Both the position numbers and the translations under genes were made by a program. Under the pieces are notes generated by a model that saw nothing but the letters and a program-made list of their open reading frames with translations, did not search any database and had not been told where the DNA came from. A stretch of 64,000 bases of DNA, from contig JOEL01000018.1 of NCBI GenBank assembly GCA_000720995.1, positions 62,001 through 126,000 of the forward strand, given 5' to 3'. The stretch is from Streptomyces celluloflavus (GTDB lineage: Bacteria > Actinomycetota > Actinomycetes > Streptomycetales > Streptomycetaceae). Shown in pieces: positions 1 to 64,000 of this stretch. The number at the start of each line of letters is the position of its first letter. The first letter of the stretch is position 1.

Positions 1-1
1 G

Positions 2-43
2 TCCGTGGACGACCGGGTGGAGAAGCTGATCGCCGGGATGTAA
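2..43 (+). CDS. pafA: C-terminal end of probable Pup-protein ligase PafA
   Basis: Only the last 13 codons are present (frame 2, ending ...DRVEKLIAGM then TAA). The piece is too short to identify by itself. The call rests on context: in Streptomyces the gene before this FKBP pair and pafB-pafC is pafA, the ligase that attaches the ubiquitin-like protein Pup to lysines of proteasome substrates. Any other gene of this region is possible. Confidence 0.5.
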   Translation, partial: SVDDRVEKLIAGM

Positions 44-61
44 CCGGAGGGAATGCCGTGG

Positions 62-91
62 TGTGCCGAGGGCCTGTGGGTTCTCGGCACA
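62..91 (+). terminator. Hairpin after the first gene
   Basis: TGTGCCGAG (62-70) pairs perfectly with CTCGGCACA (83-91) around a 12-nt loop. It lies 18 nt after the stop codon and before the FKBP lipoprotein gene, so it probably ends the upstream transcript. There is no long T run, which is normal for this genus. Confidence 0.55.
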
Positions 92-179
92 TTGCTGTGT
101 CGCACCGGGAAACGCCTCTGAGGACAGGTCGTAGAGTGGCGGGCATTGCCCACCCACCCCACGATCCCGAGTTGGACTG

Positions 180-1169
180 ATGAACCTCACGAAGAACACC
201 CGTCGCGCCGCCGCCGCGGCGCTGACCGTGCCCATCCTGCTGTTCACCGCTGCCTGCGGGTCCGACGACGGCAAGGGCTCGTCCGACGGAGCCGTCGTCA
301 AGGTGGAGGGCAAGGAGGGGGCGAAGCCCGAGATCACCGTGCCCAAGGACGCCAAGCCCGCCGACAAGGCCGTCACCAAGAACCTCATCGAGGGCAAGGG
401 CGAGGTAGTCAAGAAGGGTGATCTGGTCCGGCTGGACTTCGCCGCACAGACGATGAAGGGCCAGAACCTCGGCAGCAGCTGGACGCCGCAGCCCGGTGCC
501 AAGGCGGGTGCGCCGCGTACCCAGGTCGTCAGCGAGGTCACCGACCAGATGACCCAGCAGATGCTGCCGCCGAAGGTGATGTCCGCGGTGGCCGGGCAGA
601 AGGTCGGCAGCCGCTTCGAGGTCGAGGGCACCGCCAAGGCGCTGATCGGCGAGGGGCTGAACCCGCAGTCGGGCATCAAGCCCGAGGACGGCCTGGTGTG
701 GGTCGTCGATGTGGTCGGCGCGAAGAAGGTCGACAAGAAGGCCAAGGCCGAGGGTGAGCAGGCGGCGCCGGAGAGCGGTATGCCCGAGGTGAAGGCCGCG
801 GACGAGAAGGCCGCGACGATCACCGTCCCCAAGGGGGAGAAGGCGCCGACCGATCTCAAGGAGCAGGTCCTCATCAAGGGCAAGGGCCCCGAGGTGAAGG
901 CCGGTGACGGGCTGATCGCGCAGTACACCGGTGTGAAGTGGGAGGACGGCAAGAAGTTCGACTCGTCCTGGGACCACGGTGGCGCGACCGCCTTCCAGAT
1001 CGGCACGGGTCAGGTCGTCCAGGGCTGGGACAAGGCCCTGGTCGGCAAGCACGTCGGTGACCGGGTGGAGATCGTGATCCCGCCGAAGCTGGGTTACGGC
1101 GCGAGCCCGCAGCACGAGCTGGCGAAGAACACCCTCGTCTTCGTGGTCGACGTCGTCGGCACCGTCTGA
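180..1169 (+). CDS. FKBP-type peptidyl-prolyl isomerase lipoprotein (two FKBP-like domains)
   Basis: Predicted surface lipoprotein of 329 residues. A charged N-terminus (KNTRR) and hydrophobic stretch end in the lipobox FTAAC with Cys26 as lipidation site, followed by a flexible Gly/Ser/Lys-rich linker. Residues about 70-185 resemble a degenerate FKBP fold (GDLVRLDF ... LVWVVDVVG). Residues about 220-329 form a second, more canonical FKBP domain (GDGLIAQYTGVKWEDGKKFDSSW, IPPKLGYGA, LVFVVDVVGTV). Such proteins catalyse cis-trans isomerisation of Xaa-Pro bonds and help fold exported proteins. The ATG start gives the signal peptide directly. A -10-like TAGAGT lies at 132-137. It is followed after 57 nt by a second FKBP gene, so the two may be co-transcribed. 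Confidence 0.88.
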   Translation: MNLTKNTRRAAAAALTVPILLFTAACGSDDGKGSSDGAVVKVEGKEGAKPEITVPKDAKPADKAVTKNLIEGKGEVVKKGDLVRLDFAAQTMKGQNLGSSWTPQPGAKAGAPRTQVVSEVTDQMTQQMLPPKVMSAVAGQKVGSRFEVEGTAKALIGEGLNPQSGIKPEDGLVWVVDVVGAKKVDKKAKAEGEQAAPESGMPEVKAADEKAATITVPKGEKAPTDLKEQVLIKGKGPEVKAGDGLIAQYTGVKWEDGKKFDSSWDHGGATAFQIGTGQVVQGWDKALVGKHVGDRVEIVIPPKLGYGASPQHELAKNTLVFVVDVVGTV

Positions 1170-1226
1170 CCGCGGTCTGCCAGACTGTCGCAGTAATCGT
1201 CGTGATTCGTAAGTAGGAGCACATTC

Positions 1227-1598
1227 GTGAGCATCGACAAGCCCGAGATCGAATTCCCCGAGGGCCCGGCTCCCACCGAGCTGGAAATCGTGGACCTGTG
1301 GGAGGGTGACGGGCCGGTCGCGCAGGCCGGGGCCACGGTCGCCGTCCACTACGTCGGCGTCGCCTTCAGCACCGGCGAGGAGTTCGACGCGAGCTGGAAC
1401 CACGGCAGGCCGCTCCAGTTCCAGCTCGGGGCCGGCCAGGTCATCTCCGGCTGGGACCAGGGTGTGCAGGGCATGAAGGTCGGCGGCCGCCGCCGGCTGA
1501 CGATTCCGCCGCACCTCGCGTACGGCGACCGCGGCGCCGGCGGCCGGATCGCCCCGGGCGAGACGCTGATCTTCGTCTGTGACCTGGTCTCCGTCTGA
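1227..1598 (+). CDS. Cytoplasmic FKBP-type peptidyl-prolyl cis-trans isomerase
   Basis: A 123-residue single-domain FKBP without signal peptide. Family landmarks are clear: VHYVGVAFSTGEEFDASW, the GQVISGWDQGVQGMKVGGRR core, IPPHLAYGDRGAGG and the closing LIFVCDLVSV. The length fits a minimal FKBP domain plus a short N-terminal extension. The start is GTG with TAGGAG at 1214-1219. The role is general Xaa-Pro isomerisation in protein folding; specific clients cannot be told from sequence. It is the second FKBP in tandem and is closed by a strong terminator. Confidence 0.93.
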   Translation: MSIDKPEIEFPEGPAPTELEIVDLWEGDGPVAQAGATVAVHYVGVAFSTGEEFDASWNHGRPLQFQLGAGQVISGWDQGVQGMKVGGRRRLTIPPHLAYGDRGAGGRIAPGETLIFVCDLVSV

Positions 1599-1615
1599 GA
1601 CCGCCGCCGACACGT

Positions 1616-1651
1616 CCGAGGGCCCGTGCCTGCCCAGGCACGGGCCCTCGG
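1616..1651 (+). terminator. Strong intrinsic terminator
   Basis: A perfect 17-bp stem (1616-1632 with 1635-1651) has a 2-nt loop and is followed by CTTTTG. It separates the FKBP genes from pafB. Confidence 0.9.
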
Positions 1652-1715
1652 CTTTTGCCGTGAGCAGCCTGGACGGTACGGTCAACGGTCGGGAGTGCCA
1701 CGAGAAAGGGCGTCG

Positions 1716-2684
1716 ATGGCGATTGCCAAGGCCGAGCGGCTGATGAACCTCGCGCTGTGCCTGCTGGGGACGCGCCGCCCGCTGACCAAGCGCGAACTGC
1801 GGTCGTCCATCGAGGCGTACATCGAGGCGAACAGCGACGATTCGTTCAACCGCATGTTCGAGCGGGACAAGGACGATCTGCGCGAGCTGGGCCTGGTCAT
1901 CGAGACCGTCGACAGCATCGACGGCGAGGTCGGCTATCTCGCCCGCCGCGACAGCAACCGCCTGCCCCCGATCACGCTGGACGCGGAGGAGGCCGCCGCC
2001 CTGGGACTGGCCGCCAAGATCTGGCAGCAGGCCCGGCTGGCCGGTGCCGCCAGTGGCGCGCTGCAGAAGCTGCGGGCGGCCGGGATGCCGCTGGCCGCCG
2101 ACGACGGCGACTTCGACGCGGGGGCGCCGCACAGCGCGCTCGAACCCCGCATCCCCGCCCACGAAGCCGCCTTCGAGCCGCTGATGCTGGCCTGCCGGGA
2201 CCGCCGCCCGGTGGTCTTCGACTACCGCAAGTCCAACGCCGCCCGCCCCGAGCCGCGGCAGGTCGAACCGTGGATCCTGGAGTGCTGGCGCGGCCACTGG
2301 TACGTCGCGGGCTGGGACCGGGACCGACGCGCCGAGCGGGTCTTCCGGCTCTCCCGGATCACCGGCCGGGTCCGCTCCCGGCAGGGGGCGTTCACCGCGC
2401 CGGTGCCCGACCACGTCACCGTCCGCGAGACGGTCGAGAGCTGGGCGGGCGAGACCGCCACCGGTATGGCCCGGATCAAGCTCCGCGCCGACCACGGCTA
2501 TCCGCTGCGCGCCCGCGCGCTCACCGTCCGGGCGCTGGGCGACGGCTGGGACGAGCTGGAGATCCCCAACGGACGCGGACTCGACGCCTGGCTGGTGGAG
2601 TTCGGGCCGGACGTGGTGGTGCTGGAACCCGCCGAACTGCGGGCCGATGTCGTGGACCGGCTGCGCGCCGTGGCCAAGGGCTGA
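1716..2684 (+). CDS. pafB: PafB, WYL-domain transcriptional regulator (DNA-damage response)
   Basis: A 322-residue protein with an N-terminal winged-helix DNA-binding region (about 1-75, AERLMNLALCLLGTRRPLTKREL) and a WYL domain (about 150-240; PRQVEPWILECWRGHWYVAGWDRDRR) followed by a WCX-type C-terminus. In actinobacteria PafB works as a heterodimer with PafC to activate the mitomycin/UV damage regulon independently of LexA. I placed the start at ATG 1716, preceded by GAGAAAGGG, although the frame is open upstream to 1626; the first residues MAIAKAERLMNLA match the family start as I recall it. pafC follows after 17 nt in one operon. Confidence 0.92.
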   Translation: MAIAKAERLMNLALCLLGTRRPLTKRELRSSIEAYIEANSDDSFNRMFERDKDDLRELGLVIETVDSIDGEVGYLARRDSNRLPPITLDAEEAAALGLAAKIWQQARLAGAASGALQKLRAAGMPLAADDGDFDAGAPHSALEPRIPAHEAAFEPLMLACRDRRPVVFDYRKSNAARPEPRQVEPWILECWRGHWYVAGWDRDRRAERVFRLSRITGRVRSRQGAFTAPVPDHVTVRETVESWAGETATGMARIKLRADHGYPLRARALTVRALGDGWDELEIPNGRGLDAWLVEFGPDVVVLEPAELRADVVDRLRAVAKG

Positions 2685-2701
2685 GAGGGACACGAGAACC
2701 C

Positions 2702-3652
2702 ATGGCGACCAACGCGATCGACCAGACCCGCCGGATGCTGTCCCTGGTGACCTATCTGCGCGAGCGCCCCGGCGCCCGCGTCAGCGACGTCGCCCGCGCC
2801 TTCGGCATCACCGAGGACGAGCTGATCGCCGACCTCGACGTCCTGCCGATGTGCGGTACGAGCTTCCGCGGCGGCGACCTCCTGGACATCGACACCGACG
2901 GCGACCGCATCTGGTGGCACAACCCCGACGATGTCGCCGAGCCGCTGCGGCTGGCGGCCGACGAGGCCACCGCCCTGCTGGTCGCGGCCCGCGCCGTGGC
3001 CACTCTCCCCGGACTGCGCGAGGGCGACCGCCAGGCGCTGCTGCGCGCCACCGCCAAGCTGGAGGCGGCGGCCGGCGAGGCGGCGGGCGCCAGTGCCCGG
3101 CTCTCGGTGACCTTCGAATCCGAGGGCGGGGTCTTCGCCGATGTGGACCGCGCCATCGCCGAGCGGCGCCGGCTCTGGCTGCGCTACTACTCGCCGGCCC
3201 GCGACGAGCTGACCGAGCGCGAGGTGGACCCGATCCGCCTCTTCGCCGTCGGGCACACCTATGTGGAGGCGTGGTGCCGGCTCTCGGAGGCCCGCCGGAC
3301 CTTCCGGCTGGACCGCGTCGCCGAGATCAGGCTGCTGGACGCGCCCGCCGACCCACCGCCCATCGAACTGCGTGACCTCTCGGAGGGCCTGGTGCAGCCC
3401 GCCGCCGAGGACCCCGAGGTCTCCATCGAGGTCGGGCCGGGCGGCCGCTGGGTCGCCGAGTACTACCCGCACGACAGCGCCGAGGAGCTCCCCGACGGCG
3501 GACTGCGCATCACCCTGCGCACCCCCGACCCGGCGTCGCTGCGGCGGCTGGGGCTGCGGCTGGGCCGGGACGGCCGGATCGTGTCGCCGCAGGCGCTGGC
3601 CGACAGCGCGCGGCAGGCGGCGGCGCAGGCCCTCGCGGCGTACGACGACTGA
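2702..3652 (+). CDS. pafC: PafC, WYL-domain transcriptional regulator
   Basis: A 316-residue partner of PafB. The N-terminal HTH region covers about 1-65 (TRRMLSLVTYLRERPGARVSDVARAFGITEDEL), and the WYL domain about 140-225 (RRRLWLRYYSPARDELTEREVDPIRLFAVGHTYVEAWCR). The remainder is a WCX-like dimer or ligand region. PafBC is thought to sense single-stranded DNA or another nucleic-acid damage signal through the WYL domains. The ATG at 2702 follows GGGACACGAGAACCC; the reading frame extends far upstream but that part overlaps pafB and is not coding. It is the last regulator gene before a small zinc-ribbon gene. Confidence 0.92.
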   Translation: MATNAIDQTRRMLSLVTYLRERPGARVSDVARAFGITEDELIADLDVLPMCGTSFRGGDLLDIDTDGDRIWWHNPDDVAEPLRLAADEATALLVAARAVATLPGLREGDRQALLRATAKLEAAAGEAAGASARLSVTFESEGGVFADVDRAIAERRRLWLRYYSPARDELTEREVDPIRLFAVGHTYVEAWCRLSEARRTFRLDRVAEIRLLDAPADPPPIELRDLSEGLVQPAAEDPEVSIEVGPGGRWVAEYYPHDSAEELPDGGLRITLRTPDPASLRRLGLRLGRDGRIVSPQALADSARQAAAQALAAYDD

Positions 3653-3692
3653 GCGCGGCTCCCGGGACACCGTACGGAGGAGGCAGCGGAGG

Positions 3693-3953
3693 ATGACGAC
3701 CACGACGGCGACCACCACCCTGGCGACGATGGCCGCGCCGGTGTTCTTCAAGGCGGCCTGCCCGGACTGCCGGGGCCGCTTCGAACTGGCCTCGGACGCC
3801 TTCCGGCTGGCCATCGGCGGCAGCCGCCGCACCACCTTCTACTCCTTCACCTGCCCCGCCTGCGCCCGCCCGGTGCGCAGGCCGGCCGGCGAGCGGATCG
3901 TCGAGCTGCTGACCGGCGGCGGGGTCCGTACGCTCCGGCTGCACACCGGCTGA
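3693..3953 (+). CDS. Small zinc-ribbon-like protein
   Basis: 86 residues. Two Cys pairs, CPDC (about residues 21-24) and CPAC (about 54-57), sit 30 residues apart and look like a four-cysteine zinc ribbon (ACPDCRGRF ... FTCPACARPVRRP). GGAGG-rich ribosome-binding sequence lies at 3676-3692. It follows pafC closely on the same strand and is probably in that operon. It is conserved next to pafBC in streptomycetes as far as I recall; no function is assigned. A nucleic-acid or protein-binding role is a guess. Confidence 0.75.
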   Translation: MTTTTATTTLATMAAPVFFKAACPDCRGRFELASDAFRLAIGGSRRTTFYSFTCPACARPVRRPAGERIVELLTGGGVRTLRLHTG

Positions 3954-4009
3954 CACCGTCCCCGTACGGCACCCCGCGGCTTTCCGCGGACGCCCGATAG
4001 GCTCACCCC

Positions 4010-4213
4010 ATGCTCTGGCCCATGATCGCTGTCGCCCTCGGCTTCCTCGGTATCGCCGTGCTCGGTGTCCTCGCCATCCGGGTCTTCGTCGAGGTACGGC
4101 GGCTGGCCCGCCAGGTCGGTGCGGCGTCGGAGCGGATCCAGCGGGCCGCACAGGACCTGGAGCGGGCCGCGACGCCGCTCGCCTCGCGGGTGCACGAGGC
4201 GACGCGGGACTGA
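4010..4213 (+). CDS. Small membrane protein with one N-terminal transmembrane helix
   Basis: 67 residues: a hydrophobic helix at about 1-25 (MIAVALGFLGIAVLGVLAIRVF) is followed by an amphipathic, charged helix (EVRRLARQVGAASERIQRAAQDLERAA) likely to form a coiled coil in the cytoplasm. The layout resembles Tat or band-7-type accessory proteins, but I do not recognise a family. The ATG is only 6 nt after TAGGCT (3998-4003), a -10-like hexamer, suggesting a leaderless transcript. It lies just upstream of tatA, yet a 209-nt gap separates them. Confidence 0.7.
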   Translation: MLWPMIAVALGFLGIAVLGVLAIRVFVEVRRLARQVGAASERIQRAAQDLERAATPLASRVHEATRD

Positions 4214-4287
4214 CACCTGCGGCACCCTGCTGCGACGGGAATCCGGGAGGTACGCTGCACCCGCGGACCGCACCGCGAGCAGGGGGA

Positions 4288-4316
4288 GGCAATCCGGAGT
4301 ATGCACAGGGATTGCC
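4288..4316. repeat. Inverted repeat in the gap before tatA
   Basis: GGCAATCC (4288-4295) and GGATTGCC (4309-4316) form an 8-bp perfect inverted repeat with a 13-nt spacer. It lies in the 209-nt gene-free gap upstream of tatA. It may be a terminator of the small membrane protein gene or a regulator site; no T run follows. Confidence 0.4.
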
Positions 4317-4422
4317 CAGCGTTCACCACCGAACGTTACGATCGACGCAGCACCAGGACGCCAGTCCGACCCCATCGGCAGGCACCACAGCAGACGCCGC
4401 CCCGGCGAGAAGGTAGTCGCAC

Positions 4423-4722
4423 ATGCTCAGCAACCTGAGGCCCACCGAGATCATTCTGATTCTCGTCGTCGTCGTGCTGCTGTTCGGCGCCAAGAAGCTT
4501 CCGGACATGGCGCGTTCGCTCGGCAAGTCGGCTCGTATCCTCAAGAGCGAGGCCAAGGCCATGAAGAAGGAGGGCGAGGCGGAGAAGGCCGCGGCCGGTG
4601 CCGCGCCCGAGGCTGCCCCCGACGCCGCTCAGCAGACCGTGCCGCGCACGATCCAGGCGGCTCCCGGCGATGTGAGCAGCGCGCGTCCGGTGGCCGAGCC
4701 GAACCGCACCCCCCAGAGCTGA
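4423..4722 (+). CDS. tatA: Twin-arginine translocase subunit TatA
   Basis: 99 residues. One short N-terminal transmembrane helix ([13 protein letters not shown]) is followed by the family signature [14 protein letters not shown] and a charged amphipathic helix, then a Pro/Ala-rich tail. TatA oligomerises to form the passage for folded proteins with RR signal peptides, together with TatC encoded 64 nt downstream. The start ATG follows GAGAAGGTAG. It could also serve as TatE; no tatB is adjacent, as is usual in Streptomyces. Confidence 0.95.
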
Positions 4723-4786
4723 CCTGAGCCGACCCAGCCGCACCGACCACGTCGGGAGCGGCTGACGCACGAGACGAGGAAGTGGG

Positions 4787-5752
4787 TTGCCCAAGTCCGC
4801 CCGCAAGCAGGAGAAGGACCCCGACGGGCGGATGCCGCTCGCGGAGCATCTGCGTGAGCTGCGCAACCGGCTGCTGAAGTCGGTGCTGGCGATCGTGGTG
4901 ATCAGTGCCGTGGCGATGTGGCAGTACCCGGCGATCGCCCACTTCGTCACGGGTCCGGTCATCGACGCCGTCGGCTGCCCCGACACCGCCGCCGGCCTCG
5001 GGCCGCGTACGCATCCGTGTGCCCAGGTCACCGCCAACGGTCTGCTGGCGCCGTTCACGATCATGCTCAAGCTGTCGCTCACCACGGGGCTCGTGGCGGC
5101 CAGCCCGATCTGGCTCTACCAGTTCTGGGCCTTCCTCGCCCCGGGCCTGCACTCCCACGAGAAGAAGTACGCGCTGACCTTCGTCGGCGCCGGCGCGCCG
5201 CTCTTCCTCGGCGGCGCCTACCTCGCCTACGCGGTGCTGCCCACCACGGCCGGCGCGCTGGTCGGACTGACCCCCAGCGATTGGACCAACCTCTTCCCGG
5301 CCGACGAGTTCCTGGACATCGTGACCCGCATGGTCATCGTCTTCGGACTCGCCTTCGAGCTGCCGCTGCTCCTGGTGCTGCTGAATCTGGGCGGGGTGCT
5401 CTCCGGCCGCCGGATCCTGAGCTGGTGGCGGTTCATGGTGCTGGGCATCACGATCTTCTCGGCCATCGCCACCCCCACCGGTGACCCGCTGACCATGTGT
5501 CTGCTGGCCGCGCCGATAGTGCTGCTGTTCTTCGGTGCCGTCGGCATCTGCCTCTTCAACGACCGCCGCCGCCAGCGCAACAACCCGGACGCGGAGCTGA
5601 GCGACGACGAGGCGTCCGAGCTCGACCTGACGCCCGCCCCGGTCGCCGAGATCGAGCCGGTGGCCTCCAACCGGATGCTCCCGGAGCAGGCGAGCGGTGA
5701 CTCCGGCAAGGACGAACCGCCGCGCCGCAACGGCTACGACGACGTGACCTGA
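4787..5752 (+). CDS. tatC: Twin-arginine translocase subunit TatC
   Basis: 321 residues with six predicted transmembrane helices and the TatC N-terminal signature PLAEHLRELRNRLLKS. TatC with TatB/A recognises twin-arginine signal peptides. The start is TTG 4787, supported by GAGGAAG at 4777-4783 and by the conserved N-terminus beginning MPKSARKQEKDP; no ATG or GTG in frame precedes it. The C-terminal 70 residues are acidic and hydrophilic, a usual extension in actinomycetes. It is probably co-transcribed with tatA. Confidence 0.95.
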   Translation: MPKSARKQEKDPDGRMPLAEHLRELRNRLLKSVLAIVVISAVAMWQYPAIAHFVTGPVIDAVGCPDTAAGLGPRTHPCAQVTANGLLAPFTIMLKLSLTTGLVAASPIWLYQFWAFLAPGLHSHEKKYALTFVGAGAPLFLGGAYLAYAVLPTTAGALVGLTPSDWTNLFPADEFLDIVTRMVIVFGLAFELPLLLVLLNLGGVLSGRRILSWWRFMVLGITIFSAIATPTGDPLTMCLLAAPIVLLFFGAVGICLFNDRRRQRNNPDAELSDDEASELDLTPAPVAEIEPVASNRMLPEQASGDSGKDEPPRRNGYDDVT

Positions 5753-5803
5753 TCCGTCCGGCGTCCCTCCGGGTGACCGGCGGGACACGGTCCGTCGTGG
5801 ATG

Positions 5804-5837
5804 ACGGCCCCCGCGCTCGCTTCGAGCCGGGGGCCGT
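5804..5837 (+). terminator. Terminator after tatC
   Basis: A perfect 10-bp stem, ACGGCCCCCG (5804-5813) with CGGGGGCCGT (5828-5837), has a 14-nt loop. The rest of the 223-nt gap to the helicase gene holds only its promoter region (TAGGCT at 5960-5965). Confidence 0.8.
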
Positions 5838-5975
5838 TCCGCTGCCGGGGGCGGGACGGGGCGTATCGAGACGGGGGCCGCCGGTACGGGTTCGGCGCGT
5901 ACCGGCCCTCATCGCGTACCGGCCCTCATAAAGATCGGGTCGTTGTCAGAGGGGGCCGGTAGGCTCGTAAGCACG

Positions 5976-8792
5976 ATGACCGAGGACATGTCCCCTGCTG
6001 AGCGCTATGCCGCCGCCAAGCTCAGGGCGGCCGAGCAGGCCACCGCACTCGCCCCTTTCCGAGAGATGTACGACTTCGACCTGGATCCGTTCCAGATCGA
6101 GGCGTGTCAGGCCATGGAGGCCGGGAAGGGCGTGCTGGTCGCGGCCCCCACCGGATCCGGCAAGACGATCGTCGGCGAATTCGCCGTCCACCTGGCCCTG
6201 GAACAGGGCCGCAAGTGCTTCTACACCACGCCCATCAAGGCGCTGTCGAACCAGAAGTTCCAGGATCTGGTCAAGCGCTACGGCGCCGGCAAGGTCGGCC
6301 TGCTGACCGGCGACAACAGTGTCAACGCCGATGCCCCGGTGGTCGTGATGACCACCGAGGTGCTGCGGAACATGCTCTACGCCGGCTCGCGGTCGCTGTC
6401 CGGGCTCGGCTATGTGGTCATGGACGAGGTGCACTACCTCTCCGACCGCTTCCGGGGCGCCGTCTGGGAAGAGGTCATCATCCACCTCCCGGAGTCGGTG
6501 ACCCTGGTGTCGCTCTCGGCCACGGTCTCCAACGCCGAGGAGTTCGGCGACTGGCTGGACACGGTCCGTGGCGACACCGCCGTGATCGTCTCCGAGCACC
6601 GGCCGGTGCCGCTGTGGCAGCACGTCCTCGCGGGCCGCCGGATATACGACCTGTTCGAGGAGCGCGACGGACAGGGCGGCGGCCGCCGCGAGGTCAACCC
6701 CGACCTGGAGCGGCTGGCGCGGATGGAGAACAGCCGGCAGACGTTCGGCCGGGACAAGCGGCGGGCCCGCACCATGCGCGAGGCGGACCGCGAGCGCGAG
6801 CGGCGCCAGCGCAACCGGATCTGGACGCCCGGCCGGGCCGAGGTCATCGACCGCCTCGACAACGAGGGCCTGCTGCCCGCGATCACCTTCATCTTCAGCC
6901 GGGCGGGCTGCGAGGCGGCCGTCCAGCAGTGCCTCTACTCGGGCCTGCGGCTCAACGACCAGGAGGGCCGGGAGAAGGTCCGCCGCATAGTGGAGGCCCG
7001 GACGGCCGGCATCCCGGACCACGACCTCCATGTGCTGGGCTACTTCGAGTGGCTGGAAGGTCTGGAGCGGGGCATCGCGGCGCACCACGCCGGCATGCTG
7101 CCGACCTTCAAGGAGGTCGTGGAGGAACTGTTCGTCAAGGGGCTGGTCAAGGCCGTCTTCGCGACCGAGACGCTCGCCCTGGGCATCAACATGCCCGCGC
7201 GGTCGGTGGTGTTGGAGAAGCTCGTCAAGTGGAACGGCGAACAGCACGCCGACATCACCCCCGGTGAGTACACCCAGCTCACCGGCCGGGCCGGGCGGCG
7301 CGGTATCGATGTCGAGGGCCACGCCGTGGTGCTGTGGCAGCGCGGTATGGACCCGGGCGCGCTGGCCGGTCTCGCCGGGACTCGGACGTATCCGCTACGG
7401 TCCTCCTTCCGGCCGTCGTACAACATGGCCGTCAATCTCGTCTCGCAGTTCGGCAGGCACCGCTCGCGGGAACTGCTGGAGATGTCCTTCGCGCAGTTCC
7501 AGGCCGACAAGTCGGTGGTCGGGATCACGCGGCAGGTGCAGAAGAACGAAGAGGGCCTGGCGGGCTACCGCGGTTCGATGACCTGCCATCTCGGCGACTT
7601 CGAGGAGTACTCCCGGCTGCGGCGGAACCTCAAGGACCGCGAGACGGAGCTGGCCAAGCAGGGCGCCGTGCAGCAGCGGGCGGCCGCCGCGGCGGCGCTG
7701 GAGAAGCTCAAACCCGGCGACGTCATCCACGTGCCGACCGGCAAGTACGCGGGTCTCGCGCTGGTGCTGGATCCGGGCATGCCGCCGGGGCGGACGAACG
7801 GCTACCGCGGTTTCGACGCGCAGGACGGCCCGCGGCCGCTGGTGCTCACCGCCGAGCGGCAGGTCAAGCGGCTGGCGTCGATCGACTTCCCGGTGCCCGT
7901 CGAGGCGCTGGAGCGGATGCGGATCCCCAAGTCCTTCAACGCCCGCAGCCCGCAGTCGCGCCGCGATCTGGCGTCCGCGCTGCGCACGAAGGCCGGGCAC
8001 CTCGTACCGTCGCGCCATCGCAAGCCCCGCTCGGCGGCCGCCGACGACCGGGAGATCACGCGGCTGCGTACGGAGATCCGGGCGCACCCCTGCCACGGGT
8101 GCGACGAGCGTGAGGACCACGCCCGCTGGGCCGAGCGCTACCACCGGCTGCTGCGGGACACCCGCCAGCTGGAGCGGCGGATCGAGGGGCGGACGAACAC
8201 CATCGCGCGCACCTTCGACCGGATCTGCGCCCTGCTGACCGAGCTGGCGTACCTCGAAGGCGACACCGTCACGGACGAGGGCCGCCGGCTGGCCCGCCTC
8301 TACGGCGAGCTGGACCTGCTGGCGAGCGAGTGCCTGCGCGACGGCGTGTGGGAGGGGCTCGACCCGGCCGAACTGGCGGCCTGCGCCTCGGCGCTGGTGT
8401 ACGAGGCGCGGCAGGCGGACGACGCGGTGGCGCCCAAGCTGCCGGCCGGCCGGGCCAAGGACGCGCTGGCGGAGATGGTCCGCATCTGGGGCCGGCTGGA
8501 CGCCCTGGAGGAGAACCACAAGATCAACCAGGCGGAGGGCGTCGGCCAGCGCGAGCCGGACCTCGGCTTCGCCTGGGCCGCGTACCGCTGGGCCTCCGGT
8601 GCCGGCCTCGACGAGGTGCTCCAGGAAGCGGAGATGCCGGCCGGCGACTTCGTCCGCTGGTGCAAGCAGCTGATCGACGTCCTCGGCCAGATCGCCGCGG
8701 CGGCCCCGCCCGGCGGCACGGTCGCACGTGCCGCCCGCAAGGCGGTGGACGGTGTGCTGCGCGGTGTCGTGGCCTATTCCTCGGTGGGCTGA
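5976..8792 (+). CDS. DEVH-box superfamily 2 RNA/DNA helicase (HelY/Mtr4-like)
   Basis: 938 residues. Walker A APTGSGKT (about 57-64), motif II DEVH (about 150-153), motif III SLSAT and motif VI QLTGRAGRRGID place it among Ski2/Mtr4-like helicases (HelY in mycobacteria). An arch-like insertion and the C-terminal DSH domain follow (about 780-930). It is presumed to unwind structured RNA in turnover or ribosome assembly; the substrate is not shown by sequence. I chose ATG 5976 (MTEDMSPAERY); the frame extends to TTG 5943, but that lies within the apparent promoter. It is downstream of tatC in its own unit and ends at a very strong terminator. Confidence 0.93.
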   Translation: MTEDMSPAERYAAAKLRAAEQATALAPFREMYDFDLDPFQIEACQAMEAGKGVLVAAPTGSGKTIVGEFAVHLALEQGRKCFYTTPIKALSNQKFQDLVKRYGAGKVGLLTGDNSVNADAPVVVMTTEVLRNMLYAGSRSLSGLGYVVMDEVHYLSDRFRGAVWEEVIIHLPESVTLVSLSATVSNAEEFGDWLDTVRGDTAVIVSEHRPVPLWQHVLAGRRIYDLFEERDGQGGGRREVNPDLERLARMENSRQTFGRDKRRARTMREADRERERRQRNRIWTPGRAEVIDRLDNEGLLPAITFIFSRAGCEAAVQQCLYSGLRLNDQEGREKVRRIVEARTAGIPDHDLHVLGYFEWLEGLERGIAAHHAGMLPTFKEVVEELFVKGLVKAVFATETLALGINMPARSVVLEKLVKWNGEQHADITPGEYTQLTGRAGRRGIDVEGHAVVLWQRGMDPGALAGLAGTRTYPLRSSFRPSYNMAVNLVSQFGRHRSRELLEMSFAQFQADKSVVGITRQVQKNEEGLAGYRGSMTCHLGDFEEYSRLRRNLKDRETELAKQGAVQQRAAAAAALEKLKPGDVIHVPTGKYAGLALVLDPGMPPGRTNGYRGFDAQDGPRPLVLTAERQVKRLASIDFPVPVEALERMRIPKSFNARSPQSRRDLASALRTKAGHLVPSRHRKPRSAAADDREITRLRTEIRAHPCHGCDEREDHARWAERYHRLLRDTRQLERRIEGRTNTIARTFDRICALLTELAYLEGDTVTDEGRRLARLYGELDLLASECLRDGVWEGLDPAELAACASALVYEARQADDAVAPKLPAGRAKDALAEMVRIWGRLDALEENHKINQAEGVGQREPDLGFAWAAYRWASGAGLDEVLQEAEMPAGDFVRWCKQLIDVLGQIAAAAPPGGTVARAARKAVDGVLRGVVAYSSVG

Positions 8793-8799
8793 GCGGTGA

Positions 8800-8838
8800 G
8801 CGACGGCGCCCGGCCGGGATCCGGCCGGGCGCCGTCGC
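8800..8838. terminator. Bidirectional terminator between convergent genes
   Basis: A perfect 18-bp stem (8800-8817 with 8821-8838) has a 3-nt loop. It stands between the helicase gene (+) and the convergent monooxygenase gene (-) and can serve both strands. Confidence 0.92.
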
Positions 8839-8859
8839 CGTCGTCCGGCGCCGGGCGCG

Positions 8860-9960
8860 TTACGCGGCGGCCCGCTCCGCGTCGCGCTTGGCGACCTCCT
8901 CGCGGACGATCGGGATGACGTACCGGCCGAAGTCGATCGCGTCGTCGAGCAGGTCGTAACCGCGCGCGGAGAGGATCTCCACGCCCAGGTCGTAGTAGTC
9001 GAGCAGGGCCTGCGCGACGGTCTCCGGTGTGCCGACCAGGGCGGTGGAGTTGCCCGCGCCGCCGGTCTCCGCCGCGGTCGGCGTCCACAGTGCCCGGTCG
9101 TGCCGCTCACCCTGGGCGGCCACCGCGAGCAGCCGCTGCGAACCGGCGTTCTGCGGGTTCGTCAGCGGGTGCCGGCGGCTGAGCGTGCCGCCCGCCTTGC
9201 GTGCCTTGATCCGTTCCAGGGTGCGGTGCGCCTTCTCCCAGGCCAGTTCCTCGGTCGGCGCGATGACCGGCCGGAACGCGACCTGGATCCGAGGCACGTC
9301 GGTGCGGCCGGCCGCCCGCGCCGCCTCCTTGACCGAGGCGATCTGCTCGGCGGTCTGCGCCAGCGGCTCGCCCCACAGGCAGTAGATGTCCGCCTCGGCA
9401 CCGCCCGCCGCGTACGCCGCCGCCGAGGAACCGCCGAACGACACCTGCGGGTGCGGCTGTTGGACGGGGAAGGTGTCCGAGACGAAGTCGTGGAAGCGGT
9501 AGTGGGTGCCCTCGTGGTCGAAGGGCTCGTGGCTGGTCCAGATCTTCTTGACGAGGCGGATGTACTCGCGGGTGCGGTCGTAGCGCTCGTCCTTGGTGAG
9601 GGTGTCGCCCTCGCGGCCCTGTTCGTGGTCGTTGCCGCCGGTGATGAAGTGCACGGCGAGCCGGCCGTCGCTGATCCGGTCCAGTGTGGCGAAGGTCTTC
9701 GCGGCGAACGTCGGATAGGAGACGTTGGGCCGGTGCGCCACCAGGAGTTGGAGGGTCTCGGTGCGCGCGGCGATATAGGCGGCGGCCGGGGACGGGTCGG
9801 GGGAGCCGGAAGCGTAGGCGAACAGCACCCGGTCCCAGCCGTACTCCTGGTGGGCGCGGGCCAGCTTCAGCGTGTAGTCCTTGTCGAAGGAGACGCCGGA
9901 GCGCGGGGTGACTTCGGAACCGTCGTTGGTTGCGGCAATGCCGAGGAACTCGACAGGCAT
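8860..9960 (-). CDS. LLM-class flavin-dependent alkanesulfonate-type monooxygenase (SsuD-like)
   Basis: 366 residues of the bacterial luciferase/SsuD fold: VEFLGIAAT at the N-terminus, the GWDRVLFAYASGSPDP segment, RISDGRLAVHFITGG and PQVSFGGSS are typical of FMNH2-dependent alkanesulfonate monooxygenases, which release sulfite from organosulfonates with a partner flavin reductase. No reductase or transporter gene lies beside it, so the exact substrate is open (dimethylsulfone- or other sulfonate-type enzymes are alternatives). A short cysteine-rich leader ORF lies upstream on the same strand, which fits sulfur-responsive control. The ATG at 9960 is chosen from the conserved start MPVEFLG. 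Confidence 0.88.
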   Translation of the reverse strand: MPVEFLGIAATNDGSEVTPRSGVSFDKDYTLKLARAHQEYGWDRVLFAYASGSPDPSPAAAYIAARTETLQLLVAHRPNVSYPTFAAKTFATLDRISDGRLAVHFITGGNDHEQGREGDTLTKDERYDRTREYIRLVKKIWTSHEPFDHEGTHYRFHDFVSDTFPVQQPHPQVSFGGSSAAAYAAGGAEADIYCLWGEPLAQTAEQIASVKEAARAAGRTDVPRIQVAFRPVIAPTEELAWEKAHRTLERIKARKAGGTLSRRHPLTNPQNAGSQRLLAVAAQGERHDRALWTPTAAETGGAGNSTALVGTPETVAQALLDYYDLGVEILSARGYDLLDDAIDFGRYVIPIVREEVAKRDAERAAA

Positions 9961-10039
9961 GGGTGCGGCCTCGTCTTCTCGTAGGTCATGCGGGCGTACG
10001 GAATCGCCGTACGGGGAAGGGTGGTGCGCTACGGAGAAG

Positions 10040-10117
10040 TCAGCGGCAACAGGAAGCGGACCACACTCGACCGAAGTCGATGTGGTCGCGGGTGACCAGC
10101 CGCGGCTGAGGAGGCAT
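10040..10117 (-). CDS. Cysteine-rich attenuator leader peptide upstream of the monooxygenase
   Basis: A 25-residue ORF on the minus strand whose C-terminus reads RLVTRDHIDFGRVWSASCCR. The segment LVTRxHIDxGRV and terminal Cys codons (TGT TGC CGC TGA) match the small actinobacterial leader peptides found before sulfur-assimilation genes. In mycobacteria such leaderless poly-cysteine short ORFs act as cysteine-responsive attenuators: ribosome stalling at Cys codons changes expression of the downstream operon. The ATG lies 6 nt from a -10-like box, implying a leaderless message. The stop is 79 nt before the monooxygenase start. Too short for normal gene prediction; the function is inferred from motif and position. 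Confidence 0.78.
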   Translation of the reverse strand: MPPQPRLVTRDHIDFGRVWSASCCR

Positions 10118-10123
10118 ACCGCC

Positions 10124-10153
10124 AGTTGAACAGGCGTCCGTGCGCCGCGTCAA
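10124..10153 (-). promoter_or_regulatory. Promoter of the leader peptide/monooxygenase unit
   Basis: Reading the minus strand: -35 TTGACG (10153-10148), an 18-nt spacer and a -10-like TCAACT (10129-10124), then 6 nt to the leader ATG. Transcription would start at or next to the A of ATG. The rest of the gap up to the mutarotase gene (10154-10330) shows no further gene. Confidence 0.6.
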
Positions 10154-10330
10154 CCAATTCCTGTGGCGGACGGCCCACTTCGCGGCGCAGCGGAGGAGCG
10201 GATGGGGCGGGGCGGGCGCATGGTGGAGGACGCGTCCCACGGCGGGCCGGGGGCGGCCGGGCCGTGAACGGGCGGCCGGGCGCCGGCCGTGGGCGCGGCC
10301 GACCGGATATCTCCCTTCAGGAAGGACGCC

Positions 10331-10750
10331 ATGAGTTCACGCAGAACGTTTCCGGCCACCGACACCGACACCGACACCGACACCGCCGCGGGCACGGGCG
10401 AGGGGACCGGCCGGGCCGCAGCGCCCGTGCGGCGCTTCGGGAAGGTCATCAGGCTGCGGCCCGAGCACCGGGAGAAGTATCTGCGGCTGCACGCCGATGT
10501 CTGGCCCGCCGTACTGGCGACGATCACCGCCTGCGGGCTCCGCAACTACTCGATCTTCCTCCAGGGCGATCTGCTCTTCTCGTACGTCGAGTACGCCGGC
10601 GACGACTACGCCGCCGATATGGCGCGGATGGCCGCCGATCCGGTGACCCGGGAGTGGTGGCGGCTCACCGACCCCTGCCAGCAGCAGACCGAGGGAGCGG
10701 TGGCGGGGGAGTGGTGGACGCCGATGCGCGAGGTCTTCCACCACGACTGA
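10331..10750 (+). CDS. rhaM: L-rhamnose mutarotase
   Basis: 139 residues. The RhaM fold is recognisable in RFGKVIRLRPEHREKYLRLHADVWPAVLATI, NYSIFLQGDLLFSYVEYAG and the C-terminal WWTPMREVFH. RhaM interconverts alpha- and beta-anomers of L-rhamnose for catabolism. The start is ATG 10331 with GAAGGA upstream. The N-terminal 35 residues, with an Asp-Thr repeat encoded by a hexanucleotide repeat, precede the conserved domain and are probably disordered. No other rhamnose gene is next to it, so the gene stands alone here; it is divergent from the monooxygenase leader. Confidence 0.85.
   Translation: MSSRRTFPATDTDTDTDTAAGTGEGTGRAAAPVRRFGKVIRLRPEHREKYLRLHADVWPAVLATITACGLRNYSIFLQGDLLFSYVEYAGDDYAADMARMAADPVTREWWRLTDPCQQQTEGAVAGEWWTPMREVFHHD
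10358..10381 (+). repeat. Hexanucleotide tandem repeat (ACCGAC)4 inside rhaM
   Basis: Four perfect ACCGAC units (plus a partial fifth) encode the alternating Thr-Asp run near the N-terminus. Units of 6 nt keep the frame, so copy-number change would only lengthen or shorten a disordered segment. Confidence 0.85.
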
Positions 10751-10803
10751 GCCCTCGGCGCGGCCGGGACGGGGCGCGGTCCGGGGGTGCGCCCGTGTCC
10801 TGC

Positions 10804-10825
10804 AATACGCGATATGTCGCGTATT
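10804..10825. promoter_or_regulatory. Perfect palindrome, candidate PadR operator
   Basis: AATACGCGA (10804-10812) and TCGCGTATT (10817-10825) are exact inverted repeats with a 4-nt spacer. The site is about 60 bp before the padR start and overlaps TATTAT (10822-10827), a good -10 box. PadR-family repressors commonly bind such AT-ended palindromes in their own promoter. Confidence 0.65.
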
Positions 10826-10885
10826 ATCCTGCCTTCCAATGTCGAGATATATTCGGGAGCGGATATGCGGGAGGGGGTGAAAGTC

Positions 10886-11533
10886 ATGATGGCGAGGCGG
10901 CGGAAGCTGAGCAATCCCCTGGCGCTGGCGGTGATGGCGCTGCTCGGCGAGCGGGCGATGCATCCGTACGAGATGGCCCGGCTGCTGCGGCTGCGCGGCA
11001 AGGACGAGACCATCAAGATTAATTACGGATCTCTCTACACCGTCGTCCAGAGCCTGGAGCGGCACGGGTTCGTGGAGCCCGTCGGCACCCAGCGCGAGGG
11101 GCGCCGCCCCGAGCGCACGCTCTACGGGCTCACCCCGTCCGGCCAGGAGGAACTGCACGACTGGCTCGCCGACCTGGTGTCCGTCCCCGTCAGGGAGTTC
11201 CCGGCGTTCGCCGCGGCGCTCTCGATGCTGCTGGTGCTGCCGCTCGACGAGGCGTGCGAACTGCTCGACGAGCGGGTCGGCCGGCTGACATCGCAGTGCG
11301 CCGCGGCCCGCGACGCGCTGACCGGCTTCGCCGACAAGGTGCCGCGCATCGTGCTGATCGAGTCGGAGTACCAACTCCATATGACACAGGCCGAGATCGC
11401 CTGGATCCGCGCCTTCCGTGAGGAACTGGCGGAGGGCTCCGTCAGCGGCGTCGCGGAGTGGCGCGAGCGGGGCGAGAGCGGGGAGATCCCCGAGGCGTGG
11501 CGGGCGCTGGAGGGCGGTCCGGCGGAGGACTGA
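10886..11533 (+). CDS. PadR-family transcriptional regulator
   Basis: 215 residues: an N-terminal winged helix (LSNPLALAVMALLGERAMHPYEMARLL, then GSLYTVVQSLERHGFVEPVG...RRPERTLYGLTPSGQEEL) and a C-terminal helical dimerisation region of the PadR_C/Vir type. Proteins of this family usually repress a neighbouring efflux or detoxification gene and themselves. I chose the ATG at 10886, which has GGAGGGGG 9 nt upstream; 10865 and 10889 are alternatives. A perfect palindrome upstream suggests autoregulation. Its target beyond itself is not clear; rhaM lies upstream on the same strand. Confidence 0.88.
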   Translation: MMARRRKLSNPLALAVMALLGERAMHPYEMARLLRLRGKDETIKINYGSLYTVVQSLERHGFVEPVGTQREGRRPERTLYGLTPSGQEELHDWLADLVSVPVREFPAFAAALSMLLVLPLDEACELLDERVGRLTSQCAAARDALTGFADKVPRIVLIESEYQLHMTQAEIAWIRAFREELAEGSVSGVAEWRERGESGEIPEAWRALEGGPAED

Positions 11534-11631
11534 CCGGAGGTACGACTCCGGTGGGGCCGCGCCAACGGCCCGAACGGACCCGTGGGAAGGGGGCCGGGCG
11601 CCCTTCGCCGGGCCCCGGGCCCGGACGTCCG

Positions 11632-11666
11632 GGAGCGCGCCGTCCGGATGCCGGGCGGCGCGCTCC
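11632..11666. terminator. Bidirectional terminator between padR and the ABA4-like gene
   Basis: A 16-bp stem (11632-11647 with 11651-11666, one G-T wobble) has a 3-nt loop. It lies between genes that converge, and the 149-nt gap holds nothing else visible. Confidence 0.85.
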
Positions 11667-11682
11667 GGTGGGTGTGTACGGG

Positions 11683-12189
11683 TCAGCGGGCGGCCGTCGG
11701 GCCCGGTGCGCGGTTCGGGCGGGTGCCGTCCGGCGCGGGACCGCCCGGCGCCTGGAGGCAGCGGCCCGTGCGGAGGCGGAGGACGGCGCGGATGCCGAGG
11801 AAGAGCAGGACGCCGATGGGGGAGAGCAGGACGGTCAGGGCCAGCAGCGGCCCCGTCACCAGCGGGTGGACGCCGAGCGCGCGGGCCTCGCGGTACATCC
11901 ACTGCCCCAGGAAGAGGTCCCAGGCGATCACCTGCGCCCAGATCGCCCCGGCGCCGCCGCCGAGCGCCACCAGTTCCTGGAAGCCGGCCAGGCCGGGGCT
12001 GCTCACCGCCGCCCACAGCTGCGGGAACACCGGGACGGCCAGGGCGAGATAGACCGCGAGGACCGGCACCATCGGCAGCGGCGAGGCGGCGATCCGGTCG
12101 GTCCACCGCCACCCCGGGGCGAAGATCAGCAGTGCCCAGAACGGTGCCGCGAGAGCGAAGGCCAGATCGAAGAGGGTGCTGTTGGTCAT
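11683..12189 (-). CDS. ABA4-like membrane protein
   Basis: 168 residues with four predicted transmembrane helices. The segments LFDLAFALAAPFWALLIFAPGWRWTDRI, GAGAIWAQVIAWDLFLGQWMYREARALG and HPLVTGPLLALTVLLSPIGVLLFL match the ABA4-like (DUF4281) family, named after a plant neoxanthin-synthesis protein; the bacterial role is unknown. It is the second gene of a two-gene operon, starting 5 nt after the stop of the larger membrane protein. The operon faces away from a MerR-type regulator that probably controls it. Confidence 0.82.
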   Translation of the reverse strand: MTNSTLFDLAFALAAPFWALLIFAPGWRWTDRIAASPLPMVPVLAVYLALAVPVFPQLWAAVSSPGLAGFQELVALGGGAGAIWAQVIAWDLFLGQWMYREARALGVHPLVTGPLLALTVLLSPIGVLLFLGIRAVLRLRTGRCLQAPGGPAPDGTRPNRAPGPTAAR

Positions 12190-12193
12190 CCCG

Positions 12194-13216
12194 TCAATTC
12201 CCCTTCATGAGCGAGGTGTTGGATGCCTCGGTGCTCGTGTGCGCCGGTGGTGCGGGGGCGGCCGGGTCCGGCGGCAGGACCGGCTCCGACGGCCGGGGCG
12301 GCCGGTTGCCGGTGGAGGCGGGCCGCCGCCGCAGTGCCACGTACGTCCCGGCCGCCGTTGCCGCGAGGACGGCGCCGAGCGAGACCAGGGTCGCCGCGTC
12401 CGGGCGGAGCAGCGCCTGGCCGCGGAGTGCCTGCCAGGTGGTCAGCGCGAGCAGTGCGGCGCACCAGCCGGCCGCGACCAGCACCAGGCGCAGCCGTACC
12501 CGCTCGTCCCGCAGCCGGGCGAACCGGCCGGTCAGTGCCTCGATCCCGAACAGGAACAGGGGCAGCGCCTGGAGCGCGTGCATACCGACGAAGTGCGGGA
12601 TGCGCAGATCGCCGCCGGTGGTGTTCCAGCCGGTGAGCGCCATGGCCGGGCCGCCGTCGGGGACGCCGACGCTGTGTGCGCCGATCACGGTCCGCACCCC
12701 GGCGGCCTGCTGGTCCGGGGTGCGTATCAGCATCAGCCCGCCGAGCAGCAGGCCGATCAGGGCCAGCGCCAGGCCGAGCCGGATCGCCCAGGTCGCGGCG
12801 CGGTCGCCCAGCGGGGCTCGGAAGAGGAGGACCGCGATGAGCAGGGTGCCCGCCCACAGGACCGCGACGGTGACGCCCATCGTCGTGAACAGGGCCCCGT
12901 CCAGCGGGGTTTCGACGTTGAAGTGGCTGCGCCGGCCGCGTACGGCCTGGCCGGTGATGACCGCCATCTCGACGAGCCCGGACGCCACGACGGTGTGCGC
13001 GGCCCACCGGCCGGCCCGGCTCGGGGCGGCGCGCCGGGACAGCATCCAGTCCAGCGTGAGCCCGTATGCCGCGAACGACACCGCGAACTTGAACGGTTTG
13101 AACCAGATCGGCGCGCCGGCCAGGACGCGGTCGTCGACGATCAGGCCGGCCGCCGCGACGACGGCGAGTGCGGCCATCGCCCAGGAGAAGGCGAGCAGTG
13201 AACGGTGTCTGGTCAT
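12194..13216 (-). CDS. Multi-spanning membrane protein of unknown function
   Basis: 340 residues with about eight hydrophobic segments and a conserved-looking start (WFKPFKFAVSFAAYGLTLDWMLS). I do not recognise a characterised family; no catalytic motif is evident. It is the first gene of an operon with the ABA4-like gene and lies opposite a MerR-family regulator across a 175-nt region rich in GATAG boxes, suggesting ligand-dependent induction. The ATG at 13216 is followed directly by a basic N-terminus and helix. Confidence 0.78.
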   Translation of the reverse strand: MTRHRSLLAFSWAMAALAVVAAAGLIVDDRVLAGAPIWFKPFKFAVSFAAYGLTLDWMLSRRAAPSRAGRWAAHTVVASGLVEMAVITGQAVRGRRSHFNVETPLDGALFTTMGVTVAVLWAGTLLIAVLLFRAPLGDRAATWAIRLGLALALIGLLLGGLMLIRTPDQQAAGVRTVIGAHSVGVPDGGPAMALTGWNTTGGDLRIPHFVGMHALQALPLFLFGIEALTGRFARLRDERVRLRLVLVAAGWCAALLALTTWQALRGQALLRPDAATLVSLGAVLAATAAGTYVALRRRPASTGNRPPRPSEPVLPPDPAAPAPPAHTSTEASNTSLMKGN

Positions 13217-13244
13217 GAAGCCCCCATGGAGTGGACAGCAGAGT

Positions 13245-13290
13245 TATGGATAGTGGCGCTCTCTGCTATCTGATAGCGGGACTATCTATG
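13245..13290. promoter_or_regulatory. GATAG inverted-repeat region between the membrane operon and merR
   Basis: Centre: GCTATC-T-GATAGC (13265-13277), a perfect palindrome. Flanks: TATGGATAGT (13245-13254) and ACTATCTATG (13281-13290), inverted to each other apart from two positions. Together they give nested GATAG/CTATC half-sites in the divergent promoter region, as expected for a MerR-type regulator acting on both directions. Confidence 0.6.
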
Positions 13291-13391
13291 ATGGGGAGCG
13301 GATTGGCAAATACCGGGAGGCGGCGCGGCGGCCGGACGGTACGGAACGCCGGAACGCCGGAGCACCGGCCCGGCGTAGGAGAGGGCGGCAG

Positions 13392-14072
13392 ATGCGCATC
13401 GGGGAACTGAGCCGGGAGACGGGTGTGGCGGTCCCGACGATCAAGTACTACGTACGGGAGAAGCTGCTGCCCGCGGGCCGGCTGACCAGCCCCAACCAGG
13501 CCAGCTACGACGACACCCACGTGCGCAGACTGCGGCTGATCCGCGGGCTGATGGATGTCGGAGGGCTCTCGGTCTCGGCCGTCCGCGAGGTGCTCGCCGC
13601 CGTCGACTCACCGGGGCCGGTGCACGAGGTGCTGGGTGCGGCGCAGGACGCGATCACCCCGCCGGTCACCGCGCGGCCGGCGGGGATGGAGGAGGCGCGG
13701 CGCGCGGTCCTGGAGCTGCTGCGCCGCCGCGGCTGGTGCATCGAACCGGCGCACCCGTCCGTCGAGGCCATCGCGGTCGCGCTGGCCGCCTTCCGGGGCT
13801 TCGGGCACGGCGAGTTCGAGGAGGTGCTGGACGCCTACGCCGCGGCGTGCGAGCGGATCGCCGTCGCCGATCTGGCGTTCGTGGGGCGCCATGCGGAGGT
13901 CGACGGGATCGTGGAGAGCGTGGTCATCGGGACCGTACTGGGGGACGCGGTGCTGACGGCGATGCGCCGCCTCGCGCATATGGACGCGTCGGCCCGCCGG
14001 TACGGCGAGGAGGGCCGGGAAGCGGGCGAGGGCGCCCGGGAGGTGTCCGGCGGACCGGACACGCCCTCCTGA
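13392..14072 (+). CDS. MerR-family transcriptional regulator
   Basis: 226 residues. The N-terminal MerR winged helix is clear (MRIGELSRETGVAVPTIKYYVREKLLPAG ... YDDTHVRRLRLIRGLMDVGGLSVSAVREVL, residues 1-70). The C-terminal 150 residues are a helical effector domain without the Cys ligands of metal-sensing members, so a small organic ligand is more likely. The start ATG follows GGAGAGGG. It is divergent from the membrane-protein operon, its probable target. The downstream 97-nt gap shows nothing else. Confidence 0.9.
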   Translation: MRIGELSRETGVAVPTIKYYVREKLLPAGRLTSPNQASYDDTHVRRLRLIRGLMDVGGLSVSAVREVLAAVDSPGPVHEVLGAAQDAITPPVTARPAGMEEARRAVLELLRRRGWCIEPAHPSVEAIAVALAAFRGFGHGEFEEVLDAYAAACERIAVADLAFVGRHAEVDGIVESVVIGTVLGDAVLTAMRRLAHMDASARRYGEEGREAGEGAREVSGGPDTPS

Positions 14073-14169
14073 CGGGCGCCCTCGGGGCGTACCGCGCCGG
14101 TGCGCGGCGCGGGGGTGCGTGCCCGGTGATGCGGCCGAGGCGCGCGTGGCCGGGCGTGGTGCGGGTGGA

Positions 14170-15024
14170 TCAGGAGGTGGCGGCCGCGGGCTCCTGCTCC
14201 GCCTCGACCTGCCGGTTCCAGTCGCGCTTGGACGCCTGCCAGCCGTCCTCGTCGTGGCCGCGGCGCCAGTAGCCGGAGATCGACAGGTCCTCGCGCGGGA
14301 TCTCCCGCTCGACCCGCAGCAGCCGCCGCAGCTCCTTCACGAAGCCCGCCTCACCGTGCACGAACGCCTGCACCTGGCCGGGCGGGAACTCCAGCGCCGC
14401 CACGGCGGCGACCAGTTCACGGCCGACCGGCGCGCCGTCGCGGTGCAGCCAGGTGATCTCGGCGCCGGCCGGTGCGTCCAGCTCCTGCCGCTCCGCGCCG
14501 TCCGCGACCTCGATGAAGGCGTGCACCGGCGTGCCCGCCGGTATCCGCGCGAGGGAGGCCGCGATGGCCGGCAGCGCGCTCTCGTCGCCCGCCAGCAGAT
14601 GCCAGTCGGCGTCCGCCCGCGGTGCGTACCCGCCGCCGGGGCCCAGCAGCAGCGCCTCCGCGCCCGGCTGCACCGTGGCCGCCCACGGCCCGGCCAGCCC
14701 CTCGTCGCCGTGCACCACGAAGTCGACGGCCAGCTCGCCGGTCTCCGCGTTCCAGGACCGCACGGTGTACGTACGGGTCCTGGGCCACTGGTCGCGCGGG
14801 AAGTCGGCGCGGATCCGCGCCATGTCGAACGGCTCGGGGTAGGCCACTCCGGGCAGCGGGAAGACCAGCTTGACGTAGTGGTCGGAGTACTCGCCCGCCA
14901 CGAACTTCGCCAGTCCCGCACCGCCCAGCACCACCCGCACCATGTGCGGGGTGAGCCGCTCGGTGCGCACGACCTCGGCGCGGTGCAGTACGGGCTTCTG
15001 GCGGGCTGGACGCTCTGCTGCCAC
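14170..15024 (-). CDS. Siderophore-interacting protein, FAD-binding ferric-siderophore reductase
   Basis: 284 residues of the SIP/ViuB family: an FAD-binding barrel (VVRTERLTPHMVRVVLGG ... SDHYVKLVFP; WPRTRTYTVRSW) and a C-terminal SIP domain (about 130-260; WHLLAGDESALPAIAASL, VQAFVHGEAGFVKELRRLL, GYWRRGHDEDGW). It reduces ferric siderophores in the cytoplasm to release iron. A near-consensus iron box lies at 15051-15069, 27 bp upstream of the ATG at 15024, so DmdR/IdeR repression by Fe2+ is expected. No siderophore uptake gene is adjacent. Confidence 0.92.
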   Translation of the reverse strand: MAAERPARQKPVLHRAEVVRTERLTPHMVRVVLGGAGLAKFVAGEYSDHYVKLVFPLPGVAYPEPFDMARIRADFPRDQWPRTRTYTVRSWNAETGELAVDFVVHGDEGLAGPWAATVQPGAEALLLGPGGGYAPRADADWHLLAGDESALPAIAASLARIPAGTPVHAFIEVADGAERQELDAPAGAEITWLHRDGAPVGRELVAAVAALEFPPGQVQAFVHGEAGFVKELRRLLRVEREIPREDLSISGYWRRGHDEDGWQASKRDWNRQVEAEQEPAAATS

Positions 15025-15050
15025 GGCGGTCTCCCTGACACGGTGAATGG

Positions 15051-15069
15051 TTAGGTTTACCTAACCTAA
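15051..15069. promoter_or_regulatory. Iron box (DmdR1/IdeR operator)
   Basis: TTAGGTTTACCTAACCTAA matches the actinobacterial 19-bp iron-box consensus TTAGGTTAGGCTAACCTAA at 16 positions, differing only at the centre. It lies upstream of the siderophore-interacting protein gene, with the end of the exonuclease gene just beyond it. Confidence 0.88.
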
Positions 15070-15073
15070 CAGT

Positions 15074-16000
15074 TCACCCTTGGAGGGTGGAGAGCAACCG
15101 CTGCAAAGATCCGCCCAAGCCCCACCGCGCGGCGAGCGCCGCCAGCCGCTCGGGATCGGCGGGCGCGGCCGGCAGCGCGTGACCGGCGTCCGGAACCGGA
15201 ACGTCGGTGGCCACCCGTACGACCGTCGGGGCGACGTCGAGGTAGGGGCCCGCCTCGGTCAGCCGCTTGCGCTGCGACGGGGTCAGCTTCGAGGCCGGAT
15301 CGCCGGCGGCGGCCCGGATGCCCGCCAGGTCGCCGTACGCGGCCAGCAGCTTGGCGGCGGTCTTCTCGCCGATGCCCGGCACGCCCGGCAGACCGTCGCT
15401 GGGGTCGCCGCGCAGCAGCGCCAGATCGGCGTAGCCGGGCCCGTCCACGCCGTACCTCTCGCGCAGCCACGCCTCATCGGTGATCTGGAGCGTGCCGACG
15501 CCCTTGAGCGGATACAGGACACGGATGCCGCGCCGGTCGTCGACGAGCTGGAAGAGGTCGCGGTCGCCGGTGACGATGTCCACCGGTCCGTCCGCCCGGC
15601 CGGTCAGGGTGCCGATGACGTCGTCCGCCTCGTAGCCCGCGGACCCGATGCGCGCGATGCCGAGCGCGTCGAGGACCTCCTCGATCACCGGGACCTGCGG
15701 TGCGAGGGTGTCCGGGATCTCCTCCGCCGGGGCCGCGGCATCCCCGGGGGCCTCCTCGGCGACCCGGTGCGCCTTGTACGTGGGGATCAGCTCGACCCGC
15801 CACTGGGGGCGCCAGTCGGCGTCCATGCAGGCGACCAGGTCGTCGGGGTGGTGGTCCTGGACGAGCCGGGCGATGAAGTCCAGCAGGCCGCGCACCGCGT
15901 TGACGGGTGTGCCGTCCGGGGCCCGGACCGAGTCCGGCACCCCGAAATAGGCGCGGAAGTACAGGGAAGCGGTGTCGAGGAGCATCAGGCGTCGAGTCAC
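15074..16000 (-). CDS. 5'-3' exonuclease / FEN-type nuclease (DNA polymerase I N-domain homologue)
   Basis: 308 residues matching the free-standing 5'-3' exonuclease family: MLLDTASLYFRAYFGVP, DFIARLVQDHHPDDLVACMD, a metal-binding GYEADDVIGTL, VTGDRDLFQLV and the helix-hairpin-helix GLPGVPGIGEKTAAKLL. The conserved acidic residues expected for two-metal catalysis are present. It removes 5' flaps or RNA primers. The start is GTG 16000 (MTRRLMLLDT); ATG five codons later is an alternative. Its stop lies 4 bp beyond the iron box of the downstream siderophore reductase gene, which has its own promoter. Confidence 0.9.
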   Translation of the reverse strand: MTRRLMLLDTASLYFRAYFGVPDSVRAPDGTPVNAVRGLLDFIARLVQDHHPDDLVACMDADWRPQWRVELIPTYKAHRVAEEAPGDAAAPAEEIPDTLAPQVPVIEEVLDALGIARIGSAGYEADDVIGTLTGRADGPVDIVTGDRDLFQLVDDRRGIRVLYPLKGVGTLQITDEAWLRERYGVDGPGYADLALLRGDPSDGLPGVPGIGEKTAAKLLAAYGDLAGIRAAAGDPASKLTPSQRKRLTEAGPYLDVAPTVVRVATDVPVPDAGHALPAAPADPERLAALAARWGLGGSLQRLLSTLQG

Positions 16001-16158
16001 CTACCGCATGATGCCGTATGGCTCAAGCGCCCCATGGATGTGAACTGGATCACTGTTCGGTTTGAGGCGGGGCGGGCCGGGCAGGCGCGCAGCCGGAGTG
16101 GACCCGGCGGAATATCGATTTTTCCACCGGTATAGGCGGGCGGAACCCGCGCCGCTCC

Positions 16159-16187
16159 ACGACCTGCCTACGGGGGTGGCAGGTCGT
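16159..16187 (+). promoter_or_regulatory. Leader hairpin before the glycine-betaine transporter operon
   Basis: ACGACCTGCC (16159-16168) pairs exactly with GGCAGGTCGT (16178-16187) and is followed by TTCTCGTG. TATAGG near 16130 could be a -10 box, which would put the hairpin in the transcript leader, 25 nt before the start. It may be a terminator/attenuator or merely the end of an upstream transcript. Confidence 0.5.
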
Positions 16188-16212
16188 TTCTCGTGCGACA
16201 AGAGAGGTGTAT

Positions 16213-17373
16213 GTGTCCAGGCTGCAAGCCGAACACCTGTACAAAGTGTTCGGCAGACGACCCGAGGACGCGGTCCGCAAGCTCGAAGCCGGCGCCAGCC
16301 GCGACGAGCTGCGGTCCGAAGGCACGACCGCCGCGGTGATCGACGCGTCGATCGAGGTGGACGAGGGCCAGATTTTCGTCGTCATGGGTCTGTCCGGATC
16401 CGGTAAGTCCACGCTGTTGCGTACGCTCAACGGGCTGCTGGAGCCGACTGCCGGGACCGTCCGCTTCGACGGCCAGGATCTGACCTCGCTCAGCGACAAA
16501 GAACTGCGCAAGGTCCGCTCCCAGAAGATCTCCATGGTCTTCCAGCACTTCGCGCTCTTCCCGCACCGCAGCGTGCTGGAGAACGCCGGCTACGGGCTGG
16601 AGGTGCAGGGCGTACCGCGGGCCGAACGCGAGCGGCGCGCCACCGAGGCGCTGGAACTCACCGGCCTCAAGGGCTGGGAGAAGTCCTGGCCCGACGAGCT
16701 CTCCGGCGGGATGCAGCAGCGCGTGGGCCTGGCCCGTGCGCTGGCCACCGACGCCGATCTGCTGCTGATGGACGAGTCCTTCAGCGCCCTCGACCCGCTG
16801 ATCCGCCGCGATATGCAGGACCAGCTGCTGGAGCTCCAGAAGACCCTGAAGAAGACCATCGTCTTCATCACCCACGACCTCAACGAGGCGATGCGCCTCG
16901 GCGACCGGATCGCCGTCATGCGCGACGGCCGGATCGTGCAGATCGGCAGTGCCGAGGACATCCTCGTCACCCCGGCCAACGACTATGTCGCGTCCTTCAC
17001 CCAGGACGTGGACCGCACCCGGGTGCTCACCGCCGGCGCGATCATGGCCGACACCGACACCGTGTTCGGCACCACCACCGCGCAGGGCAAGAAGATCGGC
17101 ACCGCCGAGGAGTTCCTCGCCGCCGCGCCCGCCACGGCCCGCGTCGACACCCCCATCGCCGAGCTGTTCACCCCCTGCTCGACCAGCACCGTCCCGGTCG
17201 CCGTCACCGACGAGCGGGGCGAGGTCCTCGGCGCCGTACCGGCCGGCCGGCTGCTCGCCGTCCTCGGCGAGCCCAAGAAGCAGGAACCGCCCGCCCCCGC
17301 CGCGCAGGCCCCGGAAAACGGGCACCGGACCGCGGACCGCGACCCCGAGGGCAAGGTGATCGCCGGTGCCTAG
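16213..17373 (+). CDS. Glycine betaine/proline-type ABC transporter ATP-binding protein
   Basis: 386 residues. The Walker A motif MGLSGSGKST (about 58-67), signature LSGGMQQRVGLARAL, Walker B LLLMDESFSALDP and the OpuAA/ProV-specific spacing (long N-terminal insertion before Walker A, FVVMGLSGSGKSTLLRTLNGLLEPT) define a compatible-solute importer ATPase; the C-terminal 110 residues correspond to the regulatory CBS-like region. I use GTG 16213 with GAGAGG at 16202-16207; GTG 16207 would overlap that site. It overlaps the permease gene by 8 nt, so translation is coupled. The likely substrates are glycine betaine or related osmolytes. Confidence 0.92.
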   Translation: MSRLQAEHLYKVFGRRPEDAVRKLEAGASRDELRSEGTTAAVIDASIEVDEGQIFVVMGLSGSGKSTLLRTLNGLLEPTAGTVRFDGQDLTSLSDKELRKVRSQKISMVFQHFALFPHRSVLENAGYGLEVQGVPRAERERRATEALELTGLKGWEKSWPDELSGGMQQRVGLARALATDADLLLMDESFSALDPLIRRDMQDQLLELQKTLKKTIVFITHDLNEAMRLGDRIAVMRDGRIVQIGSAEDILVTPANDYVASFTQDVDRTRVLTAGAIMADTDTVFGTTTAQGKKIGTAEEFLAAAPATARVDTPIAELFTPCSTSTVPVAVTDERGEVLGAVPAGRLLAVLGEPKKQEPPAPAAQAPENGHRTADRDPEGKVIAGA

Positions 17374-19978
17374 GATCCAGATAGGCAGCTGGGCCAGCGG
17401 CCTCGTCGACTGGCTGCGGGACAACGTCGCCTGGCTCTTCGACTTCATCACGTATGTCCTGAACGGGTTCTACAACGCGGTCCACGTGGTCCTGGCCGCC
17501 CCCGCACCGCTCGTCCTCGCCGGCATCCTCGCGATCCTCGCCTGGTGGCTGCGCGGTCTGCCGGCGGCTCTGCTGACGTTCCTCGGCTTCGCGCTGATCG
17601 ATTCGATCGAGCAGTGGAACGAGACCGTGTCGTCGCTGTCCCTGGTGCTGGTGGCCTGCATCATCACGGTCGCCGTCGCCATCCCGCTCGGCATCCTGGC
17701 GGCCCGCAGCCGCGCGGTGGGCGGGGTGCTGCGCCCGGTGCTGGACCTGATGCAGACGATGCCCGCGATGGTCTACCTGATCCCCGGCATCCTCTTCTTC
17801 GGCCTCGGCGTCGTCCCGGGCATCGTGGCCACCATCGTCTTCTCCATGCCGCCCGCGGTCCGCATGACCGAGCTGGGCATCCGGCAGGTCGACGAGGAAC
17901 TCGTCGAGGCGGCCGAGGCGTTCGGCACCCCGCCGCGGCGCACGCTCTTCCGTGTGCAGCTGCCGCTGGCGCTGCCCACGATCATGGCCGGTATCAACCA
18001 GGTCATCATGCTGGCGCTGTCCATGGTCGTCATCGCCGGCATGGTCGGCGGCGGCGGTCTGGGCGGTTCCGTCTACAACTCGCTCAGCTCCGTGGACGTG
18101 AAGCTGGGCGCCGAGGCGGGTCTGTCGGTCGTCATCCTCGCCGTGTACCTGGACCGGATGACCGGTGCGCTCAACCAGCGCGTCTCCCCGCTCGGCCGGC
18201 GCGCGCTCGCCAAGGCGCAGGCGGCGCTCGGCGGGATGAAGTTCCTCTACTGGAAGCCCGCCACCTCCCTCGCCACCGTCGGTGTGGTCGTGCTCGCACT
18301 GGTCGCCGGCGGGATGAGCGTCTTCGGCAAGGACAGCGCCGGCAAGGGTGCCGCGGCCAGCGACGGCGGCGGCCGCTCGATCAGCCTCGGCTACGTCAAC
18401 TGGGACGAGGGCCGGGCCACCACCTTCCTGTGGAAGGAAATCCTCGAACAGCGCGGCTTCAAGCCCAAGGTCCAGGCCCTGGACGCCGGTCCGCTCTTCG
18501 CCGGCCAGGCCCGCGGGGACATCGACGTGCAGTCCAACGCCTGGCTGCCGACGACCCACGCCGAGTACTGGAAGAAGTACCAGGACAAGCTGGAGGACCT
18601 GGGCACCTGGTACGACAAGACCTCCCTGGAGATCGCGGTCCCGTCCTACATGAAGGACATCAAGACCCTCGACGACCTCAAGGGCAAGGGCGGCGAGCTG
18701 GGCGGCCGGATCACCGGTATCGAGCCGGGCGCCGGCGAGATGAAGATCCTCAAGGACAAGGTCCTCAAGGCGTACGGCCTGGAGGACGAGTACAAGGTCC
18801 AGGAGTCCAGCACCTCGTCGATGCTCACCGAGCTGGACCGCGCCATCCACGACAAGAAGCCGATCGCCGTCACGCTCTGGTCCCCGCACTGGGCGTACAA
18901 CAAGTACGACCTCACCAAGCTCAAGGACCCCAAGGGCGCCTTCGGCTCCGGTGACAGCCTGCACATGCTGGGCCGCAAGGGCTTCTCGAAGGACGAGCCC
19001 CAGGTCGCCGGGTGGATGAAGAACTTCCACCTGGACGAGGAGCAGCTCACCAGCCTGGAGAACGAGGTCACCAAGGCCGGCGTGGGCCATGAGCAGGACG
19101 GTGTCCGCGCCTGGCTCAAGAAGAACCCGGGCCTGGTCGACAAGCTGGCCCCGTCCGCGAACGCCGACTACGCCAAGGGCAAGGACGCGGGCAAGGCCCC
19201 CAACATCGGCTACCCCGCGTGGGACGAGGGCATCGCCACCACGTACCTGTGGAAGAACGTCCTGGAGAAGCGCGGCTACAAGCCGAACATCCGCAACCTC
19301 GACGTCGGCCCGATGTGGACCGGCCTGTCCACGGGGCAGATCGACGTCGAGACCGATGGCTGGCTGCCGGTCGCGCAGAAGCAGTACTGGGACAAGTATC
19401 AGAACGATCTCGTCGACGTCGGGGCCTGGTACGACAAGACGTCCCTGGAGATCGCGGTGCCCTCGTACGTCAAGGGCGTGAAGACCCTCGACGATCTGCG
19501 GGAGCACAAGGACGAGTTCAAGGGCAAGATCATCGGGATCGAGCCGGGCACCGGCCAGATGAAGCGCCTCAAGGAGGTCGTCGCGCCCGAGTACGGCCTG
19601 ACGGACTTCGAGGTCACCGAGGCCGGTACCAGCGCCATGCTCGCCGAGCTGGAGCGGGCCTACGCCAAGAAGGAGCCGGTCGCGGTCGTCCTGTGGTCCC
19701 CGCACTGGGCGTACAGCAAGTACGACCTCACCAAGCTCGCGGACCCCAAGGGCACCTGGGGCGCAAACAACCAGATCAAGACCATCGCCAACAAGTCGTT
19801 CCCGGAGAAGTTCCCGGAGTTCAACGGCTGGCTGAAGAACTGGAAGATGAGCCCCGAGGAGCTCGGCAGCCTGGAGCAGGCCATCCAGGACGCCGGCAAG
19901 GGCCATGAGGACCAGGGCGTCGAGAAGTGGATCGACGCCCACCCGGGCATCGTCGACAAGATGGCCCCGGTGAAGTAA
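17366..19978 (+). CDS. Compatible-solute ABC permease fused to two substrate-binding domains
   Basis: 870 residues. Residues about 1-285 form an OpuAB/ProW-type permease (six or more helices; EAAEAFGTPPRRTLFRVQLPLALP is the EAA loop). A further hydrophobic segment near 295-315 leads to two consecutive OpuAC-type binding domains, about 330-595 and 605-870. The domains are clearly homologous: NWDEGRATTFLWKEILEQRG vs AWDEGIATTYLWKNVLEKRG, and both contain WYDKTSLEIAVPSY and LWSPHWAY. Such fusions (OpuA-like) tether the receptor to the translocator; two receptors in tandem raise local receptor number or broaden specificity. GTG start, 8-nt overlap with the ATPase gene. Confidence 0.93.
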   Translation: MPRIQIGSWASGLVDWLRDNVAWLFDFITYVLNGFYNAVHVVLAAPAPLVLAGILAILAWWLRGLPAALLTFLGFALIDSIEQWNETVSSLSLVLVACIITVAVAIPLGILAARSRAVGGVLRPVLDLMQTMPAMVYLIPGILFFGLGVVPGIVATIVFSMPPAVRMTELGIRQVDEELVEAAEAFGTPPRRTLFRVQLPLALPTIMAGINQVIMLALSMVVIAGMVGGGGLGGSVYNSLSSVDVKLGAEAGLSVVILAVYLDRMTGALNQRVSPLGRRALAKAQAALGGMKFLYWKPATSLATVGVVVLALVAGGMSVFGKDSAGKGAAASDGGGRSISLGYVNWDEGRATTFLWKEILEQRGFKPKVQALDAGPLFAGQARGDIDVQSNAWLPTTHAEYWKKYQDKLEDLGTWYDKTSLEIAVPSYMKDIKTLDDLKGKGGELGGRITGIEPGAGEMKILKDKVLKAYGLEDEYKVQESSTSSMLTELDRAIHDKKPIAVTLWSPHWAYNKYDLTKLKDPKGAFGSGDSLHMLGRKGFSKDEPQVAGWMKNFHLDEEQLTSLENEVTKAGVGHEQDGVRAWLKKNPGLVDKLAPSANADYAKGKDAGKAPNIGYPAWDEGIATTYLWKNVLEKRGYKPNIRNLDVGPMWTGLSTGQIDVETDGWLPVAQKQYWDKYQNDLVDVGAWYDKTSLEIAVPSYVKGVKTLDDLREHKDEFKGKIIGIEPGTGQMKRLKEVVAPEYGLTDFEVTEAGTSAMLAELERAYAKKEPVAVVLWSPHWAYSKYDLTKLADPKGTWGANNQIKTIANKSFPEKFPEFNGWLKNWKMSPEELGSLEQAIQDAGKGHEDQGVEKWIDAHPGIVDKMAPVK

Positions 19979-20003
19979 CCCGCGCCGGACCACCGACGCA
20001 GAC

Positions 20004-20049
20004 GCGGCGAGCCCCGCCCCGGCACCGAGCCGGCGGCGGGGCTCGCCGC
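20004..20049 (+). terminator. Terminator of the glycine-betaine transporter operon
   Basis: A perfect 15-bp stem (20004-20018 with 20035-20049) encloses a 16-nt loop, 26 nt after the stop codon. Confidence 0.85.
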
Positions 20050-20107
20050 ATCCGTCCCGTACCTGTGGCCCGTCCCGCCGCGCCACCCGCCCGCGTACGG
20101 TGGGCGG

Positions 20108-20860
20108 ATGACTCCTCGCCGTGCCGTCCGCCGTGTGGTGTCCCTGGTGCCCTCCCTCACCGAAGCGGTGGCGGCGGGCGATCCCGAGCTGCTGGTCGGC
20201 GCCACCGACTGGTGCAGCCACCCCGCCGGACTCGACGTAAGCCGTATCGGCGGCACCAAGAATCCCGACACCGCCCGGATCGCCGCCCTCGCACCCGATC
20301 TCGTGATCGCCAACGAGGAGGAGAACCGCCCCCAGGACCTCGACGCGCTGCGGGCCGCGGGGCTGGACGTGCTGGTCACCGAGATCCGCACCCTCGACCA
20401 GGCGCTCGGCGAACTGGCCCGGGTACTGGTGCACGGCTGCGGGCTGCCCCGTCCCGGCTGGCTGGACGCCGCCGAGGCCGCCTGGCGCGACCTGCCGGCC
20501 CGCCCGGCGGAGGTGACCGCCGTGGTGCCCGTCTGGCGGCGGCCGTGGATGGTGCTGGGCCGGGACACCTTCGCCGGTGACCTCCTCGCCCGCCTCGGCG
20601 TGCACAACCGCTACGCCGGGCACGCCGACCGCTATCCGCGCATCCCGCTCGGGGAACTGCGCGACTGCGGCGCCGGTCTCGTGGTCCTCCCGGACGAGCC
20701 GTACCGCTTCACCGCCGAGGACGGCCCCGAGGCGTTCCCCGGCCTGCCCGCCGCGCTGGTCAGCGGCCGCCATCTCACCTGGTACGGACCGTCGTTGACG
20801 CGGGCACCCGGCGAGCTGGCGGCCGCGGTGGACGCGGCGCTGAACACGACGGCGGGCTGA
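20108..20860 (+). CDS. Helical-backbone metal receptor (BtuF/periplasmic-binding-like), no signal peptide
   Basis: 250 residues of the TroA/BtuF fold: RRVVSLVPSLTEAV, DWCSHPAG, RIGGTKNPDTARIAALAPDLVIANEEENR, LGRDTFAGDLLARLG and a C-terminal helix. Family members bind vitamin B12, haem or ferric chelates for ABC import, normally outside the membrane. This copy starts MTPRRAVRRVVSL and has neither signal peptide nor lipobox, and no permease or ATPase gene adjoins it, so it may be a cytoplasmic cobalamin-binding protein. TACGGT (20096-20101) lies 6 nt before the ATG, suggesting a leaderless transcript. Confidence 0.85.
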   Translation: MTPRRAVRRVVSLVPSLTEAVAAGDPELLVGATDWCSHPAGLDVSRIGGTKNPDTARIAALAPDLVIANEEENRPQDLDALRAAGLDVLVTEIRTLDQALGELARVLVHGCGLPRPGWLDAAEAAWRDLPARPAEVTAVVPVWRRPWMVLGRDTFAGDLLARLGVHNRYAGHADRYPRIPLGELRDCGAGLVVLPDEPYRFTAEDGPEAFPGLPAALVSGRHLTWYGPSLTRAPGELAAAVDAALNTTAG

Positions 20861-20890
20861 GGCGGGCGTCCGGCCCTGCCTCAGCCCGCC
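20851..20890. terminator. Bidirectional terminator overlapping the metal-receptor stop
   Basis: GGCGGGCTGAGGC (20851-20863) pairs exactly with GCCTCAGCCCGCC (20878-20890). The left arm contains the stop codon of the receptor gene; the convergent TDT transporter gene ends 25 nt further on. Confidence 0.82.
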
Positions 20891-20914
20891 GTCATCGGAC
20901 GGGGTCCCGCCCGG

Positions 20915-22069
20915 TTACGCCGTGGCCGGCTGCGGCTGCGGCTTCGCCGGCGGGGCGAGGAGCCGGCCGCTGGCCAGCCCCATCGCGGTGCGGGTACCGG
21001 CCACCACGACGGCTGTCACCAGCAGCAGGTACAGGGCCACCGCGAGCCAGGTGAACGCCGTCAGACCGGTGTGCCGGGCGAGGCCCGCGGCGCCGGTGAC
21101 ACAGGTGCCGACGGGGAAGGTGAAGCCCCACCAGGTCATCGCGAAGGTCATCCCGCCGCGGAACGCACGTATCACCATGGCCGCCGCGAGCGCCAGCCAC
21201 AGCAGCGCGAAGCCCATCACCGGCACGCCGTACAGCACCGCGAACGCTCCCATCGCGTGCGCGTAGGAGGCGTCGACCGTCCCGGGGGCGGCGTCGGCGA
21301 GGTTGTTGACCGCGGTGGTGGACTGGCCCAGCGGGCCGAGGACGAGAAACAGCGTCGGCGTCAGGGCGAGCGGCAGCGGACCGTGGTGGATCAGCCGGGC
21401 CAGGATGACCGGCAGCATGATGAGCGTGGCCAGCAGCGACATGCCGAACATCGCGTAGCAGGCGAGCAGCATCGCCTCCTGCCACTGGCCGGCCGGCAGA
21501 TGCGGCACCAGGGCCGGGCCGAGCGCCGCGGAGACCATCGGCGCGACCAGCGGCAGGATCCAGACCGGTGAGGCGGTACCGGTCTCGATCCGGTGCCGGG
21601 TCACCATCAGGTACGGGATCGCCGCGGCGGCCGCGAGTCCGACGAGGGTGCCCAGGATCCACAGCACACTGTCGGCGGCGACGGCGGCGCTCTCGCCGAT
21701 CAGGTCCTTGCCGACGGCGAGGGTGCCGCCGCCGACCGCGAGCAGCGCCATCGACAGGCACCCGTAGAACGGCGCGACCGTCGGATCCAGCAGATGCCCC
21801 CTGGCCTGGTCGGTGTGGCGGGCCCAGTGCACGGTCCGGGCGGCCACCAGCGTCAGCAGCATCAGCGCCGACAGCGCCCAGACGACCCGGTACGCCACGC
21901 GCAGGCCCGGTATGTCGAGCGGCAGGGTCGCGCCGGCGTTGGCGACGATCGCCGTGCCCATCACGGCGGCGTACCAGTTCGGCCCGAGATGGCGGACGGA
22001 GGGGACCGCGTCGGGGGTGGCGCCGGTGGCGGCCGTGGACCGGGAAGGTGCTTGCGCGAGTGTTGCCAT
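20915..22069 (-). CDS. TDT-family transporter (tellurite-resistance/dicarboxylate, SLAC1-like)
   Basis: 384 residues with about ten transmembrane helices. GPNWYAAVMGTAIVANAG at the N-terminus and FPVGTCVTGAAGLARHTG are typical of TDT proteins, whose members export sulfite, malate or tellurite-related anions. The true substrate is not evident. Start ATG 22069 (MATLAQAPS); an in-frame ATG at 22111 is an alternative. A LysR gene is divergent across 156 nt, the classic arrangement for LysR control of a neighbour, and sulfite export would fit. Confidence 0.85.
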   Translation of the reverse strand: MATLAQAPSRSTAATGATPDAVPSVRHLGPNWYAAVMGTAIVANAGATLPLDIPGLRVAYRVVWALSALMLLTLVAARTVHWARHTDQARGHLLDPTVAPFYGCLSMALLAVGGGTLAVGKDLIGESAAVAADSVLWILGTLVGLAAAAAIPYLMVTRHRIETGTASPVWILPLVAPMVSAALGPALVPHLPAGQWQEAMLLACYAMFGMSLLATLIMLPVILARLIHHGPLPLALTPTLFLVLGPLGQSTTAVNNLADAAPGTVDASYAHAMGAFAVLYGVPVMGFALLWLALAAAMVIRAFRGGMTFAMTWWGFTFPVGTCVTGAAGLARHTGLTAFTWLAVALYLLLVTAVVVAGTRTAMGLASGRLLAPPAKPQPQPATA

Positions 22070-22225
22070 GGCATCAGCGTCGCCCGCCCGGTCCGGCCCC
22101 ACCAGGGACATCGTGTCTATGGGGACATAAGCTGGAGTTATGTGCAGCGGGGTGGACGGGGGCGTGACGGGCGGTGCGGGGCGCGCCCGGGGGACGACGG
22201 CGCGCGGCGGCGAACGGGCGCGGAC

Positions 22226-23170
22226 ATGAGCGGCGCACCGGGGGAGCGGGTACCGGAGGGTGGCGTGCCGCTGGCGCACCGGGTGCCGGATCTCGGCGCG
22301 CTGGAGCTGCTGCTCGCGGTCGCCCGGCTCGGCAGTCTGGGGCGGGCGGCGCGGGCGACCGGGATCACCCAGCCCGCCGCCAGCAGCCGCATCCGCTCGA
22401 TGGAGCGGCAGCTGGGCGTCGCGCTGGTGGACCGCTCGCCGCGCGGCTCCGAGCTCACCGACGCCGGCGTCCTCGTCACGGACTGGGCGCGCCGGGTGGT
22501 GGAGGCGGCCGAGGCGTTCGACGCGGGCGCGCAGGCGCTGCGCGGGCGCCGGGACTCCCGGCTGCGGGTCGCGGCCAGCATGACCATCGCCGAGTACCTC
22601 CTGCCCGGCTGGCTGGTGGCGCTGCGCGCCCAGCGGCCGGGGACCGCCGTCTCGCTCTTCGCGGGCAACTCCAGCGCGGTCGCCGCCCGGCTGCTGGCGG
22701 GCGAGGCGGACCTCGGATTCGTCGAGGGGCTCGATGTACCGGCGGGCCTGGACGGCGCGGTCATCGGCCGCGACCGGCTGATCGTCGTCGCCGCGCCGGC
22801 CCACCCCTGGTCCCGGCGCCGCCGGGAGCTGACCGCCGCCGAACTCGCCGCGACCCCGCTGATCCTGCGCGAACGCGGCTCCGGTACCCGTCAGGTGCTG
22901 GACGCGGCGCTGGCCGGGCACGGCGGCCTGGCGGACCCGCTCCTCGAACTCGCCTCCACCACCGCGGTCAAGGCCGCCGTGGTCAGTGAGGCGGCACCCT
23001 CCGTGCTGAGCGAACTGGCCGTCGGCGAGGAACTGACCGCCCGCCGGCTGGTCGAGATCCCGGTCGCCGGCCTCCGCCTGGTCCGTGATCTGCGCGCCGT
23101 CTGGCCCACCGGCCAGCGCCCGGCGGGTCCGGCCCGGCACCTGCTGGGGCTGACCCGCGGCGCGGCCTGA
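22226..23170 (+). CDS. LysR-family transcriptional regulator
   Basis: 314 residues. The N-terminal HTH spans about 15-75 (LELLLAVARLGSLGRAARATGITQPAASSRIRSMERQLGVALVDRSPRG, quoted features: ITQPAAS recognition helix); a periplasmic-binding-type effector domain follows (LRVAASMTIAEYLLPGWL, ALLAGEADLGFVEG-like segment, ERGSGTRQVLD). The start ATG 22226 is preceded by CGGGCGCGGAC with no strong Shine-Dalgarno. The divergent TDT transporter is its probable target. GTGTCTATGGGGACATAAG around 22110-22130 in the intergenic region may hold the T-N11-A type site. Confidence 0.88.
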   Translation: MSGAPGERVPEGGVPLAHRVPDLGALELLLAVARLGSLGRAARATGITQPAASSRIRSMERQLGVALVDRSPRGSELTDAGVLVTDWARRVVEAAEAFDAGAQALRGRRDSRLRVAASMTIAEYLLPGWLVALRAQRPGTAVSLFAGNSSAVAARLLAGEADLGFVEGLDVPAGLDGAVIGRDRLIVVAAPAHPWSRRRRELTAAELAATPLILRERGSGTRQVLDAALAGHGGLADPLLELASTTAVKAAVVSEAAPSVLSELAVGEELTARRLVEIPVAGLRLVRDLRAVWPTGQRPAGPARHLLGLTRGAA

Positions 23171-23216
23171 CGGCCGGGCCCGCCGGGTGCATCGCCCCTC
23201 GGCGCGGCCGGGCCCG

Positions 23217-23918
23217 TCACCCCGCGGCGCACGCCCGGTCGCGGGCCGCGGCCACCAGGGCGTCCATCACCCGGGTGTCCGTACCGGCCTCCGGATGCCA
23301 CTGGACGGCCAGCGTGAAACCGCGCGCGGCCGGCAGCTCCAGCGCCTCGACGGTGCCGTCCGCCGCGTACGCCGAGACGCGCAGCCCGCGCCCGAGCCGG
23401 TCCACCGCCTGGTGGTGGTACGTCGGCACGGAGACCGGTTCGGGCAGGGTGGCGCCCAGCAGCGTCCCCGCGACCGGTTCGACGGTGTGCCGGGCGAAGA
23501 CCCCGGGCGGACCGGCGTGGTCGTCCAGATGCTGGACGAGGGTGCCGCCCAGCGCCACGTTCAGCAGTTGCAGCCCCCGGCAGATGCCCAGCAGCGGGAC
23601 GCCGCCCGTCAACGCGGCCTCGATCAGGGCCAGTTCCCAGGCGTCCCGCTTTGCGGCGGGCGGCCCGGTCAGGGGGTGCGGCTCGGCGCCGTAGCGGGCC
23701 GGTGCCACGTCCGGGCCGCCGGCGATCACCAGCCCGTCCAGGCGGGCCACCGCCGCCGCGGCGGCGGCCGGGTCGTCCGGCGGCAGCAGCGCCGCGAGCC
23801 CGCCGGAGCGCTGGACCAGCCGGGGGTATCCGGCGGGCAGCAGGGCGGCGGGCAGCGTCCACACCCCCCAACGGGCCTCTTCCAGATAGGTGCTGATGCC
23901 GATGAGCGGCTGGGACAT
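23217..23918 (-). CDS. Gamma-glutamyl hydrolase of the PuuD type (class I glutamine amidotransferase-like)
   Basis: 233 residues. The nucleophile elbow LLGICRGLQLLN has catalytic Cys113, and the dyad WHPE gives His208 and Glu210; GGPDVAPARYG is the oxyanion segment typical of peptidase C26 enzymes such as PuuD. These hydrolyse the gamma-glutamyl bond of glutamylated amines or their oxidised products. It lies downstream of the ethanolamine permease on the same strand, so its likely substrate here is a gamma-glutamyl product of ethanolamine oxidation (for example gamma-Glu-Gly), returning glutamate. The ATG has GGAGGA upstream. Confidence 0.9.
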   Translation of the reverse strand: MSQPLIGISTYLEEARWGVWTLPAALLPAGYPRLVQRSGGLAALLPPDDPAAAAAAVARLDGLVIAGGPDVAPARYGAEPHPLTGPPAAKRDAWELALIEAALTGGVPLLGICRGLQLLNVALGGTLVQHLDDHAGPPGVFARHTVEPVAGTLLGATLPEPVSVPTYHHQAVDRLGRGLRVSAYAADGTVEALELPAARGFTLAVQWHPEAGTDTRVMDALVAAARDRACAAG

Positions 23919-23981
23919 CGGGTCCTCCGGGTGGTGCGGGGATGCGTACGGGCGGAGCGGCCGGCGGCGCCGCCGGGCCGG

Positions 23982-25454
23982 TCAGTCGCGGGACAGCTCG
24001 GCCTCGGCCGCCGCCAGCGCCGCGAACTCTTCCTCGGGCGCGGCCGCCACCAGGCGGTGCCGCGAGTAGCAGGCGAAGTAGGCCAGGGCGGCGGCGTACA
24101 CGCCGAGCGCGATGAGGGCGGCGTCCTTGTCGACCAGGAACGTCGCCACCAGCGCGGCGCAGGCGAGCACGAACGCGACGGACGAGGTGAGCACGCCGCC
24201 GGGGGTGCGGTAGGGGCGGTGCAGACCGGGCTCGCGGCGGCGCAGCACGATATGCGAAAGGGACATCAGGGCGTAGGAGATGGTGGCGCCGAAGACCGCG
24301 GTGTTGAGCATCCGGGCGCCGTCGCCGGTCGCCGCCGCGAGTCCGAAACCGAGCGCGCCGGGCACCAGCAGGCCGAGGTAGGGGGCCTTGCGGCGGCTGG
24401 TCAGGGAGAGGAAGCGGGGCAGATAGCCGGCCCGGGAGAGCGCGAAGAGCTGCCGTGACCCGGCGAAGATGAGCGAGAAGAAGGAGGCCACCAGGCCCGC
24501 GAGGCCGGCGTAGTTGACGATCCGGCTGACCGTGGTCGGCTCGCCGTGCGGCTGGAGCGCCTGGACCAGCGGATCGCCGACCGACTGGATGGCGGCCGAG
24601 CCCCGGGCGCCGGTCGCGGCGGTGAAGGTGATCAGCGCGAGCAGCAGCAGAATGCCCATCGCGGCGCCCATGGCCTTCGGCAGCACCCGGGCCGGGTCCT
24701 TGGTCTCCTCGGCGGCCAGCGGTACGCCCTCGACGCCGAGGAAGAACCACATTCCGAACGGGAACGCGGCCCAGATGCCCAGTACGCCGAACGGCAGCCA
24801 GGAACTGGCCCCGAAGGCGCCCGGCCGGACGGGGATGTCATTGAGCGCGTCCACCCGGAAACCCGTGAACGCCGCGCAGGCGAAGACGAGGATCGCGGCG
24901 ACCGCCACCGCGGTGACGACCAGGCTGAAGCGCAGCGCCTCGCCCACGCCCCACAGATGGATGCCGATGAAGAGCACGAAGCAGGCGAGCGAGACGGGCC
25001 AGCCGGCGTGCAGGCCGAACAGGCCCAGCGACTGGACGTAGTCACCGATGAAGAGGGAGATCGCGGCGGGCGCCAGCACATACTCGATGAGGATCGCGGT
25101 GCCGGTCAGGAAGCCGCCCCAGGTGCCGAGCGCGCGCCGGGCGAAACCGTAGCCGCCGCCCGCGGTCGGCAGGATCGAGGCCAGCTCGGCCAGTGCGAAG
25201 ACCAGGCAGGTGTACATCAGGCCCATCAGGACGGCGGCGATGGCCAGACCGCCGAAACCGCCGTGCGCCAGACCGTTGTTCCAGCCCGAGAAGTCGCCGG
25301 AGACGACGTAGGCGACGCCCAGGCCGGTCAGCAGCAGCGGTCCCGCGCTGCCGCGGCGCAGCGCCCGCCGCTCCAGATAGGCGGCCTCGGGGGAGGCGGC
25401 GCCGCCCGGGGACGAAGGGGACGGTGCGGTCTGCGAATCCGTGCTGTCGGCCAT
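23982..25454 (-). CDS. APC-family amino acid/amine permease, ethanolamine permease type
   Basis: 490 residues with about twelve transmembrane helices. VVSGDFSGWNNGLAHGGFGG is the ethanolamine-permease signature, and GGGYGFARRALGTWGGFLTG and FFLGVEGVPLAAEETKDPARVLPKA are APC motifs. It should import ethanolamine or a close amine. It sits between puuD and the GntR regulator, all minus strand, and opposite glnA4, as in S. coelicolor SCO1615-SCO1613 from memory. No other substrate can be excluded by sequence alone. Confidence 0.9.
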   Translation of the reverse strand: MADSTDSQTAPSPSSPGGAASPEAAYLERRALRRGSAGPLLLTGLGVAYVVSGDFSGWNNGLAHGGFGGLAIAAVLMGLMYTCLVFALAELASILPTAGGGYGFARRALGTWGGFLTGTAILIEYVLAPAAISLFIGDYVQSLGLFGLHAGWPVSLACFVLFIGIHLWGVGEALRFSLVVTAVAVAAILVFACAAFTGFRVDALNDIPVRPGAFGASSWLPFGVLGIWAAFPFGMWFFLGVEGVPLAAEETKDPARVLPKAMGAAMGILLLLALITFTAATGARGSAAIQSVGDPLVQALQPHGEPTTVSRIVNYAGLAGLVASFFSLIFAGSRQLFALSRAGYLPRFLSLTSRRKAPYLGLLVPGALGFGLAAATGDGARMLNTAVFGATISYALMSLSHIVLRRREPGLHRPYRTPGGVLTSSVAFVLACAALVATFLVDKDAALIALGVYAAALAYFACYSRHRLVAAAPEEEFAALAAAEAELSRD

Positions 25455-25555
25455 GCGCCGCTCCTGCCTCGCCGAGGGGTGTCGGAGTAAAGGTCCAGCG
25501 GCATACCTTTGCCGTCCGTACCGCTCCCGCGCAAGACCCGTGCGCGAAACAGTGG

Positions 25556-26287
25556 CTAGGGCCTCGGGGCGGTCAGGAATCCCCGCAGCAGGGCGGCCGT
25601 TCCGCAGCAGTGCTCGCGCATCACCTCGCGGGCCCCGTCCGCGTCACCCGCCAGCACCGCCGCCACCACGGCGCTGTGCTGGGCCTGCGAATGCTCCAGA
25701 TTGCGCACCAGCAGCGGAATGCAGTCCAGCAGATCGTTCACGCGCGCCCGCACCGCCGCGTACTGGGCCGCCAGCGACGGCGAACCGGACAGCTCGGCGA
25801 GTGTCAGATGCAGCAGCGTGTCGCGCCTGCGGTACTCCGTCAACGGTGCGTCATGGGTCGCCGCCAGCGCCTCGCGCAGCCGGTCGCCCTGCGGGCCGCC
25901 CAGCCCGTGCGCCGCGCACAGCCCGGCCGCGCCCACCTCCAGCACCTCCCGGAAGCGCAGGGTGTCCTCGACGTCGACCTTCCCGATCCGGCGCCGCAGC
26001 TCGGCCTCGTCCGGATTCTCCGTACGCACCCGGACGAAGGTGCCGCCGTAGCGTCCGCGCCGGCTCTCCACCAGGCCCTCGTCCTGAAGGACCTTCAGCA
26101 CCTCGCGCAGCGTCACCCGGCTGATCTGCAGATGGTCCGCCAACTCCCGCTCCGCGGGCAGCCGTTCGCCCTGCGGGACCAGGCCCAGCCGGACGATCTG
26201 GAGTATCTGCTCCAGCGCCTCCTCGAAACCGTTGCCCGCCCGCACCGGCCGCAGCACCGGCGCCAGCCGGTCCGCCGCACCGTCCAT
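25556..26287 (-). CDS. FadR-subfamily GntR regulator of the ethanolamine genes
   Basis: 243 residues: a winged helix at about 20-85 (EALEQILQIVRLGLVPQGERLPAERELADHLQISRVTLREVLKVLQDEGLV) and an all-helical FCD effector domain (about 100-230) with the histidine/aspartate pattern of metal-dependent FCD proteins (FREVLEVGAAGLCA, LHLTLAELSG, QHSAVVAAVLAGD). It lies between the permease and glnA4 genes and probably represses both until ethanolamine or a glutamylated derivative is present. The ATG 26287 is backed by GGAAGGGG; the longer open frame upstream overlaps the glnA4 promoter and start. Confidence 0.9.
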   Translation of the reverse strand: MDGAADRLAPVLRPVRAGNGFEEALEQILQIVRLGLVPQGERLPAERELADHLQISRVTLREVLKVLQDEGLVESRRGRYGGTFVRVRTENPDEAELRRRIGKVDVEDTLRFREVLEVGAAGLCAAHGLGGPQGDRLREALAATHDAPLTEYRRRDTLLHLTLAELSGSPSLAAQYAAVRARVNDLLDCIPLLVRNLEHSQAQHSAVVAAVLAGDADGAREVMREHCCGTAALLRGFLTAPRP

Positions 26288-26360
26288 CGGAACCCCTTCC
26301 CAAGTAATGGTTCGTGTGCCTACCTTATGACCTCCGGATGCAGTGACAGGAGGCAACACC

Positions 26361-27728
26361 GTGGCTGACCGCACGCCCCCGCTCTCCGTCGAGGAACTCA
26401 GAGTCCTCGTCGACGCCGGGGAGATCGACACTGTCGTCCTCGCCTTCACCGATATGCAAGGCAGGCTCCAGGGCAAGCGGTTCGCGGCCCGCCACTTCCT
26501 CGACACCGTCCTGGAGCACGGCACCGAGGGCTGCAACTACCTCCTCGCCGTCGACGTGGACCTCAACACCGTCGAGGGCTACGCGATGGCCTCCTGGGAA
26601 CGCGGCTACGGCGACTTCGCGATGCACGGCGACACCGCCACCCTGCGCCGCACCCCCTGGAACCCCGGCACCGCCCTGATCACCGCCGACCTGGCCTGGC
26701 ACGACCGCTCCCCGGTCGTCGCCTCCCCGCGCCAGATCCTGCGCCGCCAGCTCGACCGGCTCGCCGCACGCGGCTGGCGGGCGTACGCCGGCACCGAGCT
26801 GGAGTTCATGGTCTTCCAGGACACCTACGAGGACGCCTGGTCGCGCGGCTACCGCGGGATGAACCCCGCCAACCAGTACAACGCCGACTACTCCATTCTG
26901 GGCACCGGCCGCGTGGAGCCCCTGCTGCGCCGCATCCGCAACGAGATGGGCGCGGCCGGTCTGACCGTGGAGTCCGCCAAGGGCGAGTGCAACCTCGGCC
27001 AGCACGAGATCGTGTTCGTCTACGACGACGCGCTCACCACCTGCGACCAGCACAGCGTCTACAAGACTGGCGCCAAGGAAATCGCCGCCCAGGAGGGCAT
27101 GGCGCTCACCTTCATGGCGAAGTACGACGAGCGCGAGGGCAACTCCTGCCATATCCACCTCTCGCTGCGCGACGAGGACGGCCGGCCCGTACTGGCCGAC
27201 GCCGACGGCCCCTACGGCATGTCGGCGACCATGCGGCACTTCCTCGCCGGACAGCTCGCCGCGATGCGCGACTTCACGCTCTGCTACGCCCCGAACATCA
27301 ACTCCTACAAGCGCTTCCGCCCCGGTTCCTTCGCCCCCACCGCCGTCGCCTGGGGCCCGGACAACCGCACCTGCGCGCTACGGGTGCTCGGCCACGGCCA
27401 CGGACACCGCCTGGAGAACCGCCTGCCCGGCGGCGATGTGAACCCCTACCTCGCGGTCGCCGCCATGGTCGCGGCCGGTCTGCACGGGATAGAGAACGAG
27501 CTGGAACTCCCCGAGGCGACCACCGGCAACGCCTACCGGGGCGACGCCGCGCACGTCCCCACCACCCTGCGCGAGGCGGCCGAGCTGTGGGAGCACAGCC
27601 CGATCGCCCGCGCCGCGTTCGGCGACGAGGTCGTCGACCACTACCGCCACATGGCCCGCGTCGAACAGGACGCCTACGACGCGGCCGTCACGGACTGGGA
27701 GCGCTTCCGCTCCTTCGAGCGCATGTGA
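26361..27728 (+). CDS. glnA4: Glutamine-synthetase-like gamma-glutamylethanolamide synthetase
   Basis: 455 residues of the GSI-like fold: TELEFMVFQDTYEDAW, the glutamate/metal-binding GECNLGQHEIVF, NSCHIHLSLRDEDG, YAPNINSYKRF and NRTCALRVLGHGHGHRLENRLPGGDVNPYLA. In S. coelicolor the enzyme of this locus (GlnA4) joins glutamate to ethanolamine with ATP rather than making glutamine; the neighbouring ethanolamine permease, dehydrogenases and PuuD-type hydrolase support that role here. Start GTG 26361, 7 nt after AGGAGG (26348-26353); the frame opens at 26343 but that overlaps the ribosome-binding site. First gene of an operon with the aldehyde dehydrogenase and SDR. Confidence 0.92.
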   Translation: MADRTPPLSVEELRVLVDAGEIDTVVLAFTDMQGRLQGKRFAARHFLDTVLEHGTEGCNYLLAVDVDLNTVEGYAMASWERGYGDFAMHGDTATLRRTPWNPGTALITADLAWHDRSPVVASPRQILRRQLDRLAARGWRAYAGTELEFMVFQDTYEDAWSRGYRGMNPANQYNADYSILGTGRVEPLLRRIRNEMGAAGLTVESAKGECNLGQHEIVFVYDDALTTCDQHSVYKTGAKEIAAQEGMALTFMAKYDEREGNSCHIHLSLRDEDGRPVLADADGPYGMSATMRHFLAGQLAAMRDFTLCYAPNINSYKRFRPGSFAPTAVAWGPDNRTCALRVLGHGHGHRLENRLPGGDVNPYLAVAAMVAAGLHGIENELELPEATTGNAYRGDAAHVPTTLREAAELWEHSPIARAAFGDEVVDHYRHMARVEQDAYDAAVTDWERFRSFERM

Positions 27729-27738
27729 GGAACGAGAA

Positions 27739-29118
27739 GTGAGCACCGTCCCGCACGAGTTGGACATCATCAACCCGGCCACCGAGGAGGTGGTGGCCAC
27801 CGTCCCCACCACCGGCCCCGCCGAGGTCGACGCCGCCGTCCGGCGGGCCGCCGCCGCCCAGCGGAAATGGGCCGCGCTGGCCCCCGGCGACCGGGCCCGG
27901 ATCCTGCGCCGGTTCGCCGACGTCGTCGACGCGCACCTGCGGCCACTGGCCGAACTGGAACTGCTGGAGGCCGGGCACACCCTGGCCAACGCCGAATGGG
28001 AAGCGGGCAACGTCCGCGATCTGCTGCACTACGCCGCCGGGGGAGTGGAACGCCTCAACGGCACCCAGATCCCGGTCGCGGACGGCCTGAACATCACCTT
28101 CCAGGAGCCGCTCGGCGTCGTCGCCGTCATCGCCCCCTGGAACTTCCCGATGCCGATCGCCGCCTGGGGCACCGCCCCCGCGCTCGCGGCCGGCAACGCC
28201 GTCCTCCTCAAACCCGCCGAGACCACCCCGCTCACCGCGCTCCGGCTCGCCCGCTACGCGCTGGACGCCGGCCTCCCGGAGGACCTCTTCCAGGTCCTGC
28301 CCGGCGAAGGACCGGTCACCGGCGCCGCCCTCGTCGACCATCCCGGCGTCGCCAAGGTCGTCTTCACCGGCTCCACCGCCACCGGCCGCCGGATCGCCGC
28401 CCGCTGCGCCGCGCAGACCAAACGGCTCACCCTCGAACTCGGCGGCAAGAGCCCCAACATCGTCTTCGCCGACGCCGACCTCGAAACCGCCGCGGCCGCC
28501 GCCCCCGGCTCCTTCCTCGACAACACCGGCCAGGACTGCTGCGCCCGCAGCCGCATCCTCGTCCAGCGCTCCGTCCACGACCGCTTCATGGAACTGCTGG
28601 AGCCCGCCGTACGGTCCTTCACCGTCGGCGACCCGGCCGACCCCGCCACCCGGATGGGCCCGCTGATCTCCGCCGCCCAGCGCGAGCGGGTACGGTCCTA
28701 CGTCCCCGAGGACGCCCCCGCCGCCATCCGCGGCGAGGTACCCGCCGGCAAGGGATTCTGGTACCCGGCCACCGTCCTGGAGGGGCGGCCCGAGGACCGG
28801 ACCGCCGTCGAGGAGATCTTCGGCCCGGTCGCCGTCGTCCTCCCCTTCGACGACGAGGCCGACGCGATCCGGCTCGCCAACGCCACCGAGTACGGGCTCT
28901 CCGGCTCCCTGTGGACCCGCGACGTCGGCCGCGCCCTGCGCGTCTCGCGCGCCGTCGCGGCGGGCAACCTCTCCGTCAACTCGCACAGCAGCGTGCGCTA
29001 CTGGACCCCGTTCGGCGGGTTCAAACAGTCCGGCATCGGCCGTGAGCTGGGCCCCGACGCGCTGACCGCCTTCACCGAGACCAAGAACGTCTTCATCAGC
29101 ACGACCAAGGAGCAGTGA
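27739..29118 (+). CDS. NAD(P)-dependent aldehyde dehydrogenase
   Basis: 459 residues of the ALDH superfamily. IAPWNFPMPI, LKPAETTPLTA, FTGSTATGRRI, the catalytic Glu233 in LELGGKSPN and the nucleophile Cys267 in NTGQDCCARS are all present, as is the C-terminal PFGGFKQSGIGRELG. In this operon it probably oxidises gamma-glutamyl-aminoacetaldehyde (from glutamylated ethanolamine) to gamma-glutamylglycine; that substrate is inferred from context. The GTG start is 10 nt after the glnA4 stop. Confidence 0.93.
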   Translation: MSTVPHELDIINPATEEVVATVPTTGPAEVDAAVRRAAAAQRKWAALAPGDRARILRRFADVVDAHLRPLAELELLEAGHTLANAEWEAGNVRDLLHYAAGGVERLNGTQIPVADGLNITFQEPLGVVAVIAPWNFPMPIAAWGTAPALAAGNAVLLKPAETTPLTALRLARYALDAGLPEDLFQVLPGEGPVTGAALVDHPGVAKVVFTGSTATGRRIAARCAAQTKRLTLELGGKSPNIVFADADLETAAAAAPGSFLDNTGQDCCARSRILVQRSVHDRFMELLEPAVRSFTVGDPADPATRMGPLISAAQRERVRSYVPEDAPAAIRGEVPAGKGFWYPATVLEGRPEDRTAVEEIFGPVAVVLPFDDEADAIRLANATEYGLSGSLWTRDVGRALRVSRAVAAGNLSVNSHSSVRYWTPFGGFKQSGIGRELGPDALTAFTETKNVFISTTKEQ

Positions 29119-29119
29119 A

Positions 29120-29932
29120 GTGAGCGACCAGACCCTCCCCGTGTCCTCGGCGGGGGCGACCCCGGTGTGCCGCCGCCTGGTGGGCCGTACCGCGGTGATC
29201 ACCGGAGCCGGCAGCGGCATCGGCCTGGCGGCCACCCGCCGGCTGGCCTCCGAAGGCGCGAACGTCGTCTGCGCCGACATCGACGCAGCGGCCGGCAAGG
29301 CCGCGGCCGAAGCGGTGGGCGGCACCTTCGTCCAGGTCGACGTGACCGACTCCGACCAGGTCGCGGCGCTCTTCGAGACCGCCTACGACACCTACGGCTC
29401 GGTCGATATCGCCTTCAACAACGCCGGCATCTCACCCGCCGACGACGATTCGATCCTCACCACCGGACTCGACGCCTGGAAGCGCGTCCAGGAGGTCAAC
29501 CTCACCTCCGTCTACCTCTGCTGCAAGCATGTGCTGCCCTATATGCAGCGCCAGCGCCGCGGCTCCATCATCAACACCGCGTCCTTCGTGGCCGTGCTGG
29601 GCGCCGCCACCTCCCAGATCAGCTACACCGCCTCCAAGGGCGGGGTGCTCTCCATGTCCCGCGAACTGGGCGTCCAGTTCGCCCGGGAGGGCATCCGGGT
29701 CAACGCCCTGTGCCCGGGGCCGGTCAACACCCCGCTGCTCAAGGAACTGTTCGCCAAGGACCCGGAGCGCGCCGCGCGCCGCCTGGTGCACGTCCCCGTC
29801 GGCCGGTTCGCCGAGCCCGAGGAGATCGCCGCCGCCGTCGCCTTCCTGGCCAGTGACGACTCCTCCTTCGTCAACGCCGCCGAATTCCTGGTCGACGGCG
29901 GTATCGCGGGCGCGTACGTCACCCCCGTGTAG
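29120..29932 (+). CDS. Short-chain dehydrogenase/reductase
   Basis: 270 residues, classical SDR: the nucleotide-binding TGAGSGIG (about 28-35), NNAGIS (about 100-105), Ser155, and the catalytic YTASK with Tyr169 and Lys173. The C-terminus FVNAAEFLVDGGIAGAYV is typical. Starting GTG overlaps almost directly with the aldehyde dehydrogenase end (1-nt gap), so it is the third gene of the glnA4 operon. It is the natural candidate to oxidise the alcohol of gamma-glutamylethanolamide to the aldehyde used by its neighbour. Confidence 0.92.
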   Translation: MSDQTLPVSSAGATPVCRRLVGRTAVITGAGSGIGLAATRRLASEGANVVCADIDAAAGKAAAEAVGGTFVQVDVTDSDQVAALFETAYDTYGSVDIAFNNAGISPADDDSILTTGLDAWKRVQEVNLTSVYLCCKHVLPYMQRQRRGSIINTASFVAVLGAATSQISYTASKGGVLSMSRELGVQFAREGIRVNALCPGPVNTPLLKELFAKDPERAARRLVHVPVGRFAEPEEIAAAVAFLASDDSSFVNAAEFLVDGGIAGAYVTPV

Positions 29933-30064
29933 CCCGGGGCACCCGCGGATGCCACGCCCGGCCGGACCGGCGTGCCCCGCGGGTACCGTCCGCACACCAC
30001 CTCGGGACCGGCGCCACCGCGTGCCGGTCCCGCTCCCGTCGCCGCCCCTCACCTCGGAGACCCC

Positions 30065-31357
30065 ATGCGCAAGAGGCACGCCCTCGCCCTGGCACTCGCC
30101 GGCGCCACCACCGTCTCGGCCCTCGCGGCCACCGCGCCCGCCACGGCCGCCGCCCCCGCGAAAGCCCCCGCCCGCAGCCACTGCCCCCAGCTCTCCAAGA
30201 GCATTCCGTGGTACGGCGACAACCGCGCCAAGCTCCAGAAGATGATCGACGAACGCGGTCTCTGCGGCCACCCGTCGCCCGGCCCCGAGGGGCGCCCCGT
30301 CGCCGCTTTCGACTGGGACAACACCGTCGTCAAGAACGACATCTCCGACGCCACGCTCGCCTGGGCCCTCCAGCACGACAAGATCCTGCGGCCCAAGAGC
30401 TGGCGGGACACCAGCCCCTGGCTCACCAAGGCCGCCGACCGCGCCCTGACCACGGCGTGCGGTACCACCGTCCCCGCCGGCCACCCGCTGCCCACCGCGA
30501 AGAACACCGCCTGCACCGACGAGATCATGGAGATCCGCGGCGAGGGCAGGACCATGAGCGGCGCCCCGGCGTTCGCCGGCGACTGGAACCACCGCCGCAC
30601 CGTCCCCCAGTACGCCTGGGTCCCGCAGCTGTTCGCCGGCCTCACCCCGGCCGCCCTCACCTCCTACGCCCGGCAGGCCCGCGCCCGGAACCTCGCCGCG
30701 CCCGTCGGCACCGAGCAGACCGTCGGCACCCACACGATGGCCGGCTACATCCGCTACTACGACCAGCAGAAGGACCTGATCCGCACGCTCAAGGCCGCCG
30801 GATTCGACGTCTACATCGTCTCGGCCAGCTCGGAGACGGTCGCCGCGGCGTGGTCCGGCGGCGTCGGCGTGGACCGGGCGCACACCATAGGCATCCGCAG
30901 CACGGTCCGCGACGGCAGGTTCACCACCGGCATCCGCGGCTGCGGCGACGTCAAGGACGGGCGCGGCGAGGCCATCCCGTACATCGACGGCAAACGCTGC
31001 TGGATCAACCAGGAGATCTTCAAGATCAAGGGCGCCGAGGCATGGCGCAAGCAGGACCCGGCGCACCGCATCGCGCTGGGCGGCGGCGACGCCGACACCG
31101 ACGTCACGTTCGTGGGCGACGCCACCGGCGCGCACCTGGCCATCAACCGCAACAAGAGTGAACTGATGTGCCGCGGCTACGACAACGCCGACGGCCGCTG
31201 GGTGGTCAACCCGATGTTCATCGATCCGCTGCCCCGCAAGTCCGGCGGCTACCCCTGCGCCACCAAGGGCTACACCAACACCGACGGCGCCCCCGGCCCG
31301 GTCCGCCGCCCCGACGGCACCGTCGTCCCCGACCAGCGGGACCGGGTCCACGGCTGA
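30065..31357 (+). CDS. Secreted HAD-family phosphatase, phosphorylcholine-phosphatase-like
   Basis: 430 residues with an export signal (MRKRHALALALAGATTVSALAATAPATAAA, cleavage after an Ala-x-Ala). HAD motif I is AFDWDNTVVKND with Asp83 and Asp85, motif II is in VYIVSASSE, and motif III/IV in LGGGDADTDVTFVGD. The layout is like PchP of Pseudomonas, which dephosphorylates phosphorylcholine and phosphorylethanolamine outside the cytoplasm. Placed 132 nt after the ethanolamine operon, it may release free ethanolamine for the permease; this is inference. The ATG is at 30065; a short upstream open frame is not coding. Confidence 0.85.
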   Translation: MRKRHALALALAGATTVSALAATAPATAAAPAKAPARSHCPQLSKSIPWYGDNRAKLQKMIDERGLCGHPSPGPEGRPVAAFDWDNTVVKNDISDATLAWALQHDKILRPKSWRDTSPWLTKAADRALTTACGTTVPAGHPLPTAKNTACTDEIMEIRGEGRTMSGAPAFAGDWNHRRTVPQYAWVPQLFAGLTPAALTSYARQARARNLAAPVGTEQTVGTHTMAGYIRYYDQQKDLIRTLKAAGFDVYIVSASSETVAAAWSGGVGVDRAHTIGIRSTVRDGRFTTGIRGCGDVKDGRGEAIPYIDGKRCWINQEIFKIKGAEAWRKQDPAHRIALGGGDADTDVTFVGDATGAHLAINRNKSELMCRGYDNADGRWVVNPMFIDPLPRKSGGYPCATKGYTNTDGAPGPVRRPDGTVVPDQRDRVHG

Positions 31358-31393
31358 CGGACGCTCCGGCGGACACCGGGCCCGGTGTGGCGT

Positions 31394-31418
31394 GCCCCGC
31401 GGCGCCCTGCCGCGGGGC
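31394..31418. terminator. Bidirectional terminator after the phosphatase gene
   Basis: GCCCCGCGG (31394-31402) pairs with CCGCGGGGC (31410-31418) around a 7-nt loop. It lies between convergent genes. Confidence 0.8.
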
Positions 31419-31422
31419 CCCG

Positions 31423-32640
31423 TCACAGGAAGGTGCGCCCCTCACCGCGGTACGTCGGCACCGTCGCCACCACCCGGTCGCCCTCCACCAGGTGCAGCGC
31501 CGCGAACCGCTCGCACAGCTCACCGGCCTTCGCGTGCCGGAACCACACCCGGTCGCCGATCAGCAGCCCGTCGGCGGCCGGCCCCAGCAGCGGCGTCTGC
31601 ACCTCACCGGCCCCCTCCTGCGGGTCGTAGCGCAGCCCGGCCGGCAGATACGGCACCGGCAGCCGGTCCGCCCCCGGCGCGCCGGACGCCGGATAGCCGC
31701 CGCCCAGCACCGTCACCACGCCGGGCCCCGGCCGCCGCACCACCGGCTGCGCGAACAGCGCCGCCGGACGCCCGTGGAACGAACGGAAGTTGTCGAACAG
31801 CCGCGGTACGTACAGCCCCGAACCCGCCGCGATCTCCGTGATCGCCGCCTCCGCCGCCGTGTGCTGCACACTGCCCGTACCGCCGCCGTTGACGAACTCC
31901 AGCCGCGGCGCCACCGCCCGCACCGCCCGGACCGCCTCCCAGCGCCGCCGCGCCAGCTCCTTGCGCGCCGCCGTCTGCATCAGCCGGACGGCCCGCGAGA
32001 ACACCGGCTTGCCGTCGACCTCGTCGCCCACACCCGCCACATGCCCCTCGTACGCCATCAGCCCCACCAGCCGGAAACCGGGGCGGCGGACCACCGACCG
32101 GGCCAGCGCGGCCAGCTGGGCGGGCGTGCGCAGCGGCGACCGGCGCGCCCCGACCCGCACCTGTCCGCCCAGCAGACGGTAGGAGGTGTCCAGTTCCAGG
32201 CAGACCCGGACCTCCTCGCCGCCGCCGGCCGGCCGGGCCGCGTCGATCAGATCCAGCTGCGCGAGATCGTCCGCCATCACCGTCACCGCCGCCGCCAGCT
32301 TTGGATCCGCGGTCAGCGCGGCGAACCCCGCCCGGTCCGCCGACGGATACGCCAGCAGGATGTCGGTGAGGCCCGAACGCGCCAGCCACAGCGACTCGTC
32401 GAGCGTGAAACTCATGACGCCCGCGAAGCCGTCCCGTGCCAGCACCCGCTCCAGCAGCGCCCGGCAGCGCACCGACTTGCTCGCCACCCGGATCGGTTTC
32501 CCCTGGGCGCGGCGCACCAGATCGGCGGCGTTGGCGTCGAAGGACGCCAGGTCGACGACGGCCAGCGGCGCGTCGAGATGGGCGGTGGCACGGTCGTAAC
32601 GGGCCTTGTCGCCAAGCGCGTCAGCGGTGTTCGGGGACAT
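31423..32640 (-). CDS. PLP-dependent amino acid deaminase/aldolase (alanine racemase-like fold, D-threonine aldolase type)
   Basis: 405 residues of fold-type III PLP enzymes. The N-terminal alanine-racemase-like barrel contains the probable PLP lysine in IRVASKSVRC, and the C-terminal beta domain carries GDRVWFRHAKAGELCERF, typical of the D-threonine aldolase/D-serine dehydratase group. It likely acts on a beta-hydroxy D-amino acid. I start at ATG 32640 (MSPNTADALG); CAGGCT lies 6 nt upstream, suggesting a leaderless message. It converges with the phosphatase and is divergent from the collagen-like gene. Confidence 0.85.
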   Translation of the reverse strand: MSPNTADALGDKARYDRATAHLDAPLAVVDLASFDANAADLVRRAQGKPIRVASKSVRCRALLERVLARDGFAGVMSFTLDESLWLARSGLTDILLAYPSADRAGFAALTADPKLAAAVTVMADDLAQLDLIDAARPAGGGEEVRVCLELDTSYRLLGGQVRVGARRSPLRTPAQLAALARSVVRRPGFRLVGLMAYEGHVAGVGDEVDGKPVFSRAVRLMQTAARKELARRRWEAVRAVRAVAPRLEFVNGGGTGSVQHTAAEAAITEIAAGSGLYVPRLFDNFRSFHGRPAALFAQPVVRRPGPGVVTVLGGGYPASGAPGADRLPVPYLPAGLRYDPQEGAGEVQTPLLGPAADGLLIGDRVWFRHAKAGELCERFAALHLVEGDRVVATVPTYRGEGRTFL

Positions 32641-32858
32641 GGCCGCAGCCTGCCAGACGGGCCTACCGCTGGGTAGGGGAGAGATCGCGACAGAGTGGAC
32701 ACGGGGTGGACACAGGTTGGAGGACCGGCCGCACCAGCCCGTAGAGTGGCCGGGCGCCACCACCGGCAGGTCCATGGCGTGTTGTCCGGATACGAACCAT
32801 CCTGTCCGATCCCGCTCGCGGATCGGACCGGGGGCAAACGGCGCGAGGGGGAGCGCGG

Positions 32859-34775
32859 GTGAGCACCGACGCCGATTTCGCGGACGCGCACCGCATCCCG
32901 CCCATACCCCCGCACCCACCCCACCGGCCCGCCACCGCCGCGCCCCCCGACGACGACCCGACAACCACCGCCCTGCGCCTCCCGCCCACCGGCTCGACGC
33001 CCCCGCCGCGGGCCGCCGCCGACGAACCGGCCCGCGCCGCCGCGCCGTCGGCCGTCCCGGGCGTTCCTGCCGTGCAGTCGGTTGCCCCCGCCATGCCGTC
33101 GGTCGCCCCCGTAGTGCCGCAGGTTGCCCCCGTGGTGCCGCCGCCGGTGGAGCCCGCGATGCCGCGCGGTGCGGTGGCTGCCGCCGGTCCGGTCGGTCCG
33201 GTGGCTCCGGCCGGTGCGGTGACTCCGGCCGGGGCCGCCGCGCTCGCCTCGTCTGCTGGTGCCGCTGGTGCCGCTGGTCCTGCCGGTTCCGGTGGTTCCA
33301 CCGGCACTACCGGTTCCACTGGGCGTACCGGCGGCACTGGGCGTACCGGCACTACCGGCCCCGCCGGGCCTACCGGCCCCGCCGGGCCTACCGGCCCCGC
33401 CGGGCCTACCGGCCCCGCCGGGCCTACCGGCCCCGCCGGTCCCACTGGTCCTGCCAGTCCTTCTGGTCCCACCGGTCCCGTCCCCCCCTCAGTCCCCGTA
33501 CGTCCCGCTGCTCCCGCCGGCCCGCCGCGCCCCGCTGTGCCACCGGCCCCGCCGTCCGGCCCGGCGTCGTCGTCCGCCGTCCCGTCGTCCGCCGTCCCGC
33601 CCCGGCCCCGTACGGAGCCGCCCTCCACCGGCCCGCAGCCGCCGCCCCGGCCGGAACGCGCGCCGGACGCCCCGGCCGCCGGAGTGCCCGCGCCGGAGCG
33701 GCCGGTGGAGCGCCCCGCCTCCTTCCGTGACACCGCGGCCTTCCACCTGGCCAACAGTCAGGACCTGTGGAGCGGCGGTACGGACGCTGCCCCGGAAGTC
33801 CGGCGGCCCGGTACGGGCTCCCGCACGCGCGCCGTCACCCCGCCGCCGCGCGCCCCCGGCGACACGCCGCGCGCCTCCGTCACCGCGCGCCCACCCACGC
33901 CCGCCGAGATCCCAACCTCCGCCATTCACGCGGGAGTTGTCCCGGCGCCGACCGTTCCGGCCACCCCCGCCGTCCCGCCGCGGCCGCCGGGCGCGCCCGC
34001 GGGTGCGCGGCGGGCGCGCGTCCGGGCGGCCGCCGCCGCGGTCTGCCTCGTCCTCGGTATCGGCCTCATCGGCGGTGCGGCGGCCGGGAGCTGGCTCGCC
34101 AACAGCTCCGACGCCCGCCCGGCGGCCGAGGCCGCCTTCACCAAGGGCCGCGACGTCTGGCACAACGCCCCTGTGGACACCCTCTTCCCCCGCACCCTCA
34201 ACAGCCTCGGCACCGGACCGGGCGGCGCCGACCGCCACTGGACCCGGATCGCCGTCGCCCCCGACAGCGGCTGCGCCGGCGCCTTCGACCCGCTGCTGGC
34301 CAAGGCGCTCTCGCCGGTCGGCTGCGCCCGCCTGCTGCGCGCCACCTACGCCGACGCCACCCGAACCGGCGTCGTCACCGTCGGCGCCCAGATCACCACG
34401 GCCGACCGGACCGCCATGCAGGCCCTGCACGCCCGCTTCAGCACCGAGAAGCTGACCGCCCGGACGGACCTGATGCCCCGGCCGTACCCCGCCCAGGGCA
34501 CCCTCGCCGCCGGTTTCGGGACCGCCCAGCGCGCCAGCTGGAGCGTCCGGGTACTGACCGACCTCCCGGTCGTCGTCTACGCGGTCTCCGGCTTCGCCGA
34601 CGGCCGCTCCGTCGCCGACCCGCAGGACGCCGAGGCCGCGACCCGGCCCGGCGCCACCAGCACCCCCGCCCAGTCCGGGCTGGGCCATGGCGCGAAGGAC
34701 CTCGCGGACCACCTGGAGGCGGCCTTCCGCAAGGCGTCCGCCGGTACCCCCCGGGCCACGGAGGCGACGAAATGA
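32859..34775 (+). CDS. Pro-rich collagen-like protein with one transmembrane segment, coupled to mycosin
   Basis: 638 residues. The first 390 are low-complexity (Pro/Ala/Ser), including a collagen-like Gly-Xaa-Yaa stretch (about 110-205) dominated by GPAGPT units. A single transmembrane helix (about 400-420, [24 protein letters not shown]) follows basic residues, giving a probable cytoplasmic N-terminus and an outside domain of about 215 residues ([20 protein letters not shown] ... [40 protein letters not shown]). No known domain is recognised. Its stop overlaps the mycosin start as ATGA, so the two are translated together and may work as a pair in cell-surface proteolysis. Confidence 0.82.
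33353..33442 (+). repeat. 18-bp tandem repeat encoding the collagen-like motif
   Basis: Five units of 18 bp (TACCGGCCCCGCCGGGCC): four identical and a fifth with one change. They encode repeating Thr-Gly-Pro-Ala-Gly-Pro within the collagen-like stretch. Near-identity at DNA level suggests recent expansion by slippage or recombination; unit length keeps the frame. Confidence 0.92.
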
Positions 34776-35944
34776 CCAGGGCCGTACTGCGCGGCGCCGC
34801 CGCCGCGCTCTGCTCCGCCGTACTGGCCGTACTGCCGGCCGCCCCGGCGCGGGCCGACGGCATCCGCGCCCAGGAATGGTCGCTGGAGGCCATGCACACC
34901 CAGGACGCCTGGCGCACCACCAAGGGCGACGGCGTCACCGTCGCCGTCCTGGACACGGGCGTGGACGCCGACCACCCCGACCTCAAGGGCCAGGTGCTGC
35001 CCGGCAAGGACCTGGTCGGCTTCGGCGCCGGCCCCGGCAACCCGGCATGGGCCCAGCACGGCACCGCGATGTCCGGCATCATCGCGGGCCACGGCCATGG
35101 CGCGGGCCGCGCGGACGGGGTGCTCGGGGTCGCCCCGGAGGCCCGGATCCTGCCGGTCCGGGTGATCCTCGAAGACAGCGACCCGCAGCGCAAGGAAGCC
35201 CGCGCCGAACGCGCCGGCGCCCTCGCCGACGGCATCCGCTGGGCCACCGACCAGGGCGCCGACGTGATCAACCTGTCGCTCGGCGACGACAGCAAATCCG
35301 CGCACCCCGAGCCGCGCGAGGACGCCGCCATCCAGTACGCGCTGGGCAATGGCGTCACCGTCGTCGCCTCCGCGGGCAACGGCGGCGAGGACGGCAACCG
35401 CGCCTCCTACCCGGCCGCCTATCCGGGCGTCATCGCGGTCACCGCCGTCGACCGCTACGGCGCCCGCGCCCCGTTCTCCACCCGCCGCTGGTACGCCACG
35501 CTCTGCGCGCCGGGCGTGGACGTCGTGATAGCCAACCCGGACCGCAAGTACTACGAGGGCTGGGGCACCAGCGCCGCCGCCGCCTTCGTCTCCGGCGCCG
35601 CCGCGCTGGTCCGCGCCGCGCACCCCGGTCTGAGCCCCGCGCAGATCCGCCGGCTGCTCATCGACACCGCGCAGGACGCCCCCGAGGGCGGCCGCGACGA
35701 CACCTTCGGCGCCGGTCTGGTCGACCCGGCCGCCGCCATCGAGGCCGGCCGGAACCTCCGGCCCGCCCCCCAGCTGCCGGCCCCCGCCGCCTACGCCCAC
35801 CGCTATTTCGGCGCCGGACCCACCGCCGCGCCCCGGGAGGACGGCGCCGCCGGCTGGCTCCCGTGGACCGCCGCGGCCGCCGGTCTGGCCCTGCTGACCC
35901 TCGCCGTCCACCTCCGGCGCCCCCGCCCCGCGGCCGTCGGCTGA
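34772..35944 (+). CDS. Mycosin-type S8 serine protease (membrane-anchored)
   Basis: 390 residues. A signal peptide (VLPAAPARA) is followed by a subtilisin domain with Asp61 ([13 protein letters not shown]), His96 ([11 protein letters not shown]), oxyanion Asn203 (SAGNGG) and Ser267 ([11 protein letters not shown]). A C-terminal transmembrane helix ([19 protein letters not shown]) and short basic tail complete the type VII-associated mycosin architecture. No ESX genes (EccC, EsxA/B) are in the window, so its partner is uncertain; the ATGA-coupled upstream membrane protein is the best candidate. The length fits MycP proteins. Confidence 0.92.
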
Positions 35945-35952
35945 ATCGTCCA

Positions 35953-36000
35953 CCGCGCGGGCGTTCCGGGGCCCGGCGCCCCGCCCCGACGCCCGCGCGG
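35953..36000 (+). terminator. Terminator after the mycosin gene
   Basis: CCGCGCGGGCGT (35953-35964) pairs exactly with ACGCCCGCGCGG (35989-36000), with a 24-nt loop that is itself GC-rich. Confidence 0.7.
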
Positions 36001-36065
36001 CACCGCCCGCACCACGGCGCCACACCGCGCGAGGTGCGGAAAGACCGAGCCGCTACGCTCGCCCC

Positions 36066-36797
36066 GTGCAGAAGAACATCCCGGACCCCGGCTACTCCGA
36101 CGACGACGGCTCCGCCGACCCGGCCCTCGCGGCCGCGCTGGCCGCCTACGACCAGGACCGCGGCACCGAGCCCCAGCTGCTGTCGGCCCTGACCGGTGCC
36201 CGCGTCCTGGTGCCGGTCGTCGCCGTACTGGGCGAGACCGAGACCGGCCCGGACGGTCTGCGGCGTGAGAAGACCAGCGATATGGCGGTACCCACCCTCC
36301 AGGCCCCGGACGGCCGCCGCGCGCTGCCCGCCTTCACGTCCATGGAGACCCTCAAGCGCTGGCGCGCGGACGCCCGCCCGGTGGCGGTACCGCTCCAGCA
36401 GGCGCTGCTCGCCGCCGCCCACGAGAAGGCCGACACGGTCGTCGTCGACCTGGCCGGACCGGTCACCTACCAGCTCACCGGCGCCGCCCTGCGCGCCCTC
36501 GCCGAGGGCCGGGAGAGCGCCGACCCGCTCGCCGACCCGGCGGTCACCGACGCGCTGCGCGCCCTCCTCGCCGCTGTGCCGGGCGTACACGTCGCCCATC
36601 TCGCCCCGTCGGCCGAAACCGACGCCACCCTCGCGATCGGCCTCGTGGCCGACGCCCCCGCCGCCGAGGTCGCCGAGCGGCTGGCCCGGTCGCTGGCCAC
36701 CGACGAGGTACTCCGCGGCCGCCTCGTCCGCGGCCTGGACCTGGCACTTCTGCCGCCCGGCGCCGCCCCGGCCGGGGAACCGCTCTTCCGTCGCTGA
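36066..36797 (+). CDS. SseB-family protein
   Basis: 243 residues with an SseB N-domain (about 15-120: LAAALAAYDQDRGTEPQLLSALTGARVLVPVVAVLG, ALPAFTSMETLKRW) and the SseB C-domain (VPGVHVAHLAP ... IGLVADAPAAEVAERLARSL). SseB proteins are widespread but of unclear function. Start GTG 36066; TACGCT (36054-36059) ends 6 nt upstream, again the leaderless pattern. It is an independent unit between two terminators. Confidence 0.85.
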   Translation: MQKNIPDPGYSDDDGSADPALAAALAAYDQDRGTEPQLLSALTGARVLVPVVAVLGETETGPDGLRREKTSDMAVPTLQAPDGRRALPAFTSMETLKRWRADARPVAVPLQQALLAAAHEKADTVVVDLAGPVTYQLTGAALRALAEGRESADPLADPAVTDALRALLAAVPGVHVAHLAPSAETDATLAIGLVADAPAAEVAERLARSLATDEVLRGRLVRGLDLALLPPGAAPAGEPLFRR

Positions 36798-36931
36798 CCC
36801 CCTGGTACCGGCCTCCCGTCCCGTCCCGCCGGACGGCTCTCCTCGCCGGGCCCCTCCTCGCCAACGGGCGCGTTCGTCTCCACGGCCCCACAATTTCGGG
36901 GAGAGCTCAAGATCCACGCGAGGAGAGCCCC

Positions 36932-37687
36932 ATGGAGACCACGGAGACCCGTCCCGTCGTATGCGAATTCCTGGGCACGCTGCTCCTGGTGTTCTTCGCC
37001 GTCGGCTCGGCAGTGCTGGCGGGCGAGTACATCGGCACCTTCGGCATCGCCCTGACCTTCGGCTTCACCCTGCTGGCCCTCGCCTACGCCCTGGGTCCGA
37101 TCTCGGGATCCCATGTCAACCCGGCGGTGACCCTCGGTGTGCTGCTGGCCCACCGCATCACCCTCCGTACGGCCGTGGAGTACTGGATCGCGCAGATCCT
37201 GGGCGGCATCGTCGGCGCGGCCCTGCTCTTCCTGGTCGCCAAGCAGGTACCGGGCCTGAAGACCCACGAGGCGTTCGGCACCAACGGCTGGGGCGACCGC
37301 TCCGCGCTGCACATCAACCTCGGCGGCGCCTTCGTCGCCGAGATCGTGCTGACCTTCCTGCTGGTCTTCGTCTTCCTCTCGGTCACCCACCGGGTGGCCG
37401 TGGTCGGCTTCGACGGGCTGCCGATCGGTCTGGCGCTCGCCGCCATCCACCTCGTCGGCATCCCGCTGACCGGTACGTCCGTGAACCCGGCGCGCAGCAT
37501 CGGTCCGGCCGTCTTCGCGGGCGGCGCGGCCCTCACCCAGCTGTGGCTGTTCATCGTGGCGCCGCTGATCGGCGGTGCGCTGGCGGCCGTGGTGCACCAG
37601 ATCACCCACCCGCCGGACCCCGCCCTCGCCGCCGAGGACGTACCCGGCGAGGTACCCGGGCAGGCCCCCGGCGAGGAGCCGGCCTGA
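36932..37687 (+). CDS. Aquaporin (MIP family, AqpZ-like)
   Basis: 251 residues with six transmembrane helices and the two pore NPA boxes, SHVNPAVT and TSVNPARS. EFLGTLLLVFFAVGSAVLAG and VAVVGFDGLPIGLALAAIHLVGIPLTG are typical of water-specific aquaporins rather than glycerol facilitators. The acidic, Pro-rich C-terminal tail (about 225-251) is cytoplasmic. The ATG follows GAGGAGAG. The gene likely serves rapid water equilibration; it converges with the DUF1844 gene at a strong terminator. Confidence 0.94.
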   Translation: METTETRPVVCEFLGTLLLVFFAVGSAVLAGEYIGTFGIALTFGFTLLALAYALGPISGSHVNPAVTLGVLLAHRITLRTAVEYWIAQILGGIVGAALLFLVAKQVPGLKTHEAFGTNGWGDRSALHINLGGAFVAEIVLTFLLVFVFLSVTHRVAVVGFDGLPIGLALAAIHLVGIPLTGTSVNPARSIGPAVFAGGAALTQLWLFIVAPLIGGALAAVVHQITHPPDPALAAEDVPGEVPGQAPGEEPA

Positions 37688-37701
37688 CGGCCGGGCCCCG
37701 G

Positions 37702-37746
37702 AGACAGGACGAGCCCCGGCCGTCGTGGCCGGGGCTCGTCCTGTCT
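37702..37746. terminator. Strong bidirectional terminator
   Basis: A perfect 20-bp stem (37702-37721 with 37727-37746) has a 5-nt loop and is followed by GTTT. It sits between the convergent aquaporin and DUF1844 genes. Confidence 0.95.
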
Positions 37747-37757
37747 GTTTCGCCGGG

Positions 37758-38156
37758 TCAGCCGTAGACCGGGCCGGTGAACTTCTCGCCGGGGCCCTGG
37801 CCCGGCTCGTCCGGGACGACCGAGGCTTCGCGGAAGGCCAGCTGGAGCGACTTCAGCCCGTCCCGCAGCGGCGCCGCGTGATAGGAGCCGATCTCGGTGG
37901 CACTGGCGGTGACCAGCCCGGCCAGCGCCTGGATGAGCTTGCGCGCCTCGTCCAGGTCCTTGTGGTCCTCGCCCTCCTCGGCGAGACCGAGGTTGACCGC
38001 CGCCGAGCTCATCAGGTGCACCGCGACCGTCGTGATCACCTCGACCGCCGGCACCTCCGCGATATCGCGGGTCATGGCGTCGAAACCGGGGGCTGCCTGG
38101 TCTGCCGGGTCCGCCGGGTTGGGGGCGGCGGGCTGCTGCGGGCTCTGCTCACTCAT
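37758..38156 (-). CDS. DUF1844-family protein
   Basis: 132 residues; after a disordered Pro/Ala-rich start, the conserved core VEVITTVAVHLMSSAAVNLGLAEEGEDHKDLDEARKLIQALAGLV matches DUF1844, a helical family found beside infC in actinobacteria. Function unknown. The ATG at 38156 (MSEQSPQQ) is followed downstream by an open frame that reads farther upstream, but that overlaps the divergent infC promoter region. Convergent with the aquaporin gene. Confidence 0.88.
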   Translation of the reverse strand: MSEQSPQQPAAPNPADPADQAAPGFDAMTRDIAEVPAVEVITTVAVHLMSSAAVNLGLAEEGEDHKDLDEARKLIQALAGLVTASATEIGSYHAAPLRDGLKSLQLAFREASVVPDEPGQGPGEKFTGPVYG

Positions 38157-38433
38157 GTCTGGGGACTTCTCTTCCTGCTGAGGGGGTCGTGCCCACCTTA
38201 TGGCCCACCTCCCGATGCCTTCGCGCGGGCCGGTCGGGTCCGTCCGGGGACGAAAGGGGTGCCCGCCCCTTGACTCGTGTATTCTGGTGTTCCGACCGGC
38301 CGGACACGCATGTGACCGGCCCACAAGTGGAGGCTCCGATCTCCCACCCGCACCGGCCTCAGGGTCGGCGGGTCAACGGTCTGGCTGCGCCCCGCGGAGA
38401 CTTCGCGGCGGTGCTCCTGAACCACTTCACGGA

Positions 38434-38464
38434 GCCCCGCCTGTGTCCCGTCCGGGGCGTTTTT
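38434..38464 (+). terminator. Attenuator-like terminator in the infC leader
   Basis: GCCCCG (38434-38439) and CGGGGC (38453-38458) form a short stem followed by GTTTTTG, a T5 run rare in this genome. It lies 86 nt before infC, within the probable leader of about 250 nt (a -10-like TATTCT is at 38280-38285). It may be a conditional terminator controlling the infC-rpmI-rplT operon; no upstream gene on this strand needs it. Confidence 0.65.
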
Positions 38465-38549
38465 GTTGTACCGGCGCGGTTGGTCACACCGAAACAGACG
38501 TTACGCGGCAGTCCGCCAGGCCGTCGCGTGGTGCTACCGAGGAGGATCC

Positions 38550-39167
38550 ATCAGCGCCGAGCCCCGCATCAACGACCGGATTCGCGTCCCTGAGGTGCGA
38601 CTCGTCGGTCCCAGTGGCGAGCAGGTCGGCATTGTGCCGCTTGCCAAGGCCCTGGAGCTTGCGCAGGAGTACGACCTCGACCTGGTCGAGGTGGCGGCGA
38701 ACGCACGTCCGCCGGTCTGCAAGCTCATGGACTACGGGAAGTTCAAGTACGAGTCGGCCATGAAGGCCCGTGAGGCGCGCAAGAACCAGGCGCACACGGT
38801 CATCAAGGAAATGAAGCTCCGGCCGAAGATCGACCCGCACGACTATGACACCAAGAAGGGTCACGTCGTCCGGTTCCTCAAGCAGGGTGACAAGGTCAAG
38901 ATCACGATCATGTTCCGTGGTCGCGAGCAGTCCCGCCCCGAGCTGGGCTTCCGGCTGTTGCAGCGGCTCGCGTCCGACGTGGAGGACCTCGGCTTCATCG
39001 AGTCGAACCCGAAGCAGGACGGCCGAAACATGATCATGGTTCTCGGTCCGCACAAGAAGAAGACCGAGGCGATGGCCGAGGCCCGTGAGGCGCAGGCCGC
39101 CCGCAAGGCGGAGCGCCAGGGTGGAGCACCCGCGGACGAGTCCGCCGAGGAGCCTGCCGAGGCGTGA
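38550..39167 (+). CDS. infC: Translation initiation factor IF-3 (ATC start codon)
   Basis: 205 residues. IF-3 landmarks are complete: [75 protein letters not shown] and [11 protein letters not shown]; an acidic Ala/Glu tail follows. IF-3 prevents subunit joining and checks start codons. The only position with a proper Shine-Dalgarno (GAGGAGG, 38540-38546) leads to ATC at 38550; no ATG or GTG lies in frame between there and TTG 38463. Rare starts (ATT in E. coli) let IF-3 regulate its own synthesis. It heads the infC-rpmI-rplT operon. Confidence 0.94.
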
Positions 39168-39291
39168 TTCCCGGGCGTGAGCCGCGGATTCACACCGGGG
39201 CACCCGCCCGGAAACCAAAACCGATACATCTGACGCTCCCGCGGGCCGGTCCGTGCCGGTGGGAGCGCCACTGACGAGGAGAGAACGGCGC

Positions 39292-39486
39292 ATGCCGAAG
39301 AACAAGACGCACAGCGGTGCCAGCAAGCGCTTCAAGATCACTGGTTCCGGCAAGGTGATGCGCGAGCGCGCCGGCAAGCGCCACCTGCTCGAGCACAAGT
39401 CGTCCCGTCTGACGCGTCGCCTCACCGGCAACGCCGAGATGGCCCCGGGCGACGCCAAGAAGATCAAGAAGCTTCTCGGCAAGTGA
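39292..39486 (+). CDS. rpmI: 50S ribosomal protein L35
   Basis: 64 residues, highly basic, with the family start [21 protein letters not shown] and end [11 protein letters not shown]. The ATG at 39292 follows GACGAGGAGAG; the frame extends upstream to 39253 but not with conserved sequence. Second gene of the infC operon, it binds 23S rRNA. Confidence 0.96.
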
Positions 39487-39590
39487 GTCCGTGCGCCCCG
39501 CCGACGGCCGGGGTGCAGGACCTGGACCGGGTCCACATTCGAACCGGGTCGCGTGAAGACAACCGCGGCCCCGCTACAAGGAGTTAACAA

Positions 39591-39974
39591 GTGGCACGCG
39601 TCAAGCGGGCAGTCAACGCCCACAAGAAGCGCCGGGCGATCCTCGAGCAGGCCAGCGGCTACCGTGGCCAGCGCTCCCGCCTCTACCGCAAGGCGAAGGA
39701 GCAGGTCACCCACTCCCTCGTCTACAACTACAACGACCGCAAGAAGCGCAAGGGCGACTTCCGGCAGCTGTGGATCCAGCGCATCAACGCCGCTGCCCGC
39801 GCCAACGGCATGACGTACAACCGCTTCATCCAGGGTCTGAAGGCCGCCAACGTCGAGGTGGACCGCAAGATCCTGGCCGACCTCGCGGTGACCGACGCCA
39901 ACGCGTTCGCCGCGCTGGTCGAGGTCGCGCAGAAGGCGCTGCCGAGCGACGTCAACGCCCCGAAGGCTGCCTGA
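39591..39974 (+). CDS. rplT: 50S ribosomal protein L20
   Basis: 127 residues; [38 protein letters not shown] and [24 protein letters not shown] are diagnostic. GTG start with AAGGAG at 39578-39583. L20 is needed early in 50S assembly and represses this operon in several bacteria by binding the leader, so the infC leader here is worth comparing. Confidence 0.96.
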
Positions 39975-39998
39975 ACTTCAGCCTGACGACGGTGTGAC

Positions 39999-40030
39999 GC
40001 GGACCCGTAGGCCACGGCCTGCGGGTCCGC
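39999..40030 (+). terminator. Terminator of the infC-rpmI-rplT operon
   Basis: GCGGACCCGTAGGCC (39999-40013) and GGCCTGCGGGTCCGC (40016-40030) form a 15-bp stem with one T-G wobble and a 2-nt loop; GCCGTTTGCC follows. Confidence 0.85.
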
Positions 40031-40093
40031 CGCCGTTTGCCGGACCGTTCGCCCGGTCCCCACGCACCGAACGAAAGAAGCGAGCCGCCGCCC

Positions 40094-40948
40094 ATGGGCA
40101 CCCCCGAGCTGATCTCCCCGCGTTCCCCGCGCGTCGCCGCCGCCCGGCGGCTGGCCCGCCGTACCTTCCGCGGCAAGGAACGCCGGTTCATCGCCGAGGG
40201 CCCGCAGGCCGTACGGGAGGCCATCGCGCACCGCGTCGACGGCGAGCCCACGCTCATCGAGCTGTTCGCGACCGTCGAGGCCGCCGACCGGCATGCCGAG
40301 ATCGTCGCGGCCGCCGACGCGGCCGGGGTCCGGGTGCATCTCGCCGACGACCGGACCGTCGCCGACATCTCGCAGACGGTCACCCCGCAGGGCCTGCTCG
40401 GCGTCTGCCGGTTCCTCGACTCGCCGTTCGAGGAGATCCTCGCCGCCCGCCCGCAGCTGGTCGCGGTGCTCGCGAACGTCCGCGACCCCGGCAACGCCGG
40501 TACGGTGCTGCGCTGCGCGGACGCCGCGGGCGCCGACGCCGTCGTACTGACCGACGCCTCCGTGGACCTCTACAACCCCAAGTCCGTACGGGCCTCGGTC
40601 GGCTCCCTCTTCCATCTGCCGGTCGCGGTCGGCGTGCCGGTCGACCGGGTCGTGAGCGGGCTCCGGACCGCCGGGGTGCGGATCCTCGCCGCCGACGGCG
40701 CGGGGGAGCGCGATCTGGACGCCGAGCTGGACGCGGGCGCCATGGGCGGGCCCACCGCCTGGGTCTTCGGCAACGAGGCGTGGGGGCTGCCGGAGGAGAC
40801 CCGCGCGCTGGCGGACGCCGTGGTGCGGGTGCCCATCCACGGCAAGGCCGAGAGCCTCAATCTCGCGACGGCCGCCGCCGTCTGCCTTTACGCCTCGGCC
40901 CGTGCCCAGCGCACCGTCGGCGGCTGCCGCGCGGTGTCACCCGGCTGA
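40094..40948 (+). CDS. SpoU/TrmH-family RNA 2'-O-methyltransferase
   Basis: 284 residues. The N-terminal substrate-binding domain (RVAAARRLARRTFRGKERRFIAEGPQAVREAI) is followed by the SPOUT domain with the three motifs: ANVRDPGNAGTVLRCADAAG, FGNEAWGLPEE and VPIHGKAESLNLATAAAVCLY, which form the trefoil-knot S-adenosylmethionine site. It methylates a ribose in rRNA (annotated as 23S rRNA methyltransferase in homologues) or tRNA; the target nucleotide cannot be read from sequence. ATG at 40094; the longer frame to 40037 lacks conserved residues. Between L20 and the histidine kinase, as in other Streptomyces. Confidence 0.92.
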   Translation: MGTPELISPRSPRVAAARRLARRTFRGKERRFIAEGPQAVREAIAHRVDGEPTLIELFATVEAADRHAEIVAAADAAGVRVHLADDRTVADISQTVTPQGLLGVCRFLDSPFEEILAARPQLVAVLANVRDPGNAGTVLRCADAAGADAVVLTDASVDLYNPKSVRASVGSLFHLPVAVGVPVDRVVSGLRTAGVRILAADGAGERDLDAELDAGAMGGPTAWVFGNEAWGLPEETRALADAVVRVPIHGKAESLNLATAAAVCLYASARAQRTVGGCRAVSPG

Positions 40949-41030
40949 GGGGCGTCCGCCCGGTCTCCGGGGTACATACGGTCCGTCCTAGTAGTCTTGC
41001 GGGCTCGGGGCCCGGAAGGGGGTAGCGGGA

Positions 41031-42185
41031 GTGAGTGTGAGGACGTCCGGCACCACGGTCGCCGCCGGCCCCTGCCCGCCCGGCGGTGCCGCGGACGGTC
41101 CGGCGCCCGCCGACGGCGCGGGCGCGCTCGGGGCCGGTCTCGGTCTCGACCCCGACACGCTGCCCGACGGTCTGGTCGTCGCCGATGAGGGCGGCCGGGT
41201 GATCTGCTTCAACGCCGCGGCCGCCAAGCTCACCGGCATCGCCCCGCAGGACGCGCTGGGCCGCCCCCTCGAACAGGCCCTGCCGCTGCAGGACCTCGAA
41301 GGCCGCCGCTGGTGGCAGCTGACCGACCCCTACGGCGGGCTCGCCATCCGCAGCGGCCAGCCGGAACGCAACCTGCTGCTGGGCGGCCGCGAGGTGCTGG
41401 TCTCCGCGCGCTACGTCCGCAGCCGGCCGACCGGTCCCCTCCAACGGCTGGTCATCGCGGTGCGCGGCACCGAGGCCCGGCGCCGTACGGAACTGAGCCA
41501 CGCCGAGCTGATCGCCACCGTCGCCCATGAACTCCGCTCGCCGCTGACCTCGGTCAAGGGCTTCACGGCCACCCTGCTCCAGAAATGGGAGCGCTTCACC
41601 GACGACCAGAAGCGGCTGATGCTGGAGACCGTGGACGCCGACGCCAGCCGCGTCACCCGCCTCATCGCCGAGCTCCTGGACATCTCCCGGATCGACTCCG
41701 GGCGGCTGGAGGTGCGCCGGCAGCGGGTCGATATGAGCGCGGCGGTCCGCCGGCACGTCCAGGCGCAGACGACCGCGGGACAGCGGCCGGACCGCTTTCT
41801 GATCCGGATGTTGGCGCCCCTGCCCGATCTGTGGGCAGACCCGGACAAAGTGGACCAGGTGCTGGGGAACCTCCTGGAAAATGCCGTGCGGCACGGTGCG
41901 GGAACGGTCACCATCGAGGTCGGACCGGCAGCGGACCGCGCCGATACGGAAGGGACGTCCGTCACCGTGAGCGACGAAGGCCCCGGAATCCCCGAGGAGT
42001 CGATGAGCCGCGTCTTCACCCGTTTCTGGCGGGGCAGCAAACGCGGCGGCACGGGCCTGGGCCTCTATATCGTCAAGGGCATCGTCGAGGCACACGGCGG
42101 GACGATCACGGTCGGCCGGGCGCCGGCCGGCGGCGCGCAGTTCCGATTCAGCCTGCCCGTCGCGGCCCCGGCCTTCATGGCCTGA
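41031..42185 (+). CDS. ohkA: PAS-domain sensor histidine kinase (OhkA-like orphan)
   Basis: 384 residues, no transmembrane helix. A PAS domain covers about 40-150 (LPDGLVVADEGGRVICFNAAAAKLTGI). The HisKA motif HAELIATVAHELRSPLTSVKGF has phospho-acceptor His166; the ATPase domain has N-box LGNLLENAVRHGAG, G1 VSDEGPGIP and G2 RGGTGLGLYIVKGIVEAHGG. No response regulator is adjacent. S. coelicolor SCO1596 (OhkA), at the same position, is an orphan kinase affecting antibiotic production and development; orthology is inferred from synteny. GTG start after GGAAGGGGG. Confidence 0.88.
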   Translation: MSVRTSGTTVAAGPCPPGGAADGPAPADGAGALGAGLGLDPDTLPDGLVVADEGGRVICFNAAAAKLTGIAPQDALGRPLEQALPLQDLEGRRWWQLTDPYGGLAIRSGQPERNLLLGGREVLVSARYVRSRPTGPLQRLVIAVRGTEARRRTELSHAELIATVAHELRSPLTSVKGFTATLLQKWERFTDDQKRLMLETVDADASRVTRLIAELLDISRIDSGRLEVRRQRVDMSAAVRRHVQAQTTAGQRPDRFLIRMLAPLPDLWADPDKVDQVLGNLLENAVRHGAGTVTIEVGPAADRADTEGTSVTVSDEGPGIPEESMSRVFTRFWRGSKRGGTGLGLYIVKGIVEAHGGTITVGRAPAGGAQFRFSLPVAAPAFMA

Positions 42186-42372
42186 GGAGCAGCGGCGGGC
42201 GCCCCGGCCAGGGGCTTGGAACAGCCCTGGCAGCCATCCCCTTAGACTTGACCTTTGGCACCTTTGGCGCACAAGCATCGCGGGCACAAGCGCGGGCTCG
42301 GCATCCGAAGTTTGTGATCGAAGAGCCGAGGCCAAGCGAAGCGAAGCCAGACCACCGGAAGCACGGGAAGAG

Positions 42373-43497
42373 ATGTCCGCACCCAATAAGTCGTACGACC
42401 CTGTCGAGGTCGAAGCCCTGAAACCGGAAGAGATCGCCCGGCGGGTCGACGAGGCGCTCGCCGCCGTCGCCGCCGCGGCCGATCTGGAGGCGCTGCGCGA
42501 GGTGAAGGTCGCGCACACCGGCGACCGCTCGCCGCTCGCCCTCGCCAACCGCGAGATCGGCGCCCTGCCCCCGCACGCCAAGGCGGACGCGGGCAAGCGC
42601 GTCGGCCAGGCCCGCGGCCGGGTGAACCAGGCGCTCAAGGCCCGCCAGGAAGAGCTGGAGGCGGAGCGCGACGCACGCGTGCTCGTCGAGGAGGCGGTGG
42701 ACGTCACGCTGCCCTACGACCGCGTCCCCGCCGGCGCCCGGCACCCGCTGACCACCTTCATGGAGCGGGTCGCGGACGTCTTCGTCGCCATGGGCTACGA
42801 GGTCGCCGAGGGCCCCGAGGTCGAGGCCGAGTGGTTCAACTTCGACGCCCTCAACTTCGTGCCCGACCACCCGGCGCGCCAGATGCAGGACACCTTCTTC
42901 GTCCAGGGCGACGGCACCCGGGGCGACGAGTCCGGTGTCGTGCTGCGCACCCACACCTCGCCGGTCCAGGCCCGTACGCTCGTCGACCGCGAACCGCCGG
43001 TCTACGTCGTCTGCCCGGGGCGGGTCTACCGCACCGACGAACTGGACGCCACGCACTCCCCGGTCTTCCACCAGATCGAGCTGCTCGCCGTGGACGAGGG
43101 CCTGACCATGGCCGACCTCAAGGGCACCCTGGACCATATGGTCCAGGCGCTGTTCGGGGCGGACATGAAGACCCGGCTGCGGCCGAACTACTTCCCGTTC
43201 ACCGAGCCGTCCGCCGAGATGGACATGGTCTGCTACGTGTGCCGCGGCGAGTCCGTGGGCAACCCGGACCGCCCCTGCCGCACCTGCTCCAGCGAGGGCT
43301 GGATCGAGCTCGGCGGCTGCGGCATGGTCAACCCCAAGGTGCTCATCGCCTGTGGTGTCGACCCCGAGAAGTACAGCGGCTTCGCCTTCGGGTTCGGAAT
43401 CGACCGGATGCTGATGTTCCGGCACAACGTGGAAGACATGCGCGACATGTTCGAGGGCGACGTCCGGTTCACCCGGCCGTTCGGGATGGAGATCTGA
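42373..43497 (+). CDS. pheS: Phenylalanyl-tRNA synthetase alpha subunit
   Basis: 374 residues: N-terminal coiled coil (about 1-100) then the class II catalytic core, motif 2 region [35 protein letters not shown], and motif 3 [15 protein letters not shown]. With PheT it charges tRNA-Phe. ATG at 42373. The 187-nt gap upstream holds a direct repeat ACCTTTGGC x2 (42251-42268) and a CTCGGC/GCCGAG hairpin (42297-42302, 42325-42330) that may belong to a leader; TAGACT (42243-42248) is -10-like. pheT begins within the stop codon. Confidence 0.96.
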
Positions 43498-46022
43498 TGC
43501 GGGTCCCGCTTTCTTGGCTGCGGGAGTACGTCGACCTGCCGGCGACCGAGTCCGGCCGCGACGTACAGACCAAGCTCGTTGCCGTCGGCCTTGAGGTCGA
43601 GACCGTCGAGCGGCTGGGCGAGGGTCTCAAGGGCCCGCTCGTCGTCGGCCAGGTGCTGACCATCGAGGAGCTGGAGGGCTTCAAGAAGCCGATCCGCTTC
43701 TGCACCGTCGACGTCGGCACCGCCAACGGCACCGGCGAGCCGCAGGAGATCGTCTGCGGTGCCCGCAACTTCGCCGTCGGCGACAAGGTCGTCGTGGTGC
43801 TGCCCGGCGCCGTGCTGCCCGGCGACTTCAAGATCGCCGCGCGCAAGACGTACGGCAAGACCTCGCACGGCATGATCTGCTCCGGCGACGAGCTGGGCAT
43901 GGGCGACGACGGCACCGACGGCATCATCGTGCTGCCGCCGGAGCACGAGACCGGCAGCGACGCCATCGAGCTGCTCCAGCTGGTCGACGAGGTCCTGGAC
44001 ATCGCCGTCACGCCGGACCGCGGCTACTGCCTGTCGATGCGCGGTGTCGCCCGCGAGACCGCCACCGCCTACGGCCTGCCGCTGCGCGACCCGGCGCTGC
44101 TGGACGTGCCGCCGCCGAACGCGTACGGCTACCCGGTCCAGGTCGCCGACCCGATCGGCTGCACCCGCTTCACCGCCCGCACGGTCACCGGTCTGGACCC
44201 CGAGACGCGCTCGCCGCTCTGGCTCCGGCGCCGGCTCCAGAAGGCCGGGATGCGCCCGATCTCGCTGGCCGTCGACGTCACCAACTACGTGATGCTGGAG
44301 CTCGGCCAGCCGCTGCACGCCTACGACCGCACCAGCGTGGACGGTCCGATCGGCGTCCGCCGCGCCCTCGCGGGCGAGAAGCTGACCACCCTGGACGGCA
44401 CCCAGCGCGTGCTGGACGCCGCGGACCTGGTCATCACCGACAACCGCGGCCCCATCGGCCTCGCGGGTGTCATGGGCGGCGCCAACACCGAGATCGCGGA
44501 CGTGGTGACCGACCCCGAGACCGGGCAGGTCCACGGCACCACCGAGATCGTGGTGGAGGCCGCGCACTTCGACGCGCTGTCCATCGCCCGTACGGCCCGT
44601 CGGCACAAGCTGTCCTCGGAGGCGTCCAAGCGCTTCGAGCGCGGAGTGGACCCGCAGGCCGCGTCCGCCGCGGCGCAGCGGACCGTCGACCTCCTGGTGC
44701 TGCTGGCCGGCGGCACCGCCGAGGCCGGGGTCACCGAGGTCGTCTCGCCCAGCGGGCCGCGCACGATCACCATCTCCGCGGACCACCCGGACAAGGTCGC
44801 CGGGGTGACCTACGGCCGCGAGACCGTCGTCCGCCGCCTCCAGGAGGTCGGCTGCGATGTGTACGGGCAGGACGAACTGGTCGTCACGGTGCCGTCCTGG
44901 CGACCGGACCTGAGCGACCCGAACGACCTGGCCGAAGAGGTCATCCGGCTGGAGGGCTACGAGAATCTCCCCTCGACCCTCCCGCGGCCGCCGGCCGGCC
45001 GTGGCCTGACCGAGCGTCAGCGGCTGCACCGCCGGGTCGGCCGGGCGCTCGCCGGGGCGGGCTATGTCGAGGCGCTGAACTACCCATTCACCGGGCAGGC
45101 CGTCCTCGACCAGCTCGGCATCGAGGCGGACGACCCGCGCCGGCAGGCCGTCACCCTCGTCAACCCGCTCTCCGACGAGGAGCCCGACCTGCGCACGACG
45201 CTGGTCCCGGGGCTGCTCAACGCGCTGCGCCGCAACGTCGGCCGCGGCTCGCACGACCTCGCGCTCTTCGAGACCGGTCCGGTCTTCCGGGCGACCGGCG
45301 ACGAGAAGCCGGCCACCCGGCTGGTCGTCGACCGCCGGCCGACCGATGACGAGATCGCCTCGCTGGACGCCTCGCTCCCGCAGCAGCCGCGGCGCGCCGC
45401 CGTGGTGCTCGCCGGGGCCCGCGAGCAGGCCGGCTGGTGGGATTCCGCCCGCCCGGCGACCTGGGCGGACGCCGTCGAGGCGGGCCGTACGGTCGCGCGG
45501 GAGGCGGGTGTCGAGCTGATCGTCCGGCAGGACCAGCACGCCCCGTGGCACCCGGGCCGGTGCGCGGCGCTGCTCGCGGTCGTCGACGGCGAGGAGATCC
45601 TCGTCGGCAACGCCGGTGAGCTGCACCCGCGCGTCATCAAGACGCTCGGCCTGCCGGAGCGCACCTGCGCGATGGAGATCGACCTGGACCGCGTCGAGCG
45701 GGCCTCGGCCGGTCCGCGGCGCGCCCCGCGGATCTCCACCTTCCCGGTCGCCACCCAGGACGTCGCGATCGTCGTCGACGAGACGGTGCCGGCCGCGGAC
45801 GTCGAGGCGGCGCTGCGCGACGGCGCGGGCGACCTCCTGGAGTCGGTGCGACTGTTCGACGTCTTCACCGGCGAGCAGCTCGGCGCGGGCAAGAAGTCCC
45901 TCGCGTACGCGCTGCGCTTCCGCGCCGCCGACCGCACGCTGACCGCGGAGGACGCCACGGCGGCCCGTGACGCGGCGGTCGCGGCGGCGGTGGAGCGCAC
46001 CGGAGCGGCGCTGCGCGGCTGA
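43497..46022 (+). CDS. pheT: Phenylalanyl-tRNA synthetase beta subunit
   Basis: 841 residues. [15 protein letters not shown], the tRNA-binding OB domain ([16 protein letters not shown] ... [25 protein letters not shown]), B3/B4 editing domain ([37 protein letters not shown]), the B5 domain, and the C-terminal anticodon-binding FDX domain ([21 protein letters not shown]) are in normal order and length. The ATG shares one base with the pheS stop, so translation is coupled. A perfect terminator follows. Confidence 0.96.
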
Positions 46023-46053
46023 GCGCGGCCCCGCCCCGCCGGGGAACGGTATG

Positions 46054-46101
46054 AGGGGTGCGGGTGTGGACGGCAGGGATGCCGTCCACACCCGCACCCC
46101 T
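46054..46101 (+). terminator. Strong terminator after pheT
   Basis: A perfect 21-bp stem (46054-46074 with 46081-46101) has a 6-nt loop followed by TTCGG. Confidence 0.95.
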
Positions 46102-46260
46102 TTCGGCGTTCCGGGGGAGAACCGGCCCGTCCAGGACCCGGAGGGGAGGGGCGGGGCCCGTGCCTGGCGGGTGCGGGTGATCCCGGCGGCCCGGCCACCG
46201 CCGCAACGGCCGTGCGGAGCGGGGCAGTTCACGGCGGCGTCCGTCCATGGCGCCCGTCTC

Positions 46261-46283
46261 CGCTTCACACCCCGTGTGAAGCG
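46261..46283. promoter_or_regulatory. Palindrome upstream of the HTH/TPR regulator
   Basis: CGCTTCACAC (46261-46270) and GTGTGAAGCG (46274-46283) are exact inverted repeats around CCC. The inner 15 bp CACACCCCGTGTGAA recurs at 48693-48707. The rest of the 271-nt gap before the regulator gene has no gene. Confidence 0.6.
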
Positions 46284-46373
46284 CGGTTCACTACGCTGAT
46301 CTGACGAAGTCAGTAAGTCGACAAGGCCAAGAGCCGTCGGCCCACGGCCGGCCCGGCTCACCGGGAGGCCGGT

Positions 46374-47711
46374 ATGGAGCCCAACACCCTGCTCGACGCG
46401 ATCCTCGACGAGGCCGGCATCTCGCACGCCGGGCTGGCCGCACGGATCAACCAGCTCGGCCGCGCCCGCGGCCTCGCCCTGCGGTACGAACACACCGCGG
46501 TGGCCCGCTGGCTGAAGGGCCAGCGGCCGCGCGGCCAGGTACCCGACCTGATCTGCGAGATCCTCGGCGACCGGCTGCACCGCGCCGTAGGACTCGACGA
46601 CATCGGGCTCAGCCGGCCGGGCCTGCGCCGCGGCCCCGTCACCCCGCTCTCCGGTTTCGTCGAGCGCGCCACCGCCCTGTGGCGGTCCGACGAACAGCAG
46701 CGGCCGCACATCCTGGCCGCCCCCGCGCTCACCGGCACCTCGGCGGTCATGCCCGTATGGGAGTGGGAGAACCCTCCCGAGGACTCCGACGTCTCGCGCG
46801 CCGGGATGTCGCGCGTCGGCATGGCGGACATCGAGATGCTGCGCACGGCGCGGACCCACTACGAGCAGATGTACCGGAAGGCGGGTGGTATCGCGACCAG
46901 AGCACGCATCGTGGGATTCCTCAACACCGAGGCGGCGCCGCTGCTGCGGGGCAGCTACACCGACGCGACAGGACGCCAGCTCCACCGGGCCACCGGCGGG
47001 CTGGTCGCCGTCGCCGGCATCTGCGCGTACGACTCGGACGCTCTCGGGCTGGCCCAGCGCTACTTCCATCAGGCGTTACGGCTGGCCAAGGCCAGTGGGG
47101 ACCGCGGCCTCGGCGCGTATGTGATCGCGCTGCTGGTCAACCAGTCCCTCTTCGTACGGGAATACCGCCAGGCGGTCGCCTTCGCGGAGGCGGCGCTGCG
47201 GGCCGCGGGCCCGCAGATCACCCCGGCGCTCTCCGCGGACCTCTACGCGATGCAGGCCAAGTCCTACGCCCGGCTCGGCGACGGCGCCAGCGCGCTGGCG
47301 TGCATCCGGCGCGCGGAGGCGGCGGCGGAGCGCATCCGGCCGGGCCTCGAACCGGCGGAGACGGGCTATGTCCAGCCCGGCCTGGTGAACGTACAAGTGG
47401 CGGAGGCGCTGCTCAGCCTCGGTGATCTGCGCTCCGCCCGGGAGCAGGCGGACGCCGCCGTCGACACCCCCGCACACGACCGCGGCCGGGTCCACCGGCT
47501 GGCCATGCTCACCCATATCGAGCTGCGCCAAGGCGATGCGGACCGGGCAGTGGCCAACGCCGCGCAGATGACCGAGCAGGTCAGGGGCATGGAGTCGCAA
47601 CGGTTGCGGGACCGGCTGCGGGCGGTGCGCGAGCATCTGGCCGAGACCGGGAGCTCCGCGACCGACGCGGCCGCCGATCTCATCGACGAGGTGCTGCGCG
47701 TTCCGCTGTGA
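46374..47711 (+). CDS. HTH/TPR-type regulator of the Streptomyces NsdA-like group
   Basis: 445 residues. The N-terminal DNA-binding region (about 1-70, LLDAILDEAGISHAGLAARINQLGRARGLALRYEHTAVARWLKGQRPRG) precedes several TPR-like helical pairs (about 190-430, LALAQRYFHQALRLAKASGD, ADLYAMQAKSYARLGDGASALACIRRAEAAAERI). Streptomycetes carry many paralogues, of which NsdA represses differentiation and antibiotic synthesis. The specific role here is unknown. ATG at 46374 with GGGAGGCC upstream. Followed by a NUDIX hydrolase gene 49 nt downstream, a pairing I recall from other members of this family. Confidence 0.82.
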   Translation: MEPNTLLDAILDEAGISHAGLAARINQLGRARGLALRYEHTAVARWLKGQRPRGQVPDLICEILGDRLHRAVGLDDIGLSRPGLRRGPVTPLSGFVERATALWRSDEQQRPHILAAPALTGTSAVMPVWEWENPPEDSDVSRAGMSRVGMADIEMLRTARTHYEQMYRKAGGIATRARIVGFLNTEAAPLLRGSYTDATGRQLHRATGGLVAVAGICAYDSDALGLAQRYFHQALRLAKASGDRGLGAYVIALLVNQSLFVREYRQAVAFAEAALRAAGPQITPALSADLYAMQAKSYARLGDGASALACIRRAEAAAERIRPGLEPAETGYVQPGLVNVQVAEALLSLGDLRSAREQADAAVDTPAHDRGRVHRLAMLTHIELRQGDADRAVANAAQMTEQVRGMESQRLRDRLRAVREHLAETGSSATDAAADLIDEVLRVPL

Positions 47712-47720
47712 CCGGGCTCG

Positions 47721-47756
47721 TGTCACCTTGCCGGCTCAAAACGGCGGAAGGTGACA
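47721..47756 (+). promoter_or_regulatory. Hairpin that sequesters the NUDIX ribosome-binding site
   Basis: TGTCACCTT (47721-47729) pairs exactly with AAGGTGACA (47748-47756), extended by GCCG/CGGC with a 2-nt bulge and an 8-nt loop. The Shine-Dalgarno GGAAGG (47746-47751) of the NUDIX gene lies in the 3' arm, so opening of the stem is needed for initiation. It could alternatively be a terminator of the regulator gene. Confidence 0.65.
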
Positions 47757-47760
47757 TCAA

Positions 47761-48291
47761 GTGCGTTGGAACAACCTCAGCGAACAGACCGTGTACGCGA
47801 ACCCCTGGTTCCGGGTCAATCTCGCCGACGTGGAACTCCCCGACGGCCGCCACCTGGATCACTACCTGATCCGGATGCGGCCCGTCGCCGTGGCCACAGT
47901 GGTCAACGAGGCCAATGAGGTGCTGCTGCTGTGGCGCCACCGGTTCATCACCGACGCCTGGGGCTGGGAGCTGGCCGCCGGTGTCGTGGAGGACGGCGAG
48001 GACATCGCGGCCGCGGCCGCGCGGGAGATGGAGGAGGAGACCGGGTGGCGCCCCGGCCCCCTCCGGCACCTCCTCACGGTGGAGCCGTCCAACGGCCTCA
48101 CCGATGCCCGGCACCACATCTACTGGTCCGACGAGGGCGCCTTCGTCGGCCAGCCGCAGGACGACTTCGAGTCCGACCGGCGGGAGTGGGTCTCCCTGAA
48201 GCTGGTGCCGGACATGGTGGCGAGGGGGGAGGTGCCGGCCGCCAACATGGCGGCGGCGTTGCTGATGCTGCACCACATCCGGCTCGGCTGA
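47761..48291 (+). CDS. NUDIX hydrolase (ADP-ribose pyrophosphatase-like)
   Basis: 176 residues. The NUDIX box begins GVVEDGEDIAAAAAREMEEETG, matching GX5EX7REUXEE. The start WNNLSEQTVYANPWFRVNLADVELPDG and HYLIRMRPVAVATVV resemble ADP-ribose/nucleoside-diphosphate-sugar pyrophosphatases. The substrate is not fixed by sequence. GTG start; its ribosome-binding site lies within a hairpin. Confidence 0.9.
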   Translation: MRWNNLSEQTVYANPWFRVNLADVELPDGRHLDHYLIRMRPVAVATVVNEANEVLLLWRHRFITDAWGWELAAGVVEDGEDIAAAAAREMEEETGWRPGPLRHLLTVEPSNGLTDARHHIYWSDEGAFVGQPQDDFESDRREWVSLKLVPDMVARGEVPAANMAAALLMLHHIRLG

Positions 48292-48321
48292 CCGGCCCGC
48301 CCCGCCGCTGCCGGCCCTCTC

Positions 48322-48579
48322 TCACCGGGCCACGGCCTGCCACAGGGTGACCAGTAACGCCGCGAGCCCCGTGAGCGCGGCGAGGGACGGCAGCGGCCAG
48401 CGGCCGCTCTCCAACTGCGTGACGCGGGCGTGGAGTTCGTCCGCGTCACGCTCGTACTGTGCCGAGCGCTGGGCGATCAGCGCCAGCCGGCCTTCGACTT
48501 CGGCGGTGCGCACATCGAGGCGGCGCCTCAGCTCCGCCAGGTCGGCGGCCACCAGATCGGGTTCGGGGTGGGCGGTCAC
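48322..48579 (-). CDS. Small coiled-coil protein with a C-terminal membrane anchor
   Basis: 85 residues. A charged helical part with heptads (LAELRRRLDVRTAEVEGRLALIAQRSAQYERDADELHARVTQLE) precedes a hydrophobic C-terminal helix (LAALTGLAALLVTLWQAVA), i.e. a tail-anchored cytoplasmic coiled coil. I place the start at GTG 48579 with GAGGAG six nt upstream; the open frame extends to 48687 without a ribosome-binding site. No family recognised. It converges with the NUDIX gene. Confidence 0.65.
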   Translation of the reverse strand: MTAHPEPDLVAADLAELRRRLDVRTAEVEGRLALIAQRSAQYERDADELHARVTQLESGRWPLPSLAALTGLAALLVTLWQAVAR

Positions 48580-48692
48580 GGTCCGCTCCTCATTCCTCTC
48601 GCGAACGACTTCGTTCTCCGTACGGCTACCAGTCAACTGCCCTGCGGCGAAAGGCGGGAGCGTGTGCGGAGCGACGCTGCGAGTCACCGGCG

Positions 48693-48707
48693 CACACCCC
48701 GTGTGAA
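48693..48707. promoter_or_regulatory. Second copy of the CACACCCCGTGTGAA palindrome
   Basis: CACAC-CCC-GTGTG is an inverted repeat, and the 15-bp word is identical to that at 46266-46280. It lies upstream of the small coiled-coil gene. Nothing else was seen in the roughly 295-nt gap 48580-48874, which is also the border between core genes and the lanthipeptide island. Confidence 0.5.
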
Positions 48708-48874
48708 ATTACGGAGAGTGATGATTGGGGAGTGGTGCGGGCGGCCTACGTGCGGGGTGTGCACCGTCCACGTTCAGGACGGTCATCCGCTGCCCGGAAA
48801 CGCGGGACCGCGCGTGTTCACCCGGAACCAGCGGGCGCCTGTGGCGGGCGGGCACGCGCTCGGTGCGCGCCGGT

Positions 48875-49309
48875 TCAGTGGGCCGACGGTGTCGGGGACG
48901 CCTGCAGGTGCTTGGCCCGGTCGACGCTGCACACCTGCATTCCGAAGGACCGCAGTCGCCACAGGGTCTTCGTCGAGGGTTTCTGGATGGCGTCGGCGTT
49001 GGGGTAGCCCTTCTCGTCGTGGGCGACGTTGTTGAGCGCGTAGACCTTGCCCTCGGGCGTCGTGAAGGTGATGGCGAAGCCGCTGTATCGGGTCTTGTCG
49101 CAGCGGACCTCGCCCTCCTCGGGCTGCACGGGCCAGGCGGAGCCGAGCTGGCCGGCGGTGATGTGCTGCGGATTGGTCGTCACCGCCGGCCATTTCGTGA
49201 GGGCGTCGCCCTCCTGCGCCGAGCAGCCCGAGACGAGCAGCGGGACGGCCAGCCCGGCGGCCGTCGCGATCAGCACGCGGGCTCGTGACGTGCGAGTGGG
49301 AGCGGTCAT
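48875..49309 (-). CDS. DUF2511-like lipoprotein, possible lantibiotic immunity lipoprotein
   Basis: 144 residues. A basic N-terminus and hydrophobic stretch end in LLVSGC (lipidation Cys about residue 29). The mature part contains TAGQLGSAWPVQPEEGEVRCDKTRY, SGFAITFTTPEGKVYALNNVA and a C-terminal pair of Cys, resembling DUF2511 lipoproteins of Streptomyces. Its ATG overlaps the ABC permease stop (ATGA), so the transporter and lipoprotein are made together. By position it is a LanI-type candidate that binds the lantibiotic at the membrane surface; that role is inferred. Confidence 0.78.
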   Translation of the reverse strand: MTAPTRTSRARVLIATAAGLAVPLLVSGCSAQEGDALTKWPAVTTNPQHITAGQLGSAWPVQPEEGEVRCDKTRYSGFAITFTTPEGKVYALNNVAHDEKGYPNADAIQKPSTKTLWRLRSFGMQVCSVDRAKHLQASPTPSAH

Positions 49310-50820
49310 GAGTTTTCCGCCGCCTTTCGTGTGGCGTGGGTGATGCCGAAGGTGCAGAGGGCCGTCACGACGAGGCTCACCGGAAGGGTCACCGAAATGC
49401 GGTGCAGATCCAGGTAGTTGGCCCAGGAGTAGGGGATCAGCGCCCACAGGTTCTGCTGCATGGCGGTGCCGCCGACGAGCACGCCGAAGAGGATGCCGAT
49501 GATCCCGACGACCACCGCGACGGCCTGCGAGGTACGGATGGCCAGCCAGAGGGTGAAGGTGGTGAGCATCGCGCCGACCACCGCGCCGGTGAGCGCGAGC
49601 AGCCAGGCATGCCCGGCCGGGACGCCGGCTGTCAGGTAGAGGAGGGCGGTGACCAGCGATACGGCGACCGTGACGGCGACCGCGGCGCCGGTGAGTACGA
49701 GAGCGGGGCCCCGGGTGCCGGTGGCCCGCGAGGCGACCGCCCGCCAGCCCTGGCCGGCGGCGCTCCAGACCACCAGGCCCAGTACGAGGGTTCCGATGGG
49801 CAGCACCAGCAGGGTGAACAACTGGACACTGGCATCCGGGGCGTGCCAGGACAGCCACAGCGCGATCAGGCCGACCGAGCCGGGGCACAGCCATGTGAGC
49901 GCGGTTCCGCGGAGCATGCCGAGCACGGCGGCCACCACCCGGGGACCGCCCGGCTCAAGGTGCGGGGCGGGCTCCGTGACCGTGCCCAGGATCGCCGTGG
50001 CCCCCTGCGCGGAAGCCGTCGGCGAGGGCGCCGTCCGGTGCTCGACGGTCCGGGTGCCGGGTCGGCGCAGCCGCGGCAGCAGGAGGAACGGCACCGCGAG
50101 CAGCGCCCCCAGGAGGGCGGATGGCCACGGGGAGGCGCTGATGAGCGCGGAGTGGGCCTCCAGGGCGACACCGTTGGCGTGCGTGCCGATCACCGGCAGG
50201 GCTCCGCGGTCGAGCCAGGTGAACGGCAACGCCGCCCAGGCGGTGGACTCGGCGTTCACCACCCCCAGCACCGTCCACACGAGTCCCACGGCGAGCGCCA
50301 CCCGCCACGAGGTCTGCCGTGCCAGCCACAAGATCAGCGCCAGCATGCCGAGTTGCGAGATCCAGGGCACCAGGACGGCTTCCAGCGCGCGGTCGGCGGG
50401 GACGCGCTGCGCGCTGGACAGCGCCCCGAGGACGAGCAGGGGCGTACCGGCGCCGAGCACGTTGAGCAGCAGTGACCGTACGGCCAGGACGGCGAACCGG
50501 CTCAGCTGCCGGTACGCCGGGCGGACGGGCCGGTACCGGGTGCCGCCGCCGCGGGCGCCGCGGTCGATGCGGGCCGCCGTGGCGACCAGCAGCACGGTGA
50601 GCATCGGGCCGACGAACATCGCCCACAGGTTCTGGTACCCGAGGACGTCCTGCCAGGACCTGCCGGGGCCGGCCGAGACGAACACCGCGCTGCTGACGAG
50701 GCCGAAGGCCAGTCCGCCCAGCGGCAGATACGCCACGGCGCTGCGTCGCCAGGTGGCGAACTCGGCGCGCAAGGTCGCGGGCAGGCCGGGAACCGGCGCC
50801 GTCGGTGCGGCGGTGGTCAC
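49306..50820 (-). CDS. ABC transporter permease (large, about 12 helices), probable self-resistance
   Basis: 504 residues with roughly twelve transmembrane helices in two homologous-looking halves (LRAEFATWRRSAVAYLPLGGLAFGLVSS at the start; GMLRGTALTWLCPGSVGLIALWLSWHAP mid-way), which is like a fusion of LanE and LanG-type permeases. GTG start overlaps the ATPase stop (GTGA) and its own stop overlaps the lipoprotein start. With the ATPase it probably expels the lantibiotic from the membrane. Bacitracin- or bleomycin-type export by homology is an alternative. Confidence 0.82.
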   Translation of the reverse strand: MTTAAPTAPVPGLPATLRAEFATWRRSAVAYLPLGGLAFGLVSSAVFVSAGPGRSWQDVLGYQNLWAMFVGPMLTVLLVATAARIDRGARGGGTRYRPVRPAYRQLSRFAVLAVRSLLLNVLGAGTPLLVLGALSSAQRVPADRALEAVLVPWISQLGMLALILWLARQTSWRVALAVGLVWTVLGVVNAESTAWAALPFTWLDRGALPVIGTHANGVALEAHSALISASPWPSALLGALLAVPFLLLPRLRRPGTRTVEHRTAPSPTASAQGATAILGTVTEPAPHLEPGGPRVVAAVLGMLRGTALTWLCPGSVGLIALWLSWHAPDASVQLFTLLVLPIGTLVLGLVVWSAAGQGWRAVASRATGTRGPALVLTGAAVAVTVAVSLVTALLYLTAGVPAGHAWLLALTGAVVGAMLTTFTLWLAIRTSQAVAVVVGIIGILFGVLVGGTAMQQNLWALIPYSWANYLDLHRISVTLPVSLVVTALCTFGITHATRKAAENS

Positions 50821-51575
50821 GACACCACCGTCCCGGCTTCCTGCGGGTGGCCGGCCAGCGTGAAATAGGCGCGTTCGAGATCCCCGTCCGGCGCCAGTTC
50901 GGCCAGGCTTCCCTGGTAGCGCAGGCGCCCTTGTGCGATCAGGCCGATGTCGTCCGCGACGGAGGCGACTTCGCCCAGCAGATGGCTGGAGAGGACGATG
51001 GTGCGGCCGGTGTCCGTGAAGCGGCGCATCATGGCGCGCAGCGCGGCGATGCCCTCCGGGTCGAGACCGTTCTGCGGTTCGTCCAGGATGAGCAGGTCCG
51101 GGTTGCCCAGCATGGCGATGGCCAAGGCCAGGCGCCCCTTCATGCCGGTGGAGAAGGTCTTGGCCTTCTTCCGTTCCGTGCCGGCGAGTTCGACCGCCGC
51201 CAGCGTCCGCTCCACCTCCTCCTCGGGCAGGCCGAGCAGATGTGCGTGCACCATGAGGTTCCGCCGCGCGGACAAGTGGCCGTAGAAACTGGGCCCGTTG
51301 ACGCTCGCGCCGATGCGGGACAGGGCCTGCCGGTCCCACGGCCGGCCGAACAGCCGCACCTCCCCCCTGGTGGGAGGCAGCAGGCCCAGGATCATTTTCA
51401 GCGTGGTCGACTTGCCCGCACCGTTGGGGCCCAGCAGGCCGTAGACCCTGCCGGGGCGTACGAGGAGGTCGGCGGAGTCGACGGCGGTCGAGCGGCGGAA
51501 GACCTTGGTCAGGCCCCGCGTCTCGATCACCGGGAGCGCTCCCGGGGGCGTCTGGGGAACCGGTGCCGGTTGCAT
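50817..51575 (-). CDS. ABC transporter ATP-binding protein, LanF/BcrA-like
   Basis: 252 residues. Walker A GPNGAGKST, signature FSTGMKGRLALAIAML and Walker B LLILDEPQNGLDPEGI; the QNGLDPEGI stretch and the segment IGASVNGPSFYGHLSARRNL resemble lantibiotic-protection ATPases (LanF), although the Glu usual there is Asn. ATG 51575 follows AAAGGAG. A 17-bp BlaI-type operator lies 13-29 bp upstream. First gene of a three-gene operon with permease and lipoprotein. Confidence 0.88.
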   Translation of the reverse strand: MQPAPVPQTPPGALPVIETRGLTKVFRRSTAVDSADLLVRPGRVYGLLGPNGAGKSTTLKMILGLLPPTRGEVRLFGRPWDRQALSRIGASVNGPSFYGHLSARRNLMVHAHLLGLPEEEVERTLAAVELAGTERKKAKTFSTGMKGRLALAIAMLGNPDLLILDEPQNGLDPEGIAALRAMMRRFTDTGRTIVLSSHLLGEVASVADDIGLIAQGRLRYQGSLAELAPDGDLERAYFTLAGHPQEAGTVVS

Positions 51576-51587
51576 GGCACTCCTTTC

Positions 51588-51604
51588 TGCTACGCGCTGT
51601 AGCA
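51588..51604. promoter_or_regulatory. BlaI-type operator 1 (before the immunity ABC operon)
   Basis: TGCTAC-GCGCT-GTAGCA is a perfect 6-5-6 inverted repeat just upstream of the ATPase start. The same design occurs at 53062-53078 and 60812-60828. Confidence 0.78.
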
Positions 51605-51683
51605 CATTTGGGTGTGGGGATGCCTCATGCGTTGACGGTGGCGAGCGCTCGGCGGGCCGCCGGGGGCGGCCCGCGCGGGAGTC

Positions 51684-52619
51684 TCAGAGCAGGATGGCCG
51701 CGGCGCCGACGGCCGCCACGATCACGGCACGGACCGACCACGCCTGCCAGGCCGGCAGCGTCCGGGGCGGGTCGGCCAGCGCTCTGGCGCGATGGGTGAG
51801 TTCGATGCCGGGGTCGAGGAAGGCTATGCCGCCCCCGGCAGGCGCGAGGCCGCGACCGGCCGCCCGGGAGCCGGCCTCGATCTGCGCGCACAGGGCACGG
51901 GCCACGGCCGCGGCGCCGTAGGTCTCACGGGCCTCCTGGTCGGCCCGGAGTTCGGCGGCGAGCCGCATCTCGCCGAGGATCGCCTTCCGCCCGGGAATCC
52001 ACCACCACGACCGCAGGGCACAGGTGGCGAGGAAGATCCACAATGGGTGATGCGCCCGTGCGTGGGCGCGCTCGTGACGGATGATCGCGGACGCCTCGGC
52101 GGACTCCGCCACGGCGGCGGCCAGGATGATCCGGGGGCGCACCAGGCCGACCGTACTGGCCAGGCTCCGCGGGGACCCGGCGTCGTCGTCCACGATCCAG
52201 ATGCCGCCGCACTGGCGGGGCGCCAGCATCGTGACCGTACGTGCGGTGCGCGCCACGCGTAGCGCACCGGCCGCGAACGATACGGCCAGTGACACCAGCG
52301 GTACGACGGAGGCCGCCAGTATCAGCTGCGACCCGAGGGCCGACAGGATGTGTGCGGGGTCGGCGTCAGTGATGCCGTTGCTGATGCCCCAGGCGATCGG
52401 CGCCCGCCACGGCAGCGCCTCGCGCAACGGGCTGTGCGGCAAGTAGGGCACGGCCACGGCCAGCAGGGGAGTCAAGGCGGCCGCCACCGCGAGGGTGAAC
52501 CGTTCGCGGGGCGGTAACCGCAGCGTCAGGCGGCGCAGCAGATGCCATGCGCCGACGGTGGCCAGCGGGCACCATACCGCGAGCATCACCTGCGGGTAGC
52601 CCAGCCAGTTCGCACTCAT
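51684..52619 (-). CDS. M56-family membrane metallopeptidase (BlaR1-like, no penicillin sensor domain)
   Basis: 311 residues with three to four N-terminal transmembrane helices, a central zinc-peptidase domain with HERAH (His182, Glu183, His186) and the downstream ELRAD (Glu223), and a final helix (VRAVIVAAVGAAAILL). In BlaR1/MecR1 such a domain cleaves the BlaI repressor after a signal. The extracellular penicillin-binding domain is missing, so the signal must come through the helices or loops; lantibiotic-lipid II stress is an inference. ATG overlaps the blaI stop (ATGA). Confidence 0.88.
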   Translation of the reverse strand: MSANWLGYPQVMLAVWCPLATVGAWHLLRRLTLRLPPRERFTLAVAAALTPLLAVAVPYLPHSPLREALPWRAPIAWGISNGITDADPAHILSALGSQLILAASVVPLVSLAVSFAAGALRVARTARTVTMLAPRQCGGIWIVDDDAGSPRSLASTVGLVRPRIILAAAVAESAEASAIIRHERAHARAHHPLWIFLATCALRSWWWIPGRKAILGEMRLAAELRADQEARETYGAAAVARALCAQIEAGSRAAGRGLAPAGGGIAFLDPGIELTHRARALADPPRTLPAWQAWSVRAVIVAAVGAAAILL

Positions 52620-53062
52620 GCGGCACCCCCCGGCGCATCCGGCGGTTCCTCCGCACGGGAGTCACGAGGCGGGTCGGTGATGCCGGCCAGCAGGGCGCGC
52701 ACATGCGCGAGTTGCCCGGCGTCGCCGCTGACCGCCCGGACGAAGTGCGCCACGGCGAGGTCGCCGAATCCGTCGACCACCTGGCGCACCTGCTCGGCGG
52801 CCACGCGCTGCTCGACCTCGCGCCGGGACTGCCGTGGCCAGTAGACGTACTGGCGGCCTTCCTTGCGGCGGTCGAGCAGTTCCTTGATGACCAGACGCTC
52901 CATCACCGTCTTGATGGTGGTGTACGCCTGGCCGCCGTCCAGGTGCCGGACGCAGCCGGCGACATCCAGCTCGCCCTTCGACCACATGACGTCGAGAATC
53001 GCCAGCTCAAGCGGTCCGAAGTGAGCCGCCAGGCCCTGACGCCGTGCATCCCGCGGTGACAT
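52616..53062 (-). CDS. BlaI/MecI-family transcriptional repressor
   Basis: 148 residues: the winged helix (FGPLELAILDVMWSKGELDVAGCVRHLDGGQAYTTIKTVMERLVIKELLDRRKEGRQYVYWP, with YTTIKTVM as recognition helix) and a C-terminal dimerisation helix bundle. It is cleaved by its M56 partner in the family model. I use ATG 53062; TATGGT (53075-53070) is a -10 box 7 nt upstream, suggesting a leaderless message, and the start codon adjoins the operator, a site for autoregulation. ATG 53074 is an alternative. Coupled by ATGA to the peptidase gene. Confidence 0.9.
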   Translation of the reverse strand: MSPRDARRQGLAAHFGPLELAILDVMWSKGELDVAGCVRHLDGGQAYTTIKTVMERLVIKELLDRRKEGRQYVYWPRQSRREVEQRVAAEQVRQVVDGFGDLAVAHFVRAVSGDAGQLAHVRALLAGITDPPRDSRAEEPPDAPGGAA

Positions 53063-53078
53063 GCTACAAACCATAGCA
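53062..53078. promoter_or_regulatory. BlaI-type operator 2 (at the blaI start)
   Basis: TGCTAC-AAACC-ATAGCA is the same 6-5-6 inverted repeat with one mismatch. It covers the -10 box and touches the blaI start codon, so binding would block transcription. Confidence 0.78.
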
Positions 53079-53103
53079 GTTCGTTGTTCCCGTCGGCAGA
53101 TGT

Positions 53104-53916
53104 TCAGTACTCGCCGATCGATCCCTCGCGCCGCGCCCGGGACATCCCGGCCGCGAAGGTGGCCAGCCCGATGGGCAGCATCACCGCCGACCAGACGGCC
53201 AGGTGCGTCAGCGACGGTGCCACCTGCGCCAGACCGGCGTCGACCAGGAGCGATTTGCGTATCCCGTCCAGCGCCTGGGTGGTGGGCAGCGCCCTCGCGA
53301 CGGACTGGAGCCAGCCGGGCAGGATCGAGACCGGATACATGACGCCGGAGAGCAACGTGGTCAAGGTGGTGATGCCCCAGCGCACCGGATCACCTCGCTT
53401 GGTGATGAGCAGCACGCCGCAGCCGGCCAGTCCGAAACTGCCCAGGGTGAGCACCAGCAGAGCCAGGACGGCCAGTGTCGCCAGCAGGTTCACGGAGACC
53501 GGGACGTCGAAGACCGCTCCGAACACCCCGAACATGACCACGGAGCCGAACGTGGTCCCGATCAGCCCACCGACGCCGGAGAACAGCATGACCCGGGTCA
53601 GCGGTACGGGCATCACCACCACCGATTCCAGGGTGCCGGTCCGCTGCTCGGTCTGGAGGTGATTGCTGAAGGCCCCCAGACTGACGGCGACGAACCCGGT
53701 GAACACCGATCCGGACATCAGGAAACTGATGATGTTGCCGCCGTACCCCTGAATGCCGGCGAACGTGTTCCCCTGCTGGAGGAACTTGCCCATGAGGAGG
53801 AACTGGACCAGGGAGACCAGGCCCGTGACGGTGCCCAGCGCGATGGCGGTCCGGTAGGAGCGGCGCTCCCAGTAGATCTGGAGCACATGGACTCCGAACT
53901 GCCGGACGACGTTCAC
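53104..53916 (-). CDS. ABC-2-type permease, lanthipeptide export candidate
   Basis: 270 residues with six transmembrane helices and the ABC-2 layout (FGVHVLQIYWERRSYRTAIALGTVTGL; TGTLESVVVMPVPLTRVMLFSG; LSGVMYPVSILPGWLQSVARALPTTQALDGIRKSLL). GTG start overlaps the ATPase stop (GTGA). It is the last gene of the regulator-lanJ-lanB-lanC-ATPase operon and most likely exports the modified precursor or, alternatively, gives immunity. The gene stops 26 nt before the blaI operator. Confidence 0.88.
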   Translation of the reverse strand: MNVVRQFGVHVLQIYWERRSYRTAIALGTVTGLVSLVQFLLMGKFLQQGNTFAGIQGYGGNIISFLMSGSVFTGFVAVSLGAFSNHLQTEQRTGTLESVVVMPVPLTRVMLFSGVGGLIGTTFGSVVMFGVFGAVFDVPVSVNLLATLAVLALLVLTLGSFGLAGCGVLLITKRGDPVRWGITTLTTLLSGVMYPVSILPGWLQSVARALPTTQALDGIRKSLLVDAGLAQVAPSLTHLAVWSAVMLPIGLATFAAGMSRARREGSIGEY

Positions 53917-54608
53917 CGCACCTCCTGCGAGGACGCCGGTTCGGGTGAGCCGGCCGCCGATGCGTGGCGGACCCGTCCCGCCCCGATCTGAAGGAACCGT
54001 CCGGTCGCCGTCCGCACGTCGTCCTCGTTGTGCGTGGAGAACAGGGCGCTGCCGCCGCCCTCGGCGTGGCCGGCGAGGATCCGGTGGAACCGTGCGACGT
54101 TCTCGGCGTCCAGGTTCGCCGTGGGTTCGTCGAGCAGCAGCAGTGGTGGACGCCCCAGCAGCGCGCGGGCCAGGCCGAGACGTTTGCGCTGCCCCAGGGA
54201 CAGCCTCATGAAGGGTGTGCCGGCCTGCTCCGACAACCCCACACGGTCCAGGACGTCCGCCGCCTCGCGCTTGGCGCGGGCGCCGAACAGACCGCGCAAC
54301 GAGGCGTAGTAGCGCAGGTTCTGGGCGCAGGTGAGCCGGAAGTAGAAGCTGCGCTCCGGGTACAGGGACACTCCGAGGTGTGCCCGCGCGGCCGCCGGGC
54401 GGCGCACCATGTCCCGGCCCGCGACGCTCACCGAGCCCGTGGTCGGGGTGATCAGACCGCACAGGATCTTCAACAGCGTCGTCTTGCCGGCCCCGTTCGC
54501 CCCGAGCACCGGCACCAGGTGTCCGCCCGCCACGGTGAAGTCCGCTTCGGTGAACACCGGAGTTCCGGCCTTGCGGTAGGACATCGAGACGTTCCGTACG
54601 GTCAGCAC
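53913..54608 (-). CDS. ABC transporter ATP-binding protein, lanthipeptide export candidate
   Basis: 231 residues. Walker A GANGAGKTT, signature LSLGQRKRLGLARALL and Walker B LLLLDEPTANLD; N-terminus VRNVSMSYRKAGTPVF. It pairs with the ABC-2 permease following it. ATG overlaps the lanC end by 7 nt, so it belongs to the biosynthetic operon. Single-chain LanT with a C39 peptidase is absent; the two-component exporter resembles those of other actinomycete lanthipeptide clusters. Confidence 0.88.
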   Translation of the reverse strand: MLTVRNVSMSYRKAGTPVFTEADFTVAGGHLVPVLGANGAGKTTLLKILCGLITPTTGSVSVAGRDMVRRPAAARAHLGVSLYPERSFYFRLTCAQNLRYYASLRGLFGARAKREAADVLDRVGLSEQAGTPFMRLSLGQRKRLGLARALLGRPPLLLLDEPTANLDAENVARFHRILAGHAEGGGSALFSTHNEDDVRTATGRFLQIGAGRVRHASAAGSPEPASSQEVR

Positions 54609-55948
54609 GCCGCACCTCCGCAGAGCATGGCCTCCGCCGTCGTGATGCGGTCCCGGTCCAGGGAGACGAGCGCGACCGCGGCACCGCCCGAACCGGTCAG
54701 GAAGCCGGGCGAGTCGGTCTGCGCCCCCGGGACGTTGTCGTTGCGCAGTCCGAACACGGCGCGCGGATCAGCCATCTCCAGCAGCCGCTCAAGCGTCGCC
54801 TGCGCCGGGCCGCCGCACTGCCGCCCGTACGAGGCGGCCACCGCGGCGACGTACCGCTGGACGGTGATCCGGCCCGCGATCCCGTGGCACAGGGAGGGGT
54901 TGTCGATGTGCCGCAGCTCGGCCGGGCGCCGCTCGACGGACTCCAGCAGGCCGATGGCGGTGTCGAGGAATCGCTCGTCCACCCTCGCGCAATGGGCCAG
55001 CGCGACGGCCCCGCCCAGGTTCCCGTAGCACCACGCGGACCGCGCCAACCCCTGCTGCCCGCGCTGCCGGTCCGGAGGCAGCTTGAAATAGGGCAGGCCG
55101 GGGCCGTAGCCGGTGTCCACGAGACAGTCCGTGATCAGTGCGCCCAGGACCGACACCGCGCGGCTCAGCGCCGGTGAGGTCAGACCGCGGGCCGCCGCCG
55201 TGCCCAGGAGGGACGCGACACCCGAAATCCCGTGGGCGAAACCGAGGTTCAGATAGCCCCCGTGCAGCTGGGGCGGCCCGTTCCGCTCCACCTCCGTGAT
55301 CTTTCCGGCGGGCGTCCACAGCCCCAGCGGTGGCGGCACGAGGACCAGTCGGCAGAAACGGTCCACTATGCGCTCGGCCATGGCCCACCGCCGCTCGTCG
55401 GCGTCACCGGAGGCGAGGAGGTACATCCCGGCCCCGGCGAGCCCCGAGATCACGTCGTAGTCCGCGCAGGCCAGCCCCCCGGAGGGAGGAAGCGCGGCCA
55501 GCTTGTCCTCGACGCGCGTGATCAGGGTGGCCTCCACGTCGTGGAGGGCCCGGCGGTAGCGTTCCCCGCCGCGGGACAGGGCGCGCAGGGCGTAGGCGAC
55601 CGACGCCGACCCGCCGAACAGCCCGATTCCGAGGTCCACGGTGCGGACGTAGTGCTCGACCAGGCGCCGGGCATGCTCGAAGGCGAGCCGGTCCCAGCCG
55701 TCGTCGGGGCGGAGCTCGTCGGCGGCCGAGTACACCAGGGCCATACCGAGGTCGCCCGGATCGGTGCTGAGCGGATGCCATGCCACGGCCGGCTCGCCGG
55801 TGAACGGATTCGGAATCCGCAGATCGGCCAGGTCACCGCGGTAGTCGCGCAGCCGGTCCAGAATGTCCCAGCCGGTGTCCACCGCCTTCCGCCGCGCCCG
55901 CTCGCCGATCGGTGCGGCGGACACCCGCTTCTCGTCATGCACAGTCAC
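54602..55948 (-). CDS. lanC: Lanthionine synthetase C (cyclase LanC)
   Basis: 448 residues of the LanC alpha/alpha barrel. Zinc ligands are Cys307 (AWCYGNLGG), Cys354 and His355 (NPSLCHGIAG); the catalytic base equivalent is His239 (GFAHGISGVASLLG) and the acidic Asp165 is in YDVISGLAG, all matching NisC. It adds Cys thiols to dehydro residues of the precursor, forming (methyl)lanthionine rings. GTG start (55948), preceded by GGAAGGA; it overlaps the lanB end by 14 nt and is coupled. Length is usual for class I cyclases. Confidence 0.95.
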   Translation of the reverse strand: MTVHDEKRVSAAPIGERARRKAVDTGWDILDRLRDYRGDLADLRIPNPFTGEPAVAWHPLSTDPGDLGMALVYSAADELRPDDGWDRLAFEHARRLVEHYVRTVDLGIGLFGGSASVAYALRALSRGGERYRRALHDVEATLITRVEDKLAALPPSGGLACADYDVISGLAGAGMYLLASGDADERRWAMAERIVDRFCRLVLVPPPLGLWTPAGKITEVERNGPPQLHGGYLNLGFAHGISGVASLLGTAAARGLTSPALSRAVSVLGALITDCLVDTGYGPGLPYFKLPPDRQRGQQGLARSAWCYGNLGGAVALAHCARVDERFLDTAIGLLESVERRPAELRHIDNPSLCHGIAGRITVQRYVAAVAASYGRQCGGPAQATLERLLEMADPRAVFGLRNDNVPGAQTDSPGFLTGSGGAAVALVSLDRDRITTAEAMLCGGAAC

Positions 55949-58900
55949 GGCCGGATCGTCCTTCCCTGTATGCCTGGGCGCGCCTGACGGCGTCGAGGAG
56001 AAAGAGCGCTTGGTACTCGCGGTGCCGGGGCAGGCCCAGCCGGTTGGCGAACATGTGCAGCAGGCTCTGCAGGGTCATCGCCCGCAGCGGCCAGGGCCGG
56101 CCCTCCCGGGTGAGAGCCTCCGCCAGTGCCCGGGTGCCGGGCAGCAGATGGTCGCGGAGCAGCGGGCTCGCCCCGAGCGCCGCGTCCGACGGCGGTCGGC
56201 GCACCAGTGGACGGACCGCCCGGCGCAGATCGGGACCCGCCGCGGAGAACTCGGCCCGATAGCCGTTGCCGACGGTCTCCAGGAGATCGCGGGTCTCCCC
56301 GTCGGTGAGCTCCAGGGCCGACAGATACCCGTCCAGCAGATGGGCGGCGTCCCGCAGGAGCGAACCCGGCGGGCCGTCCAGTGGTTCCCTGCCGCCGAGC
56401 GTGTGCACCGCCCGCGTCACCTCCGGCGCCACGCACAGGAGGGTGCTGCCGGCGAGGATCCGGGACTCGGTGCAGAAAATCTGCTCCGCGATCGGCATGG
56501 CGCCGGCTCCGCCGTACCGTTCGAGTTCCCGGACATAGGTGTCGACGGAGAAGCGGTGGGCGAGCCGGTCCCGTACGCACCCGCCGATCACCTCGCGCAC
56601 CCGCTCGAAGGGCACCGGGCCCGAACGGACTCTGATGCGGAGGTGGTCGGCGGGATCGCCGTAGCGGACGTAGAACCAGTTGTTCGCGAACTCCTCGCCC
56701 GCTCCGGCCAGTCGGGACAGGATCTCGTTCTGCGCCTCCCGCTCGCCGTACACCCGCAGATACCACCACTCGTCGCCCGGTGCGAGGGTGCGCAGCGCGT
56801 CGGCCGCCACGTCGTAGCGCGGTGCCGCCGGGGGCGGGGGAGCGGAGACCGGTCGGCGGGCGACCGCCGAGAACACCGCCTCGCTCGCGTACCGGCGGCC
56901 CGCACGGTCCCGGACGATGCCCATCCGGTGCGGCGCGGGGGCCTGCGCGACGAACTCCGCACCGTCCCCCGCCTCCCGGCGCAGCAGGTCACGGTGGATC
57001 CGGTCGGCCAGGTGCAGCAGGAGGCGGTTGTCGTGCGTGCCGATGTGGACGTGGTCCGGCAGCCCGGCCTCGGCCGCCCACCGCACGAGCCGCTCGTCCT
57101 GTTCACCGGGAGTTCCCGTCAGCGCCGGGACGCGCCACATGGGCGGGGAGAGGGTCACGCCGCCGAACTCCACCCCGGGCAGGAAGTCTGCCAGCGGCTC
57201 CAGCTCGCTCCAGGTCCAGGCGGGCCTGCACACACCGTCCAAGGCGATCTCCTGAAGGAACCGCACCACACCGGTGGCGATCTCCGGGGTGACCAGATTC
57301 GCCGTGCGGATCTCCACCGGCCTGCCCGTGGGGGCGTGGACCAGATGGAATCGGCCGCCCTCGACGCCGACCAGCAGGTCCGCGAACGCGATCTGTTCCG
57401 GCGCCGGCTCACCGGCGTCCTCCCACACGCCCGTCGTCACCTTCAGCCGGTAGTCGTACACGCTCGGCGCGACCGCCACGTTGTTCACCCGCGACCGGTT
57501 GCTGACGTAGTCCAGCTCGCACAGCAGCGCGTCGCCGTGCACCGCCTTCTCGGCGCCGATCACCTCGCGGACGTGCGCCTCGACGGCAGGGTCGCCGTGC
57601 GCGAACCTGCCGCCCGCCTTCCCCGCGGGGGTCGCCACGCCGACCGGGGACAACGTGATCCGGATGTCTTCCCCTTCTCCCCGGTCGAGCTGGAAGAACA
57701 CGTCATAGCTCGTCGGCGGCGTCCCGGCCGCGGCCGGGAACGCGGCGAGATCCTCCGGCGTGATCGTCACGGTGGTGGTGCCGGTGCGCCGGGCGCGGTC
57801 GATCAGGGCGGCCCGCAGCCGACGGCCCGCGAGGAAGGACTCGTCGCCGTGCTGCACTCCTTCGTTCGGCCGGTGCGGCGAGGACGGGTACCCGGCGGGG
57901 GCGCCGATGCCCCGTACGGGGTCGAACAGGCGGTGCAGCGGGACGAGCGACCGGCCGAAGGTGTCGGCGAACAGCTCGGTATGGCGCCGGAGTTCCGGGA
58001 AGCCGGACGACAGGAGCGACATCCGCATCAGTGCGTCCACCGCCGCCTCGATCTCCGGCGCGATGTGCGCGGGCACCTGCCCCGACATCGCCAGGGACAG
58101 GTCGACCTGGAGCTGTTCCTGCACCGCGTTGCCGTCGGTCCGCAACGCGGCGTAAACGGCCCGCAGTTCGCGGGTTCCCTCGCCGACCGCGGTGGCGCGA
58201 TAGGAGGCGATGGCCTCCCGCGCGGCCCGCAGCCGCTGCGCCAGCCGGCCGTCCCCGCCCTGGCAGGCGCGGGTCCACCGGGCCATGGGATCGGTGTCGA
58301 AGGCCGACGGCGTCAACTCGGTGAGGAGGATCCCGTGCCGGACGAGCTGGCCGACGAAACGGGCCAGTACCTCGCGGTCGGCGTCCGGGAACGCCTCGGC
58401 GAGGCTTTCCCGTATCGCCGCGAGCGCAACGGGGCGGTGGGCCATGCCGATGGCGTGCCGGACCGGCGGTGTGTGTCTGACGCTGGACGTCTCGTTGACC
58501 TTTCCTTCGTCCGCCTGGGGGTTCACCATCACCGCGATGCGGTCGCCGGTCAGGTACGCGGTGGGGTTGGCCACCACGCGCAACCGGGGGCCGAGGCCGG
58601 CCACGGCGAGATCGGTGAGGTCCTTGAGATAGGTGAAGCCGACCCGGGCGTGCTTCCGGTGCTCTTCGCGTCGGCCCAGCACGAGCGGCTCGGCCCCGAG
58701 ACCGACGACCGCGGTCCCTCCGAAGACACCGAAGGGCGTGGTGCGCGTGGCGATGCGCAGCGCGTATTTCAGCAGCGCCCGGTAAAGCGAGTGAATCTTT
58801 TTGCCGTGTGTCCGGTGACCGCCGCCCGCGGCGGCCGGCGCCGACAGCAGAGAGTCGACCTGATCCGCGAGAACGGAGCTGGCCACGCACACGGACTCCC

Positions 58901-59039
58901 GGAAGACCGCCTCGGACCACAGTCGGCGAATTCCGTCGAGCGGATCGCGGTCGGCCGGCCGATCCGGATAGAAGTCGGTGGGCAGGATGGGGGACCGGAG
59001 CAGTACGCGGTGCGATATTTGATATTCAGAACGCGTCAT
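55935..59039 (-). CDS. lanB: Class I lanthipeptide dehydratase LanB (full length)
   Basis: 1034 residues: N-terminal Lant_dehydr_N glutamylation region (about 1-740) with the motif ATRTTPFGVFGG (about 98-108), and the C-terminal SpaB_C-type glutamate-elimination domain (about 760-1030; WWYLRVYGEREAQNEIL, NNWFYVRYGDPADHLRIRVR). It uses glutamyl-tRNA to activate Ser/Thr of the precursor and eliminates glutamate to give Dha/Dhb. The enzyme is not split, unlike in thiopeptide clusters. ATG starts 12 nt after the lanJ stop. Its partner precursor is at 61070-61225. Confidence 0.95.
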   Translation of the reverse strand: MTRSEYQISHRVLLRSPILPTDFYPDRPADRDPLDGIRRLWSEAVFRESVCVASSVLADQVDSLLSAPAAAGGGHRTHGKKIHSLYRALLKYALRIATRTTPFGVFGGTAVVGLGAEPLVLGRREEHRKHARVGFTYLKDLTDLAVAGLGPRLRVVANPTAYLTGDRIAVMVNPQADEGKVNETSSVRHTPPVRHAIGMAHRPVALAAIRESLAEAFPDADREVLARFVGQLVRHGILLTELTPSAFDTDPMARWTRACQGGDGRLAQRLRAAREAIASYRATAVGEGTRELRAVYAALRTDGNAVQEQLQVDLSLAMSGQVPAHIAPEIEAAVDALMRMSLLSSGFPELRRHTELFADTFGRSLVPLHRLFDPVRGIGAPAGYPSSPHRPNEGVQHGDESFLAGRRLRAALIDRARRTGTTTVTITPEDLAAFPAAAGTPPTSYDVFFQLDRGEGEDIRITLSPVGVATPAGKAGGRFAHGDPAVEAHVREVIGAEKAVHGDALLCELDYVSNRSRVNNVAVAPSVYDYRLKVTTGVWEDAGEPAPEQIAFADLLVGVEGGRFHLVHAPTGRPVEIRTANLVTPEIATGVVRFLQEIALDGVCRPAWTWSELEPLADFLPGVEFGGVTLSPPMWRVPALTGTPGEQDERLVRWAAEAGLPDHVHIGTHDNRLLLHLADRIHRDLLRREAGDGAEFVAQAPAPHRMGIVRDRAGRRYASEAVFSAVARRPVSAPPPPAAPRYDVAADALRTLAPGDEWWYLRVYGEREAQNEILSRLAGAGEEFANNWFYVRYGDPADHLRIRVRSGPVPFERVREVIGGCVRDRLAHRFSVDTYVRELERYGGAGAMPIAEQIFCTESRILAGSTLLCVAPEVTRAVHTLGGREPLDGPPGSLLRDAAHLLDGYLSALELTDGETRDLLETVGNGYRAEFSAAGPDLRRAVRPLVRRPPSDAALGASPLLRDHLLPGTRALAEALTREGRPWPLRAMTLQSLLHMFANRLGLPRHREYQALFLLDAVRRAQAYREGRSGRDCA

Positions 59040-59051
59040 GAGCAGTATTCG

Positions 59052-60041
59052 TCACCAATTCAGTGATGCCGTTGCGGCCAGAATCTCGCTGAGGTCCAGC
59101 AGTGTTTCGTCCGTGCCGTACCAGGACTGCACCCCGGTCAGGTTGAGGATGACTTCGTCTACGTCGGCGGCTGCGTATTCGGCCAGACCGGCGGCAATGT
59201 CGGCGGGTCTGCCGTAGAGGAATGCGCCACCGGCAACCAGTGCCCGTGCGGCGGCGGTGGAATCTCCTGTCGAAACGTCGATTCCGGCTCGGGCCAGCAT
59301 GTCCGCGTAGTGCGGCAGCACGAGGTGTCCGCCCGCGGCCAGATGGGCCAGTCCGGCCGGATGTCGGCCCCGCCGGGCCACCGCCACGGGAACCGCGGCG
59401 ATGACGCGAGGGCGGGGCCGGGCGGCCGAGGCGGCGCCCTCGGCCACTTCGGGCACCACGACCCGCCGCACGTAGTCGGCGGGGGTCAGCCAGGTGAGCG
59501 CCGCATCGGCGACCTCTCCTGCGGTCCGCGCCATCCGGCGCCGCAGGACGCCCAGCGCGAGCTGGACGCGCGGGTGCGCCACCGGTGGCAACGTCTGCCC
59601 CGCGTGGAAGTACCGGTGAGCGGAGCCGGCGCTTCGGGCCGGGGGATCCCAGGGCTGCGCCAAGCAGTCCCGGGTGGCCCGCAGGAATTCGGCACTTGCC
59701 GCGACGGGGTCGCCGTAGGGCGCGCCCAGCCTGGTGCGTTGCACCGCCCGGCTGCCCGGCCCGTATCCGATGACGGCCGGATGCCCGGTGACGGCGGCCA
59801 CGGTCCGTGCCTCCAGCGCCGCCTGGGCCGGGTGCCGCAGCGGCGTGACCAGAACGGAGGTGCCCGCCGGGACCCGATACCCCGCTCCGGCCAGATAGGC
59901 GAAGGTCGCGGCCGGTTCCAGCCCGTAGCTCTGGCCCTGCCAGAGGCGGGTGAGCTGGGAGTCATGGGCCACGTGGCGCGCGAACGGTACGGCCTGCTCG
60001 ACCGTCCCGGGAACCGTCGGTAAGAGCAGCGAAAGCCTCAT
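59052..60041 (-). CDS. Luciferase-like flavin/F420 oxidoreductase, LanJ candidate
   Basis: 329 residues of the LLM class: MRLSLLLPTVPGTVEQAVPFARHVAHDS, YRVPAGTSVLVTPLRHPAQAALEARTVAAVTG and the C-terminal ADVDEVILNLTGVQSWYGTDETLLDLSE. LLM-type F420H2-dependent reductases in lanthipeptide clusters (LanJC, e.g. in lexapeptide synthesis) reduce Dha to D-Ala; the position between regulator and lanB fits that. An oxidative role cannot be excluded. ATG 60041 overlaps the stop of the SARP gene (ATGA). Confidence 0.78.
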   Translation of the reverse strand: MRLSLLLPTVPGTVEQAVPFARHVAHDSQLTRLWQGQSYGLEPAATFAYLAGAGYRVPAGTSVLVTPLRHPAQAALEARTVAAVTGHPAVIGYGPGSRAVQRTRLGAPYGDPVAASAEFLRATRDCLAQPWDPPARSAGSAHRYFHAGQTLPPVAHPRVQLALGVLRRRMARTAGEVADAALTWLTPADYVRRVVVPEVAEGAASAARPRPRVIAAVPVAVARRGRHPAGLAHLAAGGHLVLPHYADMLARAGIDVSTGDSTAAARALVAGGAFLYGRPADIAAGLAEYAAADVDEVILNLTGVQSWYGTDETLLDLSEILAATASLNW

Positions 60042-60715
60042 CGCCGCCCTGCCGGCGGGAGCCCCAGGCTCCTCAGATAGGAGTCCGACAGCACCGCCGA
60101 GCACGGATCGTCCCCGGTGACAGCCGGTTCCGCCAGTTCCCAGTGGTCGATCAGCCGGCTCGTCACCTTGATCAACTCCTGGTCACCGGAGTCCAGTACG
60201 GCTCTGACCAGCCGGTCCTCGACCTTGTGGCGCAACGAGACCGCGAACGGGCTGTCGCACTCCGGCAGACAAGGCCCCTGGTAGAGAAGCAGGGCGTCAG
60301 CCGGCCTCCCCGCCTCGACGAGAGCGAGGGCCGTCAGCGCGTCGACCGCAACGGGCTCGGGCAGCACATAGCGACGGCCGGGCGCCACGTAGTGCACGGC
60401 GATGCCCAGCTTGCGGGCCCGGTACGCCAAGGTGGGCAGGGTCGAGGCGGACACATCCCGTTCGTACATGCGATGGTGCAGGCCGTCGCGGCTCATGGAC
60501 CCGCCGGCCGCGGCCAGCGCCGTGATGAACTCCATCGTCCTGCTGCTGGTGACCGGCCTGCCGTCGACTTCGAACCGGCCCAGAACGCTGATCTGCGACC
60601 CGGCCGGCAGATCCACCCTCAGTTGCGCGTCAAAGTCGAAATGCGGAAGCGCGGGCGATACGGAGAACATCTTTTCGATATACGCCACTTGCCTTGATGA
60701 TGCCGTTCCCGACAT
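60038..60715 (-). CDS. SARP-type regulator (short winged-helix plus BTAD-like region)
   Basis: 225 residues. After an N-terminal arm, ISVLGRFEVDGRPVTSSRTMEFITALAAAGGSMSRDGLHHRMYERDVSASTLPTLAYRARKLGI is a winged helix of OmpR/SARP type, and PVAVDALTALALVEAGRPADALLLYQGPCLPECDSPFAVSLRHKVEDRL resembles the start of a BTAD domain. It is short compared with most SARPs (about 270). The ATG 60715 has GGGGGAG 9 nt upstream. It starts the divergent biosynthetic operon and probably activates the precursor promoter through three CGTGTGA repeats found there. Confidence 0.78.
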   Translation of the reverse strand: MSGTASSRQVAYIEKMFSVSPALPHFDFDAQLRVDLPAGSQISVLGRFEVDGRPVTSSRTMEFITALAAAGGSMSRDGLHHRMYERDVSASTLPTLAYRARKLGIAVHYVAPGRRYVLPEPVAVDALTALALVEAGRPADALLLYQGPCLPECDSPFAVSLRHKVEDRLVRAVLDSGDQELIKVTSRLIDHWELAEPAVTGDDPCSAVLSDSYLRSLGLPPAGRR

Positions 60716-60811
60716 TCGTCACTACTCCCCCGATTGCATTCACGATGATCACCCGAAGGGCGAGCGTGACGCGGACTTCAGTCATTCCGCCCAACGGGTA
60801 GTGCATACACT

Positions 60812-60828
60812 TGCTACACGCTATCGCA
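60812..60828. promoter_or_regulatory. BlaI-type operator 3 (biosynthetic promoter region)
   Basis: TGCTAC-ACGCT-ATCGCA matches operator 1 at 14 of 17 positions. On the minus strand it overlaps TTGCGA and the spacer of a promoter-like pair ending TATGCA, 97 bp before the SARP gene. It would bring the biosynthetic operon under BlaI control. Confidence 0.6.
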
Positions 60829-60957
60829 AGATGTCGGATGGTCAACAAGGCATTACGCATCCCGCATTACTGCGGAAACGCCAGAAGTATCAGAAGCCCC
60901 AGCGCCGGGAGCAATTACCTCCGCCTTCCCTGCATATCGGGCAAATGGGGTGGTTTC

Positions 60958-60986
60958 CGTGTGACTCCCGTGTGATCGGCGTGTGA
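60958..60986 (+). promoter_or_regulatory. SARP-type direct repeats upstream of the precursor gene
   Basis: CGTGTGA occurs three times, at 60958-60964, 60969-60975 and 60980-60986: exact heptamers with an 11-bp period (one helix turn). SARP proteins bind such heptamer direct repeats just before the -10 box; CAGGCT (60998-61003) lies 11 bp after the last one. The promoter then drives the precursor gene with about 60 nt of leader. Confidence 0.72.
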
Positions 60987-61069
60987 ATTGCGCTTGGCAG
61001 GCTGTGCCTCGGCGAACGCGACGACCGTTCGCAACGACTCCGCATGAGCACCTGGAGAAAGGGAAAGAA

Positions 61070-61225
61070 ATGTCTGACTTCGACCTCGACGCCAAGGTTG
61101 TGGACAACGAGACCGGCGAGCCGGCCCCCCGGATCACCAGTTGGTCGCTCTGCACCCCGGGCTGCGTCACCGCCGCGGGCTGCACCACGAGCGTCTGTAC
61201 CCAGGGCTGTCACGTCAGCAAGTAA
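61070..61225 (+). CDS. lanA: Nisin-like class I lanthipeptide precursor (LanA)
   Basis: 51 residues. The leader (1-21) has FDLD (residues 4-7, the FNLD-type box bound by LanB/LanC) and ends ...APR, so cleavage gives a 30-residue core starting ITSWSLCTPGC. Ring-forming residues Ser3, Cys7, Thr8 and Cys11 are at the same places as in nisin rings A and B, which wrap lipid II pyrophosphate. Thr13 and Cys17, Thr18/19/Ser20 and Cys22, and Thr23 and Cys26 could form three more rings; the core ends HVSK, as nisin does. Five Cys, four Ser, six Thr. ATG follows GGAGAAAGGGAAAG. Divergent lanBC genes. Confidence 0.95.
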   Translation: MSDFDLDAKVVDNETGEPAPRITSWSLCTPGCVTAAGCTTSVCTQGCHVSK

Positions 61226-61305
61226 GCAGGTCCGGTCCGTTTCCGGCGAGACGGTTCCGAGCGCCGGGGCCGTGGCCGGACTCCCGTACCCCGCTGCGGC
61301 CCCGA

Positions 61306-61336
61306 CGGGCCCGGACCACGCCATGGTCCGGGCCCG
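61306..61336 (+). terminator. Terminator after the precursor gene
   Basis: CGGGCCCGGACCA (61306-61318) pairs with TGGTCCGGGCCCG (61324-61336), loop 5 nt. It lies 80 nt after the precursor stop; nothing else is seen between 61226 and the P450 end at 61446. Confidence 0.85.
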
Positions 61337-61445
61337 CCTCGTCCGTTGCTCCCGCCTTCGCGCTCCCGCCGAAGAGCCGGCCGGCGGTAGGGCCCGGCGC
61401 TCCGGCCCCCGCTCCGAACCAGGTACTTGCCAGGGGCCTTCGGGA

Positions 61446-62624
61446 CTACGCCAGGACGGGAATCGAGGCCGGCCCGCGAACGAGACGGGTGTGCCGCCAG
61501 TCCAGTCGATCAGGCGGTACGGCAAGCCGGATTCCGGGGAACCGGATCAGTACCGCTCGCAGAGCGATCTCCGCCTCGGCCTTGGCCAGGGGAGCGCCGA
61601 CACAGCGGTGGATGCCGTGGCCGAAGCTGAGATGGGAGGCGGCGTTTCGGTCCAGGTCGAGCAGGTCCGGCGACGGAAACCGCTCCGGGTCACGGTTGGC
61701 GGCTCCCAGAGCGACCAGTACCGGGACACCGGCCGGGATATCGGTACCGCCGAGCGTGACGGCCTCCGTGGTGAACCGGAAGGTGGCTGTACTGACGGGG
61801 GAATCGAACCGAAGCAGTTCGTCCAGCACGGCTGGGACATCGTCCGGATTCTTCCGAAGGTGATCCAGCTCGGCAGGGCGCTGGAGCAGCGCCAGGGCGG
61901 CGTTGCCGAGGAAGTTGGTGGTGGTTTCGTGCCCGGCCACGAGCAGCAGCACCGCCAGAGAGACCAGCTCTTCCTCGCTCAGACGGTCGTTTCCGTCGCG
62001 AGCCGATATGAGCCGGTCAAGCAGAGAGTTACCGGGGTCCAGGCGCTTGGCGGCGATGAGGCCCGCCATGTAGTCGGCCAGGGAATGCGAGGCCGCGTCG
62101 ATGACATCGGGCTTGCCTGCCGCGAACAGCTCTCCGGACCAGCGCTGGACGTCGGGCCGCTCTCCCTCCGGTACTCCGAGCAGTTCGCAGATCACGATGA
62201 CCGGCAGTGGTGCCGCCAGGCCGGCCACGAAGTCGAACTGTTCGCCGACGGGCCACTGATCCAGCAACTCGTCGGTGACCCGGGCAATGAACGGACGCAG
62301 CTCCGCGACGGCCCCGGTCGTGAACGCCTTGGTCACCAGCTTGCGCAGCCGGGTGTGCCGGGGTGGGTCGCTGGCCAGCATGGTGTGCGCCACCGCAGGG
62401 TGCAGGCGACGCCGTGACCCCTTGCCCGCGAAGAAGGCGGCCGTGTCCTTCGAAAGCCGAGGGTCGCCGAGAGCTTCCCTCGCTTCCGCGTAGCCGGTGA
62501 CCAGATAGCTGATGTGCCCATCGGACCCGGTGGGCACGGATTGCACCGGGCACCTGGACCGCATGGCCGCATAGGTGGGGTAGGGGTCCTGGAAAAAGCT
62601 GGGGCCTTGAGTCGGGTCGGTCAT
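61446..62624 (-). CDS. Cytochrome P450 (CYP107-like)
   Basis: 392 residues. I-helix oxygen-binding AGHETTT (about 230-236), K-helix ELLR and the haem loop FGHGIHRCVGAPLA with ligand Cys341. Starts MTDPTQGPSFFQDPYPTYAAMR, ATG 62624 with GGAG upstream; the frame continues upstream as an unrelated sequence. It converges on the precursor gene. P450s tailor some lanthipeptides (MibO hydroxylates proline in microbisporicin), so modification of Pro9 is possible, but it may equally serve another pathway with the reductase genes to its right. Confidence 0.92.
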   Translation of the reverse strand: MTDPTQGPSFFQDPYPTYAAMRSRCPVQSVPTGSDGHISYLVTGYAEAREALGDPRLSKDTAAFFAGKGSRRRLHPAVAHTMLASDPPRHTRLRKLVTKAFTTGAVAELRPFIARVTDELLDQWPVGEQFDFVAGLAAPLPVIVICELLGVPEGERPDVQRWSGELFAAGKPDVIDAASHSLADYMAGLIAAKRLDPGNSLLDRLISARDGNDRLSEEELVSLAVLLLVAGHETTTNFLGNAALALLQRPAELDHLRKNPDDVPAVLDELLRFDSPVSTATFRFTTEAVTLGGTDIPAGVPVLVALGAANRDPERFPSPDLLDLDRNAASHLSFGHGIHRCVGAPLAKAEAEIALRAVLIRFPGIRLAVPPDRLDWRHTRLVRGPASIPVLA

Positions 62625-62628
62625 GCTT

Positions 62629-63006
62629 TCAGGCTCCAACAGGTTCTGGCCGGCCGTCATCGGCGACGCGCCCGACACGGTGCGCGTAGGCGTCGGCCAC
62701 CAGGAGGAGCCACTCCGTGTCCGCTCGGAGGTCCTTGCGGGAGGCGGCCTCGGCCGCCCGGTAGGAGGTGGAAGCCCGCAGCAGCCCGTCCCGCGCGCTG
62801 ACGGGGTGGCTTGCACGGGCTTCGGCCTCCAGACGCTCGGCGGTGGACAGCCAGGCGTCGTGACGGCCGTTGTAGTCGCCGGAGGTGACCTGGGAGGCGG
62901 TTGCGACGACTTCACCGACGTCCGAGCCGCCGTGGACGGCCAGGCCGAGATGACGCAGGGTCTCGAATCAGAACTGCTGATCGTCCTGGAACATCAGCTG
63001 CTGCAT
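62629..63006 (-). pseudogene. Truncated alpha/beta-hydrolase (FrsA-like) remnant with an internal stop
   Basis: Translating the minus strand from ATG 63006 gives QDDQQF-stop-FETLRHLGLAVHGGSDVGEVVATASQVTSGDYNGRHDAWLSTAERLEAEA then SARDGLLRASTSYRAAEAASRK, the N-terminal region of FrsA-like esterases (usually DEQFWFETLR). Codon 13 is TGA (62970-62968) where Trp is expected, and the frame ends after 125 codons without the catalytic domain (family about 380). Both defects point to a decayed gene. It overlaps the NmrA gene end by 13 nt. Confidence 0.78.
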
Positions 63007-63842
63007 CGCATCTCCCTCTCAAGGAGGGCCCGGAAGGTGCGCGGGGGCCGACCGGTGAGGCGCTGGACGGTGTCGGTGATGCGGTCCTCCGCCCCTTCGG
63101 CGATGGCACGGTCCATGCCGGCCAGCATTGCGGCGAACTCCACCGGCACCTGCGTCGTGAGATGGTCGCGCATCTGCTCGTAGGACAGGCGGTGGTGGGC
63201 AACGGTTCGGCCGGTGACCTCGGTGATGACCGTGGCGATGTCGTCGTGGCCGAGTGCCTCGGGTCCGGTGAGGACGAGATCGGTGTCGGGGGCTTGCTCG
63301 TCGGTCAGCGCGTGCACGGCGACGGCCGCGATGTCCTCGGCGTCGACGAAGCCGACCCGGCCGCTTTCGGTGGCGGTCCGGATGATGCCCTCGTCGCGGA
63401 TGCTGCGGGCGTGCGCGTGCGTGCCGGTGAAGTTCTGCATGAACCACGAGGGGCGCAGTACCGCCCACTGTTCGAAGAGATCGGTCAGGGCTCGGTGCAC
63501 CTTTCCCACCGCCGGGCCGCCCTCGGGGATGGCCGAGGAGCTCAGCAGCACCGCGCGGTGCACGCCGGCGGTGCGGGCCTGATGGAGGAACGGCAGCATG
63601 GTCGCCGCGGGGTCGGAGTCGCCCAGGGGCGGTATGAGGTAGACGCGGTCGACGCCGTTGAGGGCGGCCGCGTGGGTGGCGGGGTCGTACCAGTCGAAGG
63701 GGACCGGCTCGGCGCCGGCGACCGGGGCGGCCCGGCGGCTGGCGGCTTTGACGCGGTGGCCCGCGGCCGTCAGCTGTGCGGCGGTGCGGCTGCCGGTGGT
63801 GCCGGTGGCGCCGATGACCAGAGTGGTGCCGGCGGTGGTCAT
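62994..63842 (-). CDS. NmrA-family NAD(P)-binding protein
   Basis: 282 residues. The atypical SDR nucleotide site is LVIGATGTTGSRTAAQLTAAGH; DWYDPATHAAALNGVDRVYLIPPLG and SSSAIPEGG follow, and ALLRPSWFMQNF (here AVLRPSWFMQNF) marks the NmrA/quinone-oxidoreductase-like group. It may bind NADP as a redox sensor or reduce a quinone-like compound. Its ATG overlaps the stop of the SnoaL-like gene, so the two are coupled. Confidence 0.88.
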   Translation of the reverse strand: MTTAGTTLVIGATGTTGSRTAAQLTAAGHRVKAASRRAAPVAGAEPVPFDWYDPATHAAALNGVDRVYLIPPLGDSDPAATMLPFLHQARTAGVHRAVLLSSSAIPEGGPAVGKVHRALTDLFEQWAVLRPSWFMQNFTGTHAHARSIRDEGIIRTATESGRVGFVDAEDIAAVAVHALTDEQAPDTDLVLTGPEALGHDDIATVITEVTGRTVAHHRLSYEQMRDHLTTQVPVEFAAMLAGMDRAIAEGAEDRITDTVQRLTGRPPRTFRALLEREMRCSS

Positions 63843-64000
63843 CGGCTGCTCCCGGTGAAGTCGGTGCCGGGTGCCTGGACGGCGAGGGGGTTCCAGTAGT
63901 CGCGGTAGGAGGTGATGTGCCCGTCTCGAACGGTCACGACGGCGATGTAGGTCATGGCGAAGGGAGCGTCGCTCTCCACCAGGCGGCCGACGCCGCGCAT
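63839..64000 (-). CDS. SnoaL/NTF2-like protein, C-terminal part
   Basis: The last 53 codons of a gene entering from the right edge: GRLVESDAPFAMTYIAVVTVRDGHITSYRDYWNPLAV is the end of the SnoaL-like (nuclear transport factor 2) fold; DYWNP is typical. Proteins of this fold are small ketosteroid-isomerase-like enzymes or binding proteins. The stop overlaps the NmrA start (ATGA). Start and full length are outside the window. Confidence 0.8.
   Translation of the reverse strand: MRGVGRLVESDAPFAMTYIAVVTVRDGHITSYRDYWNPLAVQAPGTDFTGSSR

Follow-up and report, generated by a model that had tools for sequence, protein, structure and literature searches.

Nisin is a food preservative, and the question raised by this locus is what a nisin-like gene is doing in a streptomycete: which pathway surrounds it, and which product would that pathway make? 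The stretch of DNA analysed here (hereafter the window) is 64,000 nucleotides long and belongs to a Streptomyces celluloflavus genome of 8.68 Mb in 193 contigs.

The precursor and its gene cluster

The translation of lanA consists of the leader MSDFDLDAKVVDNETGEPAPR followed by the core ITSWSLCTPGCVTAAGCTTSVCTQGCHVSK, with the proposed cleavage site between the two, and a purine-rich ribosome-binding stretch lies immediately 5' of the gene. In profile searches LanA exceeded three curated cut-offs: it scored 54.4 bits against TIGR03731 (gallidermin/nisin; cut-off 29.3, E 9.4e-15), 34.9 against Pfam Gallidermin (cut-off 21) and 25 against NF038155 (FDLD class I lanthipeptide; cut-off 20). Hence, the family match is far beyond chance, which bears out the preliminary description of the gene as encoding a nisin-type class I lantibiotic precursor. 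The identities of the core to nisin and microbisporicin given in that description agree with the sequences of these two peptides. The LanA product is a new member of the known nisin family. An identical described compound was not found in the open-licence literature, and within the same literature the earlier statement that no characterised compound has this layout also held.

The lantibiotic cluster spans about 48875-61225 with lanA at its head, and none of its reading frames in the window is disrupted (Table 1). As described before, lanB and lanC are complete and divergent from lanA, both being full length on the opposite strand; these separate LanB and LanC proteins beside LanA make the system class I. 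Two genes absent from the earlier account, encoding a regulator and a luciferase-like oxidoreductase, separate lanA from lanB. No Pfam family was found above cut-off on the regulator. Its structural model had a pLDDT of 69, and the best solved match was an AfsR complex at E 7.9e-3, with none at E<=0.001. LanB matched Lant_dehydr_N with 398 bits and Lant_dehydr_C with 118 bits (Pfam), and its nearest solved relatives were the lantibiotic dehydratase 5ehk (201 bits) and, lower, NisB (111 bits). LanC matched LANC_like with 119 bits and the structures 8byk and NisC, and its zinc-ligand motifs (WCYG at 306, CHG at 354) aligned to 8byk.

Table 1. Positions of the lantibiotic cluster features within the window.
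Feature	Position	Strand	Remarks
lanA	61070..61225	+	51-residue precursor; family profiles, full-length relatives
lanA leader	61070-61132	+	FDLD box, PAPR end
lanA core	61133-61222	+	30 residues, 5 Cys, 10 Ser/Thr
Degenerate palindrome	60812..60828	.	2 mismatches, lanA/regulator divergent promoter; weak
Regulator	60038..60715	-	winged-helix/SARP-like, fold only suggested
Luciferase-like F420-type oxidoreductase	59052..60041	-	329 aa, proposed LanJC
lanB	55935..59039	-	full-length dehydratase, N- and C-terminal domains
lanC	54602..55948	-	cyclase, WCYG and CHG zinc-ligand motifs
ABC transporter ATPase	53913..54608	-	proposed export pair
ABC-2 permease	53104..53913	-	proposed export pair; start provisional
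Palindrome TGCTAC-N5-GTAGCA	53062..53078	.	1 mismatch, at blaI start
BlaI/MecI-type repressor	52616..53074	-	Pfam Penicillinase_R; true start probably 53062
M56 (BlaR1-like) membrane metallopeptidase	51684..52619	-	HERAH motif
Palindrome TGCTAC-N5-GTAGCA	51588..51604	.	exact, directly upstream of lanF
lanF	50817..51574	-	immunity ABC ATPase; ATG 51574 chosen by eye
lanE	49306..50820	-	immunity ABC permease, MutE/EpiE-like below curated cut-off
Small lipoprotein	48875..49309	-	possible LanI-like immunity protein

The small lipoprotein recurs in all three streptomycete relatives with sequence extending that far; a DUF2511 assignment (E 0.18) was not accepted. No S8 protease that could act as LanP was found among the scanned cluster genes. 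A conceivable leader protease, an S8 subtilase, is encoded at 33767-35944 (+), beyond the cluster. Directly before the core the leader has R in the window and H, Y, F, M or Q in the relatives; an Arg-directed cut of the NisP kind is therefore not general. On the far side of lanA lie a cytochrome P450 gene (61446-62915, -) and an NmrA-like gene (62994-63842). Both were rejected as tailoring genes after tblastn (E<=1e-3) gave 0 matches in nine relative loci; the search is informative for S. cinnamoneus and Streptomyces G090, which have 10 to 14.6 kb beyond lanA, while the contigs of S. monashensis and UNOB3_S3 stop 150-280 bases past the gene.

Relatives of the cluster and the predicted ring pattern of the core

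Seven distinct clusters were compared: those of the window, S. monashensis, S. cinnamoneus, S. sp. UNOB3_S3, G090, an uncultured Williamsia and G1028. Among 392 Streptomyces genomes, 15 gave any precursor match, with four full-length relatives including the genome of the window itself; the other matches were planosporicin-like (two) or partial in other frames or long frames (nine). Searches at the level of the order (14 of 293 genomes matching) and of the class (3 of 394) returned a full-length precursor in the own genome only. A contig scan gave precursors from S. monashensis (82% identity), S. cinnamoneus (78%), S. sp. UNOB3_S3 (75%) and Williamsia (57%), and when 301 genomes of the Williamsia family were searched with TIGR03731, two matched, Williamsia and G1028. 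Plasmid searches with the precursor retrieved only three Ligilactobacillus salivarius records (47%); for one of these, no luciferase-like gene was present within ~14 kb on either side in its incomplete gene table.

The genes for the regulator, oxidoreductase, LanB, LanC and ABC pair adjoin lanA in 7/7 clusters. The five streptomycetes have the stretch from lanA to lanF/lanE in common as far as their contigs extend; the proteins of lanB, lanC, the oxidoreductase, the regulator, the exporter, blaI, M56 and the immunity pair are 67 to 91% identical. Williamsia and G1028 also carry lanF/E, and no blaI or M56 matches were found in their clusters. At the corresponding place G1028 has a histidine kinase and a response regulator, and Williamsia has a kinase/response-regulator pair, read from ORF translations.

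Across the seven cores, T2, S3, S5, C7, T8 and C11 are invariant. The window core matches the residue spacing of nisin rings A (S3-C7) and B (T8-C11), and this pair is inferred to be the lipid II-binding one of the nisin family. Residue 13 is Ser or Thr in all seven precursors, with the third Cys at +4 from it in the streptomycetes and at +5 in Williamsia and G1028. A Thr lies three residues before the fourth Cys in 7/7 cores and four residues before it in 6/7, which favours T19-C22 over T18-C22; T18 is absent from G1028, and the streptomycetes retain both T18 and T19. For the fifth Cys, too, the residue at -3 is a Thr in every core. Residues for five successive rings are thus kept in all seven precursors, in line with the five possible rings proposed earlier, and five successive, non-interlocked rings are the favoured pattern. 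Rings D and E of nisin are interlocked; as far as can be read from sequence, the residues kept across the seven cores give successive rings instead. An overlapping S20-C26 ring would be possible in the window core, and S20 is Ala in G090.

The core also contains an internal repeat, TTSVCTQGC (18-26) against SWSLCTPGC (3-11), with the same spacing and 5/9 identical residues. Its score was matched by 1 of 20,000 full shuffles and by 12 of 20,000 with Cys fixed, statistics that were computed after the repeat had been seen. Because the spacing is not retained in Williamsia and G1028, the repeat may represent chance convergence of ring spacing.

A candidate reductase and BlaI-linked immunity genes

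The ATG of the oxidoreductase gene overlaps the stop of the regulator gene. The protein matched Bac_luciferase (82 bits, Pfam) and TIGR03564 (103.6 bits, below the cut-off of 234.25). Its gene adjoins lanB in all seven nisin-type actinobacterial clusters found, and it was detected in 0/8 planosporicin-type contexts (tblastn, E<=1e-3), two of which are short (L087 3.2 kb, L090 8.7 kb). The enzyme had 32 further relatives in Streptomyces, and the neighbourhoods of 12 were extended: five held LxmK (class V kinase), three daptide clusters and one LanB/LanC, two showed only M16 and/or CypD genes, and one was without clear class. Such relatives thus mostly belong to other RiPP clusters, which is also where LanJC reductases are found. 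A second copy in the own genome, about 48% identical, adjoins LxmK (460.8 bits, cut-off 315). This copy belongs to a class V lanthipeptide cluster (L069, C10 160000-178000) with LxmK, an M16 peptidase, a CypD-like gene and a luciferase-like enzyme. In Streptomyces G062 (L079/L094), a luciferase-like enzyme and an erythromycin-esterase-like gene neighbour a different LanB/LanC pair; this locus may be a further class I pathway that includes a reductase. In a tree of 35 rows, which was unrooted, the nisin-type enzymes fell on one side of a branch (95/88), apart from the class V/daptide enzymes; the tree left out L051 (a copy of L079), L082 and L083 (no extractable match) and the characterised LanJC enzymes.

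The name LanJC was proposed for luciferase-like enzymes in a report on birimositide (PMC7268733). For LxmJ, Cao12 and MatR1/MatR2, D-Ala and D-Abu formation is reported or proposed in the available text of PMC8498797, PMC8068269 and PMC11162475, the last giving a demonstration by gene knock-out for MatR1, and a LanKC/LanJC pair is predicted for daptides in PMC10036551. An F420 pathway is also represented in the genome of the window, by a gene that matches TIGR03551 with 542 bits (cut-off 374). Given these LanJC precedents and the F420 pathway, the oxidoreductase most likely reduces Dha5 or Dhb2, and the predicted outcome is a nisin-type product with D-Ala or D-Abu. T2 and S5 are also found in nisin-family peptides without the enzyme, so their conservation singles out no target. 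In view of the score below the TIGR03564 cut-off and the separation from the class V/daptide enzymes in the tree, the enzyme may catalyse another reaction.

Beside the immunity genes lies the BlaI/M56 pair, which like its palindromes is absent from the earlier account; the BlaI repressor matched Penicillinase_R with 75.4 bits. The M56 protein has 311 residues with HERAH at 182; its M56 Pfam match of 25.9 bits is below the cut-off of 31, and Pfam detected no penicillin-sensor or other separate sensor domain along its length. The exact palindrome occurs once per streptomycete cluster, before lanF, in 5/5 cases with a varying spacer, and the one-mismatch form overlaps the blaI start in all five. 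A two-mismatch form lies at the lanA/regulator promoter in two of the five; since S. cinnamoneus has a further two-mismatch match near the cluster end, matches of this quality are weak. In the controls, window positions 1-48800 contained none with <=2 mismatches, and 18 other Streptomyces loci (324,018 bases) contained 0 exact, 0 one-mismatch and 1 two-mismatch sites. This distribution suggests that immunity is controlled by BlaI via predicted operator palindromes, and the repressor-sensor pair probably controls self-protection. No paper linking BlaI with lantibiotics was among those listed for this topic in the open-licence literature. BlaI operators, BlaR1 and BlaI inactivation are described in the available text of PMC3305447.

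Proposed pathway, alternatives and known systems

Starting from the genes, their conservation and the palindromes observed here, we infer the chemical steps, ring pattern, target and regulation of what is probably a complete nisin-family class I lantibiotic cluster, with five rings, an F420H2 reductase and BlaI-controlled lanFE. The FDLD leader of LanA would guide LanB and LanC, with LanB dehydrating Ser/Thr residues of the core and LanC closing S3-C7, T8-C11, T13-C17, T19-C22 (or T18-C22) and T23-C26. The luciferase-like enzyme would then use F420H2 to reduce one or more of the remaining dehydro residues, our best guess being Dha5 to D-Ala and/or Dhb2 to D-Abu. The calculated monoisotopic mass of the linear core is 3000.327 Da; with 5 to 10 dehydrations the predicted [M+H]+ would lie between 2911.28 and 2821.23, respectively, and every reduction would raise it by 2.016. 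After export by the ABC pair and leader removal by an unclustered protease, the mature product would bind lipid II, while LanFE, and perhaps the small lipoprotein, would protect the producer. BlaI would control lanFE and itself, with relief via the M56 peptidase.

A bolder version, which we hold tentatively and at somewhat less than even chances, is a hydrogenated nisin in which LanJC has reduced Dha5 and perhaps Dhb2, a second ring pair serves two-point binding and immunity is switched by BlaI/M56. The pair formed by TTSVCTQGC copies the spacing of the lipid II-binding SWSLCTPGC and could give such two-point binding, and BlaI/M56 could act as a cell-wall-stress sensor that turns immunity on. 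D-Ala has been engineered into nisin with LtnJ in the laboratory (PMC10373908); if the proposal is true, nature has already done the same kind of engineering, and a chemically fragile site in a nisin-type antibiotic would gain stability through reduction. LanJC would also be extended to class I pathways, nisin engineering would gain a leader-linked F420 reductase, and a natural pair would allow the role of Dha5 to be tested. BlaI/M56 on the immunity operon would tie a classical antibiotic-sensing circuit to producer self-protection.

Three other readings bear on these proposals. The peptide could be an ordinary nisin-family lantibiotic that the luciferase-like gene modifies in another way, for example by oxidation. 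The fold family does include flavin monooxygenases, which appeared from rank 9 in one of two structure searches and from rank 16 in the other, the Pfam family is named luciferase-like monooxygenase, and the nisin-type enzymes keep to their own side of the tree branch. Yet the top structural matches are F420 reductases (rows 1-15 of the best 50 are F420 enzymes, with flavin enzymes next), the nearest sequence relatives occur in clusters of the LanJC kind, and the MatR1 knock-out showed LanJC function (PMC11162475), so that we regard a different modification as rather unlikely. Less likely still is a decayed or silent cluster whose genes are real and whose active lantibiotic is not made. No leader protease was found in the cluster and the leader end differs among relatives, both of which would fit silence; against it stand the intact frames, the block conserved across five streptomycetes as far as their contigs extend, and a published case in which a cluster lacking a protease gene is reported to yield an active product (PMC12506125).

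The preliminary description had seen in the core a hybrid, with a Firmicutes ring A/B and tail recombined with an unrelated actinobacterial centre. Its centre VTAAGCTTSVCTQGC is indeed unlike that of nisin while both ends are alike, but the Williamsia and G1028 precursors are intermediate. They have TGAL centres (QTGALAC and PTGALGC, respectively), a ring C one residue longer and TITK tails, and the same gene order beside the precursor. The centres of nisin and subtilin contain TGAL as well, and an unrelated actinobacterial precursor with VTAAGCTTSVCTQGC was not found in the genome searches. The Streptomyces centre is therefore better read as shortened than as foreign; a gradual shortening of a nisin/subtilin-type peptide appears to fit better than fusion, and the hybrid has to be considered very improbable.

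Nisin and subtilin have an FDLD-type leader, an ITSxSLCTPGC start, an HVSK/HISK-type end, LanB, LanC and LanF/E, and the window resembles them in all of these, including the LanF/E-type immunity. It differs in its shorter core (30 residues), a ring spacing without interlocked D/E, a two-gene ABC exporter rather than a one-gene LanT, the absence of a LanP gene among those scanned in the cluster, a possibly SARP-like regulator and BlaI/M56 in place of LanRK, and the added F420-type oxidoreductase. Planosporicin and microbisporicin are likewise actinobacterial class I peptides and share the xTSxSxCTPGC start; their GCSHCC-type tails are unlike the window core, and the planosporicin-type contexts lacked an oxidoreductase of this kind (0/8).

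Nisin-like clusters of actinobacteria, overlooked in the preliminary description, have already been published: in Nocardia vaccinii (nisin Novac) and others (PMC7268733), in Corynebacterium (PMC3091789), whose flavucin has a nisin-family precursor in an actinobacterium as in the window, and in 35 Actinomycetota genomes with an expressed Nocardia peptide (Hourigan 2025, PMC12506125). The main text of the last, as available, mentions neither Streptomyces nor luciferase, F420 or reductase, and the available text on published actinobacterial nisin-like clusters does not describe the oxidoreductase, a BlaI palindrome or a shortened centre. The LanJC enzymes (LxmJ of lexapeptide, Cao12, MatR1/R2 and the birimositide enzyme) are similarly luciferase-like members of the F420 family in lanthipeptide clusters, but as far as their reports go they serve class V, class II or AviCys-type pathways, whereas the window enzyme partners class I LanB/LanC. 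From what is available on BlaI/BlaR1 and MecI/MecR1, these systems share the repressor with an M56 gene and palindromes at the repressor gene and the protective operon; the pair in the window differs in being linked to a lantibiotic immunity transporter. Judged against the open-licence literature, the combination of a class I nisin-type peptide with BlaI-linked immunity and an F420-type oxidoreductase is new.
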